Source: Branchiostoma floridae
Lineage: Eukaryota; Chordata; Leptocardii; Amphioxiformes; Branchiostomatidae
Reading direction: 5' to 3'
Length of the DNA stretch: 64,000 bases
Assembly: GCF_000003815.2 (NCBI RefSeq)
Contig: NC_049981.1
Coordinates: 12,245,625-12,309,624 of the forward strand
Shown here: positions 1-64,000 of the stretch, one piece after another
Numbering within the stretch: position 1 is the stretch's first letter
Layout of the letters: each line of letters starts with the position of its first letter
Program-made: the position numbers and the translations under genes
The notes under the pieces: generated by a model
What the model was told of the DNA's origin: nothing
The model's input: only the letters and a program-made list of their open reading frames with translations
Databases searched by the model: none

Positions 1-44
1 GGGTGTAAATCTCGAGTTCTTTGAAGAAGGCAACTTTAAGAAAG
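1..44 (+). other. Probable 5' UTR exon of receptor copy 1 (cut by window edge)
   Basis: The sequence around 20-44 is repeated at about 7580-7613 ahead of copy 2, ends with a good donor (AAAG|GTAAGG), and is followed by an acceptor at 440-441 just before the coding ATG. Conservation of a donor in both copies at the same distance from exon 1 suggests a non-coding leader exon. No transcript evidence is available. Confidence 0.5.
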
Positions 45-456
45 GTAAGGCTAGATAGATGTTTCCGCACCTTTATCACAGCTTAATCGTCTGGAACATT
101 TGAAAGTTGTCTACTCAACATAGCCGATATAGATACTGGCTACTTTGTATCGAAAGCCTTTAATCCTGAATCAGACATTAGCTAGCTACACAAAAGATCA
201 CTGCGATCTAAATATGATCTGTGTTACTCTTGACTTCATAATTAGAATATCAGGCAAGATGTTAAAATATGACTGTAAAGACATAAAAACATATAATGTG
301 TAAAAAGATTCGTGTTTACCAATAAAATTCATTGAGCGCTCGCAGCGAGGTCCCTCTCCCAGTGGCATGGGATGTGAAATAGTCAGCTAAATCACAGTAT
401 CATGTTCGAAGTCTTACTGATATTTCTTTATTAATTTTCAGCGTCAGAGACTAATC

Positions 457-5391
<4,935 letters not shown>

Positions 5392-5504
5392 GTGAATGCG
5401 AATCTGGAAAATGCGAAACTTCAGCAAAATTTGCGCCCATTGCCTGTATACACCATAGTCTCTGTAGGGCCAGTATCTTCTTGCAACATTATATATTAAC
5501 TTAA

Positions 5505-5983
5505 GGTCTCATTGATGTATTACTCCGCGAGTGGACACCCTAAAAGAGATCCGAGCCAAAAATGAACGGCTGCACGGACGCATGTTTTTAGCGGTGAGAA
5601 ATTCCCTTTTAGCCAGCGGAACTGATCGCAAAAGTTAGATTGGTGAAAGCTTATTTGTAACTGAAGAAATTAGCAGGTAAAGTTTTGCAGCCGTGCGCTA
5701 GGTCGGAGGTACACAGTCGTGGGTTCTGAGTGGTGCGGTTGTACAATAGCAGCGAAAAAGTGCCTTTTGTGGGGATTGACTAATCGTACTTTGTAATTGC
5801 TATAAAAAAAGTTCCTACGTATAGTTTACATTGGCAATTTTTTCCCACGATATAGGGTAAATGTGCTCGACATAGAATGAAAAATCTGCTGAAATTTCAC
5901 GCTGCTTCATTATGAACGCGCCCATTTAAACCACGAATTATAACATAGAAGTCTATGGAAAGAAGAAACTCATCAATGAGACC
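5505..5983 (+). mobile_element. GGTCTC-ended MITE downstream of receptor copy 1
   Basis: Perfect terminal inverted repeats (GGTCTCATTGATG and complement) flanked by TTAA at 5501-5504 and 5984-5987. About 479 bp, with no coding capacity. A close relative lies at 11999-12483. The 4-bp TTAN duplication recalls piggyBac-like elements, but the termini are not the usual CCC/GGG, so the superfamily is open. Confidence 0.8.
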
Positions 5984-5987
5984 TTAA

Positions 5988-7567
5988 ATGTACCCTTTGT
6001 AACTATTTGGCATCAAACGGGCAAAATAGCCAATATTTCACTCACATAAAAGACGTCATAGCTTTGGAATACATGGAATGTACCTATTCGATTGAAATAC
6101 AATCCTAGATGGCGAGCATTGTTTGCATACAATCTTACCAAAATTCAGAAGAATTTGGACATCTATAAGACTTAAGCTTATATGCTATTAATGTTAACAC
6201 TACGAGTACATAATGAAGTTCATCCCATAGCATAAGCATTACAGCATATGCTGTGTTAGTCTACAATCAATTAATAGACAGCCCAATAGTAATAAAACGC
6301 GATCATCAAAGGATAGTTTTTCAATTTTATTCATCAACCAGAGTACGAGTCATCTGATTTTCTCGTCGCTCGCTGACTGGTCAATTTCTCCGATGATGCA
6401 GCATCGGTGTTTCTGACAGGAAAAGAAATGAAACGTAGTTTGATAAGTTTCATTTAAATTTGACCATAACATGTCAATGACGTCAATTTTTCACAACAAA
6501 TTGATATGTTACAAATGGTCTGATGATTCAAATTAGCTGGCTTATGATTCAAATTGTTCAGCGAGATACATTGTAATATGTAATATTTAAAGATGAAACC
6601 CCCTGGGAAAAATGACAACTTACTGTTATAGAAAATCATCAATAATAGCCACGGTGCTACACGGAGAGACATTTTGTGTCTTCTTGCAGAAACGAAAAAG
6701 AACTGTAATAAATATCTAAGAATCAATACCGACAGTGTGCCTACCTATTTCGCAAGTATATTACATTTCAGGTTTATTGCAGTATTTGTATGCTGAGGAA
6801 ACCTTTAGATTGTTGAGTGATATAAATTAACTGTGACAGGGACACAACTATTATTGTACGACTGGCTGTGTTACTAACAAACAAAATTTACACTTCATTT
6901 GGCCGAAACGATTATTCACTGTCACAAAAACTAGAGCAAATCAGGCTATATCTGCAAACATACACATGACGAAGGATAAGTAAGATTCAAATAAATGATA
7001 AACCGATTAACCGATACGACAATAAAAGGTAGCAGCAACCAAACTTACCTGTTGTAAACCTCTTGCCGTGTTGTCAGTTAGTCAGTCAAAATGTTCGGCT
7101 CAACTTTTTACGGTTCATTACGCTCGTAACGCCACACCTACCTTACTCTTTTGTAACAGTGATTGTTTTGAATGAAGCTGACAGTCTAGATTTTGGACGA
7201 ACGTCAGAGACTTGTCAGTGTATCACGAGACACTGAGGCAACGTTCTGGAATGTGCTGCGCCCTTCGCTGAAGAAAATCTTCAATGACACGTGAAAGGTC
7301 TGTATGAACCCATACTGTACCAGTGCGACAGTATTGGGGATGGGACGGAGCCTCCGGGCACACAGAAGAACTGGTTGGACGATTTTCCAACACACGTATC
7401 TCCTGCCTAATGATAAGGGGTCGTCCAGGCAGGGTCAACACCGGAGACAAACTTTTCTCTTTGTTACACTTTCAGTGCGAATGTCATTGCCTTAAAAACG
7501 ATGTATTTCTTAATATGACTTAGGTATGGGTGTTTTTTCTTTGGGACCAAGATGATCTTGTGGTTGT
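5988..7567. other. Intergenic region between the two receptor genes
   Basis: The first 600 bp or so (about 6080-6620) is the 3' flank of copy 1 and aligns with 13250-13810 behind copy 2. It includes an AATAAA near 6290 that has a counterpart near 13487, a possible poly(A) signal. From 6620 to 7560 I see no convincing gene or repeat; the reading frames are short and unlike known proteins. Confidence 0.6.
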
Positions 7568-7613
7568 TAATCTCAAGTCTGCAAGTTCTTTGAAGAAGGC
7601 AACTTTTAAGAAG
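7568..7613 (+). other. Probable 5' UTR exon of receptor copy 2
   Basis: Near-identical to the start of the window, ending GAAG|GTAAGT. The next acceptor is TTTCCAG at 8034-8040, so the following exon would be 8041-8113 with the start codon at 8056. The left edge of this leader exon is not resolved. Confidence 0.5.
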
Positions 7614-8055
7614 GTAAGTCTAGATAGATAAATCGGAACCTTTATGTCAGCTTTTAAAATCGTCTGGAACATGCGAAAGTTGTCTACTCAACATTACCGA
7701 TATAACATTACCGGTACATGTCTAAAGCCCCCACTCTACGTACTAGACTGCGATCTCTCTGCGCTCCACATAGGATGTGTAGGACTCTTGACTTAAAAAA
7801 TAGAATATCAAGTAAGATGTTAAAAGTATGACTGAAAAGACAAGACAAGAAAACATACAAAGAGTAAAAACATTAGTGTAAAAAATTTGTTGAGCGCTCG
7901 GCACAGGGTGATCGCACCAGACCAGGACACCAGCCACCACCACAGTGGCATGGTGTGTGAAACAGTCACCCTGTACAAGCCAGTCAAATGACAGTATCAT
8001 GTTTGAGGTCTTACTGACATTTTTTAAAACTCATTTCCAGCGTCAAAGACTGATC

Positions 8056-11000
8056 ATGACAGCCAAAGCCGTCTTCATATTTGCTCTCCTGTACCTCAGC
8101 TACTTTCAATTCGGTACGTACTTGTCTATTTAGCATTTATAGTGCTTTTGGGCACTTTGGTATCATTCTGTATAATTCAACAGTGATGAATAAGAGAGGT
8201 TTGATATGGAATGTTCGTAACCTGACTTGTTACTGACAGTTTACCATCATATTTGTTCTACCCAGTCACCGGTGTGACAGAAAGAGAAGTGGCGAACATG
8301 TTACTGGCAGGTTATCAGAAAGAAGGCCGGCCTGTACGGGACCCAACACAAGCCGTTGTAACATCGCTGGACGTGTTGCTGATACAGATAATCAAACTGG
8401 TACGAAATTAGATAGTAAATCATCATGAATCCTTAGCCTCCATTGCAGTTTTCGAACGGGGCTGGGGTTATTCAGTTTTGGGGTGGGTTGGTGGGTGGTG
8501 GGTTGGTCCGCGATTTTCAACGTTGGCTGGGTTCTCTTGTGCCGGGAAAGGGAGTTTGCGCCGCGGAAGAGAGTTTTACTTTGGAAGGGAGTTTGCCGTG
8601 GAAAGGAGTTTCGCCCCGTCTTGACGACTGACTGTAACGGAGGCTAATGAATCCTATCTTAGTACAGTATCTTTGGTTGGGGGAATTGAACTTGATAGAA
8701 TGCGCCGCACCTAGCAGAAAGGAATCCACCAACGTCAGATCGGTATTGTTTGCACGCTGTGATGCGAAGCAAATTCTTAAATTGATCAATGTCAAAGTGC
8801 AAGGATGATAACGTCATAATAATGGAGGCCTAGCCTTTACGACATTTCAAGTGCACAGATGCAAACATTGAATATTGTTACCAGATACAGATAGCATGAG
8901 GACTCAGTAAAACTTTGCAATTCGAATATGCGTCTAGTCTCAAATTGACGCTATTCATATGTAACGTTATATAATATCTTACCTGTCTTGGACCAAGTAT
9001 ATATGGACCAAGTATATATGTATAAGTGGACATCCTTTTATCTCTTCATTATTTTGGTAAAGGGAAATTTGACGCAATTACTCAAATTATGCGCAAGTCT
9101 GGCACAGTGCAATGAAATACTCGCTTAAGAAATGGGTTCAAATTGACAGACAGCCTAACAAATGTTGTTTTATTACTACATACTGTAACGTTGGAAGACA
9201 GTGATGTTGTAAATTACCATTTTGCAGATTCCTCAAAGACAGGTCCTCGTCATAAACTTTTGGATTGTGCAGGTACGAACACGTTTTTCTGGTATGGTGA
9301 TAGCTTAGTCATGAATCATACTGAAAGTGTGAAATATTAGAGTGAACGGAATGGAAACATAACATATGCAAATGACTTATTTAGCTATGAATATATTCAC
9401 AAGCAATTCAAAATGAGAACGGAATGTAAGTAGGTTGGTAATTGAACTAAAGTAGTTTAGCAAGCTATGAAACCAATGTGATGGATACATAGCCCATGGC
9501 TACTTCCCCTCAGCCAATGAGAAGCCCCCATTTTCTGTTGCTATATCCACATAGTATGTCGCTATGAAAAAAGTGTGCTGCTATTTCATGTAAATGAGGA
9601 GAAAAGTGTGGTGATATCAGAAGAAAAGTGTGGTGATATCAAGAAAAGTGTGGTGATATCAGCCTAAAAAGTGTGGGTGATATACGCATGTGACCTGTTC
9701 TGACCAATCCTCGCTTACCTTTGAGCCCATCTTCTGGGACTAGAATTGTGTCATGTGATAACTGACCAATCCTACTCTAGACTTCTAATTGCCCAGAGGA
9801 ATATGACCAGACTTTCTGTCTCTCCAGGCACCTTACCCGGGAAGGTCTTGACAAGATTAATGACCTTGTGTTGTTACAGCCTGACACTGCCTGTCACAGC
9901 TTTTCAAGTAATAAGAAAGATTGTGAAAGACTTTCAGGACAAAATAAAGTAACGTTTTGTAGGGCTGATGAACTAGAGAAGCTTCGGGAAGTATGCCATG
10001 GGCTAAGTTAGTTAACCTATGGGATTGGCCTCATTTTCTGTGTATAGCACCAGGCCCGCCACCTCGGGGATTTCCAGTCTCCCTCGGGCTTCGCTTCGAT
10101 TAAATTAGTACGGCCTAATTTCTTGCAGCGTTGGAGGGACGACTTTCTCACATGGGACCCTGCGGAGTACGGCAACATTTCAACCATCAGACTTGGGAGT
10201 GAGAACATCTGGAGGCCAAGACTCGTGAATTATAACAGGCAAGACTGACATGCCAATCTTAAAAACTACTTTAGAATACTGGACTTAACTTCTTAAGATT
10301 ATGGTTGAAAAGTATGAGCTTTGTTCCATCACAAAGACAAACACTCACTATGAATCTTCAGTTGATCTCGTCAACCTTCATCAGATGTCTGATACACGGC
10401 TGTGACTTTTCGGAAGTCAGAAGTGTGATGACGTCAGGAGTGAAACAAAAGTGGCGGGATGACGGAACCACCACAGGGTTCAGTGAGGGTTTATCATGGG
10501 CCCTTATCTAAAACTGTCTTCCAGTACAATCCAAAATGAGAGAAATATCGATTATGGTGCCAACTTCCTTCGAGAAGGTATTATTTCAGGGTCTGACTGT
10601 CTGTGTGTTTGTCTGTGTTTAAGATCTACTATTCAGTATTTTGGCCTGTTTATTCAAGAAGCTATTTATCTAAGGTTAAGGTCGTGATATTGTGACTTCT
10701 AGCGGGTAACCTTGTTATTGCAGTGGGCTTTTCTGTTTCTACATCTTCTTCCCTGGTATACGCTTGCTCTTCCATGGCTACAACATGCTACACATACGTG
10801 TAGGCACATTTGCTTTTATATGTTTTGGATTTTTGGCGATGCTCTCGGGGAGCGAGTCTGATAGTATACTACTGGTTCGTGCCACCATAAGTCACGCTTT
10901 TGTCGATCCTACAGGCAGCACGCGGAAGGTTGGTCGGAGCTACCAGACACAAACGCCATCGTGCGAAGCGACGGCGAAGTGATTTGGACGTACCCGATCA

Positions 11001-13082
11001 CCATACACAGCACGTGCGTCCTGGACATTGCTCGATTTCCATTCGACGTACAAAAATGTCCTCTGAAGTTCGGTTCATGGACCTACGATTCCCTAGACCT
11101 GAAGCTAGTCAATCATTCTAAGACAGGGAATATTGATTATTTTGCTGCAAACGGCGAATGGGAACTGCTGTCCTTTGAGCTAGAATTGAATCAAGTGGAG
11201 CACTCCTGTTGCCCTGGGGTACCATGGGATGATATGACTTACACAATCACACTACAACGGCGGCCAACGTTCTTCCTATTCAACCTAGTCGCACCAAGTG
11301 TGACCCTCGCGCTCCTGACTGTTTGGGGGTTCTGGTTGCCGCCAGATTCGGGGGAAAGATTGTCTCTCTGCCTCAGCCTGCTGCTGGCTCTGACTTTTCT
11401 ACAGCAAACCGTGACCGCATATCTACCAGACACCGCCACAAACATCCCTCTGATTAGTAAGTAGAACAAAAGCTAGTTTGTAACATAGGCAGCACATGGG
11501 CGTACAATACTTAGACGGTACATCAGTTAGTACATAGACAGTACATAACATAACACAGACACATAGACAATTCATATTGTATAGGCTATAGTAGATAGAC
11601 ATTCTAGTAGATGGGCAGTACATTGTGCAACGGCACAGTAGGCAGTACATAAACAGCACATAGATAGCACATAGACTATAGACAATACATAGACAGCGTA
11701 CATAACCAGTACATAATCAAATACACATTGGCGGACAATCCAGGCAATTACTCAGTAGACAGTGAATATTGATAGAGAGGCGCATATCCGTACATAGTCA
11801 GTACATGGGCAGTATAAAGGCAGTAAATAGACAGTATATATTTTAAACAGTACACACTGTTAGGTTGTACATAGGCAGCCCGATTCAGGCTGTACAACAG
11901 TATCACTATCAGGCCGTACATAGACTGTACATAGGCCTTAGTATACATAGGCACACTAGTACCTTAATCAAGCAGCTTGCCACAATAAGCTCGTTTACGG
12001 TCTCATTGATGTATTACTCCGAGTGGGTACTAAGAGAGAAAAAAGATCCGAGCCAAAAAATAAACGGCTGCACGGACGCATGTTTTTAGCGGTGAGAAAT
12101 TCCCTTTCAGCCAGCGGAACTGATCCCAAAAGTTAGATTGGTGAAAGCTTGTTTGTAACTGAAGAAATTAGCAGGTAAAGTTTTGCAGCCGCGCGCTAGG
12201 TCGGAGGTACACAGTCCTGGGTTCTGAGTGGTGCTGTTGTACACCAGCAGCGAAAAAGTGCCCTTTTTGGGGATTGACTAATCGTAGTTTGTAATTGGTA
12301 TAAAATAAAGTTCCAATGGCTAGTTTACGTTGGCAATCTTTTCCCACGATATAGGGTAAATGTGCTCGACATAGAATGAAAAAATCTGCTGAAATTTCAC
12401 GTAGCTTCATTATGAACGCGTCCATTTAAACCACGAATTATAACAATGAAGTATATGGGAAGAAGAAACTCATCAATGAGACCTTACCTTACCAAGTACA
12501 CATGTGCAGCAACATGAATTGGCAAGGGCCTTCACCTTTGACATATTACCCACAATTCATGTCGCTGCGTCTGCGTGCTCGGAATGGTGAACGAGATTAT
12601 ATGTACTATATATTTACAGTGTTTACAAAAGTCAAAGTTAACGTTATTGTTTTTTTTTTTCAGACGTATTCTTTGTAGCGAATATCCTTCTGGTGGGTGT
12701 CTCGTCGATTCTGACCATCTTCACCTTGAGCATACATTTCAACAGTGTTAACCTTCCGCCTGTTCCCAATTGGCTGCGATGTCTTTTCTGTCTCGAACAA
12801 TCGGACTCAAGCACATGTAGGGTCAACGCTCCACATGTCAATGAAGTTGACGATGCGGATGCATTCTTTGCGACTAATGGAGCAAATCCAACATGGCGGC
12901 TTGTCCGAAGAGTAAAGAAGTTCATTCGTCAGCTCAATGAAGAACGCGGAAGGAAGACCCATAACTTGAAAACAGAACGTGAATGGAAAATTCTAGTTGG
13001 AAAGATAGACAGATGTCTGTTGATTGCGTTCATCATCGCTCTGGTTGTCATAACTGCATCGGTTCTCGGACCAAATAAATAG
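8056..13082 (+). CDS. Nicotinic acetylcholine receptor-like subunit, copy 2 (six coding exons)
   Basis: Tandem paralogue of the gene to its left. Coding exons are 8056-8113, 8266-8399, 9228-9272, 10129-10238, 10915-11456 and 12664-13082, each exactly the length of its partner, giving 435 aa. Signal peptide (MTAKAVFIFALLYLS), Cys-loop, GSWTYD and vicinal cysteines are present. Differences: the residue before SCC is His rather than Tyr, so one aromatic-box residue of loop C is changed; M2 differs at several positions; the exon 5/6 junction codes Asn instead of Asp. Intron 4 starts with GC (CAG|GCAAGA) where copy 1 has GT. Introns are larger and carry a 213-bp transposon, a 22-bp minisatellite and a MITE. 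The duplication is fairly recent, as flanking and intronic sequence still aligns. Confidence 0.9.
8434..8646 (+). mobile_element. 213-bp non-autonomous transposon in intron 2 of receptor copy 2
   Basis: Terminal inverted repeats TAGCCTCCATTGCAGT and its near complement (ACTGTAACGGAGGCTA), with a perfect 9-bp direct duplication ATGAATCCT at 8425-8433 and 8647-8655. Such a length suggests a MULE- or hAT-type element. A truncated relative lies at 13112-13250. Confidence 0.75.
9597..9682 (+). repeat. 22-bp minisatellite
   Basis: About four copies of GAAAAGTGTGGTGATATC in intron 3 of receptor copy 2. Intron 3 of copy 1 is only 196 bp and lacks it. Confidence 0.85.
11489..11955 (+). repeat. Degenerate ACATAGACAGT minisatellite in intron 5 of receptor copy 2
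   Basis: Paralogous to the array in copy 1 intron 5, with a different number and order of units. It lies directly upstream of the MITE insertion. Confidence 0.7.
11999..12483 (+). mobile_element. GGTCTC-ended MITE in intron 5 of receptor copy 2
   Basis: Same family, same orientation and about the same length as the element at 5505-5983, flanked by TTAC at 11995-11998 and 12484-12487. The matching place in copy 1 intron 5 (about 4807-4830) is uninterrupted and serves as the empty site. Confidence 0.8.
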
Positions 13083-14037
13083 GAGCTGGAAAATGTTGAG
13101 ACGTTGCAAGGGATTAGCCTCCGTTGCAGACTTCGAACGGGGTTGATTTTATTGTAGAGGGAGGGGTGGGCGCTGGTTCGCGATTTTCAACGTTGGCTAG
13201 GTTCACTTATGCCGTGGAAAGGAGTTTGCCCATCCTCGGAAGTGGAATTCGAATGTACCTACTTGATTGAAATACAATCCTATGATGGTAAGCATTGTTT
13301 GCAAACAATCTTACAGAAATTCAGAAGAATTTGGGCATCTAGAAGACTTAAGTTATAGGCTATTTAGAAAAAAACCCACCACGAGTTCATAATGAAGTTC
13401 ATATGTTGATCAGAATATCCCTTAGGCAAAAACCATTGCAGCATATATTCTGTGCTAGTGTACAGTCAACAGACAGCCCAATAGTAATAAAACGTGATCG
13501 CTACAGGATATTTTTCAATTTTATTCATCAGCCAGAGTATACGAGTCGTCTGGTGTTTTCGTCGCTCGCTGACTGGTCTATTTCTCTGATGCTGCAGCAT
13601 AGGTGTCTCTGACAGGAAAAGAAATGAAACGTAGTTTAAAAAGTTTTATTACATTTGATCACGACTTGTCAATAACGTCCTTTTTCACAACAAATTGATA
13701 TGTTACAAATGGTCTTATGATTCAAATAAGCCGGCTGATAATTCAAATTGCTCAGCGAGATGCATTATGGGTGATATGTGATATTTGAAGATAAAAGCCC
13801 CTTCGGAAACTTTGATAAGTATTAAACTTGCGCTAGAACAAAACACACAAACAACTGTTTACTGAAGTGAGGGACCTTCACCGTCGACATATTACCCACA
13901 ATGAATTAACGCAGCACATACACAATTTAATCCATGAACTGGCGAATAAATTGACGATTACGTCATTGTCTTCAGGTGAGAGCCTATAGTATCACATTCT
14001 TACCGTGACCACCCACAAACTGTAGTGCGGACAGACA
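13083..14037. other. Convergent intergenic region, receptor copy 2 to DNase gene A
   Basis: Holds the truncated TAGCCTCC element and then sequence paralogous to the 3' flank of receptor copy 1 (to about 13810), with an AATAAA near 13487. From 13810 to 14037 nothing is recognised. The 3' end of the minus-strand DNase gene A must lie here. Confidence 0.55.
13112..13250 (+). mobile_element. Truncated relative of the 213-bp TAGCCTCC element
   Basis: Begins with TTAGCCTCCGTTGCAG and shares the internal segment GCGATTTTCAACGTTGGCT with the element at 8434-8646. The right inverted repeat is missing. It sits in the 3' flank of receptor copy 2. Confidence 0.55.
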
Positions 14038-15534
14038 CTAGACAATGTCCATCTCTACTGGCCAGTGGTCACTCACGGCCTCGGCCTGTGGTCAACGAAA
14101 TACCTGTTATCAAATGCTATTTTTGTGAGTTTGTAGTTAATATGATAAAGATACATAGTATTAAATGATATAACGTTACAAAGGTTGTGCAGTTACCTAC
14201 TTTGTACGTAGCAATTTTTCCCCTTGTACACTGTCTGGATAGTTATTCCTATCAGCAATGTTATAAATGTCCAAGAAAGTGCTCTAACGTATAAAGAAAC
14301 TCCAACTGGTAGTAAAGTTAAACAGCCACTGTATGGAACCCTGCTGTCCTTCTAGAACTCTGATCACTTGACACGACAGAAGAAGAAAAAGAAATGGGAC
14401 AAAACAAAAGAGAAGACACGCCACTTTCACTTAAGAAGTTTATCGTCCGGTACTTGCTATTTGACCTCTTTTCTTACCTCTGATTGTGTCAGACGATATG
14501 CAGACTTGTAGTCGAAGACGCCGTAGCTCCTAACAGACGCTTGGAGCTGGGAGCCTGCAACGACAAGTCTGAAAAAAAAATGCAACATAGACTCATAAAT
14601 CATAAACTTAAATTCTACTTGCACAGGCATGTCAATCAACTCAAGATGTTGTTTAATATGGTTATTTTTGCGTTAGAATACTGTCAGCTTGTGTGGACTG
14701 ACAACTCCCTAATAGATAGTCTATTTCCACTGTCTCTGTCCTTTCCCAGCTTACTGATGTTTCTGGAATGAGACTGTCCCTCTTTCTAGGATGCAGTCAG
14801 AACAGAAACTTGACATGCCCAGATAGCCAAGAAAAGCCCTGTACAAAATCCCTGAAACTCTTAAAAGTCTGTAATACGATACTATTAGAATCGCTCTCTG
14901 ACAGCGTCACCAAAAAGAAGAAAGCGGGTCAAACCCCCCTGTGTCCAGACTATGACACTGAAATCTACTATGAGCGTATGCGTACTGGTCATAAGCACAG
15001 TGGGTGCTCTTGACGGTTGTGTCAGCCTCGTTCCCGATCAGCCATTCGAATCGGTTGTCCGTCCAGATTCGAATGCTCGACCAATCAGCGGAGCCCACGT
15101 AGCTGCAGTCGGCGTTGAGATCTCCGAAGATGAGGATGTCCTCGTCTCCCCAGCGGTCCAAGGCGTCCAGGTACACGTTGTACAGTTGGTTATTCTCCAC
15201 CACTGCGTCATCGGGATCGGCGTGCAACGGGACCAGCACAAAGTCTTGCACAGCTAGAGACAAATGGAAAATAGCGGAGTTCTCAGCTACAGTCAGTTGC
15301 TGAATTGTGAGGTAAGAGACCATAGTAGGTAAGTGATACCACTAGTGTAGTTTTACTAAAGGGTTTTCAATGCCAGGGATACATCAATCTCACTCATGTA
15401 TTCATTCGTCAAACCCACACAAAAGAGTACTGAATATGGGTTGCTTGAGATACTGCCATTAGGCGTACTTTATTAATTGGTTGTCTATTAAACCTTCATT
15501 GACGTTGTATGTGGTTGTGTGTGTGTGTGTGTGG

Positions 15535-15602
<68 letters not shown>

Positions 15603-18346
15603 GTATATGTGTATGTGTATTTTGCCAACAGCATGACTCAAGACGTGGATGATATTTGGTATTCAGGTAGGTGTCAGCAAAACAAAGGATAAGTCTGTAC
15701 TCCTAGCGACTTTCTAAGGGCCCACAGAAACACAGTAATGGTAAACTTCAACACACAGGTAGTCCCGGACAGGAAGCGGATGACGTAGGGCTCCCTGTGG
15801 AAGATGTCTCCCGGGTCGCTGTAGTGGTAGTCTCCTACCGGAGTCAGCTGTCGGTCGTTCCTTGAGGGACAAACAGTAACAATCCTTGGCATCCTAATGG
15901 TTCCGTTGTTTCAATATATTCAAATTCAAAGACTTTCCTTTGACCTTACATTACCCCTCAATACTTCATCACGACTGAATAACGACTTTAAGTATGACAA
16001 AAGGTGAAGTGTACTGTTGTAACAAACGCCACTTGTTTTACCTGTCTATAATGTTTCCATTTTTCAAACCTAAAATCGCTATTTGGCACATTTTAATGAG
16101 AACGAGCCATTTCCGATAGAATCCATCATGGCTTGGTCAACACTGCATCAGGACATCTTTTTATGCACAACAGTTGTAAATTGTACAAGATCATCATTAA
16201 CATGCATTGGCATAATACCGGTCATAAGCCTTATACCGGTCGATTAAAAAATAGTGGAACTTAAAGAGATCTACACATGCAACAATAGTTATTTCTGAGG
16301 TATGCACACTTCAGACATCTAGGTGTCCAATACATAAGAATAATACAATAATCGAAGACAACAAGGCCAAAAGTTTTCAGGTCATTTTCGGGGCAGGCGA
16401 GCTCGTCGTGGGACAAACACACTGTCACGTTCATCGCCAGATTTGTAGATAATAATCACATGTGCTCACGGCAAAAGACGAGCATGATTCAACAGCAATC
16501 TTGAATTTCTTTTGGTGACCTACAACTCGTGTAAAAGTGTGAGGAACCGTTGCATTATCGCCCGGCTGAATGGGTCAAATTGAACGTACGCCGCCATTTT
16601 CCCGCCATTTTTAATGCTACGGCCAGCAGTAAAGTTTTACGTCATAGCGGTTGTGACGGACCAAAATTAAATGAAAATTCTTGTCAGTATACGCCCATTT
16701 TCTCATGACTTTTTGTATGCTCATGCAGATTTTTGTTTTGTGCAACTACTAACAGGAAAGAAAGGAACAACAGAGGATGTATAAAGGTACATAGCGGCAG
16801 TTAATTGTGCCGTGTTTCGTTCGGCCGGTATAGTGCACCCCCTTCCAACCACGCGCCCGTTCTCCGTGCAATGCATTCCGCGGTGTGTTCCAATTACGAT
16901 ATTATGTTTTTAGCAGGACCAGAGAGACAAAATAATTTACACAGAAGAAGTGGCAAAGGTAAGCTGTAACAGCAACATGTAACTGGAGAAAATGATGCGT
17001 TGATCATTTGCCAAATTAGCATTGCTTGAGAAATTGCAGTAAACCGACCGGTATTATGCCAATGGATGTTACATACACAAACGCGTTCTGTCGAAGTGCT
17101 ACCTACTGCACGTATATATGTACCCACCTATAGAGAATGGCATACTGTTCCATGTAGTAGGACGACCTCCCAAGACGGTCACTCAACAGCATGGAGTAGA
17201 CGTTACCAGTACGGCTGGAGTTGGAAGGAGAATTGATAGATTGTTTTTTTAAGAGTTTGCTCAGTGCATGGCCACATGGGCCACTTTTGGACACGGAAGT
17301 AACGCTCAATGGAAGCGCATCCCCTCTCCCTAAGGCAGAGCCATCAAGTTTGGGCAAACTCTAGATCTACTAACTGACTCAACAGGCGAGGCTAGGGTTA
17401 CAAGGCTGTTAGGGAAATTCTCAACCCCATGCGAATTCAGGTCGGAATGGTTCTGATCCACCCATACCGGGAAGGGGCCCTAAATCTCTTTTCGTGGGGT
17501 GGGGTGGGCTCTTTTAAGTGCTCTACTCGAAAAGAAACTTGATAGATATTTGTTTCTAAAGCAACAAACTCCTGAAGTTGAGAACCAAGAATCCATCCTA
17601 CCAACAGACTGCTAAACTAGTTAAGGAAGTGAAGAAAACTTACGCATTGAGCTGGTCCAGGAAACTGTAGATGGCGGTGAACGTGTTGTCCCGAATTTCC
17701 TGAATCAGCAAGATGTCATAACGCTCTGCGATCTGGGATAATGGTTGGGAAAAGTATGTAAACCATTGAAAATGCACCAGGTAAATCTGTCTGTTATTCT
17801 GTGTCTTTGTCTATCTCTCTGTCTTTCACTGTCGTCTTCTCACGCGCTCACGTTGACACACACACAAACACCCACAGAAAGAGACATACACACAGACATT
17901 TGTTTCTACATTACTTAGATCGTCATATCGCCGAACAACCTTCGATGCAAAAAAATGAAGCAAAATCAATATGATGATTTTGGGTACCGTAGCAGTATTT
18001 TTGGTACCTTCCTGGATATAGATTGAAACTGGTTTTATGGATTGTGTTATTTCTGGTAAAGATGGTATCAAAACTTTACCCCACAGCGAAGATCGAAAAC
18101 TTTCTTCACGTTATTTTGTGTTGACGGACTCTTGTTGTGTCAGGGGCCCCTCTATATGCATGGTAAATGACTATTTTTCACAAATCTATGACTATTACGT
18201 ACCTGTAGCAGAATCTCCACCACTTCAGGCTTGGACATCTTACTCCTGCCGAAAGTCTTCACATTGAAGGCGCCGATTTTCAGCGCAGAGCAGGTGCCAG
18301 CAAGGGCCAAAATCCCGAGGGCCAAAAATGCCAAACCGAACTTCAT
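14038..18346 (-). CDS. Secreted DNase I-like endonuclease, gene A (seven exons)
   Basis: DNase I family nuclease cutting double-stranded DNA, predicted to be secreted. Exons in reading order: 18203-18346, 17644-17732, 17128-17214, 15757-15860, 14986-15253, 14478-14568, 14038-14085; 831 nt in frame, 276 aa, close to the usual 280. Signal peptide MKFGLAFLALGILALAGTCS, then LKIGAFNVKTFG. Catalytic residues: Glu in QE(I/V)RD, Glu in YMEQYA, His in VPLHADP, Asp-Asn in FGDLNADCSYV, Asp in EADTT and the second His in SDHWPVE. The structural pair CSYV/THCAY is kept; the small CxxC loop of vertebrate DNase I is absent, as in DNase1L proteins. The Arg following THCAYD is Gln here (codon split by intron 5). 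The exon 4 donor is a weak GTGTGT. Confidence 0.88.
15518..15598 (+). repeat. (GT)n microsatellite
   Basis: Long GT run with two interruptions in the intron between exons 4 and 5 of DNase gene A. Confidence 0.97.
16198..17071. mobile_element. Inverted-repeat-bounded segment in intron 3 of DNase gene A
   Basis: TAACATGCATTGGCATAATACCGGTC at the left is matched by its complement at 17046-17071 with one mismatch, including a perfect 18-bp core (ATTGGCATAATACCGGTC). The arms are 822 bp apart. No coding region lies between them. A MITE-like insertion is likely, but no clear target duplication beyond CAT is visible. Confidence 0.5.
17440..17525. repeat. Dispersed repeat fragment (shared with 19510-19590)
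   Basis: CACCCATACCGGGA ... TTTCG ... GTGGGCTCTTTTA resembles the stretch at 19510-19590 (CACACCGGGATGG ... GTGGGTTCTTTTA). Two related copies near each other indicate an interspersed repeat; the class is not known. Confidence 0.4.
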
Positions 18347-18401
18347 TGTCCTGGTTTGCCTCTTACCACAGTAGGGACAAACTGCCGACTAGAGGTTCGT
18401 G

Positions 18402-18433
18402 GACAATTTATATATCCGACAATTTATATATCC
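18402..18433 (-). promoter_or_regulatory. Duplicated TATA-containing 16-mer upstream of DNase gene A
   Basis: GACAATTTATATATCC occurs twice in perfect tandem; on the coding strand each gives GGATATATAAATTGTC with a TATATAA box. It lies 56-87 bp upstream of the start codon, a plausible core promoter position. Confidence 0.6.
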
Positions 18434-21200
18434 ACTCTGATAAAATATAGCCGCGCGCTAGCAGAAGGATAGGAAGTCATAAATTCCTTTAGAACAAACA
18501 TGACACTTCAAAACTATTATTGCCAATCGATGTTTGGGAAATAACCATGTGTTATATAATAACAAGGGCTATTCACCTGTTTATAGGATATTTGCTAAAT
18601 CAATGTACCTGTACCTAGTGGTACCAGTTATTGTGCGCTATCCATTTTGTCCACTTCGGCTCATGTCAATATTGTTGTCATGCCTTGATCACGTGCATTT
18701 CACGTGCCACTCAGTAAGAGCGGGATTGGCTGCTCAAAATACTTTTCTAATGTCTGTTAACAGCTGAACAAATAAATAAATAGAATAGTTTTCTGAAACC
18801 GCATTGTCAAGCGTTTGGTTAAACGTAGTGACTTTCCTATAATACTTATTAATTTTTTCGTTTGTTTGTAGAATATTTTGGAAATTCTATGTGATTTTTT
18901 TAAGTATAGGAAATCTCACGATCTTTACAATACTCCAGGCATTTAAGACTGTACGTGAAAAAGATAACCATATCGAAGCATTGCATCAGACGAAAGGAAG
19001 GTAAGCAATAAATTTTGATTGCCAATAATCCCTTAAACAAGCACGGAAGTAGTCAATTGACCTACTTAGCGAACCTACTAACATTTAAATCGTCCTTAAC
19101 CCTCTTTGACTGAACGTTTACATTAAAGAAATACAGTTAGAGTGACCTTTCCACGCATTGAGCCAAGGATGCTGTTATAAACTCCACCCACTGGACATCC
19201 TATTGGTTGCTGTTATTATTCCGTGTCTTTGTACATGTACCTGCCCCAAACCACGTTAGAGAGGTCTCCAAACTTCACCTTTTGGCCAGGACGGATTCGA
19301 GCATATCAAAATACCCCGAAACACCTCTATTATTATTCTGTTATTATGTTGTTATTGGGTGGGCCGACTCCTCTTTCTTCGCAACCAGGGGCGGTATTGG
19401 GGGGAGCTTACAATAGTCGGGGATAAATCGCACGGATCTGGAGCGGCTGCCATTCGTCACTAACTTAGGTGACCTCAATACAGCAAGCGCCCCAGGTGCG
19501 GCCATAGGACTATAGGTTTTGACCCACTCACACCGGGATGGACTCCAACACTTTTCGATAAGTGTGGTGGGTTCTTTTACATGCTCGATGTGTGGCTCTT
19601 CTCAAACACGGGACCTCCATTTAACGTCCTATCCTAGGGACGGCGCTAACTGAAGCTAGGTACTCATTGTCACCTGAGTGAAGTAAAGAAAGTCGTTTAA
19701 AGTGCCTTTCTTAAGGACACAGGACCTCTGGGTTATACATCGAATAACCTGTCACTTGCGCCACACAACCCCACAGTCCCCTATGCTCTTTCCGTTACGC
19801 TGTAACGGCCCAGCGCACGCACTCTGCATGGGGCCGACCCCTAGCCTACATAGAAGATATTGGGGATCCCATTTCAGCACTTTGGACATAACCAGTGGAA
19901 GCACAGCCGCAGCTGAGCGCTCTTTTGGGCCCGGGGTACGCGGGCTCAGTGCCGAAAGCGTTTATGGACCCCTATTTCTGCAGCATCTCCGGCGGGCGGA
20001 CCCCCACTTTACTCCGGCCATGGCCTAGAGTGGCGCGGAGACGCCATACCGTGTCGAGCTCGGACAGAGTTTAGGGACCCTCATTTCATTATTTCATTAC
20101 CGCGGACATAGTCCGACGACTTATCTTCATTGTACTCCGCCCGTGCCCTAGAGACGCCTATTTCAGCACCAAGGACATCGCCCGCTGACGAACACCCTCA
20201 TTTTACTCCAAATAATAGTAACGGTAAGGTGACGCCCTAACAAGCTCGGGCAGAGTTTAGGGATCGGCCGTGAGCGGACCGCCACTTTACTCCGGCCACT
20301 GCGGACTAGGGAAACGTATTGCCAACATGATAATTGTACAACTATGTTTGATAATACTACTAATAGTGAATAGTGAAGGTACTAAAGTATGTTACGTCCT
20401 TGGGTGTATGGGTAACATATAAAGGTGCCAGGACTTACAATATAGATATTCTATGTAAGATTTATCCACAAATGCCTTTGCTGATATAGGTTATCATGTC
20501 ATATATTGGAAAAAAAGTTAAAGAATTTTGTTCAGAGTAAAGTAATTAGATCTGTATAATAATGTTAGGGAGTAGGGGTTCATAGGACATTTGTTATTGT
20601 GCATGACGATATAACAAATTACTAGTATAGCCTTAGATAAAGAACTAATTTTGTATAAAAACTGTTTTATACCTTGTCGTGATATTATAGAATAGTGAAA
20701 AGATGTTCACTGCCTTGTTATGTATAAAGTGCAGGTAATAAGTATGTATCAGAGAAAAATGGACAGAAAAATAGCTCGGTGATGTCTTGAGTTCACCGCA
20801 AACATAAAGAGTGACGAAAGCATGTGAGACACAGACCTTTTGCTCAGTTTTAATTTGGTTTAATATTTTTATGACAGTAATTCATATTTCATCTCTCACT
20901 GACGGTGTGAACTCGCAGGCATGGCAGCGGAGGTAGTTCTGAAATGTAAAAACAAAGATTTTAAAACTCCATAATCGTATAGATAAAGTAAGCTTCAGCC
21001 GTCTTCTTTTAAATAAAATAATAGGGTTTACAATTTTAAGGTAAATACCAAGTCATTGAAATTTTGACAGCCACCACTTCGATTGCTTACCTATCGTCAT
21101 GACAGCACTCAAGCATATGATGCTAGTTTTATAATACATATGTATAGTAAGATATGAATACCTTGGCTTCTCTGCAGATGGTCTGAGGGGAGATGTGTCA
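18434..21200. other. Intergenic region between the DNase genes
   Basis: 18434-19400 shows nothing recognisable. 19510-19590 holds a dispersed repeat fragment. About 19840-20320 is a degenerate GC-richer tandem repeat in which phrases like CAGAGTTTAGGGA, CCCACTTTACTCCGGCCA and TATTTCAGCACC recur at roughly 150-200 bp. 20330-21200 is AT-rich with no convincing gene; the 3' UTR of DNase gene B probably lies at its right end. Confidence 0.5.
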
Positions 21201-24200
21201 CTACCAGACTGCAATGTCCATCTCCACAGGCCAGTGGTCACTCACATCCTCGGCCTGTGGTCATCAGTACGACTTTTATTACATATCCGGCACAGTGATG
21301 TTTCAAAATATTCATTTGACGTTATCTTGACAAAGGGTTCTTTTAAACAATGGGTTTTGAGCGAAGATCGGGCTATTAATGTGAAATCTCTTTTTCACCT
21401 CCAACTCCGAGAATACGTTTTCGTGTGTTCAGACCTAAAACTCAAGATTCATATGTAACGTTATTTGTTTGAATTTTGCCATGTTGACCGTTATCAAAGT
21501 CTTAAAGTAAAATGACGATTTTGATCCCCTAGCAGTATTTGTAGGTACTGCAACACTACAGGAAGACACACCCTTCCTGAAAGCAGTGTGTTTAAGTCCA
21601 AGGGTGTCCCCGCCCAATTCCCAAGGACGCCTAATGGAAGGCAGATAACTGGAAAGGATTATAAGGAAAGAGGGAAAGACAGGGATACAAATGTCTGTGA
21701 TGGCATCAAGAAATTCACAAAAACTCTAACATTAAATGTTTCATTCAGCTATGAAATCGTTTATTTATTCTCACCTCTGACTGGGTAAGGCGATATTCAG
21801 ACTTGTAGTCAAAGACGCTGTAGCTCACAACAGACGCCTGGAGCTGGGAACCTGCAACAACCAGCCTGGAAACATAATGTCAAAGCGGCATTTCTTGTTA
21901 TTCCTGTATCGTAACGTCATACCATGGCATTTTAAAAATATTTTGTGGGTGTGTTCGCTTCATCTAAAGTGTGTACTGAACATTAAATTCATATCTTTTA
22001 TGCGCTTCTTTGAGGAAGACTTACTGGGGATAACTTCATTTTTTTCAAGTCAGTTCATAGCTTGTAGTCCATAGGTTGTACATATATCTAAGGGAAAAAG
22101 TAAATGATTTTGAAAGAAAAATAGTGCCGCAGCGTGTTGCCTTCTCGTCTGCCCATTCCCGCCCGGACCTTGCACCACCCCAAAACGAAGGGTGTGCGCC
22201 GAGTTCTGGAGCGGAAGAGTATAGCAGAGGTGGTGACACGAGTACAATAAAAAGTATGATGCGAATTGCGTACCGGTCATAAGCACAGTGGGTGCTCTTG
22301 ACGGTCGTGTCAGCCTCGTTCCCGATCAGCCATTCGAATCGGTTGTCCGTCCAGATTCGAATGTTCGACCAATCAGAGGCGCCCACGTAGCTGCAGTCTG
22401 CGTTGAGATCTCCCATGATGATGACGTTTTGGACCCCCCAGCGCGACACGACGTCCTGGTACACGGTGAACAGTTCGTTGTTCTCCGCCACTGCGTCACT
22501 AGGGGCGGCGTGCATGGGGATCAGCACGAAGTCGTCGGTTACTGAAAATAGATTTGCAAAAGATATTCAAGTTTTCCCCTTTTCCAAGGCTCTGCGATAT
22601 GAAATTAAATGAGCGCGTCGGATATAAGAAGATGTTCTGCTAGTGCGTGTACCATTGAACGCACAGGACGGCCAGCTTGTCAAGCTCAAGTACCATGCAC
22701 ATCTTACTCCGTTAATGTTATGATAACATCGTAAAATAAATTTATTTTGAATTTATGCATCAGGAGAAACAGCTAGAAGTTTTCATAAGCCTTATGTATC
22801 CTTGATCCATCCAAGTATTACATATATTGATCTAACGTTACCTGTATTTCCCGACATGAACCGGACGATGTAGGGCTCCCTGGCAAAAATGTCCTCCGAG
22901 TCTTCGTAGTGATAGTCGCCGGCGAGAACCAGATCCCGGTCGTTCCTGTAACGAGCGTACGAAATGGTTCTGTTTTCGGTGCTTTAAATGTATGGAGTAA
23001 CAAAAAAATAAAACATCTTGTAAAGGATTGCGCTTCATTAGTCTAACCCTAGCCTTACAATGATAATTCTTAGTCGGCTGGTGCAGCAGATGTAAAGACT
23101 AGTTAGTAACCTAGCGGACCAACTACAAGCCTTGTTCACGATAAACTCACGATCATTGTGATGTGGCAGGGGTACACAAGTTAAGTATAATTTTGGTCAA
23201 AGCTTTCTAAATGAGTCGTTATATAGAACGGCTGACAAGTCTAATTTCAAAGCAGATATTAGCCCAAGCCCTGCAGTTGAGTGTGTTTGAACAGCGTCTG
23301 TTCTTATATTACGTGACTACTCTAAACCACTTCTTTAACACATTAACGTGAGCTAAGAAATTTGTCCTAGCATCTACACATGTACTTGAAGATGACGTCA
23401 CCCACCTCCAGAGAAAGGCGTACTGTTCCATGTATGTAGACCTTCCCAGACGGTCACTCAGAACCATGGAGTAGTCATTTCCGCGGCGGCTGGAGGTCAA
23501 AGGTCAAATATGATAGGTGAATTTAAAAAAAAAAAAACTTCTCCAGTAGTATAGGTTGAAAAAAGTCGCTAGACGTGGACGTTTAGTCGGGAAAACTGAG
23601 TTCACGGTTATCATTTTTATTTCATGAACCATCGATCAGCTGCCAAGGTAGTCGTCGTCAACTGAGGTGAAGCGTGATACTCATTTTATGTAGACAATTG
23701 TGGTGCAATATGACTTCCCTACGGCCCACATTTTCAGCAAAACACATCGGGCCAGCCCTACTTTTAATGAAAACTTTAACGTGTAGAAGTTTACACTGGG
23801 TGAACGCCCAATACAATTCTTGGGAACAGTCACAGCTGATCCATACTTATGTGTTTATAAATATCTATCACAAAACATCATAAAGATCAATAAAGATATA
23901 TTGTTTTATTGCTACTTGAACCAAGCACGTCCGTTATAGCATCTGCTATGGCATATTCATGGCACTTCAATTCGTTGTTCTGAGAGTTTCTTCCACGTAC
24001 ACAGCTGTTAAGCTGAGGGCACAATCCGCCGTACGTGCAAATACGTCTACGTGCCAAAACGTGGGCAATCTTTTGGGATCCGTAAGTGGTAAATACCGAC
24101 TCCGTACGAACTCGTAGGGAATCCGACGGATTTTGGAGCACGCAGACACGCCGTAGAACTTTACGTGCAGGCAAATCTTTGTATGCCGTCGGACTGCGGA

Positions 24201-25554
24201 TTCGCCCCCCGTACGTGCCAGTACGGGCGACGCGCCTGCCCTGTACAGCCTGAACGTTTTCAGAAATACGTGGCGGACGTGGCCTCCCGAATAAACGTAC
24301 GGACAAATTGCACGTACGGCGGGTTGTGCCCTTATTAGCTTTAAAATAGCGGAGCAGGGTGGGAGGGGGGCACGATAGAGAAAACTTACGCATTGAGCTG
24401 GTCCAGGAAACTGTAGATGGCGGTAAACGTGCTGTCCCGAATCTCCTGGATCAGCAAGATGTCATAACGCTCTGCAATCTGTAATGGTAGGAAACAGATT
24501 ATGTTTGTGAGACGAAAGGTGTAACGTAACAGGAGGAGTAGGTGTTTAATTTGCAATTGGAGGGAAACAAATTGAATACATGTACCTGTAACAGGTCAAC
24601 TCTGTCAGAAATAGCCTACCACAGGGGTGCCAATTGCACAACATACATGTACATCTGGCGACGGTGCATTAAAGTGGTTCTATTTTCTTCTTACTTAAAT
24701 ACGTAAGATATTTACATATGACATAACAAAATACCGCAAACCCTTAGTATTAGACTAGAATGTACGTAAGACCAGAAAATGACCAAAAAGCACGCCGTAG
24801 TTTTCCATAGCCTATAGCTAAAACTCACTAGCCGGATAAAATGGCGGGCAAGTCAACCGGCAATTCAAGACGATCTCACGACAAAACAAAGTCGCGTTCT
24901 ACGACATGTCGGTTTTAAACAAAATATACGGTACCATAAAAACCCCTTCAACTTTTGCAATCACCTAAAAGGGGGAAGTCTTAAACGTTAAAGGTACAAT
25001 ACTAAGAACTAATGTACTTTATGAATACCAGTAAAGACGTATACTACTAATAAATAAATACAGAAAATCACATCGATAACTACAATAAATTGCGGCAGGG
25101 ATTTATAACATTGTTTCGTTTTTTTTTCGCAGGGTTGTATATAGATTCATTTGAAATTCATTGGTAGATGTATGAATATGGCATGATGATATCACATTGT
25201 ATAACCCTGTATTTGTATGTGGTAATAATGTATCAGTCTTGCATGCAAAATGTTGTAATAATTTTCGTCGGTCTTTTACCATACGTTGACGTATATGGCC
25301 CCACGAACTTGATTAAAAATATGACGTCGACATGTTAGACAACATTATGATAATGAGATCGTCATATATCTGACCAACATCACTGACGACAAAACAACAC
25401 TTGAACTTACCTGGAGAAGTATCTCAACGACGTCAGGCTTAGACATCTTCGTCCTGCCGAAAGTCTGCACATTGAAGGCGCCGATTTTCAGCGCAGAGCA
25501 GGCTCCAGAAAGGGCTAAGACCCCGAGGGCAAAAAATGCCAAACCGCACTTCAT
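21201..25554 (-). CDS. Secreted DNase I-like endonuclease, gene B (seven exons)
   Basis: Tandem paralogue of gene A on the same strand. Exons: 25411-25554, 24390-24478, 23406-23489, 22842-22945, 22274-22541, 21775-21865, 21201-21254; 834 nt in frame, 277 aa. Five exons match gene A in length; exon 3 is one codon shorter and the last exon two codons longer (ending MDIAVW). Signal peptide MKCGLAFFALGVLALSGACS. All active-site residues are visible: IQEIRD, YMEQYAF, IPMHAAP, MGDLNADCSYV, EADTT, SDHWPVE; the Arg after THCAYD is kept. No basic C-terminal tail is seen. A role in extracellular DNA digestion (nutrition or defence) is inferred from the family. Confidence 0.9.
24017..24331. mobile_element. 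315-bp MITE in intron 2 of DNase gene B
   Basis: Terminal inverted repeats of about 28 bp: GGGCACAATCCGCCGTACGT at the left and the near complement ending CGGCGGGTTGTGCCC at the right. The interior is dense in CGTACG and ACGTGC words. The 168-codon minus-strand frame across it is a repeat artefact. Confidence 0.7.
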
Positions 25555-25632
25555 TGTCCTGCCTTGCTTCAGAATCTGTCCTTCAACGGTTAGCAGTCAC
25601 AGATGAATAGATGAAGGAAAAGTGTCAGAGAA

Positions 25633-25638
25633 TTTATA
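25633..25638 (-). promoter_or_regulatory. TATA box candidate of DNase gene B
   Basis: On the coding strand GGGGTATAAATTC, about 80 bp upstream of the start codon at 25554. The spacing is similar to the TATA motif of gene A. Confidence 0.55.
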
Positions 25639-25849
25639 CCCCATCTCCCGTACTGATATGAAAATATTTGAGTGTTTGGAAAAGGAAATGTTGCCGTAAT
25701 AAACGTTCTCACAGAGCAAAGATGGCACTTGAAAGTTGTTATTTCCTGTAATTGTTTGGGAAAGTACCCAGGTGTTACCGCGTGCACAGCCACCTGAATG
25801 TTATGCCAAAAAGCAGTTACTCAAGCAACTGGATATGATTTTGAAAACG

Positions 25850-25891
25850 GTCAGACGTTTCAGATAGCACCCACTATCTTTCGTCAGTGAC
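25850..25891 (-). ncRNA. Hammerhead ribozyme-like motif of a Penelope-like element
   Basis: On the minus strand: stem I strand GTCA, core CTGACGA, stem II AGATAG/CTATCT with a six-base loop, core GAAAC, cleavage triplet GTC, then TGAC closing stem I. This matches the CUGANGA...GAAA...UH layout of compact type I hammerheads known in Penelope-like retroelements. The following 40 bases look like the remaining tail of the element. Stem III is almost absent, so activity is uncertain. Confidence 0.6.
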
Positions 25892-27354
25892 ACTGAAGTG
25901 ATCTGGGAGAAACTGGTCTTTTATATCCTAACTATGTAAAGAGTTGAAGATAATTTTGGATGTCCAATAGGAAGCGAAGCTAAGACAAGGTTGATGCAAA
26001 TGAGTCAATTAGCTCCTGTTATTTGGTTTAATTTACTGGATGTTATTTCCTCAGGTATGCGTCAAGTAGTTGCACAAGTCAGGTTATAGATCATTTATGT
26101 AAAGCTTGATTCTAATTTTGTGTTGACCAGCCGTTTTATCATAGCCGTACATATATAATGTTTTCCAACCGCGTACACATTGAAGTGTAGTACTTCCGTC
26201 TATAGCTAGAATCGAGTCCCAAAGTTAATTATTATCGTAATAATAAAGACATTGAAATAAAAGGACAAAATCCCTTTGCAAGTCTTGCTTGATGTCCTCA
26301 TTACAGAAAATTACGATTTGAAAATTTATCGCGGCGGCGAGGACTGGTACTGCAGGTTAGGTTTAGATGGGTACGTCACTGCGAAACAGTCACACAATAA
26401 AGTTAACATTTATAAGTTGCAAAAAAAGAAAGAAAGGACTTTTAGTTTCAGGCTTTAACTTTTATTTTAACCATCTGCATCTATAAACCTAATGGCTAGT
26501 GCCAGATTACGGGGAAATTAATACGTTGTGAAGTCTAAAATGAAAGAGTAAAACTGTCTCAATTAGATTAAAAACACCGAAACACGAGTAAGAAACATGT
26601 AGGATTTTACTGTACTTTTATTGACAGGAAAATATATACAAAGAGTTTGATAAGCTTAATAACCTCAATTATAATTCTCTATCAAACCTATTGATATTCT
26701 CTATCATACTTTGTGTGTACGAAAAGGGCAAATGACTGTCTAATGTACAAACATTGCTAGCGTGTCTATTTACAACTATACTCTCAGTCTATGTTTACTT
26801 TTAAAAATGTCATGTCTCCCTCAGTGACTTAGCACTTTGAGAGCGGCTTGGGAACTACAACACAAAAACCATATGGAATCATAATACAATCAAACACCAG
26901 TAACAACAACATATTTCCAAATATTCTATGTACATTAAGTTCAATACATACGATTCAAATCTTTTACATACTTGTATTTACAAAGATAAATAAAAGTTGA
27001 ACACTATGCATGTTTTACAATATCATCATCATCATACATTCGGTTTACACCGGTGAGTATTATTACATAATGTCTTTCCAATATCATTTGTCATTCATGT
27101 CTTCCAATATTATGCTTCTAAAATTATCGTAAATATAACCAAAAAAACAGAGACATGTTCACTAATCGCAATCGGCACTGCCTACACGTTTCCTACTTTG
27201 TCTATATCTATTCTAGCCACATCTGTTTATTGAAGAACAAACGTGCTTATAAGATAACCGTTTCTTTCTATTTTCTTGGTAAAAATCAATAAAAAGGTCT
27301 AATCACATCAAATACTTAGCATTGAGAAGTTCTATATTGAACTGCGGCCTAGAT
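25892..27354. other. Intergenic region, DNase gene B to the PKD1-like gene
   Basis: No gene seen. From about 26600 to 27354 the sequence resembles 56400-57540 in short blocks (for example CATGTCTCC...CTTAGCACTTT), so it is probably the 3' UTR or flank shared by the two PKD1-like genes. 25892-26600 shows no recognisable feature. Confidence 0.5.
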
Positions 27355-30300
27355 TTACAACCCACTTCCGCCTGCGATACACGTGTCTTCATCCGTCAGT
27401 TCCGGAAAGCCTCGGCACTCAAACTGATACATCAGGTCAGTGACCCTGTCCACCTCCTGCAGTACCGCTTCCGTCCGCTGGAGGGTCTCGTCCATGTAGT
27501 GGTCCGGAAGTGGCGCTTCATCTTCAGAAAAGACAAGAATTTACTTCCTGAATTAATTTCTGATTTCTAACCGAGATGAAAGACTTAAAGAATGGAGAGA
27601 AAAAACTGAGAGACTGATATCGAATGCTTTGTTTAAACAAGAATAAATAACCGATTTTACCTTCAAAGACTTGGGTCTCATGGCGCATACCCAGAAGACT
27701 CCTGAAGGAGTTCCAGAAGTAATCTCCCATCGCGGTGTCCACCTCAATGTCGTCTGACGTCTGACAGTAGCTCAGCCAGTTACACAGCATCCCGACTGCT
27801 AGATTTACCTAAAGGAGGCAGAAACGTTTCGATGGGTCTTAAAAAATCTGCTAAAAATCAAAATTCGTAACAGATTTTCGCTTTGACTTTTTATAGCATA
27901 TGACCAATAATTACTAAAACAAGAAATCTTTTTAAAATAGCTGTGCCTTGCCGCGTATTTTATGTTATTTTGGTAAGTTAGACTAGATTCTACGCTTAAA
28001 AATCCCGAGTTCCACATGTCGCCCCCCTCCCCCTCCCCCTCATTATCATAATTTATGTCAGATGAATTATTGGCACATTAAACAGGTTTTGTAAAACTTT
28101 TTGACCCACAATGAATATGCATTAATTTTTATTACAAACTAAGTTCCTTCGGATGCAATTTGTGATATATCTTTATATAAACATGGTGAGTTAAAGCGTA
28201 GATTTATTACGCTGGACCACATACAGTAACATGCGTCTAGAAGAGCGTTTTAATACTCGCCTGGAATGTACCATTGTTTAACTAAGCCATGAAACTCGGC
28301 AAGGAAAGAAGGGCCTTTGGAAGGGGCTTTGGAAGGGCTGGGTTAACAGGTCCGTCCATGGATCCATGGAAGAAAGCTGGCGTAAAGCCTTGCCTGGCGG
28401 CAAGGCAAAAAGTTACTCAATGGACAGTTGGAGAGGTAACAAGGAAGAACAACAAACCTAAATGGTATTGAAAACAAAAATGAATTAACAGCTGTAGTTG
28501 TGATGGTTGTTACCCTTTCTTTTGCACAGAGCTGCGAAATGTAATCCGCTTTTTTTCCAGACTACCCCATGAAGTGTAGCCAAAATTGAATTTAACTGGA
28601 ATACATAATGCACCTCTGTCGCATAGCAGAAATTCTTAGAATAGTTATAAAGCATTATGTAAGCTCCACCTGTGAGGCATCACCAAAAACAAAAGAGAAC
28701 GAATTTCATCTCACCAGACAGCAGATGAAGACTAGGACGAATGTAGCGTAGTACAGCGGTCCCAGGACACTATCCACTCTCTTGATGTCATCCCCGAAGA
28801 CGTCACTGAACGCCATACCTAAGCTCATCTCAAATAAGACGAAGTACGTCTCCTTAAAGGCGGAGAAACTCTTCATGTGTTTCCCAAATATCAAGATCCC
28901 GCTGATGGTGAAGGACAGTAGGAGGATCACCATGTACGTCAGGAACCCAAAGGCCTCCTGGTACATCAACTAGTCCAAGCGGGAAAGACATCAAATCGTG
29001 ACTTGTAGTCCACAACCGTTTACCGTGCCAAGTCCCGACCCGTCAAAAGCGCCGACTAGCTAACTGGAATATCATGGCAGCAAACAGACCACCTCGACAA
29101 TATCACAGTACGAATACATATTATTATTCGACGAAAGAATTCGTAACATGCAGTTCTATGCGACCAAGTATCTACGGTACAAAAACGCCAACTAGCGATC
29201 TAGAACATTACAAACATCGAGCATATCACTATTGGACTGCGCAGAGCACTTTTGACACTTCTAGGTAAATAAAAGGTATATATCAGATATTTTGTGATAA
29301 ACATTGCCGTTTCACAACGAGCGGATGAACAGCGGGGATCATCACGCCTCCTTGAAAATATTTTTAATATAACTCTCGAGATTTTTCGAAACAATCTTAA
29401 GATTTTTCAAAACAATTTTAAGATCTTTCTTAAAGATTCTTTAAAATGGTCTCGAGAATTTTTCCAGACGCTTTCAAAACATCTTAAGACATCGGGCTTT
29501 TACAAAGCAACTTACAAAATACATTGAGATTTCGGCGAAGCACCTCAAGATTAAGGGAAGCTCTGAAGGTCAAGTTAAAACATATCAAGATTGAACACAA
29601 AAACTTTGGTATAGATTTTTCGATTTTCAACGAAGCGGGAAGGGGGTCATGAGTACTAGTAAGAGAAATTTTCACAAAAAATCAAGTATGCAAATTTAAG
29701 CTGTAAAAGGCTACAAGCATTAGTCAAAAGTGCTTTGCTCTGTTCAATTGTAATACTTATGGCCATAAATAGACTAAATTTGTTCAATATCATAGTCCGA
29801 ATACTTGTTCCTACATTACATTACACGAGGATCATCTGTTGCTACTTTGCCGCTACATCTTTGAGGGAAGTTTAGGGACTTGGTTCTTCTTAAAATGTAG
29901 AGTTAGTTATTCACAAGAAGGCCTCCACTTACACGAGGAAGAGTGAAGGCGGTAGCGACGTTCTTAGAGAAGTTGAGAACCCGCAGGATGCTGAAGGTAC
30001 TGATGAAGATGGAGAAGGTGAGTACCTCCTTGAAGGTAGCGTCCCATTGGCTGGCAGCACTCATGTCTATAAACTCATTAATGCCGTGTAGTCCTGTGGC
30101 AAATATGGAACGGCATTTAATTCTCTTAATATAGATACATTTTTGGACCGTCAATGAAACTAGAAATTGTAATCGCAACATTGAAGCTAACGCTAGCTCG
30201 GCTAACTCGGAAGATATAGCCACTTCTCTGTGAATTCAAGCCATATCTGAAGAAGATCTCTATAGATGATTCGTCAATGATATTAAATTAGTATAGCGAC

Positions 30301-33300
30301 ATAAGAATTCTGGTAATTCTTTTGATATAGCTTAGTTGATGGGATGTTTATTGGTCAAACGTGTTAAAAACGAAGTCAATAAACAATAACGGCGGCCACC
30401 CTAAGATGCCCCCTGCCCTAAGATGCCCGGATATTTTGCTGAGCTTATTATGCATAAGTACGCCGTGTTTGTTACCACTGACTATGATGATTAGAAAGGT
30501 AAATAAACCAAGTCCAAACAAACAGCTTTTTTTTCTATTAAAAAAATATTTACACATATTCACTTCCCTTTTTTTTTAAGACAGAATTTTCACAATAATG
30601 TTGGTAGCGCCGAATCACTGTGGTCACCTGTTGCTAGGTATTGGTGGCTCGTGTCCATAAATAAACAACCAGTAAAAAACAGCCAGACAACTGTCATGCA
30701 CATAAGAAATAAAGCTTCACAAAACAATACAAATATTGGTCTTCAAATGTTTGTTGAGTAGAAGACCGGCCATAGAAAAAACAACATCAGCATCACCGCC
30801 GTTGTTTTCCCCAGGGAGTGTGGCCCCGCAGGTGGCGGACGAGCGAACGACCAAAAGATTTGTTACTCTAACAAATGATTCGTACCGTCTATAGAAATGA
30901 AACTTCACAGAGTGATGTCGAATATGTTTCCCAATATGTACACAGAGTTTTTTGTGATTTTGGCGTTGTCGTTTTTCGTAATGATTTTGTTAGTCGGGCC
31001 GCCGCATTCACTGCATTTCGCCCATTTCCCATGAAAACACGACCTGGATTGTGAAAGATTTAGTCCTCCTCGCGGGAGACAAGAAGCACACAAAATCATA
31101 ATTCTACTGTCAAAAGAAAGCTAATACTGTAGTATATCACAAAATTAGAATTTTTATTTATGTTTGTCTGAATTGGTCACCAGCTTCCGAAGAGAGCAAA
31201 TTCCAAAAGAGGGGCAAGTTAGGGCGCACTGTCTAACGCTGCTCAAAATCGGAATTTATATTCACGATAGCGTCCTCGGTGTTTGCCAGTTGTAACGCGG
31301 AGGGTGAAGGTTTCATGAACAGTATGGATGCTTTCCCTATTCAAGTATGGTCTCTAGATGAATGTGTTAAAAATTCATTGATCAAAACTTGACCACTAGT
31401 GGGCAACTAGTGATGAAGCGCCGTGAGTTCGAGCGCGTAAAAAAGCGGGCATCTTATGATTAAAAATAAGTTCATCCATGTTTTCAGCCATCCATTCATT
31501 CGTTCACCTTTTTATTCATTCATTCATTTATTCAAATGTATCCGTTATAAAGTTATTAGACGTACCTGTAGCCTGTTGTATATCCGCCAATGCAGCAGCT
31601 GCCCAGATATAACGTAGTCCGAATGTCACAATAACAGCCGTAGACAACCCTATCCCGCACAGGACCAAGATGTTCCAAAAACTGTTTAAGTAGACACGAC
31701 CGTTTTTCCGTATGCCCCAAATCTCGTGAAGAATGTTGTAAATGTAGAAGACCAGGAACAAGATGTGGAAAAGCATCTGGACGAAGTCGTCTGTTGTTTG
31801 GTACTGGAACAGTCGGAAGGTCTGGATGTTTGGCTGCAGTTCAACAGTGCCCCCTGGGATGTACTGCAGGGTGATGACCATGGTGCTGAACAGCTTGACG
31901 TCAGGGTGGTAGAAGTTGGCCCGGAGGATGAGAGTGTCGGAAACCATCAGGATCCAGTTGGTCTGCTGTAGGAGGTCTATCATTGCAGCAGCCTGACCGG
32001 AATCCTGTGGTAGGTCGACTGTTGTGAAGCATTCTACTGTTTCAGCCATTGCCCCGTTTCTGAAATATGTAAAAGAATAAGAATTATAACATTTAATACC
32101 TAGCAAAGAATAAAAGCAAACAGATGGAATATGGATCAAGATACATTCTAAGGATTTAAAATCAACTAGAAAGGCCGACATTTGCTTAAGAGCAAATACA
32201 GCATATTTCAGCCATACCCCTTCCCACGCAACATTGGACTGTTCCAAATCACCCCTGCGCAAAAATGGAACATCTTAACAGTACATTATCCCCCAAAGTG
32301 GACTAGTAATTGTGAATTGATTCCAGGTCAAAACAGAGCTTGCTTCTATTTTTCAGAAAATGACAATAATCACACCTTCCATTCAGAAAATTGTCATCAT
32401 GACTGAAAATTGTTGAATGACTTCATGTAATGTCATTAACAATTTTCAGTACGATAACTAGGTGTAAGTTTAAAAAAGTATAAGCTCCTTGTGATGTGGG
32501 TACATTTATTATTGCAGTGAACTTTTTTTATTCAAGTAGGGCATACGATTTAATAATTATCAAGCAGGTGCAGGTACTGTATGAGCGTTTGTTTTCTTCA
32601 AGCTGTAAAACTGTAAAACTGTTTTACTTTGTATGCAATCAGCCATCGAGCCTATTCATATTTTAGTTTAACAACTTCCTGCCAGACCCGGAAGATACGA
32701 TTGAACCTTGTTCGAGGATTTCTTTTCGGAGGTCAGTCTGTTCATACCCTGGCACTGTCACTGAGAGTGTTTTATTGGGCTGAAACTCTGGCAGTTTAAA
32801 GTTACTTACAATTTAGATGTTCAAAGTTTATGTCAAACAACAACAGCACTAGAAACACCTACATTTCCTCTGGAGAAAATACAGCAGTTTTCTCAAGTTC
32901 CAGTCCAGTGATAGAAATGTGGCCACTATAGACAGGTGGTCACTATAGAGAAAATGCTGATCTCTTGACTAGGAGCCATACGTTACACATGATTTCAGTA
33001 CACTGGTCTTTACTCACATAAACATTGCACAGGTAAGCCAATTGTTTAGATGTACAATTAAGTTCAAATAATTCTGAAGAGAAATATTGATGAGAAAATA
33101 ATCATTCTCGCCACTGTCTAACTTATAATTACGTATCAAAACTAAACGCAAACTGTCTAACTAACGCACCTTTCGCCGAGTTGATCAAAGGGCCGCCGGC
33201 TATAAATCAAACTCGGCTGTTGATTAGACTTAGAGTTTCAAACAGTCATGTGCTGTGTGCCAGTTGACAGCGAACTTCATGCTACGTGATGTATTACATT

Positions 33301-36300
33301 GCTTGGACCTTCTTTCAGCGGTGCTTCTATAAAATATTTAGACTGTAACACTGAGTCCCACATGTTTTATAGAATAGAATTTGACGCAGAACAGCGTTTT
33401 TTGCTGGGTATTTTTCTTGAAACATGTCCGTGGGAATATCAGCGAGGCGGCGACGTAGGGATATCAGACCGCCAACAAAAGTCGCACGGCGGCTAACGGC
33501 GCAGCGAAGATACTAGCGCTGTAAATAAGCGCTTCAACTAAGGATGGCAACCCGGACAATATTTTTGTATACTGTTGAGCTAAGTAAAGTTTGTTGTTTA
33601 TGAGGTTTTAGTTGTCTTTGAAGCTTTGACCCGAAATATTTTTATGTCAAACTGCTGAAGAGAAGTAAGTGACTGCTACGATTATCGTAGATATGGCCCT
33701 AAAAAAGCTGATAAAAGAAGCCTTCTCAATAGTCTAAAATGCAAGAGCTTCCGGGGTCCCCCCACAGTGGCCCTATACCCGTGGACCCCGCCAGGGACAT
33801 TCGGCGGCCCCCGGACCCCTGCCCGACGCTTTGAAAAAATCCTGGCGAGAAGTCTGTACAGCCTGAGTCTTCAAGTTACCGTATTGTGTGGTCCCGCTTA
33901 TGAATATTAATTAGCCTTCGCTTTCCTCTTCGCTGATTGGCTGAACCATTAATTGAATTAACTCTTCCTGCCGGCTAGACGCAGGTGCAGATGTCGGCTC
34001 TGTGGGGTGAACGTCCGAAAGGTCATGGCATGGAGAATGAAAGAAAACCAATTTCCCCTCAAAAAAAGTGCTGTAATTAAGCCTTTTACAGTACTTTATG
34101 CCAAAAATTTTACTTGGATCATTTTACCAACTATCTTATGCCTATATCTATACCAAATGTTACTCATACCAGGGTACAGGGGGGCAAAATATACCGTTAT
34201 AAGACCGTCAGCAACAGTCGCACGGAGCTAACAGCGCAGCGAAAATACCATCGCTAGCGTTTCAACTTCGGATAACAAGTTATAAGTACTGTTGAACTCA
34301 GTAACGTTGAAGTTTGTTTTTAGTTGCCTTCGACGGTTTGAACTGAAATACTGTTACGCTTAACTCCTGAAGAGAAGTTAAGTGACTGCTGCGATTATCA
34401 TAGATATGCCCCTAAGAACTGATACAATATAAAGCCTTCTGAATAGTCTAAAATGCGAGAGCTTTAGGCGGGCTTCGCTCCCCCTGGGGCCCCCCCAACG
34501 GGGCTCTGCCCCTGCACCCCGCCGGGCTGGGGCCTTTCGGCGTTCTTCGGCGGCCCCCGGACTGACGCTGTAAAAAAAATTCTGGCGGGAACACTGCTAT
34601 ATACGGGATCATGAGGCCCCGCTTATGAATATTAATTAGCCTTTGGCCTCCTCTTCGCTGATTGGCTAGGTCTTTGATTCAATTAACTCTCCGGCTGACG
34701 CGCACAGGTGTGGCTCTGTGCGGGGTCACGGAAGGTCACGTCAGGAGGCCAAAAGAAAACAAATTTCCCCTCAGAAAAGTGCCAAAATTAATCATTTTAA
34801 AGTTGTTTATGTCAAAAAATTTACTTGAATCTTGTTACCAAGTATCTAATGCCTATCTATACCAAATTTCAGGTCATTTAATTGTAATACCAGGGTACAG
34901 GAGCCAAAAGTGTCATTTTTTGGTCAAAAATTGGCCAAAAATCGCAAAAATAAGCATTTTGTTGCACTGTACACCAAAAGTGTTATTGAATTTATATGAA
35001 GGGATTATCAAGACACATCTGTGTCAAATTTCAGCTCATTCGGTTGCAATACCAAGGTACAGGAGCCAAAAGTGTCCTTTTTTTGTCAAAAATTGGTCAA
35101 AAAATCGCAAAAATTAGTATTTTGTTGTACTGTACACCAAAAGTGTTATTGAATTTATATGGGGGCATTATCAAGGCACATCTCTGTCAAATTTCAGCTC
35201 ATTTGGTTGTAATACCAGGGTACAGGGGCCAAAAGTGTCCTTTTTTGGTCAAAAATTGGTCAAAAAATCGCAAAAATAAGCATTTTGTTGTACTGTACAC
35301 CAAAAGTGTTATCGAATTTATATGGGGGCATTATCAAGGCACATCTCTGTCAAATTCCAGCTCATTTGGTTGTAATACCAGGGTACAGGGGCCAAAATAT
35401 ACAGTTTTGGTTTAAAATTGACCAAAAAATCTCAATAAAATCATTTTAGAGGCAGATATGAAAAAACTGAGAAAAAAGCATCAAGGTATTAGCCCACTCT
35501 ACCCCTGTGCCGAATTTCAGGTCATTCGGTCCAGGAACGGCGGAGATGAATCACTTTGAAGATTTGACAGGAGAAAGAAAGAAAGAAAGAAAGAAAGAAA
35601 CATTACGAATACAATATATTTCACCATACTATGTATGGCTGAAATATAATGAAGAGACATCCAAGTGTCCGAGAAAGTCATACTACAACTGTTTGTAGTA
35701 ACTTATTTCGCTGAAGATAGAGATATAGACCACACCGTTGGCAATAAAGGCAGACGTCATGTACAGTTGCCTTGCGCAGCAGAGGGCCCAAAATAAAAAT
35801 ACCATTGTAGTGCCAACTACAATCCTTGAAAATGACGGCCCAATCTGGAGACTTTGTTTTAGAAGGAACAAGTAGGGTCTAAGTTTTCCCAATTCTGGTC
35901 AAATCCTGTTTAATCCATCAGTTTAGTTCGCGTGCGGATGGATTTGAGGTGTTGGGTCCTTCGGTTTGAATGAGGAGAAATTTGGTTTCAAAGGTGAGAT
36001 GTCTTCCATAGAGCGAGCTTTCCTCAGATTTTGAGTTGGTTTACTTCCTGTTTTCTTTCAATGCTTATAAAGAAGACCCTTGTGAATTTCTGTTTGTCAA
36101 GACTGTGTGATTGAGATTGGGATTAATTAGTACTTTAACATGCTTTCCTATGGACATGTCTAACTGTAGCGTCTGCCATAATAACCGAGACGGGGGCCGA
36201 TGCTGACTACTGGAACCTTTGAAAAGTTGTTGACATTACATAAGTTATATATATGACGTTATGTAAGGCACGTTACATGGCCATTTCAACAGTGAAATAG

Positions 36301-38818
36301 TCCTCTACAATGTAACAATCATTTTAGTTACCGTCACATATGAACTTGTATTCCAAGGTACTCCATTACCAGTGAAAATTATAAACGCATGTGTTCACAT
36401 ACCTAACTTCGTCCTCAGAACTTGTGTTCCCAATGTGTGAACATCTGACTTCATTCAATCGTTTCAGAGTTTCATCTCTTTGCCTGGCCGTCAGCTCAGG
36501 ATGCAGCTTAGAGCCACTACGCTCCAGGGCTGAGTCTATGGGGTCATCTGAAAGGTAATGAACATCCAGATGGTACAGGGTAAACGACTATCGTTTAAGC
36601 TAGCTGTTCAATGTATTTCAGGCGTGTGCTTTACACTGAACAGATTTTATAAATCATACTTTCAGCACGAAAAGTGAAGAAAAAAGGTTTAATGTGATTC
36701 GCCAGAAGGAAAGGCGTATATTCCAATATACATTTAAGCGCCATATCTTTTAAAACAGAGTCAAGTCAAGTGAAAGTTAATTGCCCCAGAATTGTACAAT
36801 TTATAGCAAATAACATGGCTTATCAACAGCTACAAGATATCTATACTAGTGTAATCTAACATCATTACTCCACATTGAACGTACCTTGAATATTTCTCTA
36901 CTTGTTTAAAATCGATAATGTTTTCTCACCTGGATAAAAGGTGGTTCTCTCCAGGCGAACCGGACCGATCCGGAATGCGTTTGTTCCTGTCGGAAACTGT
37001 TTGTCCAGCCACCTCAGCTTCTTCCTGCTGTATCCACGCTCTGGATGAAGGGACGGCATCAGTTCAGACGACAGCCACTCCCAAGCACCGTCCACTGTAC
37101 TGACCTGAAGATAAGACGTGTTGAATAAGTTTCATATTTTTCAAACTTTCATGACAAAAGCGTGCGTCGTCCATATAATCAAATCAAATAAAGGCCCTAT
37201 ATAGAATATGTCGAATAGTGTAAGTGCATAGCAGCAAGTTTTTAAAGGTCTGAGGATCTGCACACGAAGTTTTGCTTATTTTGAAAAAGAGATAAAACGT
37301 GTAACATAACGGTAGCCTTACCTCCTCATATCCCGCTAGGACACTGTTCTCGAGCGAAGCTCTGACATGGTACGCGTGCATGTCCGTGTCCAACACCCCG
37401 ATGTAAAAGGATGTCAGGCTGCAGATCAGCAGCAGGGCAAGACGGACCAGGATGTCTCTACCCTGCGTCATCCGCTCGGGAAAGTTCGGGTCGTGGTCGG
37501 CTTTCTTCGGCGCAGGTGGCAAAACCCTCGGTGCTGGGACTTGATAACACAGAAAGAAAATGAGCATGTAAAAAATTCATACAAAATAGCAAAATAACAA
37601 AAGCTACGTGAGGTTGTTGTTATATGTTAATTGTTGAAATTATTCAGATGAGTAAACATCAATCAACAGTTAAATCCGGTATAGAAATCTAGATGGTAAA
37701 AATATCATTACATATACTTTTCACCGGTTACCTTTACCTTAAACAGGCTATACATTTACCTGACATACAACTCCGCCTCCTAATGGTTAGTCGAGGAAGT
37801 GCTTGTGAAGGATAAGGGACGTACCTTCATATTTATTCTTATATTTGTGAACAACTCCAATGGGAACCGGTTCTTTCTTCACTGTCTTCATCCCTAAAAC
37901 TCTCCGAACACGAGATGTCACAGGCACTAACACAGGTCTGAGGATGATGGCCTGGGCGTACCTCACCAGAAAGATCTGCAAAGAACGGATGTTAGTACAC
38001 AGATAAAAGATGACATTTCATCTAAGGCTTTCTGATGTAACTTGTGGCCATTTTTCACCGACGACACATAAAGTGTAAATCTAAATCATTAATGTAAGTC
38101 AAATATTGTGTTTTTAGTACTAGCACATCGGTGGTACTGAAGAGCCGTCTAGTAATCTAGCCATGGTCTGTCTGGTGAATTATATGGACAGAAATAATAT
38201 GTTGAATGGAAGGTACAAAAAATCCAAGATGGCGGCGTCGGCGTTGATGTGGGAAAATGTTTCGCTATTGTGAATATGTAACTTTTGCAACGTACCTCAA
38301 TCGGCTCCAGTAAGAAAGTAGAAAGCAGGAATGTTAAGACGAAGTCCTTCAGCCAGGCCTGGCTTCCTTTAGCTCCAAACTGTAGACTGTACACGATCAC
38401 AAAGAAGCTGCTGCTGACAGACGTCAGGATGGCGAGGATCCACGCCACTGTCTTGTAAGGGAATCTCCTGGTGGATGCAGATGATGACACCTGTTCTTCT
38501 AACGGAAGTTGCTTGCAAAACATCGGTACAAGGATGACGTAAACCGCCAGAGACACCATAAACGATGTTGCTGCAGTACTAAACAAGTCCGAAAGGCGGA
38601 GCGTTAGGACACCGGTGTCTAACAGAACCACGTTTGGACCTGTCGTTACCCCGTACCACATGGCACTGCCCAACATCCACAAGGTGATCTGAGTCAGGCA
38701 GCAAACCAGGCGCTGCGCCCGGCTGAAGTGTCTCACACCGGAGTTACACACGGCCGACAGGAGGAGATGCTCATCGTACAGAAGGTGTGAAACCGTCGGT
38801 AGGGTGTGTTCTCTTTTC
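27355..38818 (-). CDS. Exons 23-32: membrane segments 2-11 and polycystin channel domain
   Basis: 38296-38818 carries TM2 with the family signature [19 protein letters not shown] and TM3-TM5. 37322-37539 carries TM6 (channel S1). 36930-37104, 36403-36547 and the first part of 31566-32059 form the extracellular TOP domain ([24 protein letters not shown]). S2 and S3 follow in the same exon, S4 in 29933-30093 ([12 protein letters not shown]). 28715-28969 holds S5, the pore loop ([15 protein letters not shown]) and S6. The last two exons code the cytoplasmic tail, ending [10 protein letters not shown]. Confidence 0.9.
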
Positions 38819-41800
38819 CTAAGTTAAGGATAACAACAACAGTGTTAGAATGCAAATCATTCATCCTCATGGAGTGTGCAAGGATTTGCATGTATATGCT
38901 ACTTTAGGGAATTTTTTTCAAATACTCCTTCCAAGTGATCAATAAATAAGAACATGTCGTACGTACTGCGTTTCATCAGGAACTGCCTCTAGGGTCCTCA
39001 TTGTTCTACAATCATCTTTGTTAGCTGACAGCCAGGTGTGACATGGGAAATTGAACCTGAAGGAAAATAGATACATATTAGAAGTCCCAGTTTGCACTAC
39101 ACTTGAAGGACAAAATCTAAAGCAATAAATCCCATAGCTACGTGAAATAGTTCTTAATTTACGGACAAAACACAACACAAGCATGTCAATTTTAGACAGT
39201 ATATATTCCTGACTTTTGGCTATGTGCTATATGTTCACTACCTACTAGCCAGTCTATATTAAGAAATTTGAATGCAGGTCAGCTCAACCGTCGCATTCTG
39301 CCAGTCTACAGTTATAACTCTGCCCCGGAACAACGTTGGATCCGGGCCAGCGGGAACAAACATGAACACATACCAATACAAAACAGATCTAGAGCAATAC
39401 CCCCGATTTTACAGAGGTAATTAGAATGTGATTGTTAACGACTGTGATGCCAAATAATACAATAGTACATAATGACTACACTCCAAGCAGAGGTTGAGTC
39501 GCGTTGATATAAATTTAATAGTAGTCGGAAAAATTACACCGGCGCTCCTAAGAGGTGCTTGGAGAGTACATTATGACCACGTACACTTACCCCTGTGATG
39601 TCTGTACGTCCCAGACTGTGATGTTGTCTATGAAGAGTGACTCCATGGCGCCCTTCCCGGAGCTGTCGTGCCAGACCTGTACAGACTGGAGCTCGCCGAT
39701 AGAGGCTGGTGTCGTCATGATGTGGTATGTGTCACCACCTCTAGCTAGGATCTAAAACATTCACGATGAAGAATGATAATTTGTCACATTTTCTCTTCGG
39801 CTCTGTCTAGCTTATCAGCATTACGCCGCATGGTATTCCATATTGCATTATACTGTTACAATTTTACAGTTTAAATAAAGATGATAGATCATAGTCAAAG
39901 CACATTGCACAATAATTGTTACAGTAACAGGTACAATGTAACACAAAATTCTGCAGAAGATTACTGGCTAGTTGCATTAATCTATTATATCACAAATTGT
40001 GTCGGGACATAACATAAGTACATGCTGTCTTTGGTAATGTTATGCTCATATGTGGGTGCTGCTGTTCAACTTGACAATGCTAGTTCATATTTTATTACAT
40101 TGAGAGTGCAGACAAGCGTTTAGATTGTTATTTTTGGCAGGCATACAGTACACGTTTTGCCACATAACTATTACAATGATTCTTACCAGGCCTGCAGGGT
40201 TGAGAGTGACCATGGCTGTCCTGCCCTCTGACCCTGTGATCATCAGCCCGACCACAGACGCCGTGCCGGCATCAGGCTGGGTTCCCGTACGGACAGACAC
40301 GACGTAGACGTAGTTCGCACCGGGAACCTCTGATGGGATGGTGGAGACTTTGGGAACAACCGCGTTGAAGTTGTTTGACATCGCAGCTTTTCCAATAACA
40401 TATTTGCCTGCCACTGCGTTGCTTCTCGAAATTTGACTCTGATAACAAGAAATAATTTTTATAGAACCTTAGTGATGATTGATCGCTGACAAAGACTAGT
40501 TGTTGAGGGTATATGAAAATTATGGAGGGGCAGATAATTAAGATCGTGTGAGGCTTAAAATGTAACAAAATGGATTTAAAATGTTTACATATTACCTTGA
40601 TGTCAGAACGTAGTATCAATAGTTGGGCCACCAGGAACGCCATCCACATCGCTACGATAGTTCCAAACACCGTGGAATTTGAGGACAACTTCTCATAGTT
40701 GCTACCAAAGTTGGTGAAGTTCACGAAATGCGGGATTGGCAGAAAAGACGATCGAAGTATGACCCTGGAGCTGTGCAGGTGTACCATGTCACACGTGCAC
40801 TGCGTGGTCTTTTCGTTAGTTTGGATTCCAACCTACAGTATGGAGTGAAAGTTGAATTATAAGAAATGAATCGATTGAAACATAGTATCAAGTTTTCGTG
40901 ACGAGAATTAGTACATTTAAGTCATGAATCGTTTTTTTTTTGTTGACGCACCCCTGACGCATTTTGCATTAGATCAAGAATGTAATGACATCCATTGTTA
41001 GTAATATGGAAAAGGCGCCTGAGACATAAACAAAACACGGCTACATAAACATTTCTACGGCATTCAACTTTGAAATGCGTGTTTAGAATCGTGAACCTCC
41101 TTATTCACAAAGTCCAACGACAGCTCTGACGGACTCTTCAAGCTTTGTTAGAACATGCTGACAAGAAGAGGGTCGTTCTCTATTGTTAAAAGCTATCTAG
41201 TTTTGTTAAACGGACAATGACATATTCAGAACATAGTATATTGAAACAAAGCATGTGTTCGTTTCTATGTGCCAATTAGATTCTGCTGGATCAGCAAGTC
41301 AGTAACACCTTGCAGCGGTTGTTGTTCCATGCCTGATTATCCATTTCCCACATCAGGCAGGAGACTGCAGCAGTCTGCAGGGTAAAGCCTAATGGGTTGC
41401 CATGGCGACCTGGAGGGGGCGTGGTCTGGGAGCCTCTAGCCACTGACGTCAGCAGTCGTCGGAATCCACTGTCAGGTACATCTCTACCTAATATCACAGC
41501 CACATATGGAAATATCAATATGGAAATTTTAGATCAAATATTGTTTTATCATCAAAAAGAGATATGATGATAGATAACTCATAACAGATGAAAGTTTATG
41601 CTAAATTTTGGAATTTAAAAAAGTTCCCTGCATGTCGAAAATTGTCGGAAATGACAGTCTACCGAGATAATGTTTACCTTTGTTCTTCACGCCAACTATG
41701 ACCCAGCCATGATCGTTTTGTACCTCGAGCTCCGGAGCGAAAGAAAAGGTGAAGCTGGAGTAAACTAGACCATATGGCATCTCAAAGCCGTCATAATCAG

Positions 41801-44800
41801 TGACGTCAGGAGGTTTGACAGTTGCCGTGTAGTCGTACTCTTCTTCAGTTGGGAAGTCGTGAATCCGGACGTACACCTGCAGCTCCGTGTCGACGTCATC
41901 GACTGAGAATCGGAGCAGGGGCACCTGGCCTGCTTTTTCCGCGTACAAGGCGTGATACGTCATGTTGGTGTCATGGCTGGGAATCTTGTTCAATGGGAAT
42001 GACCTACGTGCAGCTTCACTGATTTTCGTGCCACAAGACGTTGTCGCAGTATCGTGGTCCTGTTCTTCAGTGTCAGCCTTGGTGCAAAATGCAACACCAG
42101 ATCGTAAGGTAACTGTGATGTTCGGTGTTGCAGCAGCGAGGGGCTGTCCTTCATTTTTCACATTATCAGTGGTGATTGCCACCATCACCACAGGTGAGGA
42201 TACTCGAGTTTTCTTTTCACTCCACACGAAAGGGTCATCGTCAAACGCAACGACCTGGGAGAACCACAAGATACCTGGTTAGTTAGTCTAGATAATCGCA
42301 ATCTTTGATGTGGTACAGCACTTACTACTCTTTCGAAACTGTAACAGTTCTTTCAAGTAATCACAGCTATAGCTATTATAGAAATATTTTTGAGCAATAT
42401 TGAAACTGGTAATAGGGCTAGTAGCATCTATTTAGCATGCCACTTGAAACTGGGTTGATTATACGTAGAGATAAAGGTGAGAATTTGCGACGAGCTAATT
42501 GTCTTTACACAAGTACAAAACAAAACGAAATGAAACTCACATCCCAATATACGGACCAAATATCTATTACTAAAATGCACATTTAAGAATTTCACAGAAA
42601 TAATATCTCATACCTTGATACTGGCATTCTGAGGAAGGCTGTCGCCCTTTGTGAGTATAATAGAGCCGATATCCTGATCGATAGGAACGGTACCGACATC
42701 AGGGATGGCCTTCATCACAGCCGTGAGCACGCCGTCAGACCGGATGTAAGTACTTCCTTCTATCCGCGCCATCTTTTGTAATGCCAACAGCTTGTCTGCT
42801 GCCGCCTCCAACAGGTTCAGCAAAGTCATGGTCTCCTCCTTCAGCTGCATTGAAAACCGAACAGTTGACTTATATGAATATTGTACATACATATACATAT
42901 ATGACATGAACATATGTTACAGACTTCATATATTTTTGGTTTGTCTTCATGAATTTATCATAAAAGCATCCAGTCATATAGTAAATATGTATTATTAATA
43001 AGCCATTCACCACCATTTACAAAAACCTAACGTTGAGCTAAACATCCTCTGCTTTAAGTTGAAAGAAAGAGAAGTATTTACGCGGGACTTTAGATGTTCT
43101 TGTTCCTTTTGCTTTTGCTCCAGTTGTTCTATTGGTGACATGTCGAGGGAATCAAAGTCTATCAGGTGTTTCACCTCATCGGTGACGCCAAGGTAAATGT
43201 CAAAGGTCGTCTCCATAGCAACAATCTCCCTGCTACTGCTCTGAGCTCGCAATATCGATGATGCCCCGTTAGTCACCTCTATATGTTGTGCAAATGGCAT
43301 AAAGTCAGATACGTGTCAAGATTATTGCCTTCTACAGGAAGGCTATGTTTTCAGGTGGTGGGTTTGTGTATGTAGGTCAACAGCATAATTTAGCATTATT
43401 ATGATTTAAGAATTTATGGATGTGTAGGAAAACGAACCTTTCAGAAGCTCCTTATGATCCTCCAGTGAACCTCTGAAGTTGTTTACCATGTCATCAAGAG
43501 TTCCGACAAGGACAGGAATCTCCTCCTGCAGTTTAAAAAATGTGAACACTGGTTGAAAAATGACAAAAAGTATTTATACATCCAAACAAAGTTGTTGAAT
43601 GTTTCTCGTGATGTCTACAGGGCGTATGGAATGTATTACCTCCATTAGAAAGGATGTCTGCGTTGAGGATTCTTGAGATGTCATGAAAACAGGAGGCTGA
43701 CGAGTTGACCGAGCTGTACTTGGTGTCAGCAGTGGGATTGTGGTCATGATCGACACGCGTTTGATGTGAATGTTCTCAGTTGTTTCAAAATCAACCCCTA
43801 CCAAGGAAAATTATTAAGTGAAAGTAAGGCATGACTGGAAAGTAGTCATAATGGCTCCACCTATAGTAACTTGTAATTTAATTTTTTTAAATCTTCAAGG
43901 ATGCATGCCATAAATATATGTGTCAAATTTCAACTCAATTGATAAAAAATAGCCTGCTATAAAGTCAATGGCATTACTTTTTGACTCATACCCAGAAGTA
44001 TGGAAGGTCAGCAAAGATGAAATCATGAACATCAAAAGGACTGGTGAATCCAGATAAGAAAATGATGATCTATCTACTTTCAACAACTCGTACATGTACA
44101 ATGAGTTACTCCTTCAGCACTAATTGGTTTTCTAGCACATGTAATAAAAAATCTATTTCATTGTTTACCTCCAAATACAAAAAGCGACGTCGTTGTCATT
44201 GTTGTCGTTCTTGTAGTAACCAAAGTTGAAGTGGATGTGTCCGTTGTTGTTGGAGTAGGAGATGCAGTCGACGCTGTAGACGTTGTGGTGAGTGATGTAG
44301 TTTGACCAATGCGTCCTGTTGTTGCTGTTGATGTTGTAAGTTCTTTGGGATAAGTAAGAAATACAATTACACTGGGAATTGAAAAACAAGCTCCAGTCTC
44401 ACTTACTTTCCAACACTAAGTAGTACTATTTAAAATAAAACAATTACAAGTTTTATCCGAGAAATTAAATAATGTTGGAAGGCAATGTTTGCACGAATTT
44501 GGACAAAATACATACGTTGACAGTCGTTCCCATCGCCTGTGAACCCGTCCAGACACACACAGCGGTAGGTCCCGACAGTGTTCACACAGAAGGCATTGAC
44601 GTCACAAGTCGCATCCCCACTTCTACATTCATCAATATCTGCAAGTAATTCATTAACTGATGTCATTGAACTGTCAACATACACAGACAACTAAATGGCT
44701 GTTACTTCTTGTAGCTACATAAACTCCAACACTTCAGATACTTAATTTTCATTGTCAAGTCTATCTTGAAGTTCATGTTGACTTGCTTCTAACGAGGACT

Positions 44801-47800
44801 AACCTTGGCAGCCACCTGACCCCATGACGTATCCAGTTGAACAGGCACAGTCGAAAAAGCCGTGACCGTTGATGCAATCGGCGTTGATGCCGCAGATGGT
44901 TGGATTCTCCAAACACTCGTCAATGTCTATCAAAAGCAACAAAATGCTTCGTTAAATCCTATTGAAAAAGAATTATTCCTGATACCTAGTCGATATTAGT
45001 TGTCACTGGGACTAAGACCGGGTGTTCGTTTAGCAACATTAGCCTGGATATCAACTTATATTTTTGAATGATTTTTTCCTGAGCAAATACTGATCCTAAA
45101 GGTCTAATTTTCTGCTAGAAGAAGCATGTGTATTTCTAAAATCTGGCAAAACCTGTTACCTCTGGCGTGCTTTGACCTGAAGTTAACCTCCATATTTCAG
45201 CTGACAGCTGAGCTGATACATTAGGACAGGGGATGAAATGCTGGTATCATGAAAATCTTTTGGCTGTAGCTCGTTAAAATGCTGAAGTTGACCTCCAGCT
45301 TTTTGAATCAAATGAACCTGACACATCCAGCTTTGCCATTGGGTTAAAGGCTTGAGGTTTTGAAATGTAGCTATAGGTAAATGTGTTTGTAGGTAATGAA
45401 ATGTATGTAAATGATTGTTTTGCATGGTTTAACTATGTATCGCATAGGGAATTACATTTGCTAGTCGCTAGCCAGTAGGTTTTGCAAAATTTACCGTCAC
45501 AGTTGTGGTCATCAGTATTCAAGCTGTACTCATGCCTACAGAGGCAGTGGTAGCTCCCAACAGTGTTGACACATGTCTGCTCACATCCTCCGTTTGATGA
45601 CGCACATTCGTCCACATCTATTCGTGAGGCAAAATTGGCGCATGACGTCACACTTTGATTATTTGAAATACACCAAGTTAGCTTTCCTTTTCAGCGCAAC
45701 TGAGGTTAATATGTGTATCAATTATCTATATATTGTAATGTACATTCACCAGAGGCCGAGCACGTATGAAGCCAATTTGTACAACACAAATATCAACTTC
45801 TATTTTCCACGGAAAAAGTGCAGTCCATATACAAATGACAGTTAATTACCACTGACATGACAATTTTTTGAGCAATATTGCTGACTACATTTGGATAATT
45901 CAATAAAATACTTAATTCCCTGTGATAATGAAAAAAAATTCCACACGTTTGAACGTCTACATTGTAGTTTAAAGGAATGTCTCATTTGCTACAATGAAAC
46001 TCTAATTTATCCTTGACATGGATAAAGATGTCCTACCAATAAAGTTATGTCCCGAGTAAATACTTCACTACAGGCACAACTGTAACTTCCTACAGTGTCA
46101 CGACTACAGCCATATCATCAGAGAGAAATTATTATATCATGTTATGTATATGTATGTATATATGTTCATTTACCTTCTTCTCACGGTAATGACCAGACCT
46201 TTGTCTAAAAAAAGCTTTATTTTAGATCGCAGCTTCAACGTTTCTCATACCTTCGCAAAAAATGCCCAACTCTGTCCATGATCCATTTGACGTGCATGAT
46301 CTGATTATTACATCACCGGAAATGACGTGATATCCCGGGGAACATGGGTAGGTGCAGTTCTCCCCCAGCAGATAAGGACAGTCACACACAGGTCCGGTAG
46401 TGTTGGCTTGTGTCGGGGGGTCAACACACACTCCAGAAAATCCACCTGATTAGACAAAGAAATGCTTAAAGTCAATGATTATCTTTTTTTACCGATTTTA
46501 ACATTCTACTGAATATTGATTTATATCCTGTCGCTTCATGTGCCATAACCCTTTCGCAAGAAATATTTTCAAAACCCTAACAACAACAGTCATAGTAACG
46601 AAGTAAAATAAGGCTTCACCCTGTGTGCAGTTGAACAGAAAGTCTCCGGGGACACCTCCAACCCTGTAGCCCACTCTACTCATGCCAGTCATAGGTTGAG
46701 GGTCTGTCGAGGTCAAGAATGGTTCCACCTCTCCCTCCTTGCCCATACTAAAACTCCCTCCTCTTGACCAGCAAATCCAGAACCTCCGAAACTCCTCAGC
46801 TGATGTGATATCTGAACAGTACAAAACTAGAGATACTAACAAATCTGGCGCACAAATGAAATGTACAAAAGGCATTGGGAATTCAAATTTATAGACAGAG
46901 AGGCCGTATGGATAAGAAAATCTACTTTTGTCATTGACCGTGATGGGGGTGGAGCTTATTATAATTAGCCATATTTGGGACCGCAGTCGTCTTGCTACCG
47001 AGATACTGGCAGCTTTGGAAAGTCGGTATTGCAAGTCGGCATTAACACCGAAAATCGATATTCAAATTATTCCTAACGGTACAAAATATAAAAACATGCA
47101 TCGTCGCATCACCTTGTTTCCAGGTTGTTGCTACCTTGGTTAGAACACCGTCGTCAAATCTGGAAATGCCGGATCTGCCATTCCTGATGTATATACGATA
47201 TTGGACGTCTTCAGGCGTGTGGAGGCGGATCTGAAACCACCCGATGGCACCCGTGCTGATCTTGATCTCAAAGATGAATGGTGACGAGGTGACCTCAGGG
47301 AGGTCATAGGTCAACTTGCGTGCAGGGTCAAGGTGTTTTGAAGTCGAACAAGATACTGAGTAGAGGTAATATGTCAAAGAGAATATTTAATATGCCCAAT
47401 TCCATGCAAAAATGGACTGATCCCAAATCATCCCTGTGGAAAAACAGAACATTCTAACATAGCTTCTGTAAGAATACGAAATATTGCAAAGTCACCTTAT
47501 GCAGTTCGAAATGGAGCCGTTTGGCGCCAGCTCCAGCGTGTTCTCGTGTTACTGTGCTCTAAGGGAGCACAATTAATTGGCATCGTAAATAGAAATGCGT
47601 CTAATAATCTAAAACGTTCAAGCTCAGGAGTATCAGATGCCATGCCGTTGCATAGCAACTAGTTGATACTTCTGTTTAAAAAACCCATCACGTTGTACAT
47701 ATTTTTACAACTCAATGTCATGACTAACATGTACCCGTGCAGTTATGTCCGTCTCCATCCAGTTTGAATCCGTCATTGCAGGAACAGATGTAACTGCCTA

Positions 47801-49984
47801 CAGTGTTGGTGCAGGTCTGGGCACAGCCACCGTTCAGAGTAGAACACTCGTTGATGTCTGAAAACAATAGAAACATAATGAATATGCTTAAAGCTGGAGG
47901 AGATTCCGTTACCGTTGGTTGATTATTTTTCAACATTCCATTGTTTTACTGTAGATGTACAATGTAAAGTGACATTTTAAAATGAAATAATAGATTTTTA
48001 TGTGGAGAACTCTTGCAAATGTTCTATTAGAACATGTTTAGTACCTTGTTCTTGGCAGAAAAAGTTCGTTTCAGTCCAAATCCCATTTGCCGTGCATGTT
48101 CTGGTTATTACATCACCGGAAATGACGTGATATCCCGGGGAACATGGGTAGGAGCAGCTCTCCCCCAGCAGATAAGGACAGTCACACACAGGTCCGGTAG
48201 TGTTGGCTTGAGTTGGTGGGTCAAAACATACCCCTGGATATCCATCTGAATAGACACAGAAATGTTAACTTAAAGGTCAATGATTACTTTTACTGAATTT
48301 CACCCCTTACCGAAGACTGATTCATATTATGTTTCTTTATATGTCATTAACCTTTCGCAAAAATATGATTGAAAAATTCTAACAACGATAGTCATAGTAA
48401 TGAAGCAAAATACTTCACCCCGTGTGCAGTTGAACAGAAAGTCTCCGGGAGCATCTCCAGCCCTGTAGCCGACTCGACTAATAACAGTGATAGGCTGAGG
48501 GTCTGTCCAGCTCATATAGGGTTCCACCTCTCCACCCCTGCCCACACCAAAACTCCCTCCTCTTGACCAGCAAATCCAGAACCTCCGAAACTCATCAGCT
48601 GATGTAATTTCTGTTACAAACGAAAGTTACTAACAAATTTGACATTTACTGACATATTTTAGGTGAAGGGAGCTTTAGGAAAGGTACATACAACGGAATG
48701 TGCGCTATACTTTATCTCGATGGAATGATTTCCATAGTCAATGCAGAAACTTCATATTTTTGTTGTAAATGATAGAGGCTTTATATTGGAGACATAAGCA
48801 GCTTGACAAAAGGCAAGTTCTCATAAATATGCGTTGTACTATTCCTATTCACCTAGCGACGGCAGTAGAACAAGTCAGTATTGTGACGTCCATCATTGAC
48901 AAAATCGATATTGAAAACCTAACTATTCGATATTCCCAACATACAAACAAGTGAATCATCGTATCACCTCGTTTCCAGCTTCTTGCTACGGTGCTGGTAA
49001 CTCCATCGGCTTTTTTGACAATCGTGGACCCGCGAGACCTGATTAATACACGGTAGTGGTCGTTGTCCTGCGTGTGGACACGGATTCGGCAGTACCCGGT
49101 GGTGCTGACCTTGACTTCAAAGATGAATGGTGATGAGGTGACCTCAGGGAGATCATAGGCTAGCGGGTCTGGAGGTTCAGAGTGTTTTGAAATCGAACAA
49201 GATGCTGGGTGGAGATAACAAGTTAGAGAAAACGTTAAGATTTATCTCACAAGTCCGTTTTTGAACTGGATCAGCTATATGTGATGTGTATACCTAAAAA
49301 TTAGACACAACCAATCGTTGTGGGTGAACTGGAGGTATCTTGAAAACCTGTGAGCTGCTGTGATGGCGTAATAGACATATGTCGATAGTTAAATGTGGTA
49401 CAACGTTACCGAGTAAGCTATGAGTTAAGACTGATTTGTTTTCGTTTTTTGCAATTGTGAGAAATAAATAGCCACATGCAGCTCAAGGTCGTTTACACCA
49501 TGGATACGCTAATAATACTGGCCAGTGCAAGAAGCGGGATGCCCTTATAGTGAGCTGTTGGAGAGGTTACCGCGTCCTTTAGTGTTTTCCAGTAGTCATC
49601 ATGAGTATCAGTCACAGCACCGAAGTTTTAAAACTTTACACATACATACATGTATATTTAATTTATTTCTCTAAAGAGTTGAATCATGCACAAAATATAC
49701 ATATAACTCAAATAATTCCTGATAATGCATAGAGAATCAACAAGCTATATATAGTATATTATTCTTACAATTATGTAAGAAAGGGTTCATTTGACTCTTT
49801 GGCTCTGCTTGCGCAGTTCATCGTACGGTTGATAACGCTGAAGGTACCATTTTTTCCCTGATATGGTCTATGAATAAATAATATGTCATGTCTGTTATTG
49901 CTAGACCACACCCTAACGACGCTTATGTTTACCTTTGTTATTAAATAAGAAAACGAAATAACACAAGGGTAGCACTGAAGACAT
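27355..49984 (-). CDS. PKD1-like receptor-channel with FAMeT, CCP, EGF, GPS, PLAT and polycystin channel (32 exons)
   Basis: Large membrane protein of the polycystin-1 family. Exons in reading order: 49933-49984, 48968-49204, 48419-48610, 48045-48245, 47735-47857, 47113-47355, 46620-46811, 46251-46445, 45495-45617, 44804-44926, 44516-44638, 44169-44342, 43640-43797, 43438-43525, 43082-43278, 42614-42844, 41678-42254, 41309-41487, 40596-40832, 40187-40438, 39591-39751, 38967-39056, 38296-38818, 37825-37975, 37322-37539, 36930-37104, 36403-36547, 31566-32059, 29933-30093, 28715-28969, 27661-27808, 27355-27521. The sum, 6585 nt, is in frame: 2194 aa. Every junction phase agrees. The start is the ATG of a short signal-peptide exon with a phase-1 donor fitting the first FAMeT exon. 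Eleven membrane segments follow the PKD1 plan. A function as adhesion-type sensor or cation channel is inferred from the family. Exon 1 is the least certain part. Confidence 0.87.
29350..29600. repeat. Degenerate AT-rich tandem repeat
   Basis: Recurring words like GAGATTTTTCGAAACAATCTTAAG at about 20-25 bp spacing, in the intron between exons 29 and 30 of the PKD1-like gene. Heavily diverged. Confidence 0.45.
33480..34900 (+). repeat. Tandem pair of about 720-bp repeats
   Basis: Two diverged direct copies, about 33480-34205 and 34205-34900. Shared landmarks: CTAACGGCGCAGCGAA / CTAACAGCGCAGCGAA, GAGAAGTAAGTGACTGCT, AGCCTTCT.AATAGTCTAAAATGC, a GC-rich block CGGCGGCCCCCGGAC, and AATTTCCCCTCA near the end. 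It lies in the large intron between exons 27 and 28 of the PKD1-like gene, and probably belongs to the same composite element as the next repeat. Confidence 0.7.
34860..35505 (+). repeat. Tandem repeat with about 162-bp period
   Basis: Four near copies starting with AAATTTCAGCTCATTTGGTT at about 34867, 35027, 35189 and 35350. Each carries ACCAGGGTACAGG, CAAAAGTGTCC, a TTGGTCAAAAA run and ACACCAAAAGTGTTAT. Long reading frames across it are products of the repeat, not a gene. Confidence 0.85.
35505..35655 (+). mobile_element. Repetitive-element tail with (GAAA)n and terminal hairpin
   Basis: Follows the 162-bp repeats: GAATTTCAGGTCATTCGG, GAAGATTTGACAGGAG, a run of GAAA units, then the hairpin ATATTTCACCATAC...GTATGGCTGAAATAT. 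The same tail is found at 3370-3540, so the repeats to its left and this tail likely make one long non-autonomous element. Confidence 0.5.
38967..40438 (-). CDS. Exons 20-22: PLAT domain
   Basis: Exons 40187-40438, 39591-39751, 38967-39056. Typical PLAT/LH2 features: [19 protein letters not shown], then [34 protein letters not shown], and the closing [13 protein letters not shown]. In PKD1 and relatives this intracellular domain lies between the first and second membrane segments, exactly as here. It is expected to bind lipid or regulatory proteins. Confidence 0.9.
40596..43797 (-). CDS. Exons 13-19: GAIN-like region, GPS and first membrane segment
   Basis: Exons 43640-43797, 43438-43525, 43082-43278, 42614-42844, 41678-42254, 41309-41487 and 40596-40832. 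The end shows the GPS pattern: [17 protein letters not shown], then [12 protein letters not shown]. The expected cleavage point is His-Leu followed by Thr/Ser/Cys; here the next residue is His, so self-cleavage is doubtful. TM1 follows ([19 protein letters not shown]). The upstream part has the beta-rich look of a GAIN domain, but that is judged mainly from position. Confidence 0.8.
44169..44926 (-). CDS. Exons 10-12: two EGF modules and a Thr/Ser-rich linker
   Basis: 44804-44926 ([13 protein letters not shown]) and 44516-44638 ([18 protein letters not shown]) are EGF modules of the calcium-binding type, 123 bp each like the other EGF exons. 44169-44342 codes about 57 residues that are mostly Thr and Ser ([28 protein letters not shown]), a likely O-glycosylated mucin-like stalk between the adhesion modules and the GAIN-like region. 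Confidence 0.85.
45495..47355 (-). CDS. Exons 6-9: second FAMeT-CCP-EGF cassette
   Basis: Repeats the order of the first cassette: 47113-47355 and 46620-46811 (FAMeT), 46251-46445 ([23 protein letters not shown]) and 45495-45617 ([19 protein letters not shown]). Long stretches of the CCP and FAMeT exons are near identical to the first cassette at protein and DNA level, pointing to a recent internal duplication of four phase-1 exons. In the FAMeT half the Trp seen in cassette 1 (SWTDPQP) is Ser (TSTDPQP). Confidence 0.85.
47735..49204 (-). CDS. Exons 2-5: first FAMeT-CCP-EGF cassette
   Basis: 48968-49204 and 48419-48610 code a farnesoic acid O-methyltransferase-like (FAMeT, Methyltransf_FA) domain, with [19 protein letters not shown] and [20 protein letters not shown] followed by [16 protein letters not shown]. 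This domain is found in many extracellular proteins without proven enzyme activity. 48045-48245 codes a CCP/sushi-like module ([20 protein letters not shown]). 47735-47857 codes an EGF module ([16 protein letters not shown]). All four exons begin and end in phase 1. Confidence 0.85.
49933..49984 (-). CDS. Signal-peptide exon of the PKD1-like gene
   Basis: Encodes [17 protein letters not shown] and one base, then GTAAAC. The hydrophobic stretch suits a signal peptide and the phase-1 donor joins the acceptor before 49204 to give Ala-Ser-Cys. The same segment recurs, degenerated, in the tandem array to its right. No transcript evidence; another first exon is possible. Confidence 0.6.
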
Positions 49985-50077
49985 TTGCTTCCAACCAGTG
50001 AAAAATTTTATCAGCATTTTTGAGAAAATATTATTTGCAGGTTTGAAGAAGAAATCTAAAATTTTTAGTTTACTGTG

Positions 50078-50111
50078 AGGTTTTGGACCTCTATGGAGAG
50101 GTCAATAACCC
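50078..50111. promoter_or_regulatory. Two inverted-repeat motifs upstream of the PKD1-like start codon
   Basis: AGGTTTTGGACCT at 50078-50090 and AGGTCAATAACCC at 50099-50111, about 95-125 bp upstream of the ATG on the minus strand. The second has one exact AGGTCA half-site and a diverged inverted half-site one base away (IR-1 spacing). They occupy the same place as the better preserved motif in each array unit. Confidence 0.45.
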
Positions 50112-51175
50112 TCCTTATCAAAAGATACTCTTTATCATATCATATGTCAATGATGTAGCTGTTCTGAACACAATGCCAAAATTTTTCCAACACAAATGAT
50201 TTTTATATATACTAGAGTATGGAACGTGTTAGACATGGCACTGCAATCTATTAAAGATAGAAACAGTCTAGATTGATAGAAACCTGGAAAAAAAGGAAGA
50301 AATATACATATCTTATTATTCGAGTATTCGATGAATAAAGAAATAAAAAGGTATGGAGGAGTTGGAAGAGTAGAGGGATTTTGCCGTATCTACGTACATA
50401 CGGGTAAGATTTGCGGTTAAAATTATTGTATCCAGAAAAAAGAGACGAAACTACACTTTATGTGCTAAAGGCGGTACTAGAAGACTAGATAATAAAAAAA
50501 TAGCTCTTTCTGATATCTATCTCGTAGATAAAATTTAGTTATCATATCGAAAGAACTGTATACAAACGATGCAACATGATATAGGGTTGAAGAAACAAAT
50601 ACATGAAGTTTGGTTGATTATACTAGCATTCACTTGTCGCTTGATGTAACCATAATACTACAGCTTGTTCCTGCGAGGGAATAATGCAAATTATGTATAT
50701 AAAAGGATTATGCTTTCCGTGTAAAATGATTTGCATATCAATGTGATCCAAGATGGTCGCGTAGTCTTCTGTCCTAAAATCTATTACTAAATCCACTAAA
50801 CATCTCCTTCAAAACCCACCATCAGCTTTTGTAGTGATTCAGGTACAAACGTAAGTATATAATTTTGTTTCACTGTAACTATTTCTATCGTTTTGACCTT
50901 TCATGCCGATATTTTCAGTCTCTGACGAAGAGGCAAACACACCATATTGGAATCATATCTTGAGATTTATCTTTTGCATTGTGTTGTAATATTGCTTATA
51001 CCGGTGGTGACTAGCTGAACTAACGTAGCAATATTTGTTAGTAATTCAGCAGGGACATTCTACTGTCATTCGGGGCACTGTCGTACTCGGCATTCCCAGG
51101 GCATTGTTTATGATAGTGTTGGCCTTAGCGGTGCTCCCGCTTCCTGCTACTATACCCAGATGGGAAAATGAATAA

Positions 51176-51522
51176 TGTAACGACTGTAAAGATAAACATA
51201 CGATTGAACATTTACTTCTGTATTGTAAAGACGTTGAAACATTTTGGAAAAAAGTTCTGTATCTGGTGGAACCGGTATACCAACCAGGACCTGGTACTAG
51301 ATGAAAATACGATTATCTACGGTGTGATGGAAGGCTTCCATCCTACTACCTCACTTTCACATTGTATATTCTGATGGCTAAATACTGTATCTATCTATGA
51401 TTTGTGAAAAACGTAAAGCCAAACTTTTTAGCCAAACGTATTTTAGGAACAGGTTAAATAACACTACAGAAATAGTCGAATACAATAAACAATGGCAATA
51501 CTTTAAAAGACAACAATCTTAG
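51176..51522 (+). pseudogene. Decayed LINE reverse transcriptase C-terminus
   Basis: Broken frame reading CNDCKDKHTIEHLLLYCKDV then ETFWKKV: the CxxC...H...C knuckle followed by FW that ends many L1/Tx1-type ORF2 proteins. After a frameshift it goes on with LDENTIIYGV, LYILMAKYCIYL, and EIVEYNKQWQYFKRQQS before TAG. At least two frameshifts and no upstream RT domain in the window, so it is a dead 5'-truncated copy. Confidence 0.65.
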
Positions 51523-51887
51523 TCAAACCATGAACACAACTTGAGCATAATTGCTTTTTATGTATTAACGTTATTATTATATTCTCTGTGCACTGTTATG
51601 TGAATGTTAATGAAGGTTGATTTAAGATTTTAAAATACAGGTCAAGAGCTGTTGACCTTCTTACAAATTTCTCTAGATGAGATAGAACTTGCAGAAATGG
51701 TCATATACGTGCCCATATACGTAAAGTCATTTGCATTAAATTAACAAAAGCTCTAAATATGTCATGGGGGAAAGAGGTCACCGAACTCTAGTTTTATTTC
51801 ATATCTATGTACATGTATATAACTCCCACCTCTCTCACGGGCACATTGAAAAGCGACAAGATAAGGCGCTATGTAACCCTGGGTATA

Positions 51888-51919
51888 AAACAAACAAACA
51901 AACAAACAAACAAACAAAC
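51888..51919 (+). repeat. (AAAC)n microsatellite, possible SINE tail
   Basis: About seven CAAA units. On the minus strand it adjoins sequence (51920-52080) with GGGCACGTCCGTCAGAAGGA that looks like an interspersed element; which class is unknown. Confidence 0.6.
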
Positions 51920-54900
51920 CTTCCACACGTAGTCCACAGGCGAGAATAATACAACAGGTAAACCTGAAGACTGAACCTCGCCGTAAAGCCATCCTTCTGA
52001 CGGACGTGCCCTTCAAAAGCCGACGGGAACAAGCGCGGGGACTCCCGTTAGAAATATGCTTCTGTTCCGGTAAAGCCACTCCTACTGATTATTTACCGTT
52101 TCAGTTGTGAATTAAATCAACAAATAGTATTTTCTCAGATATGTATATCTTTGGATAAAAATCAGCCAAGAAAATTAAACGATCCCCTTGCATTTTTCAA
52201 GCCATTCAAAAGTGATAGATTGGACAAATTTTGCGTCGTTATAATTTGAAAGGGTAGGGCGTTACCAATAGAAACTAAAGGCCACGCATTAAATTGCCCT
52301 TTCTTATCGAATTTGCTCCCGTAAATAAAAGGCGCCGACCATCATTCACCGATTTCTTTGTATCTTGAAATCGAGTCCTTCTTTTTTCTTAGCAATATCA
52401 ACTTTTGTCGATGTCACAAGCGCTTTATTCTTATCTATCTACGAGTTTACAATTTATGGGTTGAAAAAAGAACGTAAAGATACTCGATGTCCTTGGTTAG
52501 ACAATGGTGTGTATGATGATCTTTTATGATAGACCCACGAGAGGCGTTAGAGGTGGTCTGGTCATGTGGAAGTTGAAATGGGAGGACATCTCGGCACTTA
52601 GGAGAAAACGAAGATAAAAACCTCGACTTTTGCAATTATCGCACATTTTTTTACTACAAAATGACACAAGGACATTAATTTGCGTCCCAGCCGTGATATA
52701 TATTTGCAGTTTGTGGAACATTTTTGTAGACTCGAAAATAATATTTCAATGTTGAGGTTAATGACCTTTGTGAAGCAAGCGCCTTATTCTTGATCAATCT
52801 ACCATTTTTACAATTCTATGGTATAGATTGAAACAGAACATCATGACTCAATGTCCTTTGTGACTCAATGTTCTTGGTTAGAGAATGGTGTGTATACTGA
52901 TCTTTTACGATAGATCCGCTTCAGGCGTTATTAGATGTGGTTTCTTGATGTGGACATTGAAATATAGGAGAACGCCTCAGCAGATGATACTAAAAAAGAT
53001 CAATACCTCGACTTTTTCAGTTATCACAATTTCTTAATTTTTTGAGAACTGGAAATGACACAAGGGTAGCGCACATATCTTGCTTCCAAATCATGATATT
53101 TATTTACGGTTTTGCAGGCTGGAAAAAAATTGTTATTATGGAGGTTACTGACCTCTGTAGAGAGTATGACATTATTTCATACATCCATTATGTAGCTATT
53201 TTGAACACATCCCAAGACTGGTTGTATCTGCTTGTGTGACTGTACTTGAAAACCTAGACTAGATATCAGCAATAGTGTGCTTTGAAGGCATCCATCTTTT
53301 TTTCTTAACATGATCAAATTCTCCATCAATCAACCATTTTTACAATTCTCTGGTATAGATTGAAAACAGAACATCATGTGACTCAATGTCCTTGGTTCGA
53401 GAATGGTATGATTATCTTTTATGACAGACCCGCAAGACACGTTTGCGTTAGATGTGGTTTCGTGGTGTGGAAAAGAAAATGGAAGGATGCTTCAGTAGAT
53501 AATAACAAAAAAGATAAGTACCTCGCCTTTTTTTAGCTATCCCACTTTTCTTACTTTTTTGAGAACTGGAAATGACACAAGGGTAGCGCGCATGACTTGC
53601 TTCCAAACTATGATAATTATTTGCGGTTTGGAAATATTTGTGCAGGCTTGAAAAATATGTTATTTTATTGTTGAGGTTATTGACCTCTGTAGAGAGTATG
53701 ACAGTTCCATTATTCCATACACCCATCATGTACTATTTTGAACACATCCCAAGATATCTGCTTGTGTGACTGTACTTGAAAACTTAGATGTCAACAATGG
53801 TGTGCTTTGAAGGCGTCCTTCTTTTTTTCTTTACATGATCAATTTGTCCATCAATCTACCATTTTTACAATTCTCTGGTATAGATTGAAAACAGAACATC
53901 ATGTGACTCAATGTCCTTGGTTCGAGAATGGTATAATTATCTTTTATGACAGACCGCAAGACACGTTTGCGTTAGATGTGGTTTCGTGATGTGGAAATAG
54001 AAATGGACGACGCCTCAGTAGATGATAACAAAAAAGATAAATACCTCGACTTTTTTCAGTTATCCCACTTTTCTTATTTTTTTTGAGAACTGGAAATGAC
54101 ACAAGGGTAGCGCGCATGACTTGCTTCCAAATCACGATATTCATTTACGGTTTCGAGAACATTTTTGCCGGCTTGAGAAATAAATTTTTATTGCTGAGGT
54201 TGCTGACCTCTGTCACAGAGTATGACAGTTCCATTATTTCATCATGTAGCTATTTTGCACACACCCAGCAACTGACAATATTTGCAAGTGTGACTGTACG
54301 TGACGACCTAGGTATCAGCAATGGAGTGTTATGCAGAAATTGGTGTACACTACATGGCTTTATGAATCCATGCATTATTGATAATTCATAAGCATTGTTA
54401 TATATTTATTGGAGTCTTGAAGGTGTGAAATGCTCCACTGCAGTCTATGAAAGAGAGAAACAGTCCACGGTGAACGAAACTTATAGACAAAATTACGTAT
54501 TTCCATTGTTGCAAAAGAGAGATATGAATAAAGAAATAAAAAGGTATGATATTCAAAGCCGAAGAATAGAAAACGTTGCGTGTCTACGGGTAAGATCTCG
54601 GAAAAAGATTCTTGAATCTTGAAAACAGACCAAAACTAGTACTCCACTTTCTCTGCTAAAAACGGTACTACTGCATATTTTACGCTGTTTAAAAAATATA
54701 ATCTGAACAAATTTTGTGTCGTTATGATATGACAGGGTAGGGCGTAACCGATAGGAACTGAAGGCCATGCATGCAGGTGTCCCTTTTTATTGAATTAGTT
54801 CCCGTAAATAAAGTTCACCCATCTTGGAATTGAGTAGCTTTTTCTTAAAGTGATGAACTTTTGTCGATTTGTTATCAGCAAGTGCGTTTTACAATTTCAT

Positions 54901-55181
54901 AGTATAAAACAGACCATAATGTTACCCAATGTCCTTTATGAGAATGATGTGTAGAATATAATCATTTTTCATTGATCCACGAAATATAGTAAAAGTAGTC
55001 TCAGGAATTTTATAGGAGGACATTATAACATATTGAGAAGTATGTACCCAACTCTTTTTCATTTGAATAACTAAAGAAAACAAATTGATAGACACAAGGG
55101 CAGCACGCATGACAGGTATCCAAACCGTGATATGTTTTTGTAGTTTAGAGAACATTTCGGACAGCCTTGAACAAAATATGG

Positions 55182-55194
55182 AGGTCATTGACCT
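55182..55194. promoter_or_regulatory. Perfect IR-1 AGGTCA motif in the array
   Basis: AGGTCATTGACCT: two AGGTCA half-sites inverted with a one-base spacer, the arrangement bound by EcR/FXR-type nuclear receptor heterodimers with RXR. It lies about 75 bp upstream of the ATG-like position of its unit. Variants are at 52755, 53142, 53674, 54197 and 55822. Confidence 0.5.
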
Positions 55195-55945
55195 CTGCGG
55201 AGAGTATCAACGAATAATCTATGTATATCTTTTGATGAAAATCAGCAGAGAAGACGATCTCCTCGCATCTTTCACGCCATTCAAAAATGATTGAACATTT
55301 TTTTTTGTCGTTAAGCTATGGTAACCAATGGAAACTGAATGCCATACATACAAGTGTTTATTTTTATCGAATCCGTTCCTTATCAACCATTTTTTTGAAT
55401 CTTGAAATCGAGGTCCTCTTTTTTCTCAACATGATCAACTTTAATCAATTATCATCAAACGCGTTATTTTCATAAATGTACCATCTTGATTGTATGGTAT
55501 AGATTGAAAACAGAACGTCATGTTACTCGATGTCCTTGGTTAGAGAATGGTGTGTATAACGGTCTTTTATGATCGATCTACGACAGGTGTTAGAGGTGGT
55601 GTAGCCATGTGGAAACGAGAAATGAAAAAAAAAAACATCTGGGCACATGGGATTTAAATGCGAGAAGTACCTTGAATTTTTCAGTTATCTCAGTTGTTTT
55701 TGTCCTTTAATAATAAACAAAATAGACATAAGTGTAGAGCGTATGACTTGCACCCAAACAGTGATATCTATTGGCAGTTTCGAGAAAATTTGTTCAGTCT
55801 TGAAAAAATGTTGTAAAGTTGAGGTTATTGACCTCTGTGGAGAGTCCGACGTCCATCATGTATTTTGAACACACCCAACAGCAGACTGCATCTGCTTGCA
55901 ATTGTGTGACGACATGACAACCTAGATATCAGCATTGAAATGATT

Positions 55946-57536
55946 GAAGGAACTAGTGTGTGCTACATGACTTTTTGAATCTACATGAGCGGTGGTATTT
56001 TTATTGTAAAATAGTTTAGAAATTGCACGAATGTATTCCCTAGGGAATAAGTTTTGAAGTAACCTTTGGCTGGTTGGTCTTTGGATCAGAGAAGGCCTTT
56101 GTTCATACATGTACCTGTTCACACAACTTGGTTCTATCAGCACAGAAAAACACTGTCTTAATCAATGTTTTTATTACGTTTCTGGCAAATGAAAATGATA
56201 TGGTAACATTACAGATTTTAATCTCTCCTTTGTTGCTGACAAGAAATAACTGGGAACTCTATAACATAGATATAAGTTTTGAATACGATTTTCGCTTCAC
56301 CTGTGGATACAATTATATTTTGAATTTGATTTGAAGCTCGTGTTCATTTTCAAGATGTTCGTACAAAGCAGAAAAGACCATGACTGTACACATTGAAAGA
56401 AACTACTCATTCACAAAACAAACGATCCACACAATTGCTTTCATCTTTATTTCATGAACAGTCATAAACATACATATCAAACACACTCTTGCCACATCTG
56501 AACACACAAAACAGTCAGGATATAAACATTGAGAATATGTACAGGACAAATGGTTTTTGTATTCTAACTTTAGAAGTACGTCTATAACAATGATTCTTGG
56601 TGATATCTTAAAGCACAAACATGCTGTTTGCTAGTACGGTTGATCTTGTAACAAATTGTTTGTATGGCCATAAGTACAACAAAAATCCAGGAACTAGAGG
56701 CTGATTGTCAATTATCATTGTCTGTCTGTTGAACCTGTTGATATTCCTACTTTATACGAAACATGCACTTAACCTCAAGTAGAAAACCATAATATTAGAT
56801 GTTGAAGTCCGTTGGTAACACTTGTGCGTCTATCTGCACTTCTACTTTCATCCTATATTCACTATCAAAATGTCATGTCTCCGCCAGTCTTAGCACTTTC
56901 ATATATGTATATATGTATTTACAAAGTGAAACAATACCATGCATTCTTGAAATAGTTGAACTGTAATATCCAACAACAAAATTGGACTCACCCAAATTTT
57001 CGACTGCACAGCATCAGTCTTTGTCAATGAATGAACAATCCACTTCTACCAACACAGATGAACTTTCAAGTTAATTTCAAGTTAATACCATGCATGTTTT
57101 TTACAATATCACAAGCGCAAAAATTATCATAAGTATAAAAACTGACAGACACATTTTCGCTGATCGAAATTGACACTGCCTACAATTTGCACGAAGTGCT
57201 TATGAGATACACCTTTTTCTCTTCTTGATAACTAACTAAAGCCGATAGAAGGGGCTAGCAAATGAATTTTTCAATGCATGGTTAAGCCATCCAAAAATCA
57301 CTTCAAAGCACATTTACCTGCATTCCAAACCTCAACTATTAACCCCCACTGCAAAACTGGATTTGCCAGGTTTGTTCTGGTTCAAAAGACGAAATGAGCT
57401 GTCATTCATTCAACTACAGGTCAAAATATCGGCGCTATTTTCTGCCATATTGCAAGTAGACATGCTTCTGTCATCCCTTACAGAAAACTCGACCATTATG
57501 ATGAAAATTCGCCAAGAAAAAAATGAGTAGATATCA
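55946..57536. other. Intergenic region right of the array, with 3' flank of the second PKD1-like gene
   Basis: 55946-56400 shows nothing recognisable. About 56400-57400 shares short blocks with 26600-27350, the matching place behind the first PKD1-like gene, so it is probably 3' UTR or flank. The stretch next to the gap (57400-57536) does not match the expected last exon. Confidence 0.5.
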
Positions 57537-57636
57537 NNNNNNNNNNNNNNNNNNNNNNNNNNNNNNNNNNNNNNNNNNNNNNNNNNNNNNNNNNNNNNNN
57601 NNNNNNNNNNNNNNNNNNNNNNNNNNNNNNNNNNNN
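57537..57636. other. Assembly gap (100 N)
   Basis: Exactly 100 N, the conventional size for a gap of unknown length. It swallows most of the last coding exon of the second PKD1-like gene. Confidence 0.99.
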
Positions 57637-60600
57637 GCGCTTCATCTTCCAAAAAGAGTTTATTCACTGTATAATCGCGTTGCTTCTTAACGTTTTAAAG
57701 ATATAAAAAAGAAATCGGGAAAGGGATAGAAATCACTGAGAAAATGATATGAACTGTCTTGATTTTACTGATTTGCTTTGATGAACAGTAACTAATGTTC
57801 CTATTAATCGAATGATTATGTTTATGAATTATAATTGATTAAGCCGCTGAGGACACCGTATATAATTCTTACGTTGTATGAAATTGTTACTGTTTCGGGT
57901 TGTTATATGTACTGTTATGTAGTTTGGGGCATGTATTTTACTGTTTTTTTTTTGTAGCAGGTTTTGTTTTTGTTTGAGATATTTGAACCTGTGCCATGCG
58001 TGCCTGTTTATTTCTTTGAAAAAAAAATACAAAGAACGATGGGAAAAACAAACAGTAACGATAATGCTATGATACTACCGTCAAAGACTTGGGTCTCATG
58101 GCGCATGCCCAGAAGACTCCCGAAGGAGTTCCAGAAGTAATCTCCCATCGCGGTGTCCACCTCAATGTCGTCTGACGTCTGACAGTAGCTCAGCCAGTTA
58201 CACAGCATCCCGACTCCCAGATTCACCTGGAGGAGGAGGCAGAAACGTTCTGTTAGGTTTTAAAAATGCTGCAGGAAAATTCAAAGTTGATAACAGATCG
58301 TGGCTTTGACTTTGTAAAGTACATTCCTATCTTGATTGAAATTTATTTTGCAATGGGTAATTTGAAACATAAGAAGGCCTGTATGCCCTAAAATATTCAA
58401 AACATAAATATTAGATAGTTGTGAACGTTTTAAAAGATACTGTCCTGTTTGCACCGTGAGCTGCAAACCTTTATCCGCTATTTGTCTAGACCGCCCCCGT
58501 GAGGTGGTGCCAAACATCGATTCGCTAGGGAATGCATTAAATTCATTTAGAAATCTCTAGATTTTCCATAGTGTCCAATACATCCGTGTCCGCATGCCGT
58601 GAGGCGTCGCAAAAAAACAACAACAGAATTTCCTCTTACCAGACAGCAGATGAAGACCAGGACGAATGTAGCGTAGTACAGCGGTCCCAGGACACTATCC
58701 ACTCTCTTAATGTCATCCCCAAAAACATCGCCGAACGCCCTTCCCAAGCTCAGCTCAAATAAGACGTACGACGTCTCCTTAAAGGCGGAGAAACTATTCA
58801 TGTGTTTCCCAAATATCAGGATCCCGCAGATGGTAAAGGACAGTAGAAGGATGAACATGTATGTGAGGAACCCAAAAGCCTCCCGGTACATCAACTAGTC
58901 CAAGCGGGAAACAAAGAAATCGTGACGGTTCAAAAGCGCCGACTAGTATTATGGCAGCAAACTGAACACCTCACCAATATCACATTACGAATACACGTTA
59001 TTACATAAAGAAAGAAATCGTAACATGCCATACTTTGCATGTGACCAAGTCAAGTGCTGACTTACGACAGCAGATTGACGATTTGTTCGATACAACAATA
59101 CAAATACATATACTCTTTCATTCTAACATATCACAGTGCACATGTTGCTACTTTGCTTTAACGCCCTCTGGTGAGGGTATGTGCGTTATACCAAATTTAA
59201 GTGAGCCACAAAATATAAGTTAAGGGACTTCTTAAAATGTAAGACTGTCTTGACTTACACGAGGAAGAGTGAAGACGGTTGCTACGTTCTTAGAGAAGTT
59301 GAGAACCCGCAGGATGCTGAAGGTACTGATGAAGATGGAGAAGGAGAGGACCGACTTGAAGGTTGCGTCCCATTGGCTGGCGGCACTGATGTCTATAAAC
59401 TCATTGATGCCATGTAGTCCTGTGGGAAATATCGAACGACGTTTCTGTGTAGAACTTTTTTCTATAGATGAACCGTACATTATAGCTACATGAATACATT
59501 TGTATACAGTATGGCTACATTGGAATTCACATAGCTCATACGTCGACTTCTTTTGATATAGCTAAAGGTAAAGGTACAGCAGATGACTCCAGACTAAGAA
59601 CGAAGCATGCCTTTCATGTTAATACATGTAGGTCAAACGTGTCAGAAATGGCATAATTCATATTGAGGCTGCAATGTTCCTTCTTGTCAGGAAACCATTC
59701 ATTTATGTTGAAGACGAATAAATCTTTACTTCTGGATACTTTATTTTTATACAGACGTTTCGGAAGGCATCCACCTTCCTTCTTTAGTGAAATGAAAATG
59801 AAGACAAACAATTTCTTGGAACAAGGAATAATTCTTATGTTCTAAATAAACAAAAAAAGGTAACGGCTAAGGTGTTCTAAAATAAGCAACACAGGTAACT
59901 ATTGAGGTGTTCTAAACAATGTTCTAAATAAACAAAAAGGTAACTGACAAGGTTCTATAATACATTCAAGCAAAGTAAAAATAAACTAACAAGGAATAAG
60001 ATATAAAAATATGATAAAGTGTATACATAAAACCATCAATCACTTCAATAAACTATCCCAAGCACAAGAAAGCTCAGTTCTCAACCCACCCCTACGGTTA
60101 AGCGAAGGACGATGAATCCGCTCATAAATGGCCTCCCTTACCCCCTCTCAAACCAGCGAGATTCTCTGTCTAAGATGTCTGTAATATCGTTAGATACTAC
60201 AGACATCTTAGACAGAGAATCTAGCTGTGTTGTTTATTTTAGAACACCTTAGCCGTTACCTTTTTTGTTTATTTAGAACATAAGAATTATTCCTTGTTCC
60301 AAGAAATTGTTTGTCTTCATTTTCATTTCACTGAGGAAGGAAGGTGGATGCCTTCCGAAACGTCTTTATAAAAATAAAGTATCCAGAAGTAAAGATTTAT
60401 TCGTCTTCAATTTTAACGATACCTGGATGTCTAACCTTCACAAACATTCATATGTATTCATTCATGCATCGTTTGAAATTTATTTATTATCTAACAATCA
60501 AATATTATATATGATGTATACCTGTAGCCTGTTGTATATCCGCCAATGCAGCAGCTGCCCAGATGTAACGTAGTCCGAATGTCACAATAACGGCCGTGGA

Positions 60601-63600
60601 CAACCCTATCCCGCACAGGACCAAGATGTTCCAAAAACTCCTAAAGTAGACACGGCCGTTATTCCGTATGCCCCAAATCTCGTTAAGAATGTTGTAGATG
60701 TAGAAAACCAGGAACAAGATGTGGAAAAGCATCTGGACGAAGTCGTCTGTTGTTTGGTACTGGAACAGTCGGAAGGTCTGGATGTGTGGCTGCAGTTCAG
60801 CAGCGCCCCCTGTGATGTACTGCAGGGTGATGGCCATGGTGCTGAACAGCTTGACGTCAGGATGGTAGAAGTTGGCCCGGAGGATGAGAGTGTCGGAAAC
60901 CATCAGGATCCAGTTGTTCTGTTGTAGGAGGTCTATCATTGCAACTGCCTGGCCAACATTCCGTGGTAGGTCCAATGTGGTGTAGCACTCTGCCGTTCCA
61001 TTCATTGTCCCGTTCCTAAAACACATACAAGAATAAGAATTGCAACAATTAATTAGCAAAAACAGAAACTCATATATATAGAGAGTGATAAGGAGAAAGA
61101 GAGGGAGAGGGAGTGAGATAGTCAAAGAGGGAAAGACCGTATCTTTGAGAGAAAAATCTCTCAACCAAAACGGGGGCCGATATTTCACCCGTTGCTGACG
61201 TCACACTTCTAAAGAAGTCAAACCACATAGATGTCGGGTCATTTCAATTTGAAAAAAATAAGAGGACTGCTCGTTGGTTTATTGTGTGTACTGAAATAAT
61301 GTAAAACATGTTAATTACACCCACAGCTGAACTTCCATTTAATGGTGAGAATTCATTAGGTAGTAGACATACCTAAAATCGTCCGCAGAACTTGTGTTCC
61401 GAATGTGTGAACACCTGACTCCACCCAGTCGTTCCAGAGTTGCATCTCTTTGCCTGGCCGTCAGCTCAGGATACAGCTTAGAGCCACTACGTTCCAGGTC
61501 TGAGTCTATGGGGTCCTCTAAAGGGGAAATGAACATCCAAATGGTAGAAGGTAAATGAGAGAATTCCAAGCTAGTTATATTGATGGAGAGTATTGTACAA
61601 CCAATAAACCAGTCTAAAATAAATAAATTCACCACCGACGTTTGTGTATGTATCCGCACCTATGACTCAAGATACTTTCCATGGGAATGTTTTGTGGCAT
61701 GTTGGTAGCTATTGAGGTCCCGATTACAGACTGCGATTTGAGACACCGAAGTCCGTTCCTTTCGTAATGGTAGCTCTCGTTTTGCAATGTATTTCTCAAG
61801 CTTATCCATAGAAACTCGACATGCACAGCAAAAAGTGAACACTTTCAGAATGAAAAGCGAAAAAGACAGCTTCAACTTGGCTCGTCAGGAAAGAGATGAG
61901 GCTAATTTAAAACCATATGTGCAAAACAAAACAAAAACTTTAAAATCGATGAGGTTTTCTCACCGGGATAAATTGTGGTTCTCTCTAGGCGAACCGGACC
62001 GATCCGGAATGCGTTTGTTCCAACTGGAAACTGTTTGTCCAGCCACCTCAGCTTCTTCCTGCTGTATCCACGCTCTGGATGAAGGGACGGCATCAGTTCA
62101 GATGACAGCCATTTCCAAGCACCGCCCACAGTAGTCACCTGCAGGCAAGACGTGTGAAATATTTTTGTGTGCAATTTTTCGTTTCAAAACGAGTACGGAT
62201 CGCGGAATAAGCATGATGGTAAAAAGGCAAGGCATAGCACATATATAATGTTGGATAACACATATTTCTGCGGAAATCACACGTAACGATATCCTACACC
62301 AATCCCTCCTTTCTCTTGAAGAATGGTTGGTGCTACTTTCGACCAATGTTAAAGTCGGTGGTCCCTAACGTCACGTAATCAATGTGGTTGGTTATTCATC
62401 TTGAAGTAGGCCAATAAAATCGGTGATTCAGCATCAGTTACGAGGGGCATTCAATAAGTAATCCACCTGACCCACTTCCAGTTGTCTGATCTAAATAAAA
62501 TTTTGCATGTGTAATGAGTCATATCTCTATGGGCTATGTTGCAAAAAACAGCTCTGAACTAATTGCGGTTACTGATTTACTGGTGTTTGAACTGAGTCAG
62601 GTGTGAAATGGACCAGGTGTGAAATGGAGCAAGTTGAGTGTCGCGCAGTGATCCGGTTTTTGTATTTGAAAGGACGCACACCAAAGGGGACTTTTGATGA
62701 AATGAAAAAAACTTATGGTGATGATGCCCCATCATATGACCTTGTAAAACGCTGGCATCCTGAATTCAAACAAGGTCGGAAGTCTGTGGAAACAGCTCCC
62801 AGACCTGGTCGTCCCTCTTCTGCCATTAATGAGGCATCTGTCGGAGGACCAACCTGGGATGTCCTACAAGAACGGTGTCCAGAGCTACATCAAATGATGG
62901 GAGAAATGCAAAACTCTGGGTGGTTCCTATGAAGAGAAAGACTAATAACTGTGCCAAGTTTCATTAATCTCCTGCTGTGGGAAATGGGTCAGGTGGATTA
63001 CTTATTGAATGCCCCTCGTAGGTGCATAGCGTATTTTAACAGAATTTTACAATATAGCTTTAAAATCCCGAAGAACTGCTCACATAGTGTCGATGCTGTT
63101 GAAAAAGAGATGAAACGTGTTGCATGATGTTGAACATACCTCCTCGTGTCCCGTTAACAGGCTATGCTGTAGCGAAGTCCTGACGTAGTACGCGTTTACA
63201 TCCGTGTCCAACACCCCGATGTAAAAATACGTCAGGCTGAAGATCAGCAGCAGGACCAGGCGGACCAGGATGTCTCTACCCTGCGTCATCCGCTCGGGCC
63301 AGTTCGGGTCGTGGTCGGCTTTCTTCGGCTTGGGTGGTAAAACCCTTGCTGCAGGGACTTGCATGGCAAACGAGGAATAATACGTTTTTCTCAGTTATTT
63401 AAAAAACTGTTAAAACTATCTAAGTGAGAGATAGTCTATTATGGTAAAGATATTGTAAAATATAGGTGTAGGTGACACAAACATTGATACATGATGAACG
63501 TTTAAAAGCTTGTGTAAACTCTTTATCTTCACTTTAAACAGTGTCCACCCTTTATCATCCTCATAACGGGAGCAAGCTGGTAAAAATCCCGACCACTACT

Positions 63601-64000
63601 ATCCCTGCGACCCAACCTCTGCTCGGAGAATAATTATGTCCATATCTACCCTGATATGTATCCTTATATCTGTGAACAACTCCAATGGGAATCGGTTCTT
63701 TCTTCACTGTCTTTCTCCCGAAAACTCTCCGAACACGAGATGTCACAGGCACCAACATAGGTCTGATGATGGTCGCCCGGGCGTAGATCACCAGAAAGAT
63801 CTGCAAAAAGCGGAATTAAAGTAAGTAATCTGTCAAAAGCTAACATTTCAACTGAAACACTAGTAATCAATGACGGTATTACAGCTTTGGAACGTTCAGG
63901 ACTACATCCAGGACAGAAACAAGATGGCGACCAGAGGGTGACAGGATCCCAAGATGGCGATGGCATTGAACCCTTAACATACCTGAATAGGTTCCAGTAA
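57637..64000 (-). CDS. Second PKD1-like receptor-channel, 3' part (partial)
   Basis: Tandem paralogue of the complete gene to its left, running off the right edge. Exons in reading order: 63983-64000 (partial, LLEPIQ), 63650-63800, 63140-63357, 61964-62138, 61373-61517, 60522-61015, 59259-59419, 58640-58894, 58079-58226, and 57637-57644, after which the gap begins. All eight complete exons have exactly the lengths of their partners, with the same phases. Visible parts: TM6, TOP domain, S2-S6 and pore (FELSLGRAFGDVFGD, against [15 protein letters not shown] in the other copy). The tail ends VFDG then Asp-Glu-Ala before the gap. The S2-S3 exon is over 80% identical by eye. Introns hold a mariner remnant and a Penelope-like inverted pair. 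Confidence 0.88.
59708..60415. mobile_element. Penelope-like element fragments in inverted orientation
   Basis: Two arms of about 200 bp (59708-59900 and 60212-60415) are near-perfect inverted copies. Each has GGAAGG...GCCTTCC followed by GAAACGTC on its sense strand, the hammerhead-like core typical of Penelope-like retroelements (CTGAGGA in the right arm, decayed to CTAAAGA in the left). The arms lie between channel exons of the second PKD1-like gene. Confidence 0.6.
60159..60222. repeat. Perfect 25-bp hairpin
   Basis: Arms 60159-60183 and 60198-60222 are exact complements (outer end AGATTCTCTGTCTAAGATGT) around a 14-base loop. It lies immediately inside the right arm of the larger inverted pair. 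Confidence 0.9.
62441..63018 (+). mobile_element. Internally deleted mariner element
   Basis: Terminal inverted repeats of about 39 bp with one mismatch (outer end CGAGGGGCATTCAATAAGT), flanked by TA on both sides (62439-62440 and 63019-63020). At 578 bp it is less than half the size of a complete mariner. It lies in the intron between exons 63140-63357 and 61964-62138 of the second PKD1-like gene. Confidence 0.9.
62603..62932 (+). pseudogene. Mariner transposase N-terminal remnant
   Basis: The frame contains EQVECRAVIRFLYLKGRTP, TFDEMKKTYGDDAPSYDLVK and ETAPRPGRPSSA: the first helix-turn-helix and GRP-like linker of a mariner/SETMAR-type transposase. It then shifts into unrelated sequence because the catalytic DDE/D region is deleted. 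Not functional as a transposase; a start at 62624 (MEQVECR) is equally likely. Confidence 0.8.

Follow-up and report, generated by a model that had tools for sequence, protein, structure and literature searches.

The 64-kb stretch of the Branchiostoma floridae genome analysed here (the window) holds an array of degenerate repeat units upstream of a polycystin-like gene, which raises the question of whether the array was made from the start of that gene and, if so, where the gene starts. A preliminary description had proposed that at least six units derive from the promoter and signal-peptide exon of the gene, with that exon placed at about 49.95 kb. In this study, we compared the start of the window gene (G1) with the paralogous gene starts G3, G7 and G164, and with further relatives including G2.

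Results

Gene context and features

The region probably comprises intron 1 and the 5' flank of a polycystin-like gene read on the minus strand. A polycystin channel and exons for a signal peptide, FAMeT, Sushi and EGF probably make up one gene. Pfam matches to the channel were obtained at 31528-32274 (PF08016, 5.9e-9; PF20519, 7.4e-6) and at 29903-30235 (PF08016, 3.1e-5), and the channel exons are assumed to share a transcript with exon 1. No PLAT or REJ match was found in the exons scanned, which were some of those of the gene. The acceptor of exon 2 is in phase 1 in five genes, the window gene and four related ones. Exon 2 itself had no Pfam match and would encode the first half of a Methyltransf_FA/FAMeT-like domain; the exon after it (48327-48626) matched PF12248 at 3.3e-10. 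A LINE-like peptide near 51.2 kb was discarded as a 33-residue piece without a Pfam match.

The features are as follows (slashes mark splice sites).

48936..49204, minus strand: start of exon 2, acceptor CAG/CATCTTG after 49,204, phase 1 (48936 is the end of the query stretch, not a mapped end of exon 2)
49935..50172, minus strand: partial B copy in intron 1, with counterparts in intron 1 of G3, G7 and G164 (profile)
50111..50697, minus strand: E block in intron 1, lying between exon 1 and the B copy of that intron; part of it recurs at 54365-54670
51911..52178, minus strand: X block, with the best-supported exon 1 and its presumed 5'UTR/proximal promoter
52178..52437, minus strand: A block copy 1, adjoining X on its upstream side (block map)
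52434..52785, minus strand: B unit 1 (profile and block map)
52791..53304, minus strand: B unit 2, recent, 84-86% identical to units 3 and 4 (profile and identity)
53322..53829, minus strand: B unit 3 (profile and identity)
53847..54355, minus strand: B unit 4 (profile and identity)
54365..54670, minus strand: module 2 copy of the E block, without an X beside it (block map)
54661..54890, minus strand: A block copy 2 (block map)
54886..55235, minus strand: B unit 5 (profile and block map)
55205..55259, minus strand: X remnant of 55 bp, upstream end only, no exon, E=1.2e-4 (block map)
55254..55473, minus strand: A block copy 3 (block map)
55469..55968, minus strand: B unit 6, which closes the array on its outer side (profile and block map)

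The array

As the preliminary description had reported, six degenerate units lie upstream of the gene; these B units span 52,434-55,968 at irregular spacing. The array is absent from the Tandem Repeats Finder list, whose longest period, 500, is below the unit length. Most units are old (51-76% identical), and the 84-86% identical B2-B4 were found only in G1. From X to a block at 56.1-57.5 kb, which is shared with the upstream region of G2, nearly all of the sequence is array. Frames in the units, such as MRAALVSINLFSLVIQ at 55,110, differ among the units, the recent copies B2-B4 excepted, and B-unit frames are not kept between genes, so we rejected them as conserved exons. Three of the six units (B1, B2 and B4) have an ATG frame followed by a phase-1 GT under a lenient filter, the B4 donor (GAG/GTATTT) passing a stricter filter as well; the earlier statement that visible donors are in the wrong phase for exon 2 thus fails for these units, and the other three have no such donor. 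X occurs in the window once intact and once as the 55-bp remnant. The likely exon is therefore not repeated, and the array holds no spare copies of it.

The first exon

The homology of the 49.93-50.17 kb segment to the units, which the preliminary description had proposed, was confirmed. A profile built from the six array units alone, with the segment excluded, matched 49,935-50,172 at E=1.6e-17 and 58.9 bits, the best of 200 dinucleotide shuffles reaching 3.1. The segment runs colinearly into the E block at 50,111-50,697, which is also present in G3 and G7 and was not found in G164. Comparison of sequences indicates that the frame at 49.95 kb most likely belongs to a repeat copy within intron 1 and does not represent exon 1: its counterpart stops after nine codons in G7 and after 19 in G3, with no donor at the end, and has no ATG near the site in G164. 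Since the frame is not kept in these three paralogs, the gene start that had been placed there is probably wrong. In the unit tree, the B copy in intron 1 of G1 pairs with that of G7 (support 94/91, just under the threshold of the tool), suggesting that this copy predates the split of the two genes.

By comparison with the paralogous genes, the signal-peptide exon of the window gene is probably at 51,992-51,920 on the minus strand (MALRRGSVFRFTCCIILACGLRVE), with its ATG at 51992, its last base at 51920 and a phase-1 donor, GTTTGT, adjoining an AAAC/GTTT microsatellite. Intact counterparts in phase with exon 2 occur at the starts of related genes, the exon being conserved at three other gene starts in four copies, each adjoining the same A block. 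With the window copy included, seven intact copies were found on C3, C7 and C164; they are 67, 73 or 79 nt long, and all seven have a length of 1 modulo 3 and an open frame followed by GT in phase 1. An eighth intact copy, MSSRHEIVVRFICCIIFIYAASVN/GTAAGT, lies near another related gene. dN was lower than dS in 20 of 21 pairwise comparisons, a set that excluded the disrupted G2 copy and two exons that were found later, those of L040 and L041. The three codon positions differ nearly equally (0.280, 0.232 and 0.280), so that the coding signature lies in the open frames, the length modulo 3 and a moderate dN/dS, and not in a third-position excess. The G1 donor (AAG/GTTTGT) is off consensus and was rejected by the strict donor filter; for this reason G1 might use another start.

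Related gene starts

The blocks form a module with the order B-E-X-A on the plus strand, X holding the likely first exon. The block maps of the four gene starts are:

G1: B'-E-X-A-B-B-B-B-E-A-B-xrem-A-B
G3: B'-E-X-A-B-E-X-A-B'
G7: B'-E-X-A-B-half B-E-A-B
G164: B'-X-A-B-A'-B-A'-B

Two complete modules lie 2,065 bases apart in G3, each with an intact first exon (G3a and G3b, both 73 nt and phase 1) that fits the phase-1 acceptor of exon 2. On the minus strand, the ATGs of the two exons are at C3:12,386,397 and C3:12,384,332, and exon 2 begins near C3:12,381,480. With two open, phase-compatible first exons, G3 could start from two promoters, and alternative starts in this gene are plausible. Because another intact exon-1 copy is located downstream of these exons, G3 is possibly a composite gene or a short one. 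G2 has two copies, of which one is intact and the other disrupted. In the 5 kb upstream of exon 2 in three more relatives, one has an intact X and a doubtful second, one a broken X and one none, and B matches were weak (E 0.001-0.03) in two of the three. The unit tree sorted by gene no better than shuffled labels did, and its deeper forks are open (8 of 11 inner branches); the B tree left out three G164 array B units and G3_B2, and the A tree G164_A2 and A3. Stretch L026 was left out of the analysis.

Genome distribution

In each of two seed-limited DNA searches of the 513-Mb genome, all 13 matches fell at the starts of the four related genes, in the same orientation relative to the gene; each count includes self matches (five in the window) and is a lower bound. 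In the 234 kb around the genes, B matches (E<=1e-3) and A matches (E<=0.01) were confined to the four starts, and X matches to these starts, G2 and an exon-1 copy before another FAMeT unit.

Discussion

Our analyses indicate that the array probably arose by tandem duplication of promoter and first exon, and not as a satellite, partly before the genes diverged, with birth and decay of copies thereafter. A module of about 2 kb (B-E-X-A), in which X carries the likely first exon and its 5'UTR, would have been duplicated in tandem, presumably by unequal exchange, at least in part before the starts of G1, G3, G7 and G164 diverged. G3 would have retained two complete modules, the outer modules of G1 and G7 would have lost X, and the B segment would later have been amplified in G1, leaving a promoter-side array without a spare exon copy. 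X-A may be the active promoter, and the array may be mostly passive extra upstream sequence that possibly adds regulatory sites. The preliminary description was right in deriving the array from the 5' end of genes in this family, although the exon it took as reference is probably an intronic copy. Its suggestion that promoter and first exon were amplified together describes G3, where both are duplicated whole, and not the window, where the exon is unrepeated.

That 49.95 kb is the real first exon, with the phase-1 donor GTAAAC near 49,932, and the array copies of that promoter and exon, appears improbable. The frame is open, its hydrophobic peak is 2.36 on the scale used (2.83 for the 51.99 kb exon), its donor fits exon 2 and its G3 copy retains a partly similar peptide; moreover, given the odd donor of the conserved G1 exon, an intronic copy could have been recruited in G1. 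Against this stand the broken counterparts in three paralogs and the conservation of the 51.99 kb exon. In addition, strict-filter candidates number 32 on both strands of the window, or 0.25 per kb and strand with nested ATGs counted separately, and in the 2.9-kb stretch about 0.7 would be expected by chance, where two nested ones with one common donor were found. A satellite or transposable element that lies here by chance is very improbable. The units do resemble satellite DNA in being head-to-tail, degenerate and up to about 520 bp long, and the E block, which has a few weak matches at other places in the 234 kb examined, possibly contains a fragment of a repeat. Unlike a satellite, however, the array is irregularly spaced and of few copies, with matches only at the starts of one gene family and weak B matches in further relatives. 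Neither high copy number or many gene-independent loci nor dispersed copies at unrelated sites were found in the two genome searches (lower bounds; E alone was not a query), and the genome-wide satellite unrelated to this gene that the preliminary description had envisaged was not borne out.

It is very unlikely that the array provides the window gene with a choice of first exons, as in Ugt1 or the clustered protocadherins. In those systems, one set of common exons is preceded by tandem copies of a first exon that encodes a signal peptide, and every copy has upstream DNA of its own, according to the available part of PMC2819257, and UGT1A is described as a tandem exon duplication in that of PMC9013439. 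G3, with two tandem first exons in phase with a common second exon, is similar; G2, the relative with an intact and a doubtful X, and the three window units with phase-1 GTs also fit. However, the window gene has a single intact X, outer A and B modules lack the X exon, B-unit frames are not kept between genes and half of the window units have no such donor. The exon here also differs from those of variable-first-exon clusters in being almost only signal peptide, so that its choice would hardly change the mature protein, and in that its extra window copies were lost and amplification was limited to promoter-side sequence. Local promoter duplications also occur in tumours at TERT (available part of PMC9481613), with tandem upstream copies beside one gene, whereas the present ones are multi-block, old and common to four paralogous gene starts in one genome. 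Conserved regulatory DNA, kept for multiplied binding sites, is compatible with the tandem duplication favoured here; as an account of the array it is rather unlikely. Four gene starts retain copies at the same position, and in the window the array fills nearly all of the space from X to the 56.1-57.5 kb block. In A, the best 15-base window reaches a borderline value (47 in 1000 permutations), and conservation in B is highest over a palindrome, AGGTTATTGACCT, which we take to resemble an inverted-repeat nuclear-receptor site. The conservation peaks of B (0.265 of 2000 permutations) and X (0.219 of 1000) are nevertheless within chance, and we do not claim the palindrome as a selected site. Between G1 and G7, identity is 75% of 253 positions for A1, 67% of 338 for B1, whose unit-to-unit orthology is not established, and 76% over 283 aligned positions for E, a local alignment that picks the better part; these values reveal no clear extra constraint on the array relative to the intronic E piece.

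No publication on this locus was among the literature matches listed, judged by titles and abstract openings. The likely start of the window gene is hereby corrected, and a wrong first exon would mislead expression or knock-out work. Within one genome, the intact duplicate of G3, the exonless copies of G1 and G7 and the disrupted copy of G2 form a series for the rise and decay of duplicated promoters and first exons. Potentially, and we offer this only tentatively, the module of promoter and signal-peptide exon keeps duplicating, and the exon, since it codes for no more than a signal peptide, can decay freely. Exonless copies would then be amplified regulatory DNA, and the number of alternative starts would differ by gene, with two in G3 and one in each of G1 and G7, accompanied by exonless promoter copies.

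Array Homology and Block Structure

Self-comparison of the window revealed a degenerate array spanning ~52.1–56.0 kb, upstream of the minus-strand polycystin-like gene G1, and similarity to it within the likely first intron of G1, at 49,955–50,100 and 50,201–50,355 (blastn E = 3.8e-8 and 1.3e-7, respectively). A profile built on the six array units alone (B1–B6) recovered 49,934–50,172 at E = 1.6e-17, and scored 58.9 bits in 49.2–52.1 kb versus at most 3.1 in 200 dinucleotide shuffles. Therefore, the homology seen by eye in the preliminary description is real, and it extends beyond the length noted there.

Four blocks, which in the plus-strand order B-E-X-A form one module, suffice to describe G1 and its relatives G3 (a second site on C3), G7 (on C7) and G164 (on C164). 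X carries the likely first exon and B' is a partial B. Because the X, A and E profiles derive from these very loci, their matches there are by construction; the first-round B profile was built from the window array only and found the other loci independently.

Blocks of G1 (window positions, plus-strand order)
49,935–50,172: B'
50,111–50,697: E
51,911–52,178: X
52,178–52,437: A
52,434–52,785: B
52,791–53,304: B
53,322–53,829: B
53,847–54,355: B
54,365–54,670: E
54,661–54,890: A
54,886–55,235: B
55,205–55,259: X remnant
55,254–55,473: A
55,469–55,968: B

Block orders of the related genes
G3: B'-E-X-A-B-E-X-A-B'
G7: B'-E-X-A-B-half B-E-A-B
G164: B'-X-A-B-A'-B-A'-B (no E match)

G3 has two complete modules, with ATGs 2,065 bases apart. 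These orders indicate that the first exon and its upstream DNA belonged to the duplicated unit, as had been proposed; the exon concerned is that of X, however, and the outer copies in G1 and G7 lack it.

Genome Distribution

The window occupies C3:12,245,625–12,309,624 of the searched genome (513 Mb, 431 contigs), for which all match counts are lower bounds. Array query 53,300–54,350 (1051 bases) had at least 13 matches, five in the window (self included), two in G3, four in G7 and two in G164, and query 51,900–52,700 (801 bases) also at least 13 (five, three, two and three, respectively). A related exon 2, which probably encodes the first half of a Methyltransf_FA-like (FAMeT-like) domain, lies downstream of array-type sequence at all four loci; G164 is on the opposite strand, so its array has the same orientation relative to its gene as elsewhere. 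No A or B match was found in G2, the gene between G1 and G3. At E ≤ 1e-3, exon 2 protein matched the genome at least 25 times; the six strongest of these matches all came from these four genes, two being second domain copies within a gene. A satellite or transposable element at this place is highly improbable, its standing being raised slightly because block E, which was not run alone as a genome query, has matches elsewhere too.

The Likely First Exon

Candidate exon 1 of G1
51,992–51,920, minus strand: ATG to last base, frame MALRRGSVFRFTCCIILACGLRVE, followed by GTTTGT

The block from ~51,915 is the strongest window match to each of G7 (74% over 762 positions), G164 (71% over 671) and G3 (70% over 741 and 75% over 396 in its two copies), and the counterpart exon is open in all of these copies. 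A more diverged form, likewise open, occurs in G2 and at offset 128.3 kb of the C3 stretch examined, and an open counterpart also adjoins another relative. The seven copies compared are 67, 73 or 79 nt long, 1 modulo 3 in every case; exon 2 of G1 starts at 49,204 after a phase-1 acceptor, and phase 1 is likewise found in G2, G3, G7 and G164. For 20 of the 21 pairs among these seven copies dN was smaller than dS, and differences by codon position (0.280, 0.232, 0.280) weakly support a coding exon. A further G2 copy (offset 78.8 kb) is disrupted; of three further relatives, L041 has one doubtful copy, L040 one broken copy and L042 no X match. The main point against 51,992–51,920 as exon 1 in G1 is that a strict donor filter rejects this conserved exon, because of the T at donor position 3.

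An (AAAC)8 microsatellite (51888–51919) abuts this donor, which reads GTTTGTTTG; the paralog donors are GTATGC, GTAGGC or GTGGGT. The copy at offset 128.3 kb (~C3:12,374,000, stretch L015) is intact and reads MATRQDVVTRLTIILICVSSIK. It has the G3 exons on one side and a downstream FAMeT unit on the other, and could represent either the start of a separate gene or an internal one of G3.

The preliminary description had instead placed the promoter and signal-peptide exon at 49.95 kb. The frame at 49,984 there, with donor GTAAAC, is phase compatible with exon 2, and it is the only one of 15 B copies surveyed (one not covered, two without an ATG near the site) with a phase-1 GTAA donor. Some phase-1 GT under a lenient filter is present in five further copies (B1, B2 and B4 of the window, plus two of G3). 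The intron-1 counterparts of the 49,984 frame reach a stop after nine codons in G7 and after 19 in G3, where no donor follows, and in G164 no ATG lies near the site. Across both strands of the 64-kb window, 32 candidates combine a hydrophobic core with a phase-1 GTA/GTG donor when nested ATGs are treated as separate, so that ~0.7 would be expected by chance in the 2.9-kb stretch concerned.

Age and Constraint

Most B units are 51–76% identical, within and between genes, with higher values for B2, B3 and B4 of G1 (84–86%), the two G3 units G3_B1 and G3_B2 (80%) and the G164 array units (80–92%). In the unit tree, B2–B4 form the sole starred branch (support 97/100), and the intronic B copies of G1 and G7 cluster just short of the tool's star (94/91). 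Eight of 11 inner branches are open, and gene labels clustered no more than shuffled labels. From the identities and groupings, part of the array seems older than the gene split and part local.

The top B window is the palindrome AGGTTATTGACCTCT, and 26.5% of 2000 permutations reached or surpassed its conservation; the corresponding values were 21.9% for X and 4.7% for A (1000 permutations each). G1 and G7 are 75% identical in A1, 67% in B1 and 76% in the intronic E piece (a local alignment). These permutations and identities gave no confident sign of extra constraint on the array.

Other Features of the Window

The FAMeT-like exon pair is duplicated inside G1 (48327–49204 and 46498–47386, minus strand), the second copy being 53–61% identical in protein, and Sushi and EGF exons adjoin these pairs. 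A tandem repeat of 163-bp units (34863–35447, 3.6 copies, 90% matches) lies within the presumed G1 span. Four pieces in 56095–57522, ~1.3 kb in total, are 80–89% identical to the G2 upstream region (offset 81.2–82.8 kb) and are perhaps the 3' flank of neighbouring polycystin-like genes; an N run lies near 57.6 kb. Neur_chan domains mark two adjacent parts of ligand-gated ion channel genes (3755–4348 and 12642–13082, plus strand), the second match being under the Pfam cut-off. Pfam pieces of an endonuclease/exonuclease domain (14907–15341, minus) and a Mos1-type HTH (62591–62932, plus) are likely mobile-element remnants.

Interpretation

Tandem duplication of a promoter and first exon, followed by decay, is the best explanation and quite probable, our confidence being slightly reduced because three window units have some phase-1 GT and G3 could be short or composite. 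In Ugt1/Ugt2 and the protocadherins, first exons are arranged in tandem, each with a promoter of its own (PMC2819257; PMC9013439). G1 differs from that type in lacking several intact first exons, its defining feature, whereas G3 would resemble it, having by sequence several intact first exons; two usable starts are plausible in G3. We file the locus as a further case of promoter and first-exon duplication, a known phenomenon. Given the constraint results, we take the array to be mostly decaying duplicated promoter-side DNA, which could add regulatory sites.
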